Positions 1-64,000 of a stretch of 64,000 bases of DNA are shown one piece after another; position 1 is the first letter of the stretch; every line of letters begins with the position of its first letter. Under the pieces are notes generated by a model that saw only the letters and a list, made by a program, of their open reading frames with translations, was not told the origin of the DNA and searched no databases. Source of the stretch: Panorpa germanica (Eukaryota; Arthropoda; Insecta; Mecoptera; Panorpidae); NCBI GenBank assembly GCA_963678705.1, contig OY783219.1:2232001-2296000 (forward strand), in the 5' to 3' direction. The position numbers were made by a program, and so were the translations under genes.

Positions 1-1784
1 TGAATTCGTTTGATACGAACCGTCTAATGTCTTCCATGCGGACGAATAAACGTTTACCTTTAAATAACAATAACTGAGTATATCTTCATCTTTACAAAAA
101 CTAAACGAAAACCACTAACAGTGTAATTCATTCACAATTATTTAAAAAAAAAAACGTTTAAACAAATTAATTTTCAATATTTTAAAATTACAATAATTAA
201 TTATAAAGAACTAAATTGGCATTTCCTTTTAAGAGAATAAATGTTAAAATAAAAGTACCATAAAAGCGAAACAAAACATTACAAATTGTTTGTAGTGTGA
301 GAGAGAGAGAGGACGTCGATAGGCGAACGATGGACGTCACGGTCATGGTCAGTGAAGCACGTAAAGCTATTGTCCGTCCGTCCATTTGATAGTAAGAAGT
401 ACGATGGGTGGTATGGGTGAAAAAGTGGAGGAGGGGGACAAGTATTGTTAAATCCAATCAGTGATACGAAACGTCTAATTAGAGCACGTAATGTGAGTGA
501 ATGTGAGCACTAAGAAGTCGAGGAAATACAACAAAAGACTTTTGAATGGCTTCACGCATGCTTTAAAGTACATACAAAGTAATTGAACAATTAATGGAAC
601 GTCACAATCAGTTTTATACAAAATCACACGAGAACGAGAAAGTCCTTTCTTACAGTTTCCTACGATGTAATATGAACGGTATGCATTTTGGTGTTGTCTT
701 ACTATTCTTATATTAATGATAACCCACAAAACGCGAAACATGGATGTTACATTACATTCACGTAATATTTTACTTAAGCAAAACCTTGTAATATTTAATC
801 TAAGAACCTTCAAACCTTCTGAAGAACTTTTTAAGATTTTACAAACCTTAAAAAGGTATTTATAAGAAGTTTTATATGAGTATGTTTGCGCGCTAAAGGA
901 AGATTTATATTTCAAGGAGCAGTAAAATCACAAAATGTTGTATATTGGGTAAAAAAAATTACGTAACGGGTAATTTTTATTACGTTAAATTATTTCTAAA
1001 TACACGTAACCGTGTTTAGCGGAAAATAGTAAAAAATCTGTAGTAAATTTGAAAGAATATTAAATGGTGTATAGAATAAAATTCCTAATCACACCCATAA
1101 TTATTTTATATTTATTGTGTAGTTCAGGGATGGGGAACCTGCAGCTTTTGAATTCTTTTTTTGGTATATACATATTGATTTTTCTTTAATTTGTTTAAGT
1201 TCCACAATTAAATTGAATGTAAGTATGCAAATGAAAAGCATTTAAAAGTCAAAACATTCAAATAATTGAGAACGCGAAAACTTTGTCAACTTCAAAATTG
1301 TTTTACGCGTTAAAATCTCCGCTATGGCGCTATGCTGTGGTAACTTTTTTCCACAAGACCCTGAACGAATAAAATTCACTTAACTGTTTTTCATTTTTCA
1401 TGTCTTTTGTTATGCTGAACATTAACCAATTACAACACGTTAAAGTTATAATTTGATAATCTTATTATTCATGTAAATCATAACACTCCCTCACCCTATG
1501 TACTCCCATTCTATTATCCCACGCCATTACAAACGATTCTCACTTTTCTTTACCCTTTTTAGATTTAGACTCAGATAAATACATTAACCTTAGGGAAATG
1601 AAAATACTTTTATACAAGGTGAAAAATTTACATTGAAAATTATGGGTACATACTATCGGTCCACTAGAATGTTTTTATAGAGAATATTCTTATAGCATAA
1701 CATTCAATTTGTATTGGTTATATGCATAAAATGCCTATGGAGCAGACAAACTTCTTGCTAAATACGTGCTAAAAATGTATACAT
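1..1784. other. AT-rich sequence, no gene seen
   Basis: Open frames here are short and AT-driven and none resembles a known protein. A (GA)7 microsatellite lies at 299-312. A C-rich island lies near 1488-1525. I see no promoter, splice-flanked exon or RNA gene. Confidence 0.6.
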
Positions 1785-2060
1785 GTAAAGAAATTGTATT
1801 TCTCTAGTTGGTAACACTGACCAGAGATATTCTCTGGTGACAGAACTCACTGTGCATAATGTTAGGTTGTAATAAAATTAGATAAAAAGGAATTGACAAT
1901 TTAAATGATAAACTTTAAATGTCGTTTCTTTGATTTCAGGTAGGATAGTATGATTTAAGTTAAACAGTGGAGTTATTATATTGTGTATGTAAATTATTAA
2001 AATAAACTTTGATTTCAGAAGCTTGATTAAAAATTTACAATTCCTAAAATGTCTTATATA
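1785..2060 (+). repeat. Dispersed repeat family A, copy 1
   Basis: This starts with the GTAAAGAAAT...ATTTCT block and GTTGGTAACACTGACCAGAG, shared with copies at 24031, 26709 and 29191, all in the same orientation. The middle (the TCTGGTCAGGTGAGC segment) is deleted here, but the 3' part (TTGACAATTTAAAT..., TTTGATTTCAG, TTCCTAAAATGTCTTATATA) is kept. It has no coding capacity. It is probably a non-autonomous transposable element or a SINE-like family. I could not assign it to a class. Confidence 0.7.
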
Positions 2061-5000
2061 CATAATAATTGAGGAATTGCTAGCGTTGCACACACACTTT
2101 GAAATAACCTTTGAGTTTCTACGACAAGCAATTTTATCTAGTCATGATTGCCTTCAACCTATGTTCACCCTATGGTGCATTTTAATTGCTTAAACCATCT
2201 AATCTAAACTAAAGTGAAACTCCTTCGATAAAATTAAGATAACAACAATTTCCTCCTCCTATTTCGGCCCTGTTTTTATAGCACTCCATAAATTATTCAA
2301 ACATTTGTTATGTAATTGTATTGTGATTATATTTCGGTGTGAAATGACTCCTCAAGGTGTATTAAAGGATTTAAATTTACCGGATACAGATGTCAGGCAG
2401 GTTGGGGTGAGATGGAGCGGCGAGAAGGTGACGTGGGAGGTCACGCCTTACTGGGTTGAGTGGTTCAATGGTCACCATTGTCCCAGTACCACCCTTAACC
2501 CTCCTTTTGGTTATACAATACGATGGGGGTATACATATAGCAAATTTACATTGAAACAAAATACAAGAGTAAAAATTATTGAATTTAAAGTGAACTGTGT
2601 TAAACATGTTTATAACGAAGTAAGAAAATGAACAAATAATAGAAATACCTAAAAATAAAATAATTTTAAAACTATATATACCTATATATACATAACTACT
2701 CATACTAAATATAAGAAAGTTTGTTTTGGAACTGGAGCAATGTGTATCGTTTTTAAACAAGAACAAAAATAAGAATAAGACAATGTCGACTGTAATCCTA
2801 CTAGTAGAGTTAGCTGATTCTAAAATTTATTAGTATTAGAAAAACTCCTTTACGTATTCTAGGCATATACCCTGTTATTTATAGAGTAGAGCTTTAAGCT
2901 GCTCTCACACTGGAACGTATGCATACACTCTTACTTCTATGTTGTCAGCACCAGATTCAAGTTGGAAACGAAGTACTCTATATTTCAGTAGACAATACGA
3001 TATATATCCTTAAATATTTAGGACATTGTGATTGTATAGAGTTTTCCAATAGGGGCGGCTCGATGTTGACAGTTGAGTCATATTGTTTCATATTGTTTCG
3101 ACGGTATCTGTCAAATCTGTTGTTTATTATTCAGTAACTAATGTCAAATCACCGTGACAAGTTACTCAAGGTAGTAATATTACAAACAGATTAAGAAACA
3201 AGTTGATTTTGCACAAGGACAACGAACCACCTTACAACGTCTGGGGTGTAAATTAAAAGAAACATCACATTTAATTTGCTGTGTTCACTAAATTTTTCTT
3301 ATAGAATCTCATCGCATCAATTAAGCACCTGTTGTTTTGGATGAAACAAAAATAGTTTATATTGGGTACAAAAACTCATCTCAACAATTATACACGTTAA
3401 AGAATCCTATCTGCGCACGTTATCTCTACAGCAGCGCCATGGAGGCTGTCCGTGAATCTTGGGCTTAATAACGAGTTAATTAGTTGATTAGTGGAAGCGA
3501 CAGAGCCCACAATGCAACGCAGTAGATGCAGGCTTTACAAGATTTAACATTTCTGATTTATTTAGATAACAATTAAAACTTGCAACAACATGCTTTTAAT
3601 TGATATTTTATCTTGATTGACTTTTTTTATTTATAAATTTAATTTTATTATAAAGGTGTTTTTTAAGAATTTGAAATAAGAACATTATTTTAACGAAATG
3701 CAAACAGAAACAAAAGAATTTCTGGCGCCTTGTTAGTCTGATTGGTTTCTGATATTTATATTATTATTTATTATATATATGAAAGTGTTACATATACAAA
3801 ATGGCGGCAAATTTCTTATAGATACACCCTTTATTTAACACTAGTAATTTCTTTAAAACAAAATCTTTTATCAAAACGATTTATTTCCCACTATTAATAT
3901 CTGTCTGATATTTTTTAGGGCGAATCAAAAATTAATTGAAAACTCTCTCGAACTTTAGACTAGCCATTGTGTAAAGCTACTGGAAGGGGTAGGGAAGGGT
4001 GGAGTTGGGGTTACTGGTAATTAATGATAAATCAGCCATTCTGTATTCAAATTAAAAACAAAACCCAGTCACGGAAAACCACCATTAACTACTAAACTTT
4101 CATTAAATTCTGTCAAAAAGTTTTAACTTCTTGTAATTTTAATCGATATCAATAATAAAATAATTTAAAAACTATCAATGAGAGATGCTAAGGCTATGTT
4201 TTATCAATTTGAATTGAATTTTCGGAAAAGACCAAGCTGAGAACCTGTAGCAAACGTCTTCGGCCTTAGGATTGACAGAACTTTAAATTTTCCAAAATTT
4301 TTGCAACAATTTCTTTTGTGCTCTTTCCATTGTCATCGTTACATTTCATGACTCATTTATTTATAAAAATGATGAAAGAAAACGTTAAAAGTTTTCTTTA
4401 TGTTTCCACAAAAACCATTTAATTTATTTACCGCTAATAAACAATTAAAAAAAAGTGTAACAAAGAATATTCTCCAATAAAATTGTTTTCGAACCGCAAC
4501 GAGTTGTGAGAGTGTGTGTGTTTCTGGAGTGGGAATGGGGAGTAAATAAATTCTCTGAGGGTGTTTAAAGCAAGCCCGAAGAGAAGGGTATTTAATCCAT
4601 TGAAGAAATTAATTTAATTTCCTATAGAAAAATATCAAATGTTAATTAATACGTTTATTTGCTATTCCCATATTTTTAAAATAAATTATTATTCAAATTT
4701 TATTCAGAGTAAACAGGAGAAAAGAGTGAGGGGGGAAGGGAGAATTTATAAGAAGTTTTTTATTAAATTAAAATTAATTTTTAAATTATTTAAAATAATA
4801 GGACAATTTTAATTAGAACTTATTTAATTGTTTGAAACATATTAAGTCAAAGTTGACGGGAATATAACCTCAGAGTAAAATTGATTGGGCCGACAAAATA
4901 AATAAAAAGAAAACAAAAAACAAAGCCACAAATATGAACTGCATTAGAGACCAATATCCGTAAAAACGAAGAGAATATCTTTATCCAATTACGATGAAAA

Positions 5001-5721
5001 TTTGAAGTCGATTGACCAATTCGATTTCGAGATAAGTTCATCAGAGTGTGAATCATTTGCATGGAGAGTAATGAGAGTGAATGAAAGGCAAATATATTTG
5101 ACGTGTAGTTACACCAGCTTTTAGTTAATTAAAATACGAACCGGTATATTTTCTAATAGAAATAGCTGAGATTAGAACGATTCCACATTAATAGTACACG
5201 ATTTTGTATTTATAACGACTCTGCTTATACAGACTTCGATAAAATTTGTTTAATCGTTTGACTTGTACTATGCAAACGCAACAAAACTTTTGAATTATAT
5301 TGCAACAGGATAACGTTTTAATATTTAAGATTGCTTTATAGCAGACACAGAAAATAGACTACTATAAAATCAAAATATACTGCACTGTAATAATTTAAAG
5401 CTATATTAGTTTTAATGGGTTTAAGAGCTTAAGTACCGAAAATTTCATAAATATAGTGGAAATATTACTTTTCTCGATTATAATTATTTTACTGTTTTAA
5501 TTCACTGGCTTATCATGTCCTTAATGTTGCTATTACTGGTACTCATGCTGGTTGCTAGTTACTGCCACTGCAAGCGAGTTACTAGACCCATCAATTATTT
5601 AATACACCAGTTTTTGATCCGCTTATATCTATCCCTTCGTTCAGGGGTCAAAAACATTTGAGAGTTATACAACAGTATTTCCGATAACTTTTACAAAACT
5701 ATTGCAATGGAATTCGACATT
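2061..5721. other. AT-rich sequence with one GC-richer patch, no assigned gene
   Basis: There are G-rich islands at about 3985-4015, 4528-4545 and 4725-4742. A GC-richer patch at 2395-2510 sits in a 95-codon frame that starts at ATG 2344 and ends at 2631. It has no recognisable domain and contains TACTGGG...CCCAGTA as an inverted repeat, so I do not call a gene. A block near 4997-5095 is shared with 27949-28045. Confidence 0.5.
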
Positions 5722-6112
5722 CACTTCACCGAGTGCACAACTCAATATAACATCATCATGTACTAGCATGTACGCGTGCATAGGGAACCATGCATTACGA
5801 CGTATCTACAAGCATCTGCGGGTAAAGCCGGATCCAAACGATGCGGTGAACGTTTGATTCAAATGCCAGCCTCCAACGTGTGAGTCAAATATTGCAAGAT
5901 TGACATGACAAGGTTCTACTACACGGTGGAACGAATATTTGATCCGAATGATTTATTTATTTTATTAATTTGTTGATATTATTGACACTGACACTGTTTA
6001 ACAAAAACTTTCAAGTATAAAACCTTCCTTTGTTGGAAGATTCGTGCAGTAGTGCATGACATGTGAATCAAGTGTGTGGTGGGGGTACCGCCAACAGCCC
6101 GAACTTCTTTCA
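5722..6112 (+). repeat. Dispersed repeat family B, longest copy
   Basis: Two sub-blocks are shared with other loci. Bases 5722-5820 (CACTTCACCGAGTGCACAAC...) match 17712-17800 in direct orientation. Bases 5864-6112 match 19541-19834 in inverse orientation, including TTCGTGCAG.AGTGCATGAC and the GTGTGTGGT.GGGGTA block. Small indels separate the copies. No long frame survives. This is probably a decayed transposable element whose ends I cannot fix. Confidence 0.65.
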
Positions 6113-9100
6113 AAGTGAACATTTGGCGCCGACTTTGTATCAACGTCCAGATTGCACTTATTTTATACTAGGCGTTATAATTTCAGCAAGGTTTTACAAA
6201 ACACATCAGCTGTAGCACGCCGACAACGATTTCACAACACCTGCTATAATTAATCTCTCAGGACTTCTATATGGGATGGAATATCTCTCTTTTTTTTGTT
6301 GAATAATTTAGGAAATCAGTAGTGACAACCTGATAATCAATAACGTTTAATCCATTGTACGCGTAGAGAGACGTCGCGACGCGCCGCTCCGATGCCTACA
6401 TAACAGCTAGTAGCTAAAACAGTGGAACGATTACGAAATAATTAATCTAAAAGCTTGTAATTAATATCTTACAATTGCTTTGTTATAAACATACGTATTC
6501 TGTAATTAAATGGATTCGCTATTAGCATAGGTAATCATTAATATTTATTTGTTGTTTTAGGGTTGTCTAACGTTGTCGGACTTTACCCCCTGCAGGTAAA
6601 CTGGATGTTTACTTTGATAATTTTGAATAAATTACTTTCATAATTATGCTGTTAACATTACAAACATATTTTAGTATCCATATACTTATAGAGAGGCGGG
6701 CAACTTAGCATGAATTCTACGCTAGCATAATACTTCGCGCGGAACTTTCTAATTCATATACACGTAATAACTTTTCACCTCTACAGTTCAATTTTTCCAT
6801 CAATTTCCTGACAATTTTTGAACATTTCCTGAATTTCTTTTTATAAACAAAAAAAGAAAAAAGGATATAAAGGAAAATAGACGCTGTATAATGTTAATAC
6901 AGCGAATTGATTTATTTAAGTTGCTGTTTTTAAGGCTGAAGAGTTGTCGACGCAAGTGTTGGCGTGAGGAGTGGGTAGGTTTTAGGGGGTGTTTTTTAGA
7001 CGCATAACGTATCGCTGGAGGGTTGTTCGGTATCCGTTCTATAGACGTTTACACATTCTCATTGAACATAAGTAGGCTGTTTTTTGAGAAGTGTCTGTTT
7101 CACCACTAGAACTCTGACAGAGAAAGTAAACCTTTTGTAATTAGCTCCATTATTAATATAATAAAAATACATTCTATATTTAGATGATTTTTAAAAAAAC
7201 GGAAGCCATCATGATTCTACTAGCGGACCCGATAAATTGTTAAAGAATCGATTGCTAAAAACCTATTTTTTCCATCTTCAACCGAATAAAAAGTAGAATA
7301 ATGGAATATAAGTCTGGTATAATATAATCAAAACTAATGCTAGGATCAGTTGCAGTGCTACCCATCCCGTTAGTTTGTGACTAGCCTGGTGTGGCCTATC
7401 CTATACAATCTCTTAGTGTTTACCCTGACATAATAAGGGCAAACAACCCCTTCACAAATTGAATACAATATAATAAAGACATTTTACAAATAACAATTTT
7501 AACATATACCCTTGAATTTTATAGTTTTTATTTTTCTTTTTTCCTGCTTTTCTTTTTTTCATGGGGTTCATCACGTTCTATTTCATTTATCAGAGGCGAA
7601 TCGGGGAAGCTACAAAAGTTATATAATATATATATATATATTATAAGCTTTAAAGCTTATAAGCTTTGCAATGAATTAGTAAAACTTTTCCTGATAAGCT
7701 ACCGAGCTTAAATTTTGCGCAATTTGATATGAATCAACAATATTTTGATTTTTAAAAAATAGTGTGGGAGCCATATTACCTTTTAAAATTACATTAAATT
7801 AATTTCTTCTTCCAAATTTATCCAATATAAATCTTTTAAGGAACACTGTCTATAATCCTTGTTAACACAGTTACGTGTATTTAAGGTTTATTTAACATAA
7901 CAAATGTTACTGGTTACCTAACCGATTTTACCTAACATACAATAATTTTTGACCAATTCTATTGCTTTTTCGAAGATGAATCTACCCTTTAGCGCAACAC
8001 CATACTCAAAAAACTTCTTAGGAACATCTTATCATGAATAATAGAATCCTAAGAAGATCTTTTACTAAATATTACTACGTTTTCTGTTCCGTATGAGTCC
8101 TACTACCCCAATGCGGCACTGTGCATTTCCGTTCTGGCTGTATTTCCTCCTGGTCTGTTTTGCTTTTCAAGTTCGAGTTCGTATCCACGTTGACGGGTGT
8201 GTATTTAACTAGGGTTTGTTTTTTCCGTGATGGTGACTAGTGTGGGTGTAAGGAAGGGGGTGAGGATTCGGATCTTTTGGGGTATTGGTTAACTGTTTAA
8301 GGGGTGATTGGGAGTAAGGGTTTGAACTCAACTCAGAACCATCGTACGTTTGCTTTTGCGGTCAATATAAGAAACACATAATATATCATTCCTAAGGAGA
8401 TTGTATCGGAATTTGAATATAGCGGTTTTTTAATGACACAACATTTAGTAGTGAAGATACTTAGTAGGTTGAAGAGAGAGTACGATAAGTGATTCACAGT
8501 GCGGACAGAGTATTAGTGCATTTGTTATACGTGGATCAGGGCTTCTCGGTACCATTGGGGCACCGCAAAACATTGAGAATTATAAAAGAAGAACATGTAG
8601 ATAATTTTTGGTAATAATTAGTAGCTCTTGTGGTCTTTAAGGCTGTGGAAATTTACTCCATTTCTCTAAACGCCATTTATAATAGGATTGTGATCTCATT
8701 TATTAGGGGTGGCTTCCTTAATTTGTGTATATATGTGTATTAGCATTTTATTTTCTTAAATGTCCAAAACTTGACGAGCACATATCATCTGAATTTAATT
8801 CTCTAAACCAATTGCCTTCCAATTCACAGTAGCTTTTCGCAAATACTATCAATGCATATACGAGTATTCGAATTTTTTTGCCGCTGTATTAAAACTGTAT
8901 TGTAATCTATAGTACACAAAGAGCAAAACTGTCAATCTAGAAGACTAATTTCGGGTTTGCAAGAAATATAAGCCAAAATTGTAACTTAAGGTTCTTTACA
9001 GAAAACTATAATATAACAAATATCCACTAGGGAAAACTATTTCCAACTGTAAAGCTAAAAAAACGAACCCTAGCCGGGAAAAACGGAAAACCAGTCACAC

Positions 9101-9471
9101 ATCTGGTGAAAACAACATTCAATATTCAAAACAATGTCCCGTTGACGATAAAAAACAACCTTTTGGTTTGAAATGGCTACAAAAGCAACACCAACATGGC
9201 CATGGAGGGTCACCCTGTAACAGCTGATCCATTTTATAAACTGCTAAGTGAAATTTGTTTTGTGAGAGTACGTGTTACCGCTAAATTACGCCCTAGTCAG
9301 ATTTAGGATGGCTAAATATAATAATAAAAGTGTAGGGCATTCTTTGGGTTGGTAAAGTACAGCACTGGTGAAATTAACAAACCATTTATAATACAATTTA
9401 ATGCTGTTTCGTTGCAACAGCATTTTCTTAAGACATTTTCCGTATGAAATTACAAAATAAAAGTTTACTAA
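6113..9471. other. AT-rich sequence, no gene seen
   Basis: It holds a perfect 22-bp palindrome at 7641-7662 directly after an (AT)n run at about 7621-7640, and a G-rich stretch at about 8236-8300. No splice-flanked exon or recognisable protein frame was found. Confidence 0.55.
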
Positions 9472-9579
9472 ATGATAGAGTTTGAATGGAATTGTTTTAA
9501 ACAGAGACAACAGATCAGAATTCCGAAACAAAAGTTTTATTGTAAGTTAAATTATAACTTTAGTTATTGTCAATTGTAT

Positions 9580-9720
9580 CAAGACGAATTAGCAGAACTA
9601 CAAAAGACATCTCCTGGGTCTTCCACGAACATGGAAAACTTCATCGTGGAAACGATGCGAACATTTCTAGGGAAAAGAAAATCTCTCCTCGGGGAATTAA
9701 TGAAAGATAAGCGCAAATGA
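9580..9720 (+). CDS. Candidate terminal coding exon, unknown protein
   Basis: I do not recognise the protein. A frame running through about 9580-9720 encodes a hydrophilic, charge-rich C-terminus: DELAELQKTSPGSS, then FIVETMRTFLGKRKSLLGEL, ending KDKRK and TGA. It is clearly GC-richer than its surroundings and is followed by an AATAAA at about 9757, a normal distance for a last exon. The frame extends upstream to 9472, but that part is AT-rich and may be intron; AG dinucleotides near 9560 and 9578 are possible acceptors. No start codon or upstream exon can be assigned. It could be the last exon of a gene reaching upstream, a retrocopy fragment, or chance. Confidence 0.3.
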   Translation, partial: QDELAELQKTSPGSSTNMENFIVETMRTFLGKRKSLLGELMKDKRK

Positions 9721-9754
9721 ATTCATTGTAATATCATTTTGTGTTAAATACTGA

Positions 9755-9762
9755 GAAATAAA
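9755..9762 (+). terminator. Possible poly(A) signal AATAAA
   Basis: AATAAA in GAGAAATAAAGTTTATC, about 40 bases after the TGA of the candidate terminal exon. The motif is common by chance in AT-rich DNA. Only its position after a GC-richer frame makes it worth noting. Confidence 0.3.
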
Positions 9763-12700
9763 GTTTATCTTCATGTATAGACGATTCAAAAATATGTTAC
9801 CTCACATTTATTTCAGATAACTTTAATGACAGGACAGGCATGAATATTTTACAGCTATGCCAAATTGTCAAAACGAAAAAAAACGAAATATTTATTGTTC
9901 TTTCTTTATTCGTTTTTCGTTTTCGTTCATATGCCCTTCAGTCAGTTGTCTCATTGTCTACCGCTATCTTGATGATATTTTACGAAAACTCTTTTTCTAT
10001 TTTCAATTTTATAAATGTATGTATATTTTCTAACGTTTACCCCGCCGGGTATTTGTATTACAACATCATGAAATGTATGACACCTGACACACTAGCTGTA
10101 GATAAAGATATATGTATATAAATACAAGGGTCGTTTCCGGTCTCACTTATACAGGGCGCTAATACATAGATGAATGTTACTTATTGATGAAAATTTTCAT
10201 AAAAGATTACCCCCGCCAAATTCAATTGAATTTTGAATCATGTTTTTCTATTAATAAGATACTACTTATAGATACTAGATAGTTTTTAAATATTATTTGA
10301 AGCTTAAAGAAAGCTTTTTCTTAGTTGGCTTTAAGAAAGCTCAGCTTTCAAAGCTTCTATGGACCAACCGTTTGTTCGCAACATATTCAACATGATGCAA
10401 ATGTACATGTCTGTTATATTTCGATGGATAATACAATTTACTTCTCGCAGCTTGTGATGGGGATGGGGGGGATGGGAACCCACCCCTATTCTCCTGTGGG
10501 TTCATCCCAGACTCCCAGATCCAGACAGAAGAACATGACATCACTGCCTCACTATATAAAGAACAAGAAATATTCATTTTTCATACGTTATCTTGTAAAT
10601 ATCTGACATTCTCAAGCTTTATCATAAATATTTTATTTTATAAACTTTCCCTGGTTATATTCCTCGCACGAAATATATGACACTCTGTCATCAACATGAC
10701 CCTAATAGATATAAATTATAAACAACGCTACTAACGCCATCTCTGAGTGAAATCCACGCATTAATTTTATTTTTAAGAATTGTTATTTTTCTTGTATATA
10801 ATAATATTTTCTTTATAAACCTTTAACAAATTACTGTCATTTATTTTTATTAAACATTAAATGCTGATGTTCCCGGCGTAAGAAACGTATCTTTTGCTCT
10901 ACAGAAATTGAGCTAAGGTATTAAATTATTAATTCTTATTCATTAAGTTTAGGAGAGGGGGTTCAAGGCTACTTATTACTTCGAACTCATAATTTTTGTG
11001 TGCTCTAATCAAAGCGTCCTCAGTTTCAATATCAAAAGCAGCTGTTAATCACATTACGCTCTTTGACCCTAAGTACTAATTTAGATTTTTTATTAAAACC
11101 TGTGTAATTAGCAATGGGAAGCTCTTCAATAGGAGCTGGTGCTGGTAGGGGTACATACAGCTTCCCTGCATCTTCGGGGTGGAAGTATGTTAAAGTAAAA
11201 GCTCAAAATTTGGTCCTGAAAACTTAATTTACTTTGATTTGTATAAACGCACTTCATGGTTTTTGTTCGCTTTTTAAACGACTTCCTGTTGAGCTATCAA
11301 GCACAAATTTCACACACACACACTGCGAAAGGTAGAATCGCTTCGAATTCAACTACTGACACCTGTAGACACTTTCCAACAAGATAGTGGAATAATAAAT
11401 TCAAGGTGGCGCCAATCACCAGGCTTTCACAGTATCGCTACCGCAATATCATTGCCACAAAGCTTTAAGAAGAAACAAAAGAATGATATCAAAGTGTTTC
11501 AATGCTTCTAATTAATTCATCGTAATTAAAGAAGTTATTAACATATTTCTTATACAAGTGTACAAAGGTTGTTTTGTGTTTAATTAAAAAAAGAAAAAAA
11601 AAAAAGAAGAAAAAAATAAGTAAAGAAAAAAATTATTAATAAGACGGAAATAACTGTTTTAACAAAACACTAATCACCTTGGCAAGGGAGGGGAATGGGA
11701 GGCTGCGACTGTAGCTATAGCTTCTCTGGTTAAGAGTGGGAGCAGGGGAGAAAGGATCGCTGAAAAGCATTCTAAAAGTGATTCATAAACTTTTTCTATT
11801 TACTTTACTTTTTTTTTCTTTTTGTTTAAACTTTGAAATTAATTTGTAAATAAATAATTTTAAGAAATAAATACTGATTCGAGAATTAGACTTTTCTTTT
11901 TTGAATTGTGTTTTAAGATTAAATGAATATTTAAAAAATAAATTGTTTCTGTTTTAAAGGATATAGTTCTTTCTTAATACTCTTTAAAGCTTGATTTTTA
12001 AGATGTTGAAAATTAGGGGCACTCTCCTCAACAAATTCGCGTGTGTCAATGCACAAAAATTATTAAAAAGGGGATACAAATTTGAAATTTTTGCCCCGCC
12101 TCGAAAAGATCCAAGATCTTATAGAAATCTACATTATTCAAAACAATTTTAAAGAGAAATAAATTTTCTCAAATTTATTTGAGAAAGCTAGCGCCGTTAT
12201 TATGAAGATATATTATAAGCCAAAAGTTTTATTTTCGTAAACAAAGTTAAAAAGATTTTGGTAAACTAATTTCTTGAACTTTTGTAATTAATAAACAAAA
12301 TTAATTTATAAAAGTTTAGTTTTCCAAAAACAAGAAATTATTGACGAATTAGTAATGTAGTTTTTGGTCCAAAATACTCTATTTTATAGCTTGTATTCGT
12401 CTTGCAACCAACTATTCTACGATTATAAGTTTCTCTTTATGAATATTATTTTTCTTTTCATGAATATGTAGTTACTACTTTATATTTGTGTCACACATAT
12501 GGGACAACCATCTACAGTATACTACGGATAACTATATGGAGAAGAGCAGCTCGTAGAGGAAACTTTAAAACTTATTAATTTCAAAAGTTTTAAATAAGAA
12601 CTTTACCTTTTAATATAGAGACAATTTATAAATAATTTATACATTCTAAGTAAACTATATATATCGCAGAGTCAGTTGATAAAGTTTGTCAAAAAGAAAA

Positions 12701-13343
12701 TATGCTGGGTAAATTTAACAGTTAACCTTTACCCTCTTGTTGATACATACAAATAAGTATCTATAAGAAACTGAATAAATATGCTCGGATCATAGTTTTC
12801 AGAAATTTAGGTCTTTAATAATTAATGATATTGGTTCTTTTAGCACCAAACCACTGTCTTACTCTAGGTATTTTATCTTGTAGATATTTCACGCATTATT
12901 ATAACAAAATATTTAATCAAATTAACTTTAACGCCTTCTCAAGACTTGAAAGTAATATAATACGCTTTTGTGAAAATTTTAAAAAGAAACGTGATTTTAA
13001 AAACAAATGTTAAAATTTTAAAACAAAATAATTTTATAAAGAAAATATGGAATGAGAAGAAATGTTTATCTTACGAACAGTTTCTCATCAAAGGATCTCT
13101 GTTTGGATCGAGGGTGTTTAAGACAGGTCAAAAGTCAAGACCCACAGTTCACGGGTTCACTGGTTCAAAATGAAATATGACTACATTGAAATATTTTTAC
13201 ATTTCAACATCAAAAACAGAAAACAATATTTTCGATTATAAAATGTTTGGTGTTTTAATATAATTTGTAACACAAGATTTAATTAAAGAGATTTCTTTGA
13301 GTGAGAGCAAGTGAGAGATTATGATAGCGTATATACAGTGCCA

Positions 13344-13368
13344 GCTCTAGGGCTTTATGCCCTAGAGC
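13344..13368. repeat. Perfect 10-bp hairpin
   Basis: GCTCTAGGGC, loop TTTAT, GCCCTAGAGC. The stem is perfect and GC-rich relative to its surroundings. It could be part of a small transposon end or a cruciform. No function is evident. Confidence 0.7.
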
Positions 13369-13560
13369 CTTTGTAAGTAGCCGGCCTTTGTAAATCTTCA
13401 TGTAGTCAAAACAATTTTAATTTCACACTGTAGAAATTTTTATTATAAAAAAAAGATGGAAACTTGAGACTGAAATTTTATACATCCGCTCGAAAAGTAG
13501 GCCTCAATGGGAAACGCACGCTCCTCACTGTTCCAACGCATGATGACAACTGAACTGTGT

Positions 13561-13583
13561 CGGGACAAAACTTTATTGTCCCG
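13561..13583. repeat. Perfect 8-bp hairpin
   Basis: CGGGACAA, loop AACTTTA, TTGTCCCG. It lies about 200 bp from the previous hairpin in the same GC-richer patch. Confidence 0.65.
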
Positions 13584-14242
13584 CCTATCAAACAAGACCA
13601 CTAGCGCACCGCTACAACATCAACCGACTGAATGGCGCGCATTTTAAAAAAGGAATGTATATAATAGAAATTCCCCAATGAATTGCCCAGCTCATGTGTA
13701 CTTTTTAAACGAATATAAATTACATATCTGAATAGTCATAATAGTTAAAACAATCTGGCTAGCTGGTAAAATTAATTAACATGTACATTTATCAAAGGAA
13801 ACGGTTATATTTATTAATAATATAATAATTTAACGCAACATTCAACAATTCCGTACACACACACACATACAGTGGCGAGTACATTGGTTACCAGTTGTTT
13901 GGTACAATGTAAAGTTTTATAGGAATTTCTGGTTTTACTTATTAAATTAATTTTTCATAATTATATTGACGAACATTCTTCATCTTCTGATAAACAAAGT
14001 TTTGTTCAATATACGAATTCTTGAAATTTCTGAGTTTCATGGACCCTGTCGCCTCATGCATTTCGAGTTAAAACATTTGCGAATTTATTTATTTCGAAAA
14101 TTTCGAAAAATGGTAGAATAATATTTTGTTTTAATGTAAAACTAATTGTTATTATTAAATTAATAAATGTAGAGATTCTATTTTAGCCTAATCGTGATAG
14201 AATTAATTTCCTGAAGTTGTTCTACAAGTATGCAAATGCAAT

Positions 14243-14312
14243 AGGATGAGGCGAGGGTCATAGAACAACGTTTAGGATGAGGCGAGGGTCATAGAATAAC
14301 GTTTAAGATGAG
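14243..14312 (+). repeat. Short tandem repeat, 31-bp period
   Basis: The unit begins AGGATGAGGCGAGGGTCATA at 14243 and again at 14274, with a degenerate third start (AAGATGAGACGA) at about 14305. It is noncoding. Confidence 0.75.
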
Positions 14313-16089
14313 ACGACATTATTATTTTTAGGATTAAAAGAGGAGCAAAGATCCATTTTAGGATCAGGATAGGTCTAAATTTTTGTCTTTTTATGTATGT
14401 TGCCCAACCTTTTTATACAGATTGAACTATGAGTTCAGCTCGTCAACCAAAGCATGATCAAGCATGTTCAAGCAAGGGTCATGTAGTTTTACAAGACCCT
14501 TTAATTTTTCTTTTCTGTAGCGCATAGATTTTCAAATTTTCAGATTTTCAGCTGACAGCATAGTAACGCATCAATATTCAATACAAATTAATTAGCCGTT
14601 TGACATGGTTGTGCCATTTAGAATTGCGTTGTTTATTGCCCACACACCTATGCCTGTGTTATGGCATGTTCAGTGTACACTGTAGATGCATGCATGTATA
14701 GAAATCTATGTATGTATGTATGCCTGAACATCAACTTCCATGTGTTAGTGTACTGTGCTGCTAGGTGAATATATATTTCCGCATTGCGGCATGGAACACA
14801 GCGAACGGAACATCACAAATGCCACCCATACGGGTGGATGTATGGGAATGGGGTGTAGGGGTAAGGTCCCCCAGGCACCCAATACTGTGTTCTACCTGCA
14901 GGGGTTACAACACCCAAAACAATTTGGCACTGAAATCAATTAGATGATTTATTGTTGTTTCAATTATTGGATGTGTTCCTAGAGAAATAGAGATTGGGTT
15001 GAAACTTTACTACTTCGTACTATGGACTTGGAATCGGAGGCTTTATGTTATAAATATTACACCCTATAAATTTTTTTGTAAGCTTTCAAATTGATCCTTC
15101 ACTGCAAGAAATATAAGTGCATATTGCAAACTAATTAAATTTTTATGAAACCGATTCTAACAGCGACGTATAAAAGTTTTTAAGATCGCAAGATGTAGTG
15201 AAATGATTAGGATTACCGTCGCGGGTAATCCTTTAGGATAAGACGTCTGAGTTACTTGTATTTAAAAGGGTGAAAGGGAGTGCTTAACTAATCCACCCGA
15301 CTTCTAGAAATGCGTTTTAAGTATATCCTATGAAGTAAAAGCACGATATTTGGTAGTAATGATATAAAAGTTAGATCCTTAGGCCTATTTAAGCAAGCCG
15401 ACTTCTTAACTGTTCTTTGCATGTGTTGTGTCACAATACATACATACCACGTACCGATACCAAAACAAACTTGTGTACTGTAGGGTGTATTGCAGTTGTC
15501 TTGCACTAAAATAATTTATGATGAGAGCAAACTTTTACTTTCATTTTTTTCGATACACCACTGTTGTGAAAAGACTTTCTCTTTATTATTACTTTCTCTT
15601 CCATATATCTTCCAGTGTAATCGTTTGATTAAAATTTGTTGATGTACGTTTCCACTATGAGAATTAGGTAACTTCCGTATTCGGACGGCTTTCCCTCTTG
15701 CAGTGTGCAAGAGTTCGTTACATTTATTGCATATAAGTCGAGCCAAAATTCACAGGCGATCTCAACTATAAGTTTTGGTTTTGATTCCCGCAATCTTAAC
15801 AGGAAGTTACCAATCCTCGGAATGTTACTGTAATGTGTGGAATACTTGACAGTCATCAAGACCTCACAAAGTCTTGTAAAGTAGTTCTGAAATGCAAGGA
15901 CTAGGATTAAATAAACCAACAGGATACGACAGGATACTGGACATTACGGGAAGGTGTTACGGTTGAATAGTTAATTGTAAAATAATTTGGGTAAAAGTGA
16001 ACGTGAAGTTTGAAAAGTGAAGTTTGAACATTACAATGATAAATTAATAGAACTAGAACGCGATGGTTTATTAAATATCTAAAGGGTTC

Positions 16090-16400
16090 TCCAAAGTTAG
16101 CATCTTATTCTTCTTCAGTGGGTCGACAACCCTGGGTGGGCCCTGGCCTTCTCAAAAAAAAATTCCGAATGATTTAATTACTTGAGATATCGTAACAAGG
16201 TTTTTTTTTCACGGGGTGGAGTTTTTAGCACCACGCCCAACCCCCAACCTGGAGGACCAGTCTCCTGATATAATCCCCAGGGGCAGGGTGCCCGGCTATA
16301 CCCCCAGGCACTGGGTACCCATTTTAGTCGCCTCTTACGACATGCATGAGCAACATTGGGACTATTCTTTAACACCCGGTCACCACTCGGGAAAAAAGTT
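16090..16400 (-). mobile_element. GC-rich LINE- or SINE-like 3' fragment
   Basis: A sharply GC-rich island holds, on the minus strand, GTCGTAAGAGGCGACTAAAA (16322-16341 complement). From memory this core recurs in arthropod non-LTR or SINE 3' regions. GTCG and CGAC can pair around TAAGAGG. Several C-runs and G-runs surround it. No coding frame is preserved. Assignment to a named family is not possible from sequence alone. Confidence 0.4.
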
Positions 16401-16928
16401 AGCATCAGTACTTTACAATCGAACTATTTGAGATGTTTAAATAACTCATTTGACGTCACGACAACGCTACAAAATACTACATTAAATTTGTTGAAGTAGC
16501 AATCTTATTTCCTAACACTCTGTATGCGACAGCCGCGCACTTGTCAAATTATTTTAATTATTACATTACACCAACTGAAATCTGGAATTATAAATTCCGG
16601 ATTAAACTCGGATAACTATTAATACAAGATAAATGGCTGATAAATGCTATTAACGCCATTTAAATCAATTCGGAACGCTATCTATGATTTACGAGTTTAG
16701 TCGCTGCAGAGAATAATTATTTTTACAACTAATTCACAATAAAGTATTATGTGCAATTAACCAAAGAATGTTTTTTACAGAATTTCAATGGGAAAAATTA
16801 ATTTGTGATCAGCGTGCTTTCAAATACTATCGTAAAATAATTTCTGCAGTGTTAATCATAGAAATATTGATTTGTTCCAATTATTTAAACATTTTTGTTT
16901 CCTTATTAATTGTCCGCCACATATGTGA

Positions 16929-16945
16929 CCCCCCCCCCCCCCCCC
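16929..16945 (+). repeat. Poly-C tract (17 C)
   Basis: An uninterrupted run of 17 cytosines in otherwise AT-rich DNA. The run length may also be affected by sequencing error. Confidence 0.9.
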
Positions 16946-17711
16946 TAATTCACTGTACTAAACAATCGCCTATTTAATTATACAAACGGACATGAATAGA
17001 TCATTCTCCAGAGCCGGTATACCTAATAAAAGTAGATGCCGTGAACCCATCGCATCCACCAGAATCCACCTCTGGTACTATTGTTGCCCATTTACATATA
17101 TTTTAATCGCATAATTTTTGATAAATATTTTCTCTCTGATAGGTAAATGTTATTAACGGGATTAAATAAAAAATCAACCACCGTGTATCAAAATCTGGTA
17201 TTAACAACATTGATGATATAATTAATACGAGTATATCTATATACATGTGTGTGTGTGTATATAATGAGTGATTTGAATGATTCAATAACATTATGAAGCA
17301 TACTTCAAATAATTTGTATACGTCAACATTACTAAGGGCGGTATAAATTGAGGGCATTATGCTACATGGACCACCAATTGGTTCGGTAGCATCAGTCAGT
17401 ATTCAGTACAGTGTATACAGTGGAGAGTAACAAAAAGGATGCGTACGAAATACAGGTAGAGAATATATAAAAATATGGGAAGACCATCATAAGTTTTAAT
17501 ATATTTCTGTATCATTAATTCTAATATTTGTATTACTTAAGTCTGTTAAACGATGGATTCCGCTCCATCATGAATCGTTCTAACATATTATCGTTCCCTT
17601 TGTGCTTAAACTCAGTTACAATAAGACTACCGTCAAGTTCTTAGCTCAAATTAAACAATCATAATCTAATAATCGTTTAATAATCAAATAAACTAAAACA
17701 TTCGTCAGCTA

Positions 17712-17800
17712 CACTTCACCGAGTGCACAACTTAATATAAGCGCCGTAAACTGTTATGTACACGTGCATAGTGACGACGTACCTATAAGCATCTGCTGTG
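17712..17800 (+). repeat. Dispersed repeat family B, 5' block copy
   Basis: It matches 5722-5820 in the same orientation: CACTTCACCGAGTGCACAAC, then GTACACGTGCATAG, ACGACGTACCTA and AAGCATCTGC. Only the first block is present here. Confidence 0.65.
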
Positions 17801-19540
17801 CGAACGCGAGCCCCGAATCTGCCCGAACCGTATAAGAATGCAACCGTGTTGTTAGTAAGAGAACGCACGTATATACAAGTGAGAGAACACACACGGCACG
17901 AACGAAACTAAACTGATTTGAAATTGGTTTTGAGCGACTGTGTTTCTTGGTTGCATGGCAATTACGTTGAATACTTTTGATGGTGACATTATGAACAGAA
18001 ATGTGCACAAATACTTTTCAAAAGTATTTAATTACATACATACATACAAATACCTCATAGGGTGATATTAATACCATGAAGTAATTTAGAGTTAGGGAAC
18101 CCTGGCGCAGCTTTTAGATGGTCCGAACGGAGTAGTAGCCTGGTTGTTGGGTTGACAGGAGCAGGGGAATTGTTAGAAGCAGGGACAGGGGGAGCACTAC
18201 GTAGCTCGACGGAATGCAACGAGGCGTCATATATAATTGAGTATTCCAGGCAATATGTGTAAATACGTGGAAACAATACAATTGCATCTAATTAGTAATG
18301 GGCCAAATAAATTGGCTGCCAACGGGTTAGCGGGCTAACGGTCGACTATGGAACTTGTTTGCTAATTATATGACGGTGCTGCTGATTTACATTCAGGCTA
18401 GGATAAAAATGATTTATTTAGTTAACACCTAAACATATATATTACATTATAAACTAGTGCCTCCTAGTGTCAAGCTATGCTACAAACATTTCTTTGTAGC
18501 TTTGAACAACAAAGTAACGAGCTTTTGTTAAAGCTTTACGACTAACACAGAAATATCTTAATACCGTTTTTCTTTTTGATTTATAAATTAGTCTTAAGAA
18601 TCATTGAGTGTACAAGAAAAGCTTTTGTTATCAAACCTTTCTATCTAAACGCTTTTAGAAGCTTCGGACTAGAGAAAACAGAGCTTTTTTAAGTAGTAGA
18701 ACGAACTCGTTGTGTTTACTATAATGTTTGTCTGTCTGAACTTTGTATAAACATTTTCACAATGTGTTTTCATTAGTTTTGAAAGTTTGGGTTTTCTTGG
18801 GTGCGTTTCTTAGCACCAAGACTGTTGTGAAGTTGCATTAAATTATGTGTAATGTGTTTAAACAGAGCTTCTTAAGGTCTAAAACTTACTATTCAATTAT
18901 TTGCAGTGTATCAGTCGTTCATTCGCATCGTAACTTTCTTATCTCTTATCTATAACTGCGCTGCAGATAGTAATTAAAAAAGCTCTAAAAATCTCAATTA
19001 AACATATTTTTATAGCTATAAAATGTTCTAATTGTCTCATTGTGAAAAAATAAAATACGGCGGGTAGACTATTATCTAATTTGATAAAAAGAAAAGTCAT
19101 AAAATTATCTAATAAAATAAAAGCGTTGGTCGTAAATAATATGAACCGTCTACTGATGAGCTTAAAGCTCTAATCTGTAACGAGAGGTACAGAAACGTGT
19201 TTAATCCCTGAGAAAAATGACGGGAATCGTTGAATGAACAAATACTGAGGAAAATGAATAATGATGGTTGGAAGACAATGAAGTAGAAGGCGAATTTTGT
19301 TTTTATTACAACGTTATTATAGACAGAGTCTATTTTGTGGTTATATTAAGTTAAAATAGTTTGCGACCATCAGGCATTTAGAAAATGTGGGCTTTTGAAA
19401 AATCGGCTAAAGTTAAAGTCTATGTTTGTTCCATGTATGTCCACTATGAAGACAAACAGCAATGCTCAAGTGTGTACTAAGCCCAATGCCGATACCAAAC
19501 GATGCTAGGAACACTTTCGAACTAAGTGTGTTCAATGTTG
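17801..19540. other. AT-rich sequence with one GC-richer patch, no gene called
   Basis: A GC-richer minus-strand patch at 18085-18250 contains an open frame whose segment LEYSIIYDASLHSVELR loosely recalls the start of a C2 domain, but nothing after it fits. No good 3' splice site precedes it in frame. The rest is AT-rich and featureless. Confidence 0.45.
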
Positions 19541-19834
19541 GAAGAAGTTCAGGCTGTTGTCGGTTTTTTGACCCGCGTAAAAAGGTATTTTTCTACCCCT
19601 ACCACACACTTGATCCACATGTCATGCACTGCTGCACGAATCGTCCAACAAAGGAAGGTTTTATACTTGAAAGTCTCTTTATTTACTTGAAAGTTTTTGT
19701 TAAACAGTGTCAGTGTCAATAATATAAACAAATTAATAAAATAAATAAATCATTCGGATCAAACATTCGTTCCACCGTGTAACAGAAACCTTGACGTGTC
19801 AATTTTCCAATATTTGTCTTACACCTTGGAGGCA
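19541..19834 (-). repeat. Dispersed repeat family B, inverted copy
   Basis: The reverse complement matches 5864-6112, with the same order of blocks and moderate divergence. Frames on either strand here are short and not shared with the other copy, so the similarity is not due to a conserved gene. Confidence 0.7.
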
Positions 19835-21289
19835 AATTGGTTTTTCATTAAATTTAATCTATTTTCAACATTGTCTTAAAGCATTACATTAAAAAAATCA
19901 TAATTAACGAGACTACAGCATTTTTAATTGGTTCTTTCGAGTGACGCCAACGTAGATACGCAATAAATTCAAAAAGGTAATAAAAGTAATGGAAAACACT
20001 AGCAAATGTTTAACCGAAAACGAACCAGGTCATTATATAGATGGCAACCCCTAAATGTTCGTTGGAAACGTGTTATTAATATACATCATTATAAAAGTAA
20101 CATTCTGTAATGCTACTAACAGTATAATAATAATAATAATAATAACATAATAGTAGTATAAACGTAACCACAGGAATCTTAATATTCCAACATAGGTACT
20201 ACGCAAGCTGATAATATACCTGCGTTGTGTAGTAATTAAAATAAATAAAGAGTATTAATCTTACGAATTACATATCATAATCATTTTAACACTTATGTGT
20301 TGGGTTGGTAACCCTAAACGGGTAAACATAACAGACTCGTACAAGTATCTATGGAGATCTCATCAACGGAATACACCGTGAACGGCAACGGGGTGAGAAG
20401 CAGAGGGAGGGTTTTTTGATATTGCTACCTGAGTAGCGTCGCGTCATGTCTGTGATATACCAACAATAAGACAATGTAAATTTAAACATTTTTTTTAAAA
20501 ATGCCGATACATTTTATTTGCTTATACTCCTACGTATACACATACTGGTTTTGTATGTATAACGTCTGTGCTACAGAGATATTGTAGCATAAAAACAACA
20601 AAAAAAATTTGGAAGAATATTTTGAAGTGAAACTTCCTTTAATACAGTACAAAAAATTTGGATAATAGACAACGATGTAGCCTACACATAAAATAGAATG
20701 AGTATATCAATATCTTTACATGCAGTAAATTATTACAGTGCATGGACTTTACTATAAATAGGAGTATGCATCTCCGAGTGAACTAAACACCAAAAATGAC
20801 AAAATATATACCACAATGGCAAAGAGATATGTATCCCTAATTAGAATACAACCATGGTGTAATATTACTGTCTCAACTGTTTTAAGACTTAAAGAGGTAC
20901 AACGTATACACCGCACCGTTGTAATTGAGGGGAAATGTAAAGAGGGAGGGGACGGGGGGTAGCTAGAATAGACTAACACATCTAATAGCCTAAGCATCAC
21001 AGTACTCCTATCCCGGATCTCCTGGATCTACAACAACTCCAGAGTCCCAAGACCCGGAAAGCCTTCAGGAGTACTACAGGATACGGGAATGAGTACGTGA
21101 GAGTCTGGAACGGGTGAGGGTGGGGGTGAGGGTAAGGTGAAGGACTGGGATGACACAACGGTGTTCCACAATAAGGATTCTCTAATTAACGATAAGCTTA
21201 TCTTTTAATATTGATAATTAGTTTTGTTTGAATTTTAGTGTTATTGCTGCGAGTGTGTGGAAGATGCTTTGTATAAAATTAGGTAGAGT
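19835..21289. other. AT-rich sequence with (TAA)n and G4-prone tracts
   Basis: A (TAA)n microsatellite lies at about 20123-20146. G-rich stretches lie at 20390-20412 and 20940-20960. A textbook G-quadruplex motif lies at 21112-21132. No gene was recognised. Confidence 0.6.
21112..21132 (+). repeat. G-quadruplex motif
   Basis: Four runs of at least three G are separated by loops of 3, 1 and 3 bases (GGG-TGA-GGG-T-GGGGG-TGA-GGG). It fits the canonical G3+N1-7 pattern on the plus strand. Confidence 0.75.
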
Positions 21290-21756
21290 TTGGAGAAAGA
21301 GTTAAAGTTAGAAATCAACTTAATCGGGCAAAAAGGAATAGCAAGATTTAGAATGGTAAATCAGAGGAAACGAAATAGGTATAACTATTTCTTTGAAGAC
21401 AATGTTCGATGTTCGAACAACAAATTGAGATTAATTAAGGAAAATACAAACAAAAGTGGGAAATTGGTTATCAAAGCAATAGACCATTCAAAAAACCCAT
21501 CTTCAGACTAAGAACAGGACATACGAGATTGACGCATCAACATTTAATCAGTGAAACAAAAGCTCCGCAGTGCAGCAACTGTCAGACACAATTAACATTC
21601 CATCATCTACTAGTAACCTGCCCACAATACCAAACGCAAAGAACAAAACACAACATCAGTGGTGAATTAAAGGACGTACTTTCAGACAATACAGAACAAA
21701 ATCAAAAAGTGCTGGAATTCCTTAATGATATAAATATAATAAACCAATTAAATTAA
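21290..21756 (+). pseudogene. Jockey-like LINE ORF2, 3' end, frameshifted
   Basis: This is the C-terminal end of a non-LTR retrotransposon ORF2. In one frame, 21439-21756 reads KWEIGYQ..., then the hallmark RLRTGHTRLTHQHL, then CSNCQTQLTFHHLLVTC, a C-x2-C-x7-H-x4-C zinc knuckle typical of the ORF2 tail in the Jockey clade. It ends in a stop at 21754-21756. The preceding piece (NNKLRLIKENTNK, about 21400-21455) lies in another frame, so the copy carries a frameshift near 21450. There is no ATG at the head of the first segment. Reverse transcriptase and endonuclease domains are absent, so this is a 5'-truncated dead copy. The 3' UTR probably continues to about 21850. Confidence 0.75.
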
Positions 21757-24030
21757 AAAATAAATTAACTTCAGGCGAATATGACCATGGTGTTGGAATC
21801 GCCTCAAATTCTAAAATTAGAAAATCAAGTGTGTATTTTTCTTTGGTTACTTCTGCGAGTAAAATAAATATAGTAAATTATCAATCTGATAATTAGCGGG
21901 TCCTTCGAATCAACATTATAGCAACAAGTCACAAACCAACTACAACAGGTGCTAGACCTCGATAGGTCTGATCTCAGCTTAATCTCTCCGCCATAAGAAA
22001 TAGTTTTATCGATCTTTTCAATAAATTAGCGATCATTTAAAAATATTTAGCGATGTAAGTACATATTAAGTCGTTACAATACATCGAGAATCTTAATCCC
22101 ACACACAACATACTAAAGGGATTCGCAACAGTAAAATGGGTGATATGTTAAGAAAGCGAGACACGGTACACGGGACGCGAGAGGGTGGTAAAACAGAGTT
22201 AGAAGGGTGGTAAAAGAGGATAGATAAAGAAAATAGGATGGGGAGAAGATAGGTATAACATTTACCCCATTTCAAATCCCATCACAAGTTGATTCCCTCG
22301 GGAACCTTTATTTACCTCGCCCGGTACATTTTCTTAATGTCCGAATTATCCCTCAGTGTGTCCTGTACAGAGCCGTTGCCATTCCCGTTGCAAAGGGCCA
22401 ACTAACGAAGGTACGGTACACTCTGTGGGTATCTTGAGGACCATTAGATGGATCGTTGTAGACATGCGGATGTCATACATAGTAATAAAATGTAAACAAA
22501 AATTATTTGCTTCCAAGGAAGACATTTAGTACGATACTGCTTGGAATAGAATGTTTTTAAACATTTATGATTAAAACAAAATCGCAACATTTTTGCTAAG
22601 GAAGCTTCTAGTGCAATAAAACAATATAACCACCATATTTTCTGATGAACAGTAAGATTGAGTAGTCGCTAACATATATAAAATGGACTATAAGTGAGTT
22701 TAAGTAATTTTTTTGTCAGCTTTAAAGCGTCTGCAAAGAATACAAGGTATAACAAGACAACTGTTTGAAAAGATTTTGCAAGAGGACAGACCGATCTAAG
22801 GGGCCAAACATCCCTTAGGCCCAATTTTAATTCCGCTATGAGTAGGAGCGGGAGGGCATTATCCGTGCCCATGACATATACCTTGATTATTTGATTAATT
22901 ACCGATTAATATAATTGCAGCTAATAAAATGTTTCCTAATGAAATCGCTGATGAAATATAATATAATGCACATTATTCCTAATTCAACCCTGGTAGCCCT
23001 AGTATCCGTTATTCTAATACATACAAAATATAGTCTTGTAAATGTGAAGACTCTAAATAGTGTGTTTCTCAATTGTGTTTAATGGATTTCTTTAAAGAGA
23101 AAAAAAATTGTTATTAGGAAATATGATTATTAGCTACCCCACGCCCTATTTTTCTTAAACCCAGCCCCCTCTCTCTTTCTCCCTTTTTAAAACTACTAAA
23201 GCAGAGTCTACTGGATTTTACGATAATTTTCACTTTAGACTGATATTATAAAATTTTGCAGGTTTTAACAGAGCTTTCAAAATAGGGACAAATCTGATTT
23301 TGAAGCTATTTGTGATAAGAAAAATATAAGATTGGTTTTTATTTAGTGTCGCTCTAACACCATAGAACATACGCGGCTTTGCATTAGTGCGGAAATCCCT
23401 GGAACGAATTAATCGCGTAAATTGAGGACATACCGACAACATTGCTTAATGCCTTAACATAACACGTCTTCGCTCCTACATAAATTTTAATAAATATGGA
23501 TTCCAAGAACGGAGTCTGGAATATTTTGTGTTAAAAATGTTAAGTAACTTTTGTAACACTTACAAATTTATAACACCATTGCAAACACCTCCCACCTTCT
23601 TCAATTATCTCTCACCCTCACCCCACCCCACGCCTGCTGTATTATTATAGACGACACGATAGTGGGGTGGCTGGAACGAGGGATGGAGGGATGGTGCGAT
23701 ATGCTCCTGCAATTAGACCAGAAGGTTTACTTTTATAAATTCCTAGGGAGTTAAGATAACTTTTTTTTATAGATTTAGATAACAAGCTCATACAATGTAC
23801 AAGAAGAAACATTATAGAAAGTTAGCGAGCAGCTTGTGAGGAAGGGGGATGGAAGGGAAAGGAAAGGGGAAGGGCTGAATGATGTAGCTTAGTTTCTAAA
23901 GACTAGCTGAGGAAATTTATACTCAGTTATGCGTTTATTATTGCACAGCCGATGGCTGAACATTCAACTCCTTTCTTTGAAATCGGATTTATGATTCCGA
24001 TAAGCAAATTACATGAAAAATTTAATCAAA
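21757..24030. other. LINE 3' flank then AT-rich sequence, no gene seen
   Basis: The first hundred bases are likely the LINE 3' UTR. G- or C-rich islands lie at 22180-22215, 23160-23185, 23583-23635 and 23663-23700. Bases 23836-23875 carry several G runs that could form a quadruplex. I see no protein or RNA gene. Confidence 0.5.
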
Positions 24031-24362
24031 TTATTTCTTTGGTTGGTAACACTGACCAGAGATATTACAACTGCTTTCTGGTCAGGTGAGCTAATGGTAT
24101 ATATTAGTTATAGCTACTTTCATTGCAGTGTGTGCCAACGGTCAACACAAATGATATTTGCAGGGACAGGACATTGAGCGTAATGTTAAGTTATTATAAA
24201 ATTAGATAAAAAGGAATTGACAATTTAAATATTAAACTTTAAATGTCGTATCTTTGATTTCAGGTAAGATACTATGATTTAAGTTAAACAGTGTAATTAT
24301 TATAATGTGTATGTAAATTACTGAAATAAAATGATTTCAGAAGCAACACATAAGTTTGTTTA
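24031..24362 (+). repeat. Dispersed repeat family A, copy 2
   Basis: The most complete copy. It has the TTATTTCTTTGGTTGGTAAC head, the conserved hairpin arms CTGACCAGA and TCTGGTCAG, GTGAGCTAA.GGTATATATT, GTGTGTGCCAACGG, and the long 3' part shared with copy 1. It has no coding capacity. Confidence 0.75.
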
Positions 24363-26708
24363 AAACCATAACCTTTTGCATTAGCATCCATGAAAAAACT
24401 GTGTGTAAAATTTGATACCGATAGTTTTATGTATTGTCTAATTCATGTCACGGTTATACAATTGTCACACATACATACAAACACACACACACATAATTCC
24501 GTTTAATTCGCAATTTAGCTTAAAAGCTCTAGTTCTAGAGAACCAAATAATCTTTTTTGTACATTCCAATATAAAAGCAAATTAATAGAAGAAAATAAAT
24601 GATACGATACGTCACATTATTACTGTAAATTAGACCCCTCTATAAGGTGAATTCCACAAGTGCGAATTTATATAACGCGATAAAGACATAATGGCAACTG
24701 TTACACGGAAAAGAAAAAAATAAGACTATCTTAAAGTGAACTTGTTGGCGTTATCTCTATTTGGGACCACTCTTAAAGTCCTTCCTTCGTAATCGCCACT
24801 ACCTTTCCACCAATACTGCCCCCAATCAATACCCCGCGTTACTTCTAACATTGTAAACACTATGATTTTATTATATTTATAACTTTACACGTTATAATTT
24901 TACATCAATTTAAATATTCGTACATACATACGAGTATGTTATACCGTCTAGGTGTTGTTCAACTAACACTTTCATCGGCCATTTTCTTAATTACCGGCTA
25001 TGCAAAATCCGCAGATTAAAATCTGAATCAGACCTATTCTGTAAATGTGAAATAACGTAGTATTACGAGGTACAAGGAAAATGTTCCGGTATATCCTAAT
25101 GTACCACCCGCGCTGGACGCACTGGCCCAATAACTTCATGTATATATATATACATCATAGTAGCATGTATTTTTGTTTCTAATGTAAAGATCCTTTGTAA
25201 CACGGTTACGCATTATTAAAGAAAAGCCGTACCGAGAGCGGTTAGTACAGCACAGGCACCCATACTGCATTATTGAATAATACGTGCAAGGAAAGGGAAG
25301 GCGTATGAAAGACTTAAATCACAATAATTGCACCCTGCGCTCTTTTATTAAATTAATTGAATAATTGAAACGTTTAATACACGTAATAACAAGAAATTTG
25401 ATAAAAAACAAAATTGTACAAAGAGAAATTTCCAGAATTAGTAAATATCCCCCTACAAGTTATTTATAAAACGTCTACGAAACGAACACGCAATATTGGA
25501 ATATATTACAGCAGACAGGGGTAGAAATAGAGAAACGAAACACACTGAACGAGTATAAAAACCGCCCTTATGGCGGCGCACTGCATCGCTTAAACCGCCC
25601 TTATAGAAGTAACCCTGTTATGTTCAGTCTTCATAAATAAAATGAGCAACTAAATTATATACCTTAAAAATCTATAGAAGAGCAAAAGACTGTTGCTTCG
25701 AATGATATTACGAGCCGACTATTAGGAAAAAGGGTTGTGGTAGAAACCGCACACGTGAGAGAGGAATGAAACAGGTAAGTACAGGCACGTCTCACACATG
25801 GATGGTGTAGAAATACCATTGGAAAAAGTTTGGAAAGATGATCGAAAATTCAGCTTCAGAAAATTCGCAAACTGTGAATCCAAACGAAAAGCTGATGGAA
25901 ATAACAAATCAAAATTCTTTATACAAAAAAAACAACATAATGTATTTCCTAATTAATATTTCTTGTGCCAAAGCTCATGTTGTCATTTGAAAGATCACTT
26001 TTCTTTTTTTGCCCGGAAATAAATTAGAAATAATAATGGCGTATATTTCTTTATTCTACATAAAATTTGTTTCAGTAGCAACTGCTTTAAATTTCTTTCA
26101 ATTAAATTAAGAAACCCACCAAGTTGAAAGAAGATGTATGTTTCCACACATTATTATTATCTTACTCGTACCTATTCTTCACTTTTCGTAATTTTCTTAA
26201 TGATTCCTAGAAGCTTTACTTTAAAGAATGAAAGTCTTTTGGTTTCTCATTGATTCCTCAAGTATTTCTTCTTGTTTTCCGCCACAAGTTCCTTTTCCCC
26301 CATTATTCTGTATTCCAAATGTCTGGATTTACAAAATACACAACTATACTATATATTCCACCATGTAGATTTCTTTCACATCAAACTTTGATCATCTTCT
26401 GTAAACACATGCCCTTACATTTGGTTGTGCTTTGTGATGGGAAATGCGACAAGGGTGGGAAGAGGGAGGGAGGGGGTGTATTAAAGGAGGAAAGGCGTAC
26501 TCTTGTATGTGCCATGCATTGTATTCTGTTCTGCCCGTTTGAAGTTTATTTTCCCAATCCTGTCTATTGTATACATTATAAATAGAAATAACTCAAAAGA
26601 TTCAAAGATCTCAAAACCCAATCTGTCATTTAATCCAGAGGGTTTAAACCTTTTCTTTAGCACCTCTTTCGGAGACTGATGTTTACAGAACATATTTTTT
26701 ATATTTAT
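24363..26708. other. AT-rich sequence, no gene seen
   Basis: A short direct repeat (ACCGCCCTTAT) occurs at about 25561 and 25604. A G-quadruplex-capable tract lies at 26453-26476. There is no recognisable protein. Confidence 0.55.
26453..26476 (+). repeat. G-quadruplex motif
   Basis: Five G runs of three or more bases with short loops (GGG-T-GGG-AAGA-GGG-A-GGG-A-GGGGG) on the plus strand. Confidence 0.75.
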
Positions 26709-26845
26709 GTAAAGAAATTTTATTTCTTTAGTTGGTAACACTGACCAGAGATATTAAAACTGCATTCTGGTCAGGTGAGCTAACGGTATATATTAGTTAT
26801 AGCTACTTTCATTGTTATGCGTGCCAACGGCCAACACAGGTTGCT
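26709..26845 (+). repeat. Dispersed repeat family A, copy 3 (5' half)
   Basis: Head plus hairpin, with arms at 26741-26749 and 26766-26774, through GTGCCAACGGCCAACACAG. The 3' half found in copies 1 and 2 is missing, so the copy is 3' truncated. Confidence 0.75.
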
Positions 26846-29190
26846 ATTCAAACATTACAAAAATACAACAATTTTTTAAGGAATTTACTTTAGAATTTAT
26901 GAAACTACTAAGGACATAACACCGACCGGTTGCTGAAGTCATTCTTATGGTAAAAGTTAGTTAACTTGGACAGTTAAGTAGAAATGACATTAGATCGTTT
27001 TGCCGACTTTGTAGCAGAAACTGAATCGGCCGAAAAAATTACCGTTACTTTCAATTGATTGATAATTGCTCTCTATTGCGCGTATCACGGATAGGATTTA
27101 TCTTTAGGAGAGAATATATGGTAAAGGTAATTGAAATACAATGTACCAATCTCAAAGATATAGCAAACAAAACACTAACCTAATAATAATAAAAATGATT
27201 TTCTTTTTCCAGGCAACATGTTGGTGTTTTCTGATTTTATCAAATACGTCTTCTATCTATAACATAAGATTAACATTTTTCATCATGTCTTGGCAACGGT
27301 GGCACTGAATTCAAGAAAGCATTGTGCCCATACACCCCTCCCACTCATCTCCACAACATTCGTCGTACTTATGACGTAATCCTTATTTGTATTTTGTGAT
27401 TTTGTAACATCATATTCCATGACATTTTTTTCTGCTCAAGATTTTTTTTTTCTTTTGTTATAATAAAATTTCAGTATAGCAGTAACAATAAATTGTCCGT
27501 CCACAAGTTCTTATGCTGTAACCTGCTCCAAATGGGGTTGGAACCCTTTAAATTTGATTATATACACAAAGATAACTATATAAGGGTTCTTTATGTGTAT
27601 ATTTTGATGGCCGTTTCTTTTTCTTGCACCCCCGTAGTTAAGTTATACATTATACTGTATTTGTTTATTAAATGAAACATAAGATGTTAGATTTTTGGTA
27701 ATATTTTACGTAAAAATGTTTACCCAGATTGTCATTGGGATTCAGCTTACCAATCCATTCAATTCAGCGTAATCAATGTTATCCAACATAATAAACATTA
27801 CCTGTTACGCAAACAATTTTACCTAATATTCAACGTTTTGTGATCTACTTATCGGTTTATTGAAAAGTAAACACATTAAAATAATCTAATAACTTCTTAA
27901 GAAGACCCTTTTAAAGATTAAACAATCTTAAGAACCCTAATTATTCTGAAAATTTGAAGTCGATTGGTTTCAGGACTAATTTCATCAAAGATCGAATCAT
28001 TTGCATTAGTAGCAATGAGAGTGAACGAGAGACAAATACATTTTTCTATTACTAAAGAAGTCTTTTCGCTGATGGACACACTATCTGGACATCCGAACAC
28101 CATAATCTATGGGCATAAGGCAAAACGTGCGTAGTGCCTAGAAACGATTCTTAGATTGAATACGTAATGGCGAATTTACATCGATTTTCTAACTCAATTT
28201 ATGTTTATTTCTTTTTTTTTCATAAGGGTACTTTATTTTTAGGGGTTGTATGTATGTTAAGTTGACACAGGTATCTACTGCTGGACTACCCACCATCCCT
28301 TATAGGGTTCATCAAATGTTACGTCTTCAAAATATATTATTTTAATGATTCGTTATAGTGTACGTCTCAATAACGCGAGTTTCAGAGATATTTTCATATA
28401 GAAAAGCGTTTCAGCATTGCTCTATTCGCGTTATAAAGAACTTTGTCCATATTTCACGTACGATCGTAACAAATATAATGAACCGCAACCCAGACGTTGT
28501 TTTCCAGTTGGATAAATCTTTTCTACTTCCCCAAACAGTTATCATCTTTCAGAGATTTCCGTTAATTGCTGATTTAGGGGCTACTTTTACTATTGCAGAT
28601 TAAACACAATTATTCAACATCACTTGCTGAGTCCAGCAACCACATTGGGGATGAAGTTAATTATCGATTACGCTTATTGAGTTCTCTGCAACCTCTGAAC
28701 CCTTTGCCCTAGCCCTAACCCTAGCCATAGTGTATTCCTAACCGTAGCCGCAGGCCAAGACCCTCACCAGTCATCAGAAAACACCACTGGGAGTTCATGA
28801 AAAGGGTCTAGACTATAGCCCATGCTCCAGGCTAGATGGAGATGGAGCTGGAGCTGGCTGAGGTTCTCCGAGATCAGGATTTGAGGTCGTATTATACATT
28901 TTGATATGCTGCCAAAATATATTAAAAGTTGAAACAATAAATCTAAGTTTATTATCATGTAGTTAGGAGCACAGAGTGTTCCAAAATACAGATAGCGTTA
29001 ATATAGAATTTAGTTGTGTATAAGGAATACAAAAAACCCAAAGATACAGACTGTTTCTTGGTCACAAAAATCCCGGAACTTCGCGGGATTTTAGGAATTA
29101 TGAAAATAATATTTAGGAATTAAAAATCAAAATATTCTTTTACCTAAAAATTATATTCCCTAATTAAATAAAATAAACAATTATAAATAG
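26846..29190. other. AT-rich sequence, no gene seen
   Basis: Bases 27949-28045 resemble 4997-5095 (AATTTGAAGTCGATTG, GAATCATTTGCAT, AATGAGAGTGAA.GA). A GC-richer plus-strand frame at 28358-28603 has no recognised similarity. C-rich islands occur near 27335. Confidence 0.5.
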
Positions 29191-29450
29191 GTAAAGAAAT
29201 TATATTTCTTTAGTTGATAACATTGACCAGAGATATTATCACTGCATTCTGGTCAGATGAGCTAACGGTATATATTAGTTATAGTATATACATTAATTGT
29301 AGTGTGTGCCAACTGCCAACGCAGTTGATATTTGGAATCGACAGAATTCACTGTCTAATTAAATAATAAACTTTAAATGTTGTTCCTTTGATTTCAGAAG
29401 CAAGACATAAGTTTGATTAAAAATATACAATTCCTAAAATGTCTTATATA
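29191..29450 (+). repeat. Dispersed repeat family A, copy 4
   Basis: It starts GTAAAGAAATTATATTTCTT and contains the hairpin arms (TTGACCAGA / TCTGGTCAG), GTGTGTGCCAACTGCC and the TTCCTAAAATGTCTTATATA tail shared with copy 1. An internal part of the 3' half is deleted. Confidence 0.75.
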
Positions 29451-29957
29451 TTTATAAACATTGTCATTGAGATGTTAATTGTAATTACTTATCATTCAAG
29501 GTCAAAGTAATTATCGCTGTTTAAACTAGCAATTTTCTTCATATCGACCTATTGTCATCTGAAGCAATACATTTGACAGATTGATTGGTGCTATAAATTT
29601 AGTACCTAAACATTTGTCCCTTCATCAAGATCAAATTCCTCTTAGTCCTGTTCAAGTATGAAACGTTTAACTGTATAACCATTGAAATCCGTTCCTTATC
29701 TATTCCCCATTGCGTTCATTAACACTTAGATACAATGCTTATATCAGAAATATTTAATTAGGCCGCAACCGTCTAATGGGCGTTAGGATGGGGTGGTATG
29801 TGTACAATATGGTCTACCAAGAATATGTTCTCTAACACTATCTTGGCTAAGTGTGTGTGTATGTGTCTGCATTGGTTGGCGGTATTGTATTGTCTAATAT
29901 TACGTACACTGTATTTCAGAGTTTGCAAACTATGTCATCACAACAAATAGGTCAAAA
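29451..29957. other. AT-rich sequence, no gene seen
   Basis: No recognisable frame, repeat or RNA gene. Confidence 0.5.
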
Positions 29958-29968
29958 GTGATAATGTT

Positions 29969-30275
29969 CTTTTTTTATATATAATTTCTCAGGCTTCCTA
30001 GGTACGTAGCCTTTTATCGCCCCTAATATTGTTCTGCTTCTTCTTATACTTTATATCCAGACATCAAGAATGATCTATTCATGGCTACTGCTGTTATAAA
30101 TTTCGGTTTCTCAATCAAAAAGACAGTCTTAACAGAAAGCGTCTGCGAAGTCCATTTCTTGCCATTGCTGTATTTTTACATTGCCACAGAATGTGATCAG
30201 GATCTGCCTCCTCTTCACCACATTCGCATTTAGGGTTTGGAATGATTTTGTTTCTTGCTAGATCGGAGCTCCAAC
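29969..30275 (-). mobile_element. 5'-truncated LINE insertion (copy 1)
   Basis: The minus strand reads ARNKIIPNPKCECGEEEADP, then HILWQC, a C-x-C-x8-H-x4-C knuckle typical of the LINE ORF2 C-terminus. The 3' UTR shared with 34219-34555 follows, then an A-rich tail (poly-T on plus at about 29969-29976). The insertion is flanked by the 11-bp direct repeat GTGATAATGTT (29958-29968 and 30276-30286), a typical target-site duplication. Relative to the 34-kb copy, about 22 bases are missing after the knuckle, which shifts the frame and ends it early. It is a dead copy. Confidence 0.8.
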
Positions 30276-30306
30276 GTGATAATGTTAACAAACTTCGTAA
30301 AGCGTT

Positions 30307-30775
30307 GTTTTGTGACGTTTCTATCACTATTGCACTTCAATTATAGTTCGAATCAATTTTATCTTCATTTGTATTCCGACAGATGGAGTGGTTCCGTCAT
30401 CTGTAGCCGATAAAATAGATATTTTATATGAACAACTGTGAGAAACTGAACTATAAATGAACACTTTCATGACAAAATTTGTTCAAATTGATACAAAATT
30501 TGTATCATAACAAACTAATGATACTTTTGCCATAACAATTAGCGTGTAAATTTGAATGTTGACAGTTCGTAAAAAGGAGGGCAACCTCAATTTGTTCAGA
30601 AACACTTTAAGACCCTACGAAACTACCTGTCACTATCTTGCCTACTATATCTGGTTACTGACGGTATATTGACAGGAGTACCAACCTGATCTATACTTTC
30701 TTAATAGGTGTTGGAAATGGTGCCGTTCATGACAAAAAAATCATACGTATCTTCAATATGATGTCAAAGTAACTA
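30307..30775 (-). repeat. Dispersed repeat family C, interrupted copy
   Basis: Its two parts, 30307-30477 and 30726-30775, are the inverse of 56324-56530 and contain TCATCTGTAGCCGATAAAA, GAGAAACTGAACTATAAAT and ATGATGTCAAAGT. Bases 30478-30725 are an extra insert. The part holding an ATAATTGAAGTGAAATAG-like frame end on the minus strand could be the tail of an old transposon gene. Confidence 0.7.
30478..30725. mobile_element. 248-bp insertion with 12-bp target duplication
   Basis: TTCATGACAAAA stands at 30466-30477 and again at 30726-30737. The homologous locus at 56 kb has a single degenerate copy and none of the insert, so it represents the empty site. The insert has no coding capacity. 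A 12-bp duplication suits a SINE or a 5'-truncated LINE. I could not identify the family. Confidence 0.65.
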
Positions 30776-32237
30776 GGTGGCTTATGAAACCGATTTAATA
30801 AACGCACTGTTGCGAACCCCTGCCAATTCTCTATTATAACAGTAAGGGCCAACAATAGAACAGACTTAATAGAATTCATTATATGTAAAACTTTTTTACC
30901 ATCGCTAATGATATTGTTCTTTATCATGCTATATATTGTTTGCCCAGGTACTTGTTGTAACCAAGTGATGACGTCATTGTTACAGCTAATATTTAGTATA
31001 CGCATAACGGGTATAAGATCTTAATTGATTTCTCGCTGAGGGATTTGTCAATTGACCCGTGAGTGACCCCCTCCCCGCTCTCCACCACACATACGCCATG
31101 CGAGAATCACATTAGAATTAGCATAATGTGAGAATAAATAATTCACTGATTGAGTTAGTTTGTTTACTTATATTATTTAAATCCGTTCTTTTATTCTTTT
31201 ATAAGTGTTTGTAAAAATTGTCAACAGATGCCAATTGTAATTCTATAAGACTGATTTATTAAAGTTGATTTTAAGAAGACGAGAAATAAATCCAAGAGCA
31301 ACGATATATTGAAGACGACAACAAATTAAGGTTCAAAGGTTTTTGAAAGAATTGGTGGTAGCCCCAAAGAAAATAGGGCTTAATATAAATAACAAAAAGA
31401 CAATGTGTGAGTTGATTTAAATATGAGAAAGAGTGATTGTAATCACTCGCGAATTTGCAGAAAAGAAAGAAGGAAGAGAAACACGGACAAGAGGAAAGAA
31501 CCAAGGAACTTTTTAAAGGAGACCAAGGCCCTACACGGGTTGTAGCATCAGTCATACGATGTTTTGTTAATGTAACAAATGTTTAAAAGAACGAGAAGAG
31601 AATGTTTAAATGTAAATGTTTTAAAGAACATATAACATAAACTTCCCAAACAATTGCAGAACGCAGAGTACCGTTTATATGTAGTTACTAAGAGATATTA
31701 TTTTAGATCACCCTATAAATTTGATTAAAATCCCAATCCAGGTTATATGACACAATAACAACGACAACAATTACCTACAACTGCGTCTGACTATACATAT
31801 TCTAGAAGTACCACCTACATAGACATATGTATGTATATATATATATACTACTAGTAATATAATGCACATCAAATAAATAAAACAATTGTTAATAGTCTGG
31901 CTGGTTGGTACATCTACGACAAAGTCAACATTAATTTTAATTAAAATTTTAGGTATGTACAAAAATAATTGAATTTAGAGCAAGTCTCTTTCTCGTTCCA
32001 CACTACATGACTTATTGTCCCTTAAAAATTAATTAAATATTTCATTTTCTATATGAAATTAGTTAGACTAAATGTAATCGGCATAGCAACAGTCGTTTTG
32101 GTTAATATCTGACGCACATTAAGCTTTCATAGCTTTCAAAATTTCTTGGGTATCAAAATTAGTGTCATACTAAGCCATATTTTAGATCAACCCTAAACTT
32201 ACATATGAATCTTATCACGTAAAATATGTTAAAATAG
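30776..32237. other. AT-rich sequence, no gene seen
   Basis: Only short AT-driven frames. A C-rich island lies at 31068-31090 and an (AT)n run near 31831-31850. Confidence 0.55.
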
Positions 32238-32828
32238 AATCAGAATCAACTAAAACCAAATCAAAAACAATCCAACAACATCATAATCAACAACAACCAA
32301 ATCAAAAACAATCCAACAACATCGAAATCAAAACCAACAACCACAGGACCAGCAAGTAACAAACTTAAACCAATCTATCAACATCAGAATCAACAATAAC
32401 CAAATCAAAAACAATCCAACAACATCGACATCAGATCCAACAACCACAGGACCAACAAGAAGCAAACTTAAACCAATTCAACAACATCAGAATCAACATT
32501 AACCAAATTAAAAACAATCCAACAACATCAGAATCAACAATAACCAAATCAAAAACAATCCAACAACATCGACATCAGATCCAACAACCACAGGACCAAC
32601 AAGAAGCAAACTTAAACCAATTCAACAACATCAGAATCAACATTAACCAAATTAAAAACAATCCAACAACATTGGTAGCAGAACAAACAACCACAGGACC
32701 AACAAGAAACAATCTTAAACCTATCCATCAACATCAGAATCAACAACAACCAAATCAAAAACAATCCAACAACATCAGAATCAACAACAATCAAATCAAA
32801 AACAATCCAACAACGTCGACAGCAGAAA
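32238..32828 (+). repeat. Minisatellite with 247-bp higher-order unit
   Basis: Two monomers alternate. A is 41 bp, running CATCAGAATCAACAACAACC onward. B is 62 bp, starting CATCGACATCAGATCCAACA and containing CCACAGGACC. The order is A A B A B, A A B A B, A A and a partial B. A starts: 32238, 32279, 32382, 32485, 32526, 32629, 32732 and 32773. B starts: 32320, 32423, 32567, 32670 and 32814. Equivalent monomers are therefore spaced exactly 247 bp apart. Neither 41, 62 nor 247 is a multiple of three, so no protein frame is maintained. The plus strand is CA-rich and almost free of G. Confidence 0.9.
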
Positions 32829-34205
32829 CTATAGAACGACCGTTATAGAACGGCCCTGACTCTGACTACAACACTACTTTACTGCTAATTAATTAAATCA
32901 TCTTACTGCAGTAATACATTTTTTCTGTCCCTTCCTGTTCTTGCATAATATGTAGCGTAGTATTTATTATAAATATATACAATTATTAAATAAAATGCAC
33001 AAATAAGATCTGCGCCTTGTTTTCTTTATCCTTCCATCTCCAGGTTTGTGTAACTGTACATATTTACTTGTATTCATTTCATTTCGCATAGACAGAGCTT
33101 CCCAAACGTAGATGTATTTTTAACTTTTACACACTGTTGTACTTATTGTATAATCTTCCTTTTAACTTTGTATAACCTCCAAATGATTACCATGTAAGTT
33201 GAACTATAGATGCAAAGTTCCAAACAGATGTAACAGATAATAGTGTTGCTCATTATTATTTAAGAATAACCAAAGATTGAGAATGTTACGTTGTTCAGCA
33301 TTGTAACAAATAACATTAGGGAAATGTAGTTTCAATTACACATGCAGAATGCTCTAATGTTTAGCAGAGATGACAGAATCAGAATCTCTCCATCAACCTT
33401 CTACCTTTCCGTATTATTACCACTTCATGTAAATAGACTAAATAGCACCGTTCTTTAATCTCTGCGCACCCATACTTTTTTAGTATAATGTAACGTTATT
33501 ATAATATTCCAACAAACAAAACAAACGGATTTTTTTTAGAAAAATATGTAACATTTAGTCTCACAGTAGGAATATGCATTCTAATTATTGTGTTACTAGG
33601 ATAACGCACCGTTAAATAAGCAGTAGTTAAAGATTTTTAAAAAAATCTATGATTTTACTGCAGGATATTTTAAAACTTTCAACGCCAGAAATAAATGTAA
33701 ATATGCATCACAGAATTCACTTAAATCTGCCATTGTTAATTGTAAACTAAATATATAAATCCAAAACCTAAACTTTGAAAAGGAGCGACTATCAACACTT
33801 GCAGATTTGGAAACAAAATGCATTGTGCAGCATTTGAAGAAAAACAAATATAAAAATATACATCAGATATCGAGAAATTGATTAAGAGATAATATGTAGA
33901 AAAAATTAGGCCGAAACAGAACGGCTAAGAAACTGCAGAAAAAACACCAAAAGGTTAAGGGTTAAATCTTAAAGGAAGACAAAGCTCTAAAGGAGCTCTG
34001 ACGCCTTGACGATGATGATTTCGATATTCCAAACTTCAAAATAGATATTTCTTTCAAAATAGGTAAAATTGCAGAAATTACAAATTTGTAAATTAAAACT
34101 ATTCATCCTTTAGTTTTGTCATTCCCCAATAAGAAGCCTACACTTTCATTGGAATACCGAAGATATGCCAAACCAATTGCAATTAATTATGCATAACGTA
34201 TGCAC
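32829..34205. other. AT-rich sequence, no gene seen
   Basis: No recognised protein, repeat family or RNA gene. Frames are short and AT-driven. Confidence 0.5.
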
Positions 34206-34218
34206 GTGTAAAGAAGAT

Positions 34219-34555
34219 TTTTTTTTATACACAATCTAGGCATGTAACCTTTTATCGCCGCTAATATTGTTCTGCTTCTTCTTATACTTTATATCCAGAC
34301 AATAAGAATGATCTATTTATGCCTACTGCTGTTATAAATTTCGGTTTCTCAATCAAAAAGGCGGTGTTAATAAGAAGCGTCTGCGAAGTCTGTAGCACCG
34401 CCCTTTGGAGTCCATTTCTTGCCATTGCTGTATTTTGACATTGCCACAGAATGTGGTCATCTGCCTCCTCTTCACCACATTCGCATTTAGGGTTTGGAAC
34501 GAATTTGTTTCTTGCTAGATGCTTCGCACCTCCAGTATGATTCATTAGTCTTGAT
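34219..34555 (-). mobile_element. 5'-truncated LINE insertion (copy 2)
   Basis: The minus strand encodes SRLMNHTGGAKHLARNK, PNPKCECGEEEADDHILWQC (C-x-C-x7-H-x4-C), then GLQRAVLQTSQTLL, FLIEKPKFITAV and a stop near 34282. This is the C-terminus of a non-LTR retrotransposon ORF2. The 3' UTR and an A tail (poly-T on plus at 34219-34226) follow. The 13-bp direct repeat GTGTAAAGAAGAT at 34206-34218 and 34556-34568 is the target-site duplication, so the 5' truncation point lies inside ORF2. Relative to copy 1 it keeps the frame further but lacks one codon in the knuckle loop. Confidence 0.85.
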
Positions 34556-34568
34556 GTGTAAAGAAGAT

Positions 34569-35274
34569 CATGTAGTTTCACTACATATGTCGCTAAAACT
34601 CAATTACTCAATTCACATTTGCAAAGATGTTGACGATGCAGGTCCACCACACTTATTGACTAGTTTCATGATACTATTTAGGTTTCACGTTACTTCCCTC
34701 GTCTCACATTACACACTTCTCTGGAACGCACAGCAATCTGTGCACCAAGTAGATCCAGCAGCGGCGCTACAAGTCTGCCTTAGTAAGGTAAGCAGTAAGT
34801 CAGTCCCGTGTCCCGTGTCCCGTGTCCCGCTACGCAAGCAAATCCAACGGAGAACTGAAAATGTAACGTGTGGTATGCAAATATACCGTGCCGTTCAACT
34901 GATGCTGATGGTGAACTTGATATAGAAATTATTCAAATTAAATAGCACAGCACATTGACCTTGAGTCAACTAATTAATGCAGGAATTTACAGATAAATAT
35001 TTCATTTCCTTTTAATTAAGTAATGGTCCGGAAATAGAAACTAAACAAAAAGTCAATTGACTAGTCACAGGTGCGCTATTTCTGTCTTCCGTTTAAATAA
35101 CTTGATTAATAAAATATTATACTTTTGCTAATATTAATTATTCATTAATTAAGTTGCAGCGAAGAAGGCATTTCTTCTTATTATTAGGTTTCCTTGGAAT
35201 ATTCGAAAGGAAACAATCTTAAGATTCTCAATTGATCAATCAAGATTTGATTTTATTCTTCATTCTTATTTCTT
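34569..35274. other. Sequence between LINE and duplicated array, no gene seen
   Basis: CCCGTGT repeats three times at about 34804-34830. A GC-richer plus-strand stretch at 34640-34860 is open but unrecognised. The remainder is AT-rich. Confidence 0.45.
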
Positions 35275-35457
35275 CTTTGTCTTTTGTTAATTTCCAATTA
35301 TTCGCAACCTAATGCTAAATCTAAATAAAATAAAAAACAGAACCTATTCTCGAACCTATAAACCGCAGAAAAACACAAAAAAAAATTCAAAGTCATATTG
35401 AAAAAATTGCAACAAGTGTCAAGCATGCACAATATTTACATCCCTTCACCAAAAAAG

Positions 35458-35642
35458 CAGTAGTTTCCAAACTGTGGGGCATGGCACTTAAGGTGCACGG
35501 GAATATCGATAGCAATTTACCTAATTCCCTACCTAGCACCTATATTTAACTAAAAACCCGAAAAAAAAGGTATAAGAAAGAGAGAAAGGGAGGAGGGCAT
35601 TACTACTTTTATTTGCAGTTAAGTCAAGTTTGGAAACTACTG
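35458..35642. mobile_element. hAT-like miniature element, copy 1
   Basis: Perfect 16-bp terminal inverted repeats CAGTAGTTTCCAAACT (35458-35473) and AGTTTGGAAACTACTG (35627-35642). The CAGTRGTT...CCAAACT end resembles hAT-type ends. The 185-bp interior is noncoding. No convincing 8-bp target duplication is left. Copies occur at 41359-41547 and 40809-40967, at the same place in the duplicated blocks, so the insertion predates the duplications. Confidence 0.7.
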
Positions 35643-35664
35643 TAATAATTTAAAAATCACTCAC

Positions 35665-35702
35665 CAGAGCTCATTGTCACTGCTTTTGAACCATGAAGTG
35701 AG
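35665..35702 (-). other. Exon-like module E9, copy B
   Basis: A 38-nt segment between a minus-strand acceptor (TTCTTTACAG) and donor (GTGAGTG). Copy A at 41567-41604 has the same length and both sites. Confidence 0.5.
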
Positions 35703-35782
35703 CTGTAAAGAAAGAAAATTGATTAGATAAATATTTAAAACAAATTAGAATATATGTTTAGTATAAATAGTTTGATAATTAC

Positions 35783-35848
35783 CTATTTTATAATATCCTG
35801 GCGCAAGATGGCTCCTGCCGATAAAGATGAACTGCTACAAACTGCAAG
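35783..35848 (-). other. Exon-like module E8, copy B
   Basis: A 66-nt segment between acceptor TTTTTTTTCAG and donor GTAATT on the minus strand. Copy A (41685-41751) is 67 nt. The single-base difference changes the frame. Confidence 0.5.
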
Positions 35849-35940
35849 CTGAAAAAAAACCTGCAACAAAAATAATTATTTAATAAAAATGTTTACCAAA
35901 TATATATTATTTAATATTTTCAGATAAATGGTTTACTTAC

Positions 35941-36009
35941 TTATTAATTAAAACCAAAGACCGGTTATAAATCATGCAGGCAGTGGGGTACGAAGGTCCT
36001 GTAGTCCAT
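35941..36009 (-). other. Exon-like module E7, copy B
   Basis: A 69-nt segment between acceptor GTTGTTACAG and donor GTAAGTAAAC. It starts ATGGACTACAGGACCTTCGT like copy A (41839-41927, 89 nt), but about 20 bases are missing and a stop follows after 14 codons. Confidence 0.5.
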
Positions 36010-36093
36010 CTGTAACAACGGAAAAGCATTGGTTAGAAAATAATTATCAATTTTAAATATTAATATGATATCGACATTGAAATCTTGAATTAC

Positions 36094-36148
36094 CTTCCTT
36101 CTGGAAGTCCAGCGCAAGAAGGCTCCCAGCCTCTGCTTCCCCGTTGCG
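36094..36148 (-). other. Exon-like module E6, copy B
   Basis: A 55-nt segment ending CTTCCAGAAGGAAG before donor GTAATT. The acceptor (AAAATAAG) is weak. Copy A is 42012-42068. Confidence 0.4.
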
Positions 36149-36222
36149 CTTATTTTAAAAAAATTTAGTTTAAAGCACTGTCACATTTAATGTTTATTGT
36201 CTTTTCACTTTTGTTTAAAATC

Positions 36223-36500
36223 TCTAGGAGCTTATCCCGCACTAAGCTCAACTAGAACGAACCGAACCGAACCGATTTATTTAAAATAATTTGACTGTTA
36301 TTAATTAATAATTAAATTTTAAATTTCTAGGAGCTTATTCCGCACGAAACTCAACTAGAACGACCCGAACCGAACCGATTTATTTATAAATTTAATTTAG
36401 AATCACTATAAATTTTAATTATTATTAATTAATAACGAAATTTTTAATCACTACTAGCTTATCGCGCACGAAGCTACATCGCGAAACGAACGAAAGCTGT
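36223..36500. repeat. Three degenerate tandem units, about 103-bp period
   Basis: TCTAGGAGCTTAT.CCGCAC and ACTAGAACGA.CCGAACCGAA occur at 36223 and 36326, with a more diverged third unit from about 36449. A weaker relative lies in copy A near 42485-42545. Confidence 0.6.
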
Positions 36501-36692
36501 AGGGAAGAAAACATACATACATCTAAAAAATATTTAACTAATCCATTAAAAATTATTTTTTCCAATTTAAAAAAAAGTTGAAAATTTGTAAAACATAGTA
36601 AATGTTTTTCTAAATTAATTGGAATAAATTTTTAATAAATTAGGCGACATTTGTTGCAATACCACCACCAAATAAATGTAAAAAAAACTCAC

Positions 36693-36778
36693 GGTCTGAA
36701 CTCAGCTATTAATTATACAGCAAATAGATGCCATCACAGCGCCAAAGAAGTCTTACTTGTAGCAGTCTTGTCGATATT
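36693..36778 (-). other. Exon-like module E5, copy B
   Basis: An 86-nt segment between acceptor AATTCTTACAG and donor GTGAGTTT. It shares GGCGCTGTGATG with copy A (42712-42826). All three frames contain a stop. Confidence 0.45.
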
Positions 36779-37035
36779 CTGTAAGAATTCAGAAAGTTAT
36801 ATTCCAATTGAAAACAAAATCGAAAAATAATTTGTCGAAATATTTGTAAACAATAATTTAATGAAATGAATTAACAAGAGCTAAAAAAGGGCCGTCGTCC
36901 TAGGAAGCACGTAAATTATTAATAAAAAAAATTTTTAAAAAGTAATAATAATTTAAAAATATTAGGAAAAAAAATTAAAAACTACAATTTCTACAAGAAA
37001 TAAAGGAACAAATTTCATAATAAAAGAACTTCCAC

Positions 37036-37131
37036 ATATTGTTTTTATAAAAAAAAAGCAGAACATTATTAGGTGCTATAAAAGGGTACGTGGAATCCCG
37101 AGAAATCATAATAAAAATAAAAAAGAAAAAA
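37036..37131 (+). mobile_element. LINE 3' UTR fragment (copy 3)
   Basis: GCAGAACATTATTAGGTGCT and the downstream AAAAGGGTACGTGGAA match the 3' UTR of the 30-kb and 34-kb LINE copies, followed by an A-rich tail. AACTTC.AC at 37027-37035 and 37132-37140 may be the target-site duplication. It is an extremely 5'-truncated insertion. Confidence 0.6.
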
Positions 37132-37242
37132 AACTTCTACGTAGATTATATTCAAAAAGATAAAATAATTAAAAATAATTAATTTAAAAGAAAAGAATTA
37201 ATAGCAAAATGTGTCAATAAATAAACAAAACAAAGTACTTAC

Positions 37243-37550
37243 AATGTAAACACAATCAGAGTTCCATTGTCCTCCACGTCAAGGTCAATCCATCACCGGT
37301 ATACGGGCAGAAGATTATGCCGGACACACACTATCCAATACGCAAAGCATCGACATGCCCAAACACACACACACTAATCCACTTTCACATAACTTAAATC
37401 ACTTATTGTTATTTGTCACTTAATAATTTGTTTAAACAATACACTTAATTCACATGTAATTTTTTTATAAAGGTACACAAAAAAAAATACATAACCTAAA
37501 CGTCATTTTATTTTTACTGCCGCCATTTTATTTTGACAGCTGTAAAATTA
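37243..37550 (-). ncRNA. Candidate first exon of a minus-strand transcript
   Basis: A GC-richer stretch ends at a strong donor (GTAAGTACTT, plus-strand ACTTAC at 37237-37242). Its upstream side carries promoter-like motifs (next entry). ATG codons within it open only very short frames, of 14, 3 and 4 codons including the stop, so it looks like a noncoding leader or the start of a long noncoding RNA rather than a coding exon. The start site is approximate. Downstream on this strand are modules E5 to E9 of copy B. Transcription is inferred, not shown. Confidence 0.4.
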
Positions 37551-37608
37551 GTGTTGCCCGATGTTTAATTAATTTTGTTGTGGCCCCGATATATCGATAC
37601 TATCGATA
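37519..37608 (-). promoter_or_regulatory. Candidate promoter with paired TATCGATA
   Basis: Two perfect TATCGATA motifs, 37592-37599 and 37601-37608, nine bases apart. TATCGATA is the DREF/BEAF-type element of insect housekeeping promoters. A GCCGCCATTTTA motif lies 60-70 bases nearer the candidate first exon. The arrangement would suit minus-strand initiation near 37500-37550. This is based on motifs alone. Confidence 0.45.
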
Positions 37609-37849
37609 TTCACTGTTACCATAGACACATTTGGTCGACAGTCCGTAGAATTAGTAGAAAAGTGTTGCCATAATTTTGAGCGGTCCAGAAGCCAATGCGA
37701 TTAAGTCTATAATATTTCCAGGCATGCTAAAATGAAAATATTTAAAAAAATAATTAAAATTAAATTTATAATTTCAACGTATATATGTAATATACTTATA
37801 TATACAACAATTACTATACTTACTTACAATTTAAATTTTGGAATATGAT

Positions 37850-38020
37850 GTGTCTGATGATACATATAATAGCCGATAGTATTTAGGTTCGATCCCTGGA
37901 CCATCGCTATATTAATTGTGAGTGTATGCCGCATCTGCTCTGTGAAGTCACTGCATATTTCGCTCAAGGTCGTCGCAGCACTAGGAGTTCATAACAACAA
38001 CAAGCCCCAACTGTAACAAA
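37850..38020 (+). repeat. Possible tRNA-derived SINE
   Basis: GGTTCGATCCCTGG at about 37886 is a perfect B-box-like sequence. A GC-richer body and an ATAACAACAACAA-like tail follow. No clear A box or tRNA fold is present upstream, so this is not a tRNA gene. Confidence 0.3.
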
Positions 38021-38099
38021 TGTACACAATATTCTGTTATGCAAACCATAAAGGCAAAGAATATGTGTGTATGTCTCAATAGAAATACAATTCACTTAC

Positions 38100-38232
38100 A
38101 ATTTACAAATTGTAGGCTGAGTAGAAGTTTGCTATGGAGCTGAAGCACCGTGTACATTCCAGGCTGAACTAGAGTGCAGCAGGACATGGAGTTTGCCATC
38201 GCTGGACTTCCAGATAGTAAACACTGCACCCA
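38100..38232 (-). other. Exon-like module E2 (TGGGTGCAG module), copy B
   Basis: A 133-nt segment between acceptor CATTTACAG and donor GTAAGTG on the minus strand. One frame is open throughout (WVQCLLSGSPAMANS...). Another reads VFTIWKSSDGKLHVLLHSSS and stops near the end. The related segment at 43569-43625 keeps the acceptor but then diverges. Confidence 0.45.
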
Positions 38233-38610
38233 CTGTAAATGAAATATTTTTAATATGAGATGTTGTTAAAAAAAGCAGTTCATAAATATAATAAAATTGC
38301 TAACAATTTAAACCATCGTCAAAGGCGCTAGGAAACTTGAAGCTAGAATATTACATAAAAGAATGATTTATAATATAAAGAAATGAAATTATTACAAGTT
38401 AACAAAAATGAAACACAGATATCTGAACAATAGAAAAAAACCGCATTGTCCTAAAACAGGTTAGAACACGTTTTCATGTAGTGCAATACTAACTTGATAA
38501 GTAAAATTACAGTAATATTAACTTGGCAATTATGAATTTAATACTTTTTACTAATTTCTAGAGCACGAATTAATAATTTTAGTTTTTTATTAATATTTTT
38601 GTGGAAATAC

Positions 38611-38702
38611 CTCATTAGACTTTGTGGCAGCCATTGATGAACTCGACTGTATGCATTAGATAAGCATGAGGTTCGAACCAGCAAGCACAACGCTGGCGGC
38701 AT
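38611..38702 (-). other. Exon-like module E1, copy B
   Basis: A 92-nt segment between acceptor TTTGTTTCATAG and donor GTATTTCC. It begins with an ATG that is open for the whole module (MPPALCLLVRTS...). The duplicate at 44023-44119 is 97 nt and frame-shifted relative to it. Confidence 0.45.
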
Positions 38703-38999
38703 CTATGAAACAAAAGCGAATTAACATTACAGTGTATAATTTGTTAGCGCTATGTATTTACGCACATTTTAAATGTATATTTTAAAATTTCAATAAATAA
38801 AAATCATATTTTTCTAATAACGTTGTAGTTCTCAACAGATACAAATTGTACCAAATTAATGTTTTATGTTATCCAATATATTTGTCATATATATTGACAC
38901 CTTAATAAAGATTTATTGCTGTCTTACGAGCAAAATAACCCCTTCCGTCTCAGGAACTACCCCAAAGCATTTTTACATGATATAATAATATTAGAATAC

Positions 39000-39166
39000 T
39001 TTCCATTTTTGTGAGCACTGTGGTGGTGCGCCTTGAGCCTCCAGAAGATCAATTACGACTGGATACAATGTAAATTTCCGCGGATCCTTTACATATATAA
39101 CGGCGAGGGCTCACTGGTGGCTGGATCGGTCCATTGGAAGTGCCGTGTTGGTATTTGGTGGAGAAG
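39000..39166 (-). other. Exon-like module E3, repeat 1
   Basis: A 167-nt segment between a weak acceptor (TTTTTTCTATAG) and donor GTATTC. Two further copies, 39903-40070 and 40519-40686, are 168 nt each. Frames are not shared among the three. Confidence 0.5.
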
Positions 39167-39496
39167 CTATAGAAAAAAATCTATCAAAAATAGCAAAAAC
39201 TTGATGATTAACTAGAAATAAATGCTATTTAAATTTATAATTTTATTTAATTGATTATGCGCTTGAAAAAAGCAGCGGTATAGTCACCTTATGTGAGACC
39301 TTAACACCATAGAAATTGCCTACACAGTGGTACCACCAACCACTTTGAAATATATAGCGCTGCTCTGCTGAGTTTATTATTACACACCTATGTAAAAATG
39401 TACAGGTTCTTTAATTTGTAAATTCATACGTAGAAATAAAGCTACCATCATAAAAAAATAAAATGATACTTTAATAACAAAGTGTATTCAATTTAC

Positions 39497-39631
39497 CTAA
39501 TAACAAAATCAGAAGACCAGATTTACTACGAGAATGCTTGCCCTTACAGCTCCAGGAGTTTGTCAACGGCAGCACCTGGTGCATCTGGAAATTGTCGTGT
39601 GCACATGTGAAATGTCCGCTTGGTCTTAAGC
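39497..39631 (-). other. Exon-like module E4, copy B
   Basis: A 135-nt segment between acceptor TAAAGTTATAG and donor GTAAATT. One frame reads LKTKRTFHMCTRQFPDAPG, then AAVDKLLEL and a stop. The copy at 43161-43289 gives FQAKRTISHMCVRQSPD, then AAVDELLEL and a stop. The length difference is made of indels of 3 and 9 bases, so the frame is kept. Confidence 0.5.
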
Positions 39632-39902
39632 CTATAACTTTAACAATAAATATAAAATACATTAATAATAATTCGCAAGTAAATATGTCTTTAAAATTGT
39701 ACAATAAATTTATATTATATTTCATTTTAATAATTTTGTAAATGTAGCAATTAAAATAATAGTACACCATGGACGCGTTGTGCTCTAGGAAGTCGTGGAT
39801 ACTCGCAGGTGTAAATAAATATATTCTAAAATACAGACAAACATTTTTCACTATTTTCTTACTGATAAAATAATTAAAAAACTTATAAATATATTAAAAT
39901 AC

Positions 39903-40070
39903 TTTCCATTTTTGTGAGCACAGTGATGGCGCGCCTTGCGCCTCCAGAAGATCAATTACGACTGGATACAATGTAAATTTCCATGGGTCCTTTTCGTTTG
40001 TATTGCCTACGTGTCACAGGTAGCTGGATTTATTCACTGGAACTCCAGTCGTTGGTATTTGTTTGAGGAG
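39903..40070 (-). other. Exon-like module E3, repeat 2
   Basis: A 168-nt segment with acceptor TTTATTTTATAG and donor GTATTTTA. It is the second of three copies at about 0.6-0.9 kb spacing. Confidence 0.5.
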
Positions 40071-40277
40071 CTATAAAATAAAAAAAACATCTATTTAAAA
40101 AAAGCAACGACTCTTATGAGCATTGAGTTTTTAACAATAAATACAAAATACATTCCTAATAATTCGCTGTAAAAACTCACAAGAAAATATGTCTAAAATT
40201 ATTCAATAAATTTATATTAAAAAAATATAAAACAAATATTTTTCACTATTCTTTTCCTAATAAAATAATTAAAATAC

Positions 40278-40407
40278 CTATTCAATATGGTTGCATTTTT
40301 TTCAACACGTGTTCAACTTTGAGAAAACAGATATGAAATTCAGTGTACCATGTTCACGCTGTGCTCTAGAAAGCCGTGGACCCCCCGCAGGTGTCCAGAA
40401 ATATATT
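40278..40407 (-). other. Exon-like module (YFWTPAG module), repeat 2
   Basis: Acceptor TCTGTATTTTAG, donor GTATTTTA. It encodes IYFWTPAGGPRLSRAQREHG in one frame. Relatives are 43451-43568 and a partial copy starting at 39825. The three differ by frameshifting indels in part of the module. Confidence 0.45.
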
Positions 40408-40518
40408 CTAAAATACAGACAAATCTTTTGCACTATTTCTTTACTGATAAAATATTTAAAATACTTATAACTATATTGCTGTATTTTAACATATACTGAT
40501 AAAATAATAATGAAATAC

Positions 40519-40686
40519 TTTCCATTTTTGAGGGCACAGTGCTGGCGCGCCTTGGCCTTCCTGAAGATCAATTATGACTGGATACAATGTAAATTTCCGC
40601 GGATCATTTTCATATGTATTGCCTACTGGTCACAGGTAGCTGGATTTGTCCACTGGAACTCCAGGCGTTGGTGTATGTTTGAGAAG
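40519..40686 (-). other. Exon-like module E3, repeat 3
   Basis: A 168-nt segment with acceptor TTTATTTTATAG and donor GTATTTCA, matching repeats 1 and 2. Confidence 0.5.
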
Positions 40687-40808
40687 CTATAAAATAAAAA
40701 AACATCTATTTAAAAAAAGCAACGACTCTGGAAATTATTTAATAACAAAGTTTTCAAACACATGGAGTGTCAAATATACACAGTACAAATATTTTTAACA
40801 CAAAACAA

Positions 40809-40967
40809 CAGTAGCTTCCAAAGTGTGGGCCATAGTACTTAAGGTTAAAAATTTTATTAATATAATTATCTTGCTAAATCCTACATTTTAATAAAAAATC
40901 AACGCGTGTAACTATTGAATAAGACTACAAAAATAAGAAGAAGAGTACTTAAGTTTGGAAACCATAA
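40809..40967. mobile_element. hAT-like miniature element, copy 3 (degenerate)
   Basis: It begins CAGTAGCTTCCAAAGTGTGG and ends AAGTTTGGAAACCAT. The interior is largely diverged. Like the other copies it lies next to a GAGCTC-containing module. Confidence 0.5.
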
Positions 40968-40983
40968 AAATTACTAACCGAGC

Positions 40984-41172
40984 TCAACATTGTAGGGTCT
41001 TTATTCTTTTTTCTCCGTCCATTCTAGGTTGCATATTTTGAGCAGCTAGCTTCAGCATGGAATTGGTGATTTCATAAAATCTGGACCCGTACTGCGTGCT
41101 TCCTTTAGCTCCTGTAATGCTGCAGTTACCTCGGGGATCCTGGTGCTGGAAATCTTTCTTTATATTCCTCAT
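40984..41172 (-). CDS. Candidate 62-codon ORF, unknown
   Basis: An ATG-initiated frame in a GC-richer patch: MRNIKKDFQHQDPRG, then SITGAKGSTQYGSRFYEITN, MLKLAAQNMQPRMDGEKRI and a stop at the 5' edge of a GAGCTC module. The protein is hydrophilic, has no signal peptide or membrane segment, and is not recognised. It lies downstream of module E9 in copy A on the same strand, so it could be a 3' exon of that transcript. The copy-B block has no equivalent. Chance is a real alternative. Confidence 0.25.
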   Translation of the reverse strand: MRNIKKDFQHQDPRGNCSITGAKGSTQYGSRFYEITNSMLKLAAQNMQPRMDGEKRIKTLQC

Positions 41173-41358
41173 AATATCTTGTCCTTTTCTTTCTTCTGTC
41201 GTCTAAGTTTATTTCCAATTTTGTGAAACCTAATCCTAAATAAAAAAATAAGAAAAACATATTCTGCGAAGTTCATCGCAGAAAAACACAAAAAATTCAA
41301 ATCAGCAATGCAACAAGTGTCATGCATGTACAAATATTTTCATCCCTTCACCAAAAAG

Positions 41359-41547
41359 CAGTAGTTTCCAAACTGTGGCGCATGGCACTTAAGGTGCACG
41401 GGAATATCGATATCAATATACCTAATTTCCTACCTAACACCTATATTTAACTAAAAACCCGAAAAAAGTGTAAAAAAGGAGGGTGGATAATGGGGAGGAG
41501 GGCAGTACTACTTCAAAATGTAGCTAAGTCCAGTTTGGAAACCACTG
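41359..41547. mobile_element. hAT-like miniature element, copy 2
   Basis: Ends are CAGTAGTTTCCAAACTGTGG and CAGTTTGGAAACCACTG. The interior matches 35458-35642. It contains one TATCGATA, which shows that this motif also occurs away from promoters. Confidence 0.7.
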
Positions 41548-41566
41548 AAATTTAAAAAGCACTCAC

Positions 41567-41604
41567 CGGAGCTCATAGTCACTGCTTTCGAACCATGAAG
41601 TGAG
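41567..41604 (-). other. Exon-like module E9, copy A
   Basis: 38 nt, acceptor GTTACAG, donor GTGAGTG, the same length as copy B. Confidence 0.5.
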
Positions 41605-41684
41605 CTGTAACTAAAGAAAATTGATTAGACAAATGTATAAAATAAATTAGAATATATGTATAGTATAAATAATGAAATAATTAC

Positions 41685-42068
41685 CTATTTTATAATATCC
41701 TGGTGCAAGATGGCTCCTGCGGCTAAAGATGAACTGCCTACAAACTGCAAGCTGAAAAAAATCTGCAACAAAAATAATTATTTATTAAAAATGTTTACCA
41801 AATATATATTATTTAAAATTTTCATATAAATGGTTTACCTACTTTTTAATTTCAAACAAAGACCGTTCATAAATCTGGTAGGCAGGGTGGTTGACAGGGT
41901 GGTCCTGACGAAGGTCCTGTAGTCCATCTGTAACAGCAGAAAAGCATTGGTTAGAAAATAATTATCAATTTTAAATAACAATAAAATATCGACATTGAAA
42001 TATTGAATTACCTTTCTTCTGGAAGTCCAGCGCACGAAGGCCCCCCTCAGCCACTGCTATTCACGGCA
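41685..42068 (-). CDS. Candidate spliced short ORF (modules E6-E7-E8, copy A)
   Basis: Joining modules 42012-42068 (57 nt), 41839-41927 (89 nt) and 41685-41751 (67 nt) at their GT-AG sites gives one frame. It is open for 15 codons after a TAG in the first module. An ATG at the first base of the second module begins MDYRTFVRTTLSTTLPTR. The frame crosses the next junction (AG plus C) and continues LQFVGSSSLAAGAILHQ, then DIIK and TAG at the last bases of the third module. The ATG-to-stop product is 51 residues, basic at its start, with no known domain. In copy B the same modules have net indels that stop the frame after 14 codons. It could be a young short protein, a decayed one, or a frame in a noncoding RNA. 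Confidence 0.35.
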
Positions 42069-42711
42069 CTAACACTTAATTTAAACCACTGTTTGTTAAG
42101 GGTTTTATTTAAAATACTTTTGTCCATTGTTCATTAAAATTTTCACTTATGTTTAAAACTCGAAAAACGTAATTTTAAATTTGTTTAAATAATTTAATTA
42201 AATTGTTACTCGCTAAACACAGTTAATTGTAACGTAACAATAGTTACCAATTACGTAAACAATTTAATCTAATATGCAAAGTTTTGTAACGAATTAAATA
42301 TTACATACAATTAATATCTAATAATTAAATAATTAAATCATAGTCTTATTAAACAGTCAAAATCTTTTTTAATTGATCATACGGCAATACGTAAAGAATT
42401 TAATGTAAAAGGTAAACTTTTTGATGTAAAATAAACCTAAAAAACATGTAACTGTGTGTAGTGAGTAAGTCAATTTGATTTTTATCGGTTCCACGCACGA
42501 CGAACCGGAATACGAAGCGAAACCGAAAACCGTTTGCTGTAGGGACAAAAAATAGAACAGTGGCATAATTTCAAAATAAGAATCTAACCCATTAAAAATC
42601 GGCGAATCTATTTTTACTAAATTGGTAATTAATGTAAATTTAAACGATTTTTAATGAATTAGACGACACTTGTTGCAAAGAACCATCACCATTAAATGAA
42701 ATTGGACTTGC

Positions 42712-42826
42712 GATCTGAACTCTGGGTACTGCAAACTGCTAACTGCTACTAGACATCACAGCGCCTAAAGAGCCCCGCTTGCGTCTCAGCAACTACTCCT
42801 ACATCCAGTAGATGACCTTCTTGCAA
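42712..42826 (-). other. Exon-like module E5, copy A, with GC donor
   Basis: A 115-nt segment with a good acceptor (TTTATTTATTTCAG) and a donor reading GCAAGT where copy B has GTGAGT. One frame reads LQEGHLLDVGVVAETQAGLF before a stop. Confidence 0.45.
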
Positions 42827-43160
42827 CTGAAATAAATAAAGCAATAATTAGAAAATGTTGTTCTTGCCAACTATTAATAATTAGAAATAAATTCTTTTTA
42901 AATTTATAATTTTATTTTAGGTTTAAAAAAAGCAGCGGTATAGTCACCTTATGTGAGTCCTTAAAACCATAGAAACTGCGTACACTGTGGTACCACCGAC
43001 CACTTCCAAATATATAGCACTGCTCTGCTGAGGTTATTATTACACACCTATGTAAAAATGTACAGGTTCTTTAATTTATCAATTTAATTGCAAAAATACA
43101 GGTAACCTCATAAATAAATAAATAAAATGATATTTTAATAACAAAGTGTATTAAATTTAC

Positions 43161-43289
43161 CTAAAAATAATGTCAGAAGATCAGATTTACTAGAAGACTG
43201 CTTGCCCTTACAGCTCCAGGAGTTCGTCAACAGCAGCATCTGGAGATTGTCGTACACACATGTGAGATATAGTCCGTTTGGCCTGGAAC
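43161..43289 (-). other. Exon-like module E4, copy A
   Basis: 129 nt, acceptor TTATTGTTATAG, donor GTAAATT. See 39497-39631 for the in-frame comparison. Confidence 0.5.
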
Positions 43290-43450
43290 CTATAACAATA
43301 AGTACAAAATACATTAATAATAATTCGCTTACAAGAAAATATTTCTCTAAAATTATAAAATAAACTTATATTTAATAAATACTCGTATAAGACATATATT
43401 CTACATACAACATATTCCACAATTCTTTTACTAATAAAATATTTAAATAC

Positions 43451-43568
43451 CTATTCAATATGGTTGCAGTTTGTTCAACTTTATGAAAACAGTTAGCAAA
43501 TTCAATGTACCATGGTCACGCTGTGCTCTAGGAAGTCCTGGACATTCGCAGGTTTCCAGAAATATATT
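43451..43568 (-). other. Exon-like module (YFWKPAN module), repeat 3
   Basis: 118 nt, acceptor TCTGTATTTTAG, donor GTATTTAAA. One frame starts IYFWKPANVQDFLEHSVTMV. The partial copy from 39825 reads IYLFTPASIHDFLEHNASMV, with mostly conservative replacements. Both then stop or diverge. Confidence 0.45.
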
Positions 43569-44022
43569 CTAAAATACAGACAAACATGCCGTCGCTGGAC
43601 GTCCAGGTAGTAAACACTGCACCCACTGTAAATGAAATATTTTTAATATAAGAAAAATATTTAAAAAGAGCATTTCATAAATATAATAAAATTGCTAACA
43701 ATTTAAACCATCGTCAAAGGCGCTAGGAAACTTTGAAGCTAGAATATTACATAAAAAGAATGATTTATAATATAAAGAAATGAAATTATTACAAGTTAAC
43801 ATAAATGAAACACACATATCTGAACAATAGAAAAAACCACATTGTCCTAAAACAGGTTAGAACACGTTTTCATATAGTGTAATTCTAACTTGATAAAAAT
43901 TATGATCTTTAAGAAAAATTAAAGTAATAATAAATTGACAATTATGGATTTAATACTTTTAACTAATTTCTAGAATACATACCAGTTATTTTACTTTTTT
44001 AATAATATTTTTGTGGAAATAC

Positions 44023-44119
44023 CTCATTAGGCTTTGTGGCAGCCATTGATGAACTCGACTCTATGCATTAGATAATCATAAAGGTCGCGAGGCACAGCAA
44101 GTACAACGCTAACTGGCAT
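44023..44119 (-). other. Exon-like module E1, copy A
   Basis: 97 nt, acceptor TTTGTTTCATAG, donor GTATTTCC, a duplicate of 38611-38702. Confidence 0.45.
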
Positions 44120-44513
44120 CTATGAAACAAAAGCGAATTAAAATTGTAAGCTGGAAAAGGTCTGGTATCGAGTATTATCTCTGGTATGGAGCTGAAGCAC
44201 CATGTACATTCCAGGCTGAACTACACATAATAAACATTACAGTCCATTCAAAACACCACAAAAATCTTGCATAAATTATGTACTTTCTTTAAAACAAATG
44301 TGTTTTAATATAAAGATATTAATTTAGAAAATATATTTACAAACTACTGTCAAAGTTACAGAGAGGTTAGCAAAATTGAAACACATTACAAGAGTACTGT
44401 GTAACCTAAAAAAATGAATGTTTTTGTATGTTGAATCAGCTAGCCCCACATTTTAATATTATTGTTAGACTTTAATTAAACGATATGATATAATGCATGC
44501 AGTTGTTACTTAC

Positions 44514-44610
44514 TTTAAAAGACATTTGTAGTAAAGAAATTCGTTTTGACATTTTGTCAGTGGCACTTCATATATCTTTCTCTGTTGTTGCACTTGGTTA
44601 TGTTGACAAC
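44514..44610 (-). ncRNA. Candidate first exon, copy A transcript
   Basis: It ends at donor GTAAGTAAC. Near its end an ATG opens MSKRISLLQMSFK up to the splice site, after a tiny upstream frame. A TATCGATA at 44781-44788 lies upstream on this strand. The 5' limit is a guess and transcription is inferred only. Confidence 0.3.
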
Positions 44611-44780
44611 ACTTTATTAATATTAACACATTTCATATTATATACGTAACACAAATAAATAAATATTCAATATTTAGGCATTGTTTTAATTAATTTTTAA
44701 TGTAAATGTCAACTAGTTAACTACAAATGGCTACCTGTTGCCAAAAATACTATGACATAAAAACATTCAAAACAAGTATT

Positions 44781-44788
44781 TATCGATA
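44781..44788. promoter_or_regulatory. TATCGATA motif upstream of copy A
   Basis: A perfect palindromic TATCGATA about 180-270 bases upstream of the candidate first exon, parallel to the pair at 37592-37608. A single copy of an 8-mer is weak evidence. Confidence 0.3.
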
Positions 44789-46111
44789 TGTTTAAAGATA
44801 TGTAACACTTGGAACTACTAAAGGATACTTTAATAAACAATTAACACAATTTATATAACTCGTAATTACTTTTTATAATTAATAAAATATATTAAACTTG
44901 GACTGACATACCAGAGCTGTCAAATATTTTACTGCTCGCTAGAGGTACTGCGAACTGCAGTAGGTAATGCAAGGCATGTGTCCTATGTAATACAATGTAT
45001 GTAAACATAGAGTGACTCATCCGCTAAATTTAAAGGGGTGTTTAAAATATTTGCAAGGTAAATATAATTTACTGCATCTCTAGAATAAAAAACAGTAAGC
45101 GCGCTAGTACAGCAACACCAGAATAATTATAATGGACCACATGTACTAATTAATTCATAATTCTTTTATTCACTTATTTCTACTTTATTTTATTCATCAT
45201 CGCTGGCAGTAAAAAATAGTAGCAGCAAAAAAAAATTATTCTTTATTTAACCGAGCTGTAGAACAAAAAGAGAGCTTACAATTATCATCGATATACGCGG
45301 ACATGAACAAGAACAATACGAGACCCTCTACACCCGCAACCCGCACCCCCAAGGAGTCACATAGGCACCCCAAACACCCAGTGCACCATGGTTTCACCAC
45401 CAGCTAACTAGATCCAGCTTCCTATGTCGTTACAGATCGTGCAGATCGTTCACAATTTGTTAAATTTATTTTATCAGTTAAACTTTAACCATATCTTATG
45501 ATTTTATTTATCTTTGTTCGCCAGATTCAAAAATTATATGTGTTGCACGAGTCAGCTGTAAGTAGTAACTGAAGTTAAACTAGGTTAAGCTTAGGTAAAA
45601 TTAAGATTTTAAATTTTGCAACAAATTATTAATGAAATATTGTGAACCCATCTTACAGACCAATGAGTTTCTGTGATGCAACGCCGTGCTATGGAGAACT
45701 GTGACGAATGAGAACTGCTAGATGGGTGGCTGAAGGAGGGGAATGGGGAAGGGGGGCAGTACGTGTGGACCCCTTTGACGCGTCCGTTGCAATTCATACG
45801 GTTACATAACTATAATACCCGTAAAGAAAATTTTGGTAGTGTTGTACATTTGTAATTACATATGCCAATTTAGAAATTTGTCTTGCAGTGCAGTGTCCCT
45901 TTTGTAAGCTTGGTGCAAGGTAATTACAAGGTTCATTTACTACTTCATACACAGAAAATTATCTTGCAAAGTTTCACGCTTGCTAGCTTACTACAAGCTA
46001 ATTAAAGAATTATATTTTCAACCTGGGATGCTGTATACTATATTTTATTATTATATTCTTCACATTTCCAAATTAAATTTCTAGAATAACAAGACTTAGG
46101 CTTTTAAGGGT
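44789..46111. other. AT-rich sequence with G- and C-rich islands, no gene seen
   Basis: C-rich island at 45330-45395 and G-rich island at 45720-45762. No recognisable frame or RNA gene. Confidence 0.5.
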
Positions 46112-46425
46112 GAAAAAAAATTTAGCAACGAAAAACAAATTTTAGCGTCGAGAAACAAATTTTGGCGATGTAATATCAAATTCTCGCCGCGTAAAACAAA
46201 TTTTAGGGGGGAAAAATAAAATTTTAGCAACGAAAATCAAATTTTAGCGGCGAAGAACAAATTTTGGCGATGTAATATCAAATTTTCGCATGAAAAACAA
46301 ATGTTTGCCGAGAAAAAACAAATTTTAGAAGCAAAAAATAAAATTTTCGCAAGGAAAAGCAAAATTTTTTCGCAAAAAAACAAATTTTAGCGGCAGAAAC
46401 AAATTTTCGCTAAGATCTGCCACCC
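46112..46425 (+). repeat. Tandem repeat of about 20-bp units
   Basis: About 15 degenerate units of the form CAAATTTTAGCGGCGAAAAA. A variant unit CAAATTTTGGCGATGTAATA occurs at 46156 and 46258, 102 bp apart, which suggests a block of five units was itself duplicated. It is noncoding. Confidence 0.85.
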
Positions 46426-49400
46426 CGCACCATCGCAATGGGTAAAGTCGTCACATTTGCGTATACGAGATCATGGACAAGTCTTTATAAAGTTAACCAT
46501 AACCTTAAACTCATGTGAGCCTCACTATCCTCTCAAATCCTCCGAGATTCACAAGTTCATAGTGCAACGGCGAACGTAGCGAAGTTGGCACACATAACGC
46601 ATAAAGGAGCATACAACGAGCAAAACTCCATACTAGACCCTGGAACCAGAACTAGAACCCAAAGTAAACATGGCAAAAGCTATCTACTCTGGAATAGTAC
46701 CCGGCGTGCATTGCAAAGTACCACTAGTACCACCAACAAACAGAAGGACAGTTTCCATACACCCTCTTCCCCACACCCCTTCCCTAACCACCCCACAACT
46801 GCACAACTGTCGTACCAAACACGTAATACAGTTATCATGTTATCATTATATGAGAAAATTTATGGACTCCTTTGTTTTAGAGAAGTAACACATTATATTG
46901 TGTCTCATTTATTCATATACATAATGAAAGAGATGAATATATAATGTACGAATATAAACAGTTTATATGTTATACCTTAATGTGAATAGGAATAAATATT
47001 ATGAAACTCAAGATAATTAGAAGTGGTTTGAATCTCGGATATTTGTTATTTTGTTAGCAAATATGTTTTGCTTAAAATTCCATGGAAATGTTAATTATAT
47101 AGTATTCGTTTTCTAAGTAAAACTAAATATAAACATTTTAAATAAAATGCGAAACTTTTAGAAGTTGTTTCGACGTTTAGAAGGAACAAGTAGAAGACTT
47201 AAAAATACCTTGCTCTTACGATACTTAAGTCCTCATATTATTTCTGTCAAGACACAGGCCAGGATTCAAGGCTACGGCATTAGGGTGGTGCAGTCGAGAG
47301 TGAAATGACCGATATTGGATGCGTAGATCGTCGAATTGTCGGATGTCGGATGTTGAAGTCAGTCAACTGTGTATGTGTTTCATTTTGTTTCCACACGTCT
47401 GAACATATGATTTGGAGGAACTTTACCAACCCGGACGTCGGAACGAAACGAAGATTCGGACAGTGAAATGCCAGGCATGCCAACCCATAGGAACAACATT
47501 AGAAAACTTAGAGAAATATATATTTTAAAGATTCTGTCAAGAACAGTCGAAATGGTTTTAAAAAATATTACATTGAAATATTATATAGCAATATATAAAA
47601 ATGTCGAATATAAATGTTGTATAAAATTACCATAGCTTGAAACGGTAAACTCAAAACATGAATTACCTTAATCTTACCAGTGTATTAAAATTAGAGAATC
47701 GCGCTACAGAACTATGAGAATAACTATCTGAACAAAAAATTTTATATTTGTTTATTTTATGGTTTTATTCAGAAAATAAAAAAAAGATATTATTTCTAAA
47801 GCTACTGCAGACAGTTTTCTTAATAAACCAGTAGCATTTTATTATAAACAATATATAAATTAATAAGAAAACAAATAAACAAACCATTATCATGTCAAGC
47901 AACGTAATGGAATATAAACAAAAATTTGTTTCACATTGAAAAATAGATGGAACAAAAAATATATATATTTTCAGAAATAATTGTTTATGGAGTTTGAGAT
48001 ATTTAAACCGCGATGAGGGGAGGATAGGGGGTCCATTCATCTGTAGACAGAAGTTGAAACATCTGGTAAAATTAGCCTGCAAGAAATCTTTTATAATTGT
48101 AGAAGTGTTGCTGAAGAATTCCTTAAATAAGTGTTACTGCTTAAGGTATAGCAAAAACCCTAAATTATTTATGCAGAGGTGGCGAATCTTTTTATATGCG
48201 TGAACAAAAATTTACTAAAACAATAGGCTGGAAAAAAACGAAGGAAATTAACAATTTCGATTTTCGAGAACACGCGCGTATTCGAATGCAACGTTGTTTT
48301 CTCGTATAATTTATTACAAAGAAACGCGGGTTATCATCCGCAATGTTTCGTAATCATGACGTCACATCGACATATGTATATATATATGTTGAAACTGAAA
48401 AGGATATTGTCCTAAAATGGGAATAAAACTTGAAAAAAATGTAACCAAGCAGCACACATGTTCATTCATGTTTTTATAACGTAACTATAATTAAAAGGAA
48501 ATTATTCATAAACGTACAAAACAAATCTCTTAATATTAAGGCCATCAAAGCGTTTTTTTTATGATGTATCAAATTTTAATGGTAAGTACAATGACTCACA
48601 CGACGGGAACTGAAAGCAGGGTGTCCGGGGAGCCTTAATATCGTCGTCATCGTCATTGCTAAGACTGCTCCAAGAAGAAATATGTTACATTTTGTTTTTT
48701 ATATTTAAAACTATTTTTAAAAATAAAATTTGTAACAGAATGGGCTTTAGTGCATCGTAGACGAAGTGCATTCACCCTGGTAGAAGCTCTACAGCAAGTT
48801 GTAAATGCTTGTCGCAGTGTCTAGAGCCCTAGAGAATTGACAGGGCCGAACTGTGCATGTCGAATGGAAATTGTCAATTTAGTTTTTAGTCAAATTGTAA
48901 TGAACTTGACGAGGAATTTTTAAAACATTTGAATCTTTAGTTGAATTTTTGTATATCATGACATTTGGAGATAAAACCACTCCCTAATTAAAATAAATCT
49001 GTATCGCAATGTGTTCTAGATGTAACATAAACGTAAAACGTGAAATGTACAAAGTACATTAATATTCCGGTACGCAAAATACAGCAATCTGTTTTTATAT
49101 CACCATTCGTAGTCCGCTGTTCAAGATTTAGTAGAACAGCCCATCAGAGGATGCTGTGTATATGTGTTCAGTGCCGTCGGAAACAGGGGGACAATCAACC
49201 ACGAAATAGAACGAAAAAGAAGTTATAATAGAGCAAGCGATCGAATGATCGAATGTCTTAGATATTTATTAGATATATCATTTTGGGTCACGCCTAGATA
49301 TATTGAGTTACGCGCTGTTGCTGTGTTGACGGTGATATATATATATACATATTTATATATATATATATAAAAAAAATTTTGGTTTATGTTAAGATAAGAC

Positions 49401-50056
49401 AGGAAAAACAAAAGTCACTAACTTGGTAACGCTGGTCCGATTTGAAAATGGTTTTCACCGTTGGATTCAGCGGAAAGTTTTACGTGAAAATACATTTTCA
49501 AAAGTTGAAAAACGCAAATTTTGAAAAATTTTCGCAGGTATTGAGAAATTCCTTTTGACCATCTTAAATTTAAAAAAGGTTTACAGAGTTTGAGTTACAT
49601 AAGACGATAGAATCATGATTTTGTTTAAGAAATATGGGGGAAGGGGATCATATAATAATGTTTATGGCAAGAAAAGGTTTACTTTAGATTATACGGTAGA
49701 TTGTTTCCCTAAAATAAAATTTAAAATCGACGCCTATGTTTTTTGTATAATATGTGTACGCCATGAGAGAGTAGGCTACATTTTGATGGCATTTAGAAGT
49801 CTGGACACGGACGTGCCATATGGCAGGCAGTAGGCAGTAGTGACTAGGCACTAGGCTATGGCAGCGTAGGGTATATTATATTTTTCATGGACATGCCAGT
49901 TTGCTCACGTTTGGTTCATTGACTATTGACTGGTACTGCCATCTAGATAGAGACTTATTTAACTTCGGATGACATAACATTATTATAATGTGACTTTTTT
50001 TATTTCAAGGAGAAAAAAATAAATCAAAAACATTTTTTTATTTTTAACGATAGAAT
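46426..50056. other. AT-rich sequence, no gene called
   Basis: A C-rich patch at 46600-46800 is open in two overlapping plus-strand frames with no recognisable product. A GC-richer minus-strand patch lies at 47280-47480. (AT)n runs lie near 48376 and 49338-49369. G-rich islands lie near 48015 and 49634. Confidence 0.45.
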
Positions 50057-50059
50057 AAT

Positions 50060-50800
50060 TAGACCAGGGTAGATAATTTTAGAAACATAAAAAAATTAAA
50101 GTAGAATGAAACCTATTGGAAATGGAAGGGAATACTACTAAAATGAATGGAAAAATAAATTACAGTCGATCTGAGGTTGGGAAGGGGTAGGGGGTGAGGT
50201 TTTAAGGGTAAAAATCGGTAAATCTCGATTTCCGGCAAAACTACAAGTCCTATCGAAAAAAGTTAAATGGCAAAGTTGTAGATAATAAAAAGATCTACAA
50301 CTTTTGTATCTACACTTTTACTCCATAACCTCAAAATTCATGTAAAAAATCCAAAAAACCACATTTTTGATTTTTTATTTATATCTTTTACAAAAAATTT
50401 TTTTTTTTCATGATATTTGGTGAAAACTTACCTCTTTATGTCCCAAACACACTGGAATTTTGAAGATTTAAAATAATAATTTTTTCACCCTATTATGACT
50501 CGATATATGAAAAAACACCCTAATTTTCAATCGAAAATTCTCACGTCAAAATATCTGATTTTTCAAAAAAGTCGGTGGGCTTTTTGTTCGTTGAAATCTC
50601 TATTTTCTGATGGTGTAAAAAAAAATATACATTACTATGGAAAATTTTTTCAGAAAATGCAAAAAATCGAAAAATATTAAAATTGAAATTTTTTTTTTAA
50701 TCTTTATGTACAATTTTGGGGTATTCATTAAAATTTTTACTTTAATTACTCGAAAAACGTTAGGTTCCATGTTAGATTAATAAACAAAAAATTGCAAGTC
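50060..50800 (+). repeat. Left terminal inverted repeat
   Basis: It pairs with 52341-53091. It includes a G-rich stretch (GGGAAGGGGTAGGGGGTGAG at about 50178-50199) and a 61-codon frame at 50495-50680 that is identical in the other arm only because the arms are nearly identical. Confidence 0.9.
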
Positions 50801-50999
50801 GAAATGTACTACTATAATTAACAACTAAATAAGTTAATAAAGTTAATATTTAATATGACATCTACAAAATTTTGAGAAAATTGTCGAATTTTCTTTAAAT
50901 TATATGCGTAGATGCCTATTTATTGCTATTTTAAAATTATACCTATATACCTGAGTGACCTTCGGAAAATTGTAGCCCATCAAAAGGTATTTCATAGAG

Positions 51000-52178
51000 A
51001 AGTGGGGAAGGGGCTTGGAGGGTCTGCGCCTTTCAACTAAAAAAGGAGAACGTAGTCGTAGAAAGACGTCAGACAATATTCCAGTGTTCAATTATCAAAA
51101 CCATACAAGAATACCATTTTTGCAAGAAAATTTTTTATCTAATGAGAAAAACAAAGACAAAATAATAAAATCGTTAATGCAAGTATTACAGTCAAAAGGA
51201 TTTTCCTGTAAACAAGCTAAAGAAGATGCTGATGCTGACATTATTAAGACCTCGATAGAAATTGCCAAAGATACTAATAAAACTGTCATTGTTGTACGAC
51301 AAGATATTGATCTTTTGGTATTTTTGAATCAATTAAATTCTAATAATCATAAAATTTATTTTCTCAAGCCCGGTTCTGGTGATAGTTTCAAATGTGAATC
51401 CGTCAAAAACATCGTTGCATTTCTGCATTGTTTTTCTGGTTGCGACACAACATCTGGATTTGCCGGAAAAGGAAAGAAAACTATCGTAAATTCATTATTA
51501 GACAATCAAAATTTGTCAAATTTGGCTAATATTTTTTTTAAAAAAGATGTAAACAAAGAAGATATAAAAAAAAATGGATTGAAATTAATTAAATCTATTT
51601 ATAAATGTAAAAAGGGTAATATATCACTGAATCAATTAAGATTTCAAAAATATCAATTGGCAAAAATTAAATCATCTTTCATATTGGCAAATCTCCCACC
51701 CACAGAAGGTGCAGCAGAACAACATTGTTACAGGGCATATTATCAGCTTCAAACGTGGCTGGGTAATGAATTGACAGCAACAGATTGGGGCTGGAAGCAA
51801 CATCAACATGGAATTATGCCCAAATTTACAGAAATGGAATTAATTCCGGAAAAATTGCTGAAAACTATTTGCTGCAGCTGTGAAACTGGATGTAATAGTT
51901 TAAAATGTAGCTGCCGAAAACATGGTTTAAAATGCACAAATTTATGCTCAAATTGTGATGGTTCTGAACAATGCGCCAATGTGGAGAAAAAAATCTACGA
52001 GGAAATTAATGATTCAGATGAAATTGCGGATGAAGAACCAATGCAGACCGAAAATAATGTTGGAGACGAAGACGGTGATGGTCTTGAAGATGTCGAAGAT
52101 CTACTAGAATCAGAAAGGCCTGTCGAATCTAACGATCAAGAAATATCATCAAAAAGACAGAAACTGATGAATAAGTGA
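51000..52178 (+). CDS. Transposon protein: FEN/XPG-like nuclease region plus CXC domain, N-terminally truncated
   Basis: The frame is open from 50976 to the stop at 52176-52178. There is no ATG at its head: the first in-frame ATG is at 51174. It either starts downstream of an intron (possible acceptor TTTCATAG at 50990-50997) or is truncated. Going along the protein: STKKGERSRRK, then FLQENFLSNEKNK, then the acidic DADADIIKT, QDIDLLVFL and GCDTTSGFAGKGK, which fit the metal-binding acidic residues of a FEN/PIN-like fold. Next is LPPTEGAAEQHCYRAYYQLQ with WLGNEL and DWGW, a conserved block of this family. Then comes the Cys-rich CCSCETGCNSLKCSCRKHGL with a second Cys cluster, a CXC (tesmin/MSL2-like) DNA-binding domain. 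The tail is acidic. Full-length relatives carry a long N-terminal region that is missing here. Confidence 0.8.
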   Translation, partial: KWGRGLEGLRLSTKKGERSRRKTSDNIPVFNYQNHTRIPFLQENFLSNEKNKDKIIKSLMQVLQSKGFSCKQAKEDADADIIKTSIEIAKDTNKTVIVVRQDIDLLVFLNQLNSNNHKIYFLKPGSGDSFKCESVKNIVAFLHCFSGCDTTSGFAGKGKKTIVNSLLDNQNLSNLANIFFKKDVNKEDIKKNGLKLIKSIYKCKKGNISLNQLRFQKYQLAKIKSSFILANLPPTEGAAEQHCYRAYYQLQTWLGNELTATDWGWKQHQHGIMPKFTEMELIPEKLLKTICCSCETGCNSLKCSCRKHGLKCTNLCSNCDGSEQCANVEKKIYEEINDSDEIADEEPMQTENNVGDEDGDGLEDVEDLLESERPVESNDQEISSKRQKLMNK

Positions 52179-52340
52179 TTCAAATTGAATACTATGTTTT
52201 GATAAATACAAAGATTAATGCTTTTAGAAATAATATAATGTATAGTGTAATCATTAAAAAAAATCTCTACTCAATAGTACGATTTACGTGTATATTTCTA
52301 TCTAATGAGATAGTTTTTTGCGATATTTATGTTTAATTGG

Positions 52341-53091
52341 TTTGTAATTTTTTTGTTTATTAATCTAACATGGAACCTAACGTTTTTCGAGTAATTAAAG
52401 TAAAAATTTTAATGAATACCTCAAAATTGTACATAAAGATTAAAAAAAATAATTTCGATTTTAATATTTTTCGATTTTTTGCATTTTCTGAAAAAATTTT
52501 CCATAGTAATGTATATTTTTTTTTACACCATCAGAAAATAGAGATTTCAACGAACAAAAAGCCCACCGACTTTTTTGAAAAATCAGATATTTTGACGTGA
52601 GAATTTTCGATTGAAAATTAGGGTGTTTTTTCATATATCGAGTCAAAATAGGGTGAAAAAATTAATATTTTAAATCTTCAAAATTCCAGTGTGTTTGGGA
52701 CATAAAGAGGTAAGTTTTCACCAAATATCATGAAAAAAAAAATTTTTTTGTAAAAGATATAAATAAAAAATCAAAAATGTGGTTTTTTGGATTTTTTACA
52801 TGAATTTTGAGGTTATGGAGTAAAAGTGTAGATACAAAAGTTGTAGATCTTTTTATTATCTACAACTTTGCCATTTAACTTTTTTCGATAGGACTTGTAG
52901 TTTTGCCGGAAATCGAGATTTACCGATTTTTACCCTTAAAACCTCACCCCCTACCCCTTCCCAACCTCAGATCGACTGTAATTTATTTTTCCTTTCATTT
53001 TAGTAGTATTCCCTTCCATTTCCAATAGATTTCATTCTACTTTAATTTTTTTATGTTTTTAATTATTTTTGACGGCTTCTACCCTGGTCTA
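52341..53091 (-). repeat. Right terminal inverted repeat
   Basis: The reverse complement of the left arm, with a few substitutions and indels. The outermost 14 bases match exactly. Confidence 0.9.
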
Positions 53092-53094
53092 AAT

Positions 53095-55529
53095 ATATTA
53101 GTTCAACGTACAAATTATAAAAAAGTTTGTATATATAATACGTTTACAGAAAGAGAGCTCCTACATCTACCTACATACCGCTTCATATAATATTGTTACC
53201 AATATACCAAAGAAGTCTATATTGCATGTGTTTCATGTGAGTGTGTGTGTGACCATATGAAAACTCTTTCATCTCAATATACCCCACTTAAGCTGCTTAA
53301 GTGTAATTAAGATCATTATTTTTTGTAATTTCCATAAAGCCTAATCTATTAAGCGGATACTTTATGTGACTTTTTTTAGGCATCCGACAGCCTCAAGCCT
53401 CGAGCCTCAAACCTCAATCAAGGCTCTGTTAACTTCTTGTTCGTTCAACAAATTTTTTTTTATGCTTTAAAAACATTTTTACATTTGATGTTATTTCAAG
53501 ACGCAGTGTATTCGTTACTCAGTGATTATTAAGGCTGCTTTCACACTGGAACAGACAGCTTAAAGTTTCAAAAGATATGTGTTAAAAGTTCATAACATTC
53601 CGACCATTACTTTACCAGTTACAGTGATTTTAAAAACGCACTTTAGTAGTTTTCAATGAAAACTGAATTTCAAGATTAATATAATAAAGCATTGATTTGA
53701 AAAGGAAAAAATACCGAGTACAAATAAAACTTACCGTTACCATGAATACAAATATTTGTTATTTAATCTAGGGGTGTATTGTCCTCAGTATGCACCTAGA
53801 CTTACCGGGAGAAGGAACACAATAAAATATTAAAATCAAAGAAAGTAATAAACTTATTTATTAGCTCCTAATCAATCGTTAAAGTAGTGGTATTCTTGAA
53901 ACGAGATAAACGTACAAAGATCTGATTTTATTAGAAAAGTATTAACGTTATCAAATCGTTAAAACTATAATACAAAGCATCTTAACAATTTTAAAAATTA
54001 AATAATTGTAATAATTATTTTCTATCGGTATTCAACGTATGCAACCGTTAGCTTTAGAAAAAATGCAATGAACTCTAATCTACTTATTTGTAAATTAATA
54101 AAATCATAAAATATATCAATAAATATCCTTCAATATGTGAAAAATGCATTTGTGAAGTAACGCAATGTTAATGTATTTCTTAGACGAAGGTATAGTAGAG
54201 ACAAACTTGTTTTTAGATAGTCTACGAAGCGATAAGTCTGTCTTAGGGTGGCTTCACTTTAAAAAAAAAGGCTATTGATAAGTATTTCATCATAATATAT
54301 GCTATGGTTTTTCTAAATCAATTGACGACCAATTTCTATTACTTTCAACAGCAGTTCGCGAGACCATAGAAGCTAGAATACACTGCGTTAAAATTTCCAT
54401 GAAGACGTAGGAAATAAACCTCGAAATTAGCTTGCAGTAAGCTATCAATTAGCTTGCAGTAAGCTATCAAGCTTGAAACTACACTTCAACACAATTTTTT
54501 ATCTTTATGAATATTCTATTTGTATACGTCATTTCAAATGTATAACGTTAGCAATTTATTTTCCAGCCACCCTGTTGTAACATAAAAATAAACTTCTAAA
54601 AATAAAGTGGAATCTAAAACAGAACATAAAATCTAATTTGATAAGTTATTTAACTTGCAAACTGTAACATATTCTTCACGTACGCATCGTATGTGTGTTC
54701 CGATTTTGTTTTATTCGGAGGGTTCCTATTTTAAAGAACCCTTGTCATTTTCTTACCGTCCTAGTCAAGAAGTGTGAAGTCTAAAAATATAAGTATGTGT
54801 TCTTAATAAGATCAGTGTTGAATTGGTAAGGGGCGTATGATGAAAGTTTATTTAGGTATCACTCAATAAGTTCGTAAGATGACATATAAGTCCATATGTT
54901 TTTTAGATAGTACCAACCTACAAATAAGATGTGTCCAAATTTAATGACAATCGGACAATTAGTTTACGAGTTACAGTGATTTAAGTGACACTACTTCGGA
55001 ATTTTCAAAAGAATGAAAAATCTAAATTTCGTATGTAAATAAAGCATTGCTTTTTAATGAGACAAATACAAATTAAATTTAAAAAATAAATCTCACAAAA
55101 TGTTTTTGCCTGATTAATAAATTACAAATAGTGTTTCCCAAGTACACCTCTGTCACTAGGCTAAATAAATAGGGACAAAAAATAAAACTTAACTAGAGGA
55201 TGTTATCTTGGAAAGGTCAAAAACTAAAAAATATATGAATGGGGGAGTCAGATATTTAGACGTGTTACAGATTGTAATAATAAAACAGTTTCTGAAACTG
55301 TGTTCCGCGTGAAGACCCTTTTAGCCCTTAAAAATACCCTTTTACCCTTTAAAAATATTGATCTACGTATCCTGAACCATATTATGAATACGGACGTATG
55401 AAATGCAGACTTTTTTTTATATAGAAACTTAATCTTATACAATACACTATACAGAAAAAATCGAAGATCGCAAGTAATGCAAATCAATCGCGCAATGAAG
55501 ACATGACAGTCTTAAAACCATTGAGGTAT
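53095..55529. other. AT-rich sequence, no gene seen
   Basis: A 22-bp tandem duplication with internal AGCTTGCAGTAAGCT hairpins lies at 54425-54468. Two stretches, 53600-53760 and 54940-55130, share phrases such as AGTTACAGTGATTT and ATAAAGCATTG and may be copies of one old repeat. Confidence 0.5.
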
Positions 55530-55704
55530 AAGAATACTGCGGTAAAAGCAAAGAGAGAGATAGTTGCCAAGTGTCCTCTATGTCTCTTTCTAGCTGAGCA
55601 TAGTGTCTGCTTGTTTCTTACCCCCTACCTCATCGCCAATCAGCTAAGTTAAAGAGGAAACTCGGCAGATATCTCTCTCTTTGCTTTTATCGCTTTCTCT
55701 TACA
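55530..55704. repeat. Long foldback (imperfect hairpin)
   Basis: TAAAAGCAAAGAGAGAGATA at 55543-55562 and its exact complement TATCTCTCTCTTTGCTTTTA at 55670-55689 form a perfect 20-bp stem. Pairing continues inward with mismatches (TTGCCAAGTGTCCTCT against the complement of AGAGGAAACTCGGCAGA, then a TAGCTGA pair) and slightly outward. Arms are about 65 nt. No coding frame. It could be a small foldback transposon or a source of a hairpin RNA. Confidence 0.7.
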
Positions 55705-56323
55705 CGCGGCCGTACCATTCGCACTTATGTTTAAAACAGTCTGACTACTCGGTTTGACTAACAGTTCCCTTCTTCACGCCAGCCCTGCACAATTTGCCCT
55801 ATGCCCCGACAAATGTGAACGCATTATCGGGTAAAACATATAACCACAAAATCAACAGAAAATAAATAAGAAATACGAGAATATTGAATAGCTTCCAGTA
55901 CGAGTATTCAATTCCCTTAAGAATAATATTATCAAACACATATATAGTAAATAACGTTAGGAATAATGTGAACATTATTCCTTATTTGGTATTCGGCTGA
56001 TTCTGCGTAGTTTTCAAGACCCTTATTCATTCGAACTACTTAAAGAAGTGTGAACAACGTAAGTACTTTGTTTGATAAAGAAATGATCGTTCGGAGTGAA
56101 GATGTAAACCATGTTTTTACTTCTACAAAAGTAAAGTTGATAAACGCTAACAGAGCTTCAAATGTCTCATTATTTTCTAATACATTTCTTTTTTTGAATA
56201 GTCATTTTTATCTCTTTATTGATTAAAGGTCAAAAGTGACTTACTTTTATTGATATTATGAAATGGTAAACAAGTTAACAGGTAGTTAAGACAGTTCTCA
56301 GTAAACATTTTGGATCATTTTGG

Positions 56324-56530
56324 AGTCACTTTGACATCATATTGGAGATGCGTATGATTTTTTTGTCCTGAAAGAGTTCATTTATAGTTCAGTTTCTCAC
56401 AATCGTTCATATGAAATGTCTGTTTTATCGGCTACAGATGACGGAACCACTCCACCTGTCGGAATACAAATGAAGATAAAGTTGATGCGAACTATAATTG
56501 AAGTGAAATAGTGATAGAAACGTCACAAAA
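56324..56530 (+). repeat. Dispersed repeat family C, uninterrupted copy
   Basis: Matches the complement of 30307-30477 plus 30726-30775 without the 248-bp insert. A frame reading DDGTTPPVGIQMKIKLM ends at TAG near 56509. It may be the end of an old transposon protein but is too short to name. Confidence 0.7.
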
Positions 56531-59500
56531 AGGGACACTTCACCAAATGTTTACTGGCTTCTTTCGTTTCTCAATATATACTACACTTTTAAAGGAATAA
56601 TGATATAGTTAACAACCCAATTAGGGTTTCAAGGATATGTCCAGAAGTGAGAAAATAATCCAAGCAATATCTTAACTACTAGATCCCTCTTAAGATTAAA
56701 AGCGCTTAGTACATGTTATTTTCATCTATTTGTGTGTACAAGCCACTAATTATTTGATCTAAATAATTAGCTTTTTCAAATACTACATATTATTGTCATG
56801 TTCAGATAAAATTTTCCCACCATTCTTCACAAAATTTGTATGCGGATGTCATTTGTAAGTAAACCAGTTAAGTTAGTTTATAAATCCATGATAAAATCAG
56901 GCGGTCTGAACCTATTGTCGACGAAGATATACGAGTTTCTATACATACAAGTTCCTATACATTTCAAGAACGAAAGGTTTACTACCCCTGAAGACACAAC
57001 AAGATATATCTAATCAGATAACGCAGATATAATGAACTAATGGACAGATTTAAAGAAATAGAATCGACTTCTATAAATTAGTCCACTGAATTAATGTACA
57101 CAGTTCTTTAAAATATCGTAAACAAGTTTTTTTTCTTCCAATATTCTGAACCCCGTCTGAATACCTGACTGCCAGCCTCGATCTATTAAATCTTCACATC
57201 TTACGGAATTCAACAATCGTAAATTTCGTTATCTAAATTAAATTCGGTTAAGATAAACGAACTAATTTTATTTTAAAAGTTATTTAAATATTTTGTCAAA
57301 CTGCTATTCAAATAAATTCATATTTACTTTTTTATAAATATTAAGACCTGTACACATACGTGCGACTTAAACAAACACAGTTTGACAAGGGTCTATTGGA
57401 ACCGTAATTTCTTTAGATGTTCCGCTTTCGTATTGAAACATTTTTGTTTCATAAAAATATTACCTTGTATTTGTAAAAATAGCATAAGCAAGGGTATTAT
57501 TAGTGTCGCACTAGTCTGTACGTTAAAAGTACAACACAATTAGTACACTCATGTCTAAATAATGTCAACTTATGAATGAAAATATATAAATGTTTGTCGG
57601 TGTAACGGAATGTTTAATCTTCTCAAAATGCCGACACGTTTAGTTATTAACAACATATTCAACTTGTCTTTGAAATTCAATTTCCGTTGACAGGTAAGGG
57701 TTGGAGAGTTGAAATTTTAATATGAGGTAGTGGAGACTGTCCTTTATGAAATACATCCATCGATATTTTTCTGTGATTAAAAAACTTTGATTTCATTGAA
57801 ATTTTCATGATAATTAGCTAATGATATCCTTTATAATTGCACAACATTTTTTACTCTACTCAGCATAGAAAGCTGTTTAAAATTACGGGATTCAATAAAA
57901 ATTGCTACATTTCTGAAGAGATCAGTTTGACAGGTCGGGGCCGTTGCCTTTAGCGCCATCTGACGCCGTGCTACTGTAACAACTAATACATATATGGGAT
58001 CTGAATTCGTTAATTTAATTAAATGTCAATAATAATCAAAACACAAAATATTTGTCTATAATTAAAATTCTTGGCACGTAGTTAAATAAAATGAACAGCA
58101 ATAATTGGTTATTTATATTAATAAATACATATCTTAATTCATTTTATAGCATTGTAATTAATTACGAATTAATTAATTAATTTTTAAAACATCTTTTCAT
58201 TTCATTTTATGAATAACTTGAATTTGATTAAAATACTACATCGTATGTTATGGCATCGCATTTTATAATTTTTATTTTTATATTTTCGCGTTTTGAATAT
58301 ATTTAATGATAGTACACATGGTGCGAGTTACTGACCTGACAGTGGACAGCTACTGTCTCTGTATAGTCAGCAGCTCTACTGTCCTCTACCAATCATAAGG
58401 TCAGGCGAGTAGTTGCAGTGCAGTAACTGAACTGGATCGCAAAAAGAATACGTTGCATTTAATGTGTAATATATTCTATCCCCCAGATGAATTTTTATAT
58501 TATAAATCTAGTTTTTAATTTCCCCGGAAACTAAATTTATAACGGCTATTAATAAAACTACCCCCGTGATAATTTGAGCTATAAAATTACCAAAGTAATA
58601 ATAAGATAATTTGTAGACTGACTATACGTGTGTACAGTCATTTAACTTAAATTATATAAATATGTAAATTTGTGTTAAATCCCGGATAAAAATATAATTA
58701 GCATAAATTTGTACCGCGGAGTTTGATATGATGATATAATACCATAAGCACTGGCAAAGGAGGCCATAATACTTGAGTTGCAAAGGTTTCGAAGGTAAGA
58801 AAGTAGAAAGCAGCTTTGTATCTCCTAGCGTTAGGACGTAGGTGTCGGCAAGGTAAGGCAAAGCAAGAAAAATGGTGAAAATATGCAGAAAATAAAAAAA
58901 ATCTTTAAATTACTTTGGTAGGAATAAAATATATGAATTACAATGTGGCAGAAGGGCTTGTGAAACGAAAGTATAACGGAGAAACCTAAGAAATATCAGA
59001 CAGACTAAAATATGTAGCCATCCGAGAAAAAACAACATTCCTAAAATTGAACCAAACTTTGCAGAAGATTTATTTTTAACATATTACAAACACCGCTGAA
59101 TCTTTACATCCTAAAATGCATTTTAATTACAAAAATACTCGAATTTATTATCTCCTTTATAATAAAATGATTATAAATTAATTACTTCTTTTAATTCGAT
59201 TAGTAATTTAATTTTCGCTCAGCTTGTTATACAGATATGTTCATTAAATTGAATATAATATTATTGCTTTATTAATTAAAAATGCTGTTATTAAAATTAT
59301 ACTTATTTAATAATTAAAACTGGATTTTAAAATGAATGAAAAGGATAGGTATATATGATAATTTCAAGTGTGACAGAGATAGCGCATAGAGAGATTTTAT
59401 AGAAAACACAGATATGTATATAAATAAATATAATGATAATTATATCAAAATAGATGAGTACACGACCTTCCCGAATGGGCGTAAGCCGGTACACTCCATA

Positions 59501-62500
59501 CAAGAATTATATAAACTAGTTGCTCTTATGTGTTGCTCCAGAATTCTTGCTCCATAAAAAGGAGAAGCTCTCTTTAAATTTCTTTCTAGATGAATAAACA
59601 ATAATTGTAAAATATTGAACTTGCGTATAAGATCTCGATTTATAGCCAAAGAGAATTAAAGAAAACAAATTGAAATCTTATAAAACAATAGTAAAAGATT
59701 ATTTTATAGCATAATGAATCGTGAGAGTTGTAATTGCATCTATATCCTGCATCCTGCATTAACATTAGCATTCTAAAGATGCAGTTAAAATGTGTACTCT
59801 TGTTTTTGTTTTTTGATATTGTTTTGTGTTCGTATCATGAGCTAGAGCGCCCGTACTCAGAGCTAGCGTCCACTAGCTACTCGAAAACTACAGCGTAAAG
59901 CGAAACCAAAAGCGCAAAGCAGTGTAAAGCGGATGTGGTCCAGAAACGAGAAGCCAAGAGCAGGTAGCGTTTGGTAATAAAACACATAGGTGAGTAACGA
60001 GATGCAGTATATATGTACTTACACAGTCAGGCAATTATAAAGCAAGCCAGTCAGTCAGTCGAGTGTGAAAATGATCTCAAATATAAATATAAAATACGGT
60101 TTGTATAAGGTCAAACCAATAAAAAAAAAAGTATATTTTCCCTCATGTTTTTTGACGACACAGTTTATACATAATTATTTCTATAATTACTACATGATAA
60201 AATGACATTTGAAGAAAGTTTTGTGAAATTTTCATAAATAAATATCAAGAAATGAGGCATTGACAGCGAATCTCCGCAGACGTCACACAAAAAGTAACAT
60301 TGCGGTGCCACTCATAACTCATCACTGGATTATCTGAATTCGAAAAACCAAAATGATTTCATTAGGTAATAAGTTTCTGCAGGTAACCCTGTCGTTTTTT
60401 TTTTCTTTATTGATTTTTCAATTTTTTACAGCACTTTGAAGTCAAAATACCGATTTTTCATGAAAAAAATTAGAAACTTTGTTATTTTAAAATACGTTTA
60501 AATTAAGAAATTAAAAAAAACTTGACAGCGTTACCTCGGTATTTATGTAAAGAAAGAGTGTGCAAAATTTCAAAAAGATCGGTGCAGTAGATTATGAGCT
60601 AGAGAGGGCACCGACTCTGAGAAACGCATTTAAAAGTTTCAAAGAAAGACGAAACCAAACCAGAGAGGTGAAGACTTAAAACTCTATATCTCCGACAGTT
60701 TTACTCTAATCGACTTCAAATTTTCACACAATAAACTTAATATGTTGTACATTAATATAAATTAAGTTAAAAAAAAAATTAAAAGTTAAAAAAAAAATGA
60801 AAAAAAGAAAGTTGAAAACTTACTACCCCCTTAAATTCAAGCAATTGTCTAAGCGCACCTTACACCTTACATTTGGCGAGATTTTCTATTGCAGTACTTA
60901 TTTGGATTTGGCGCGACAGTACACTGCTTCCACTAGCACAGCTGGAAGCTTATTGAGTGAATGAAGTCCTCCACCACTCTTTTTTCTGAGGATATTTTCA
61001 GTAAAGTAAATGAAGACTAACCCAATAACAAATCGTTCAAACATCGATTGGACTTTGATTTATTTAAATTCTTATTAAGCAGATGAATAATAATTCTCTA
61101 TTGATGTGAAAAATTACATTTTCCTGTTCGTTGCAGACTAATTTAGAACTTTTACTCTATGTTCTACTGTCATATTTTCTGGAGTTTTGCATGACAATCG
61201 TTGAAGTGTGGGGAAGGGGACGTGAGTTCAGTGTTTTATTTTACACGCGATTATACCAACAAATACGGGCGCAAAAATCAAGTTTTGTATTAATAAAACG
61301 AATCAAAGAATGTTTATAACGGATTTTATTACTTATATTTATTTGTATATTTATATTACGTCCGTTTGTTTAAAAATACAGGGTGACTAAGAAATGACAA
61401 CGAAAAGTAAACTTTTAATATAAAATCAGTCGACTTGGAACGTTAAAATCTACATGATTTTACGCGCTTTTGTTGTAAACAAAAAAAGATTTTGCTGTTA
61501 AAAAAAAACGTTTTTATTTTCTTGTATCACATTTTTCTTATACCTAGTAAGGCACAACGAGTTTAAACTTTATATTTCTTACAATAAATCTAATAACGTC
61601 TTTAACTTCCAAGCGGACTAGTAATCGCTTTGCTTTAGGTAGCAAAAGAAGTACTTTGAAAATATAGAATTATTTTTAATACATTTACAAAATAAATTTG
61701 TAATAATTCATTTGTAAAGACCCTGTACTTTTGTTGTACATATAATACATAATAAAATACAATACGGCAACAAGAATATCTTGTCCATTTTACTAACAAA
61801 AAAACATGCAGTTAACATGTGCAGTGACGAATTTTCAAAAAGGCGTAAGAGATAATGTGTTGAAAATACATTGACAGTGAAACCCATAATTATTAACGAT
61901 AAATCTGCAACAATCCGCCACTGCTTGCGTGAAACATTTTTGTCATGAAACAGGTTTATACCTGTACGTTGACGCATGCGCATAAGAAACAACACAACGT
62001 TAAATTCTTATTGAATGAACCAGCGGAATCAGTTTTACAATTCGCACCATACGTTTTCAAATAATCGAAATATATCCAACCTTTAAAACGGTGAAATAAT
62101 TACCTCCCCCATCCCTTGGGGTTCATTGTTTGTTTATCGTCTTTGTCCTATTTATATTTAAGGTCATTAAAAAGCAGGCTAACAACTGAGTGGCTAATTA
62201 TCTTTTGAAGGGTTAACGCTATAGGGCTAGTCAGACATTGAGCTACAAAAGCAATGAGCTATAAACAATTATTGTAGAGCTTGTGGTAGCTTCAAGTGTA
62301 TTTTATTTATGGTAAAATAATAAAAGAACTTCATTGACTGATGTGAATTTATTTGCATTTTTAAATTTGCAATTAAATGTTAAAAACAGAATGGAAAGCG
62401 GAGTTGCAAGAGTCCAAACAATGGTTTATGAACCAGGACCTCAAATGTCCAATTACAAATAAAATATCAATAACTAAAATCATAATAAGAACTTCCGTAC

Positions 62501-64000
62501 ACAGCTCAATTATATATTCCTGTAAGAAATACAACCAAATATAACGTCGAAACGCACTACTATGCTTTACCTATCCGAGCCCTGTAAATGTAATGAACCG
62601 TCGCACACTGCAAGCGGCAAAACCGTCCAAATACGGGCAGGTATCTTCTAAACGGCGCTTACAAAGTTTTTCAAATTTTAATATTTGGTAGAGGAAGAAT
62701 TTCTAAACCTTTCTACGTCCCTGAAATTTTCCTTAAAAATCCGTGGAAAAAGTTATTCTGGAAAAGATAAGAAACTGAAATTTGGCATGTGTATCTCCTC
62801 TGTCAACTTTCTGGTTAAAAATAAATGATATTGCAATCAAGATAAGTTACATATTGGAATCTTAAACTAAAAATTAATTATTTCTGTACATAATATAAAA
62901 AAAAATATTTTATATATTAAATTACCCTTTCCCTACACCTCCAATGACTCATACATCCCGATCTTTCCCCTTTCTACCCGCCCTCACAGTTATAGACTTC
63001 AGTTATCTGAATATAGTTAACTTGTTGTGGTCAACTTTGTCTCCCTCTGGCAGTGAAATAATTGTCATCCAATCTGCCATCTTTCTTATTATATTAACAT
63101 ATAATTGACATCATGCGTATATTATGATGAGTACAGCTTCCTACTGAAGCCCGCGGTAAAGAAAAAATATCTCAGCACGGTCATTAAGGTAATAACTAAT
63201 TACACAATTATACATGTACAGGTGCATACAAACAAACAAATATATGTACCTATAAGAAAACTAACGAGTTCCAAATTTTCAATGCAATAGTTTAAAACTA
63301 GAGTAAGACTGGTTACAGTAGCGACAAAATGCAGAGCAAAAGACAAACCACGTTAATTCTAGCTCTAAAATACGAATTATATAATGCGATAAAATATGAA
63401 CTTTAAAGAAAACTAGTCGCCGTAAATTTTTATCTGCTGGAGCTCGCGTTATAGGGGGTCTATTGTAATGAACAAAACATAGAAATAAAATAACAAAATG
63501 GAATGCAAATATGATTCAATCAATTGTGAACAAACTGTCTGCCACTGCCTAACGCAACGCATCTTTGTACATCTCTAATTAATACATTATCAATCTAGCA
63601 GCGAGTCCTGGCTATGTTCAAATGTATCTGTCACTACGTGTTCCAACGCGACGATGAGATGAGGCGTTCCATGCATAATACGGTTTCATTGTTGATACCT
63701 GTCGAGTGTTTTTTTCTCATTTTAAAATCATACCTTTATGCCTATACCCACATCTACATTCACATCTTGCAACTTGCAACTGTCAACTTATTGAAAACCT
63801 GTTGGAGTTAACGCCAGGTCAAGTTAGATTCCACTAGCATTAGCCTGTGCCCATCACCGTCCCCGTCGGATGAAGAACTCCAAGTTCACTGTTCAGCAGA
63901 AAGCAGTAGAACGTATAGAGGACGTTGAAATCATAACCACAGCTTCTCAAAAATGACACTATTTCATTATACTGGTATACATGACTTAGAAAAAATGACA
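56531..64000. other. AT-rich sequence, no gene seen
   Basis: Frames are short and unrecognised, including a minus-strand frame at 59440-59649 that is somewhat less AT-driven. C-rich islands lie near 62105 and 62930-62985. Bases 60380-60830 contain AT-rich repeat-like text (TGTGCAAAATTTCAAAAAGA, CGACTTCAAATTTTC) of a type common in old transposon remnants. No tRNA, rRNA or CRISPR array was found. Confidence 0.45.

Follow-up and report, generated by a model that had tools for sequence, protein, structure and literature searches.

A spliced lncRNA is a transcript of more than 200 nt whose exons are joined on one strand by canonical splicing and which has no conserved coding frame. Tandemly duplicated multi-exon lncRNA genes have several short, drifting exons, local duplicates and no detectable conserved reading frame. 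The host genes of snoRNAs are multi-exon genes in which the introns drift less than the exons. Bicycle genes carry an N-terminal signal sequence and CYC motifs. The bicycle genes of aphids and their relatives are described as having many small internal exons, nearly all of them in phase 2, together with fast change and no database match (PMC9168663).

Here, we describe an array of minus-strand exon-like modules in a 64-kb stretch of DNA, the whole of which we refer to as the window. No comparable family was met in a narrow literature search on bicycle genes, duplicated lncRNAs and snoRNA hosts. The best reading of the locus, with roughly even confidence, is a locally duplicated, spliced, lncRNA-like unit on the minus strand that evolves near-neutrally.

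Layout of the duplicated modules

Six blocks on the minus strand, A to E and X, were found two to three times each within positions 35266-44145, and a profile search of the rest of the window gave no convincing extra copy of their modules. The two copies of block A (35266-36137 and 41187-42058) are 84% identical, those of block B (38194-38728 and 43587-44145) 87% and those of block D (39209-39716 and 42878-43372) 82%. Three copies of E, three of C and two of X are present. The modules are thus locally duplicated, and the alignments of the six blocks bear out an earlier sequence-only reading, according to which modules recur two or three times. At least nine kinds had been claimed and nine can be listed (A-a, A-b, A-c, A-d, B-a, C, D-a, D-b and E), and the lengths given for them (38/38, 66/67, 167/168/168 and 135/129) were all correct on recount. 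However, the modules do not lie at matching positions as that reading had it. The block order on the plus strand is A-X-D-C-B in one copy, whereas the other reads A-X, approximately 1.3 kb of unlike DNA, and B-E-D-C-E-C-E, so that the order is scrambled between the copies.

In the first copy of block A, site scores place exon-like modules on the minus strand at approximately 36150 to 36094 (A-a), 35941-36009 (A-b), 35783-35848 or from 35860 (A-c) and 35665-35702 (A-d), followed by a MITE-like insert and then a possible last exon from 35320 downward. Alignment to this copy locates the corresponding minus-strand modules of the second copy at 42012 to approximately 42060 (A-a), 41843-41927 (A-b), 41685-41762 (A-c) and 41567-41604 (A-d), with a possible last exon at 41130-41235 on the same strand. 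A third, decayed fragment on the minus strand (40807-41010, from a profile match at 40807-40968 and alignment) consists of the MITE-like part and a remnant of the A-d end. The MITE-like element itself (35458-35642, strand not assigned), which may be hAT-like, was recognized in the sequence by its matching terminal inverted repeats, with CAGTAGTTTCCAAACT at both ends. No 8-bp target-site duplication was found around it, and its flanking sequences differ. Further copies at approximately 41358-41548 and at 40807-40968 accompany the other copies of the block, and the element predates the block duplication.

The remaining modules are also on the minus strand. In its first copy, block B (38103-38728) includes exon-like modules B-a (38611-38702) and B-c (38103-38234), and the second copy (43587-44145) includes B-a (44023-44119) and a truncated B-c. 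A piece resembling the part of B-c that is absent from the second copy was observed at 44182-44223. By alignment, copies 1, 2 and 3 of module C are located at 39768-39825 (58 nt), 43511-43568 (58 nt) and 40349-40407 (59 nt), and those of module E at 39000-39166 (167 nt), 39903-40070 (168 nt) and 40519-40686 (168 nt). In the same way, D-a was located at 39497-39631 (135 nt) and 43161-43289 (129 nt), and D-b at 39288-39387 and 42948-43047 (100 nt each). The first copy of module X (36692-36779) has a TTACAG acceptor and a GTGAGT donor; the second (42704-42826) aligns poorly to it and has GCAAGT as the donor. Judged from the sequence, 37243-37539 and 44514-44734 on the minus strand, both ending in GTAAGT and with approximate upper ends, are possible first exons of the downstream and the upstream unit, respectively. 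Motifs of the type TATCGATA were observed upstream of 37243-37539.

Minus-strand splice signals and base composition

Splice sites were scored with generic weights, and sites of at least 6 bits were considered strong. The suggestion that every module is bounded by AG and GT does not stand as worded, since acceptor and donor both reached 6 bits in both compared copies for four of the nine kinds (A-b, A-c, A-d and D-b). Only the donor did so in copy 1 for A-a and D-a, and only the acceptor for B-a, C and E.

The splice signal on the minus strand is above chance and strand-specific. The exon/intron score was 169.8 on the minus strand, as compared to 66.6 ± 12.7 in 60 local-composition shuffles, none of which scored as high, although the z of the whole region is inflated because the copies are non-independent; the plus strand scored 52.3, as compared to 53.1 ± 12.6. 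Separate stretches of the region gave minus-strand z values of 3.6 to 5.4, each with 0 of 60 shuffles as high. A score from splice sites only, computed without codons, was 49.3 versus 20.4 ± 7.0 (0 of 60 shuffles as high). When 82 half-overlapping 3-kb tiles were ranked by splice sites only, minus-strand tiles of the region took ranks 1, 2, 4 and 5, and its other minus-strand tiles, starting at 36001, 37501 and 43501, had z values of just 0.3, 0.4 and 1.7. Shuffling with 100-base blocks left the plus strand somewhat raised too (3 of 60 shuffles as high). In runs over the whole window, the region had the top score per length at an intron cost of 6.0, and at a cost of 7.5 a plus-strand model at 26409-28861 was denser (103.5 versus 88.2 per 10 kb).

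The 23 modules have a G+C content of 47%, as compared to 26% in the DNA between them, and in the first copy of block A the values are 47% for the modules and 19% for the introns. The latter contrast would also be expected of a gene that was coding until recently. These results bear on the unlikely alternative that the locus is duplicated but unspliced intergenic DNA, with AG and GT beside G+C-rich islands giving only the look of exons. Several modules lack a 6-bit donor, and among five stretches taken as controls from other parts of the window, three also exceeded all of their 60 shuffles (z = 2.0, 2.9 and 3.3), as this alternative would have it, but against it stand a signal that is strand-specific and above composition-keeping shuffles and, in block A, the G+C contrast across strong AG and GT sites.

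The observed/expected ratio of CpG was 0.63 for the modules and 1.09 for the DNA separating them, with a value of 0.79 for 77 further G+C-rich windows of 100 bases (bootstrap versus modules, 0.035). Between the copies, 42 of 69 CpG differed, as compared to 51 of 120 GpC (p = 0.016). CpG depletion was considered as a germline-methylation mark of transcription and set aside, as the effect is too small to lean on.

Divergence between the copies

AG and GT were kept at 30 of the 36 strong sites of copy 1, whereas 73% would be expected from an identity of 85.7% (p = 0.12). Without the poorly aligned X, a subset chosen post hoc, 30 of 33 were kept versus 77% expected (p = 0.034). Conservation of the splice dinucleotides above their surroundings is weak at best, and the splice sites cannot be called conserved in the sense of the earlier claim; the outcome named as refuting it, namely divergence as rapid as that of the DNA around them, was neither established nor ruled out by these values. 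Retention so little above background agrees with unspliced DNA, as does the roughly equal divergence of modules and introns.

Using all alignment rows, 131 of 958 sites had changed in the modules and 137 of 1248 in introns and flanks (p = 0.057); minus one unalignable flank, the counts were 131 of 958 and 122 of 1220 (p = 0.009). After the duplication, exon change has been no slower than intron change, so that one copy or more is under no detectable constraint. A lineage-specific locus that reshuffles exon cassettes into varying spliced RNAs or micro-exon proteins, with exons outpacing introns under diversifying selection, is highly unlikely.

Some of the short introns are nearly identical between copies and introns are somewhat less variable than modules, a pattern consistent with a snoRNA-type host gene for intronic small RNAs, in which introns are kept and exons drift. 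This explanation is nevertheless exceedingly improbable: Rfam gave nothing at gathering score in the window, a simple scan found no C/D-box pair in the introns, and none of 12 folded stretches had a stable fold (z = -1.35 to 0.79). At E <= 5, the sole Rfam match within 34800-45200 was a bacterial leader at 35079-35096. A viral or phage origin was also rejected, as 38194-44145 had no match to phage DNA and a 23-base module stretch none to viral contigs.

Reading-frame and protein analysis

A coding gene was pursued with a full gene model and counts in all frames, and was not supported by the frame tests. Paralogous copies were compared over 11 gene-finder exon pairs from A, B, D and E and gave pN = 0.144 and pS = 0.132, with 0.116 in other columns; the C and X exons of the chain entered only the counts in all frames. 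Mismatches were even among codon positions (27, 29 and 24 of 187 each), and these 11 comparisons showed no sign of frame-related selection between the copies. The frame test for the core of copy 2 gave z = 0.27; in simulations, 16 coding fillings gave 1.2 to 4.9 (mean 3.4) and 16 noncoding ones -4.2 to 1.4 (mean -1.0). No frame signal was thus detectable. Because of this, a spliced noncoding RNA is favoured over short, fast-changing proteins.

A tentative alternative is a small family of protein genes with short exons, either changing fast or broken recently, in which chained frames such as A-a/A-b/A-c and D-a/D-b would be a coding remnant and one copy would be frameshifted. It draws on a gene model of 22 minus-strand segments (one empty), which yields an open frame of 423 amino acids, although one that spans both copies, and on the high G+C content of the exons. 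Indels of 3 and 9 nt in D-a preserve the frame, and a shorter exon model would leave the 1-nt indels in A-c and in B-a outside the coding sequence, but frames are broken by a gap of 16 nt in A-b and by an indel of 1 nt in C3. The lengths of the copy-1 modules (69, 66, 38, 92, 58, 135, 100 and 167 nt, with A-a left out) are multiples of three in three of eight cases. Synonymous and nonsynonymous changes number 0 and 10 in D-b and 0 and 11 in A-b, as under diversifying selection, whereas A-d shows the opposite (3 and 0), and the nonsynonymous excess over other columns in the gene-finder exons is not significant (p = 0.11). The somewhat greater change in modules than in introns and flanks also suits this alternative, but CpG change can account for part of it. 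The held-site frame score of the region (z = 0.0) exceeds the scores of all five controls (-0.7 to -2.4), yet the summed frame tests give nothing in favour of a protein. Pfam had no match for 10 module peptides, nor a family for the open reading frame at 39474-39893 (minus strand), and PDB had none for 2 of the 10 peptides. Orphan genes would likewise give no domain or structure match.

The idea that modules share a W-S-S peptide or a TGGANNTCCAG motif was dismissed: the best of 218 cross-family pairs, a match of 15 nt between A-a and A-c (p = 0.005), is close to chance for that number of tests.

Proposed history and comparison with known systems

Of the interpretation in the sequence-only reading, duplication within the locus and an architecture for splicing on the minus strand are supported, its spliced noncoding RNA is favoured and its protein alternative is kept. 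For the lncRNA-like unit, we propose a multi-exon minus-strand ancestor, its exons short and rich in G+C and its introns short and rich in A+T, which would have been duplicated locally, presumably via unequal exchange. Partial rearrangement may then have left two larger copies, one at approximately 44.7-41.1 kb and the other at 38.7-35.2 kb, and additional C-D-E units between them. From the sequence features, we infer that the unit is transcribed and spliced in vivo and makes no protein, its product most likely being a spliced RNA in which no reading frame is conserved.

Though odd in detail, the locus is probably an ordinary gene, either a young noncoding one or one in decay, and on its own does not indicate a new mechanism. 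If spliced, it would be a small, clean example of a noncoding or orphan multi-exon gene that duplicates and scrambles its exons, and its aged copies would make it possible to measure directly which gene parts persist: exons, introns or splice sites.

Like snoRNA host genes, the locus is multi-exon in appearance and its modules drift more than its introns, but no snoRNA was found in these introns with Rfam or the C/D-box scan. Many small modules, rapid change and no database match are shared with the bicycle genes, from which the locus differs in the small share of module lengths divisible by three and in having no supported frame (PMC9168663). With tandem lncRNA genes it shares short, drifting exon-like modules, local duplicates and no detectable frame, whereas its scrambled block order and an exon G+C content far above that of the introns set it apart from them.

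Local repeats and their setting

Comparison of the window with itself placed all repeats of the minus-strand, exon-like modules locally, between 35266 and 44145. Block A occurs at 35266-36137 (copy 1) and 41187-42058 (copy 2), the two being 84% alike, block B at 38194-38728 and 43587-44145 (87%) and block D at 39209-39716 and 42878-43372 (82%); E and C are present three times and X twice. Profiles built from nine blocks or block parts gave no convincing further copies elsewhere in the window (best stray match, E = 0.2). Both analyses bear out the sequence-only reading that modules recur two or three times, and the lengths it quoted are right (38/38, 66/67, 167/168/168 and 135/129). The matching positions that it described were not recovered, as the plus-strand order runs A-X-D-C-B in one copy and A-X-(about 1.3 kb of dissimilar sequence)-B-E-D-C-E-C-E in its counterpart. 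A displaced piece at 44182-44223 resembles part of B-c, an exon-like part of B.

The window carries LINE-like and MITE-like pieces and short A+T-rich, intron-like spacers, which suggest a eukaryotic origin; no tRNA was found in it by ARAGORN, and no Rfam family at gathering score. LINE-tail-like ORF pieces lie at 21439-21753 (sub-threshold zf-RVT match, E 0.004) and, by eye only and with no Pfam match, at 34285-34599; 41000-41160 was judged by eye to be like a piece of RT. A dispersed repeat of about 300 bases has four partial copies (1783-2060, 24031-24365, 26699-26848 and 29174-29450). Tandem repeats were observed at 32239-32827 (periods 144 and 247 bases; one open, N/Q-rich frame) and 46112-46407 (about 15 copies of the 20-base GAAAAACAAATTTTAGCGAC). 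Three imperfect units occupy 36181-36507 at spacings of about 103 and 124 bases; minus-strand runs of the TTCGGTTCGG(T/G)TCG type occur in the first two. The element at 50055-53096 resembles a DNA transposon that was active recently; in it, inverted repeats of ~748 bases (97% alike) flank a 400-aa plus-strand ORF (50976-52175) whose C-terminus is Cys-rich. No Pfam family matched above cut-off (NYN came closest, E 0.08), nothing in PDB matched, and no relative was confirmed among viral contigs.

Splice and exon/intron signals

Splice sites were scored by a generic model, 6 bits or more being counted as strong. AG and GT signals had been described at every module edge; both sites are strong in both copies of A-b, A-c, A-d and D-b, whereas in copy 1 only the donor is strong in A-a and D-a, and only the acceptor in B-a, C and E. 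The D-a acceptor falls below this level in copy 1 (4.3) and exceeds it in copy 2 (7.0). The clearest module is A-d (copy 1: acceptor 12.0 bits, donor 11.5 bits). In copy 1 of block A, G+C is 47% in predicted exons and 19% in introns.

A small gene finder, which scores exons and introns, was run on each strand and compared with 60 control sequences, made by dinucleotide shuffling within 40-base blocks so that local composition was retained. For 35000-45200, the summed minus-strand score was 169.8 versus 66.6 +/- 12.7 (highest shuffle, 99.1) and the plus-strand score 52.3 versus 53.1 +/- 12.6; with 100-base blocks, 0/60 and 3/60 shuffles, respectively, reached the real score. Since duplicates count twice in such a sum, stretches were also scored separately, giving z 4.9 for 41187-45020 (5.4 for 41187-44150 alone), 4.4 for 35200-38760 and 3.6 for 38760-41000, each with 0/60 shuffles as high. 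For five control stretches z was -0.2, 0.7, 2.0, 2.9 and 3.3, the last three again with 0/60, and thus some such signal also exists outside the region. Across the whole window, the region's minus-strand model was the densest at an intron cost of 6.0 (172 per 10 kb, next 167); at 7.5 it reached 88, compared to 104 for a plus-strand model at 26409-28861. Splice-only scoring, which omits the codon term, ranked minus-strand tiles of the region 1, 2, 4 and 5 of 82 (z 2.7 to 3.3); adjacent minus-strand tiles from 36001, 37501 and 43501 had z 0.3, 0.4 and 1.7.

Divergence between copies

Over all aligned rows, modules differ at 131/958 sites and introns plus flanks at 137/1248 (p = 0.057), or at 131/958 and 122/1220 (p = 0.009) with one unalignable flank removed. 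In these counts some copies enter more than one pair, and the module borders were set manually. CpG differs between copies more often than GpC (42/69 versus 51/120, p = 0.016), so composition accounts for part of the module excess. Conservation of splice sites, also proposed from sequence, was counted without and with X: strong-site dinucleotides are kept in 30/33 cases on the minus strand (p = 0.034) and 15/18 on the plus strand (p = 0.37) without X, where identity predicts 77%, and in 30/36 (p = 0.12) and 15/20 (p = 0.55) with it, where 73% is expected. From these figures, exons, introns and splice sites have been under no clear constraint since duplication.

The divergence is uneven, with a variance/mean over 40-base windows of 2.6 in A, 2.4 in B and 4.5 between E copies E1 and E2; an intron of B has 3 mismatches in 160 bases. 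X differs at 68/157 aligned sites and must therefore have another history than the other modules. Both findings would be accounted for by gene conversion or by separate duplications. Among 12 stretches folded as RNA, none stands out (z -1.35 to 0.79).

Coding potential

The main rival reading is a family of short proteins, fast-changing or decayed. Open frames can be chained across modules into a gene model, both indels in D-a are in-frame, and all frame changes in D-b (0 synonymous, 10 nonsynonymous) and A-b (0 and 11) are nonsynonymous. However, in 11 copy-copy comparisons that drew gene-finder exons from A, B, D and E (E3 twice) the nonsynonymous difference is close to the synonymous one (0.144 and 0.132; the remaining aligned columns of A, B and D give 0.116), and mismatches are spread over codon positions (27, 29 and 24, each of 187). 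Neither do ten candidate peptides have a Pfam match, nor two of them a PDB match.

When everything but the splice sites was shuffled, the shuffled versions matched the score of the region (z 0.0; -0.2 to 1.1 for separate stretches), which also speaks against coding. In the corresponding frame test the copy 2 core had z 0.27. The test has power, because simulated coding fillings of this core (n = 16) gave z 1.2 to 4.9 (mean 3.4) and noncoding ones (n = 16) -4.2 to 1.4 (mean -1.0). Five control stretches scored lower (-0.7 to -2.4), as did the region's plus strand (-4.2), placing the region on the coding side of them, and a faint or broken coding history of the modules is possible. We conclude that the locus is most likely a predicted minus-strand, spliced, noncoding-like transcription unit that was duplicated locally and rearranged.
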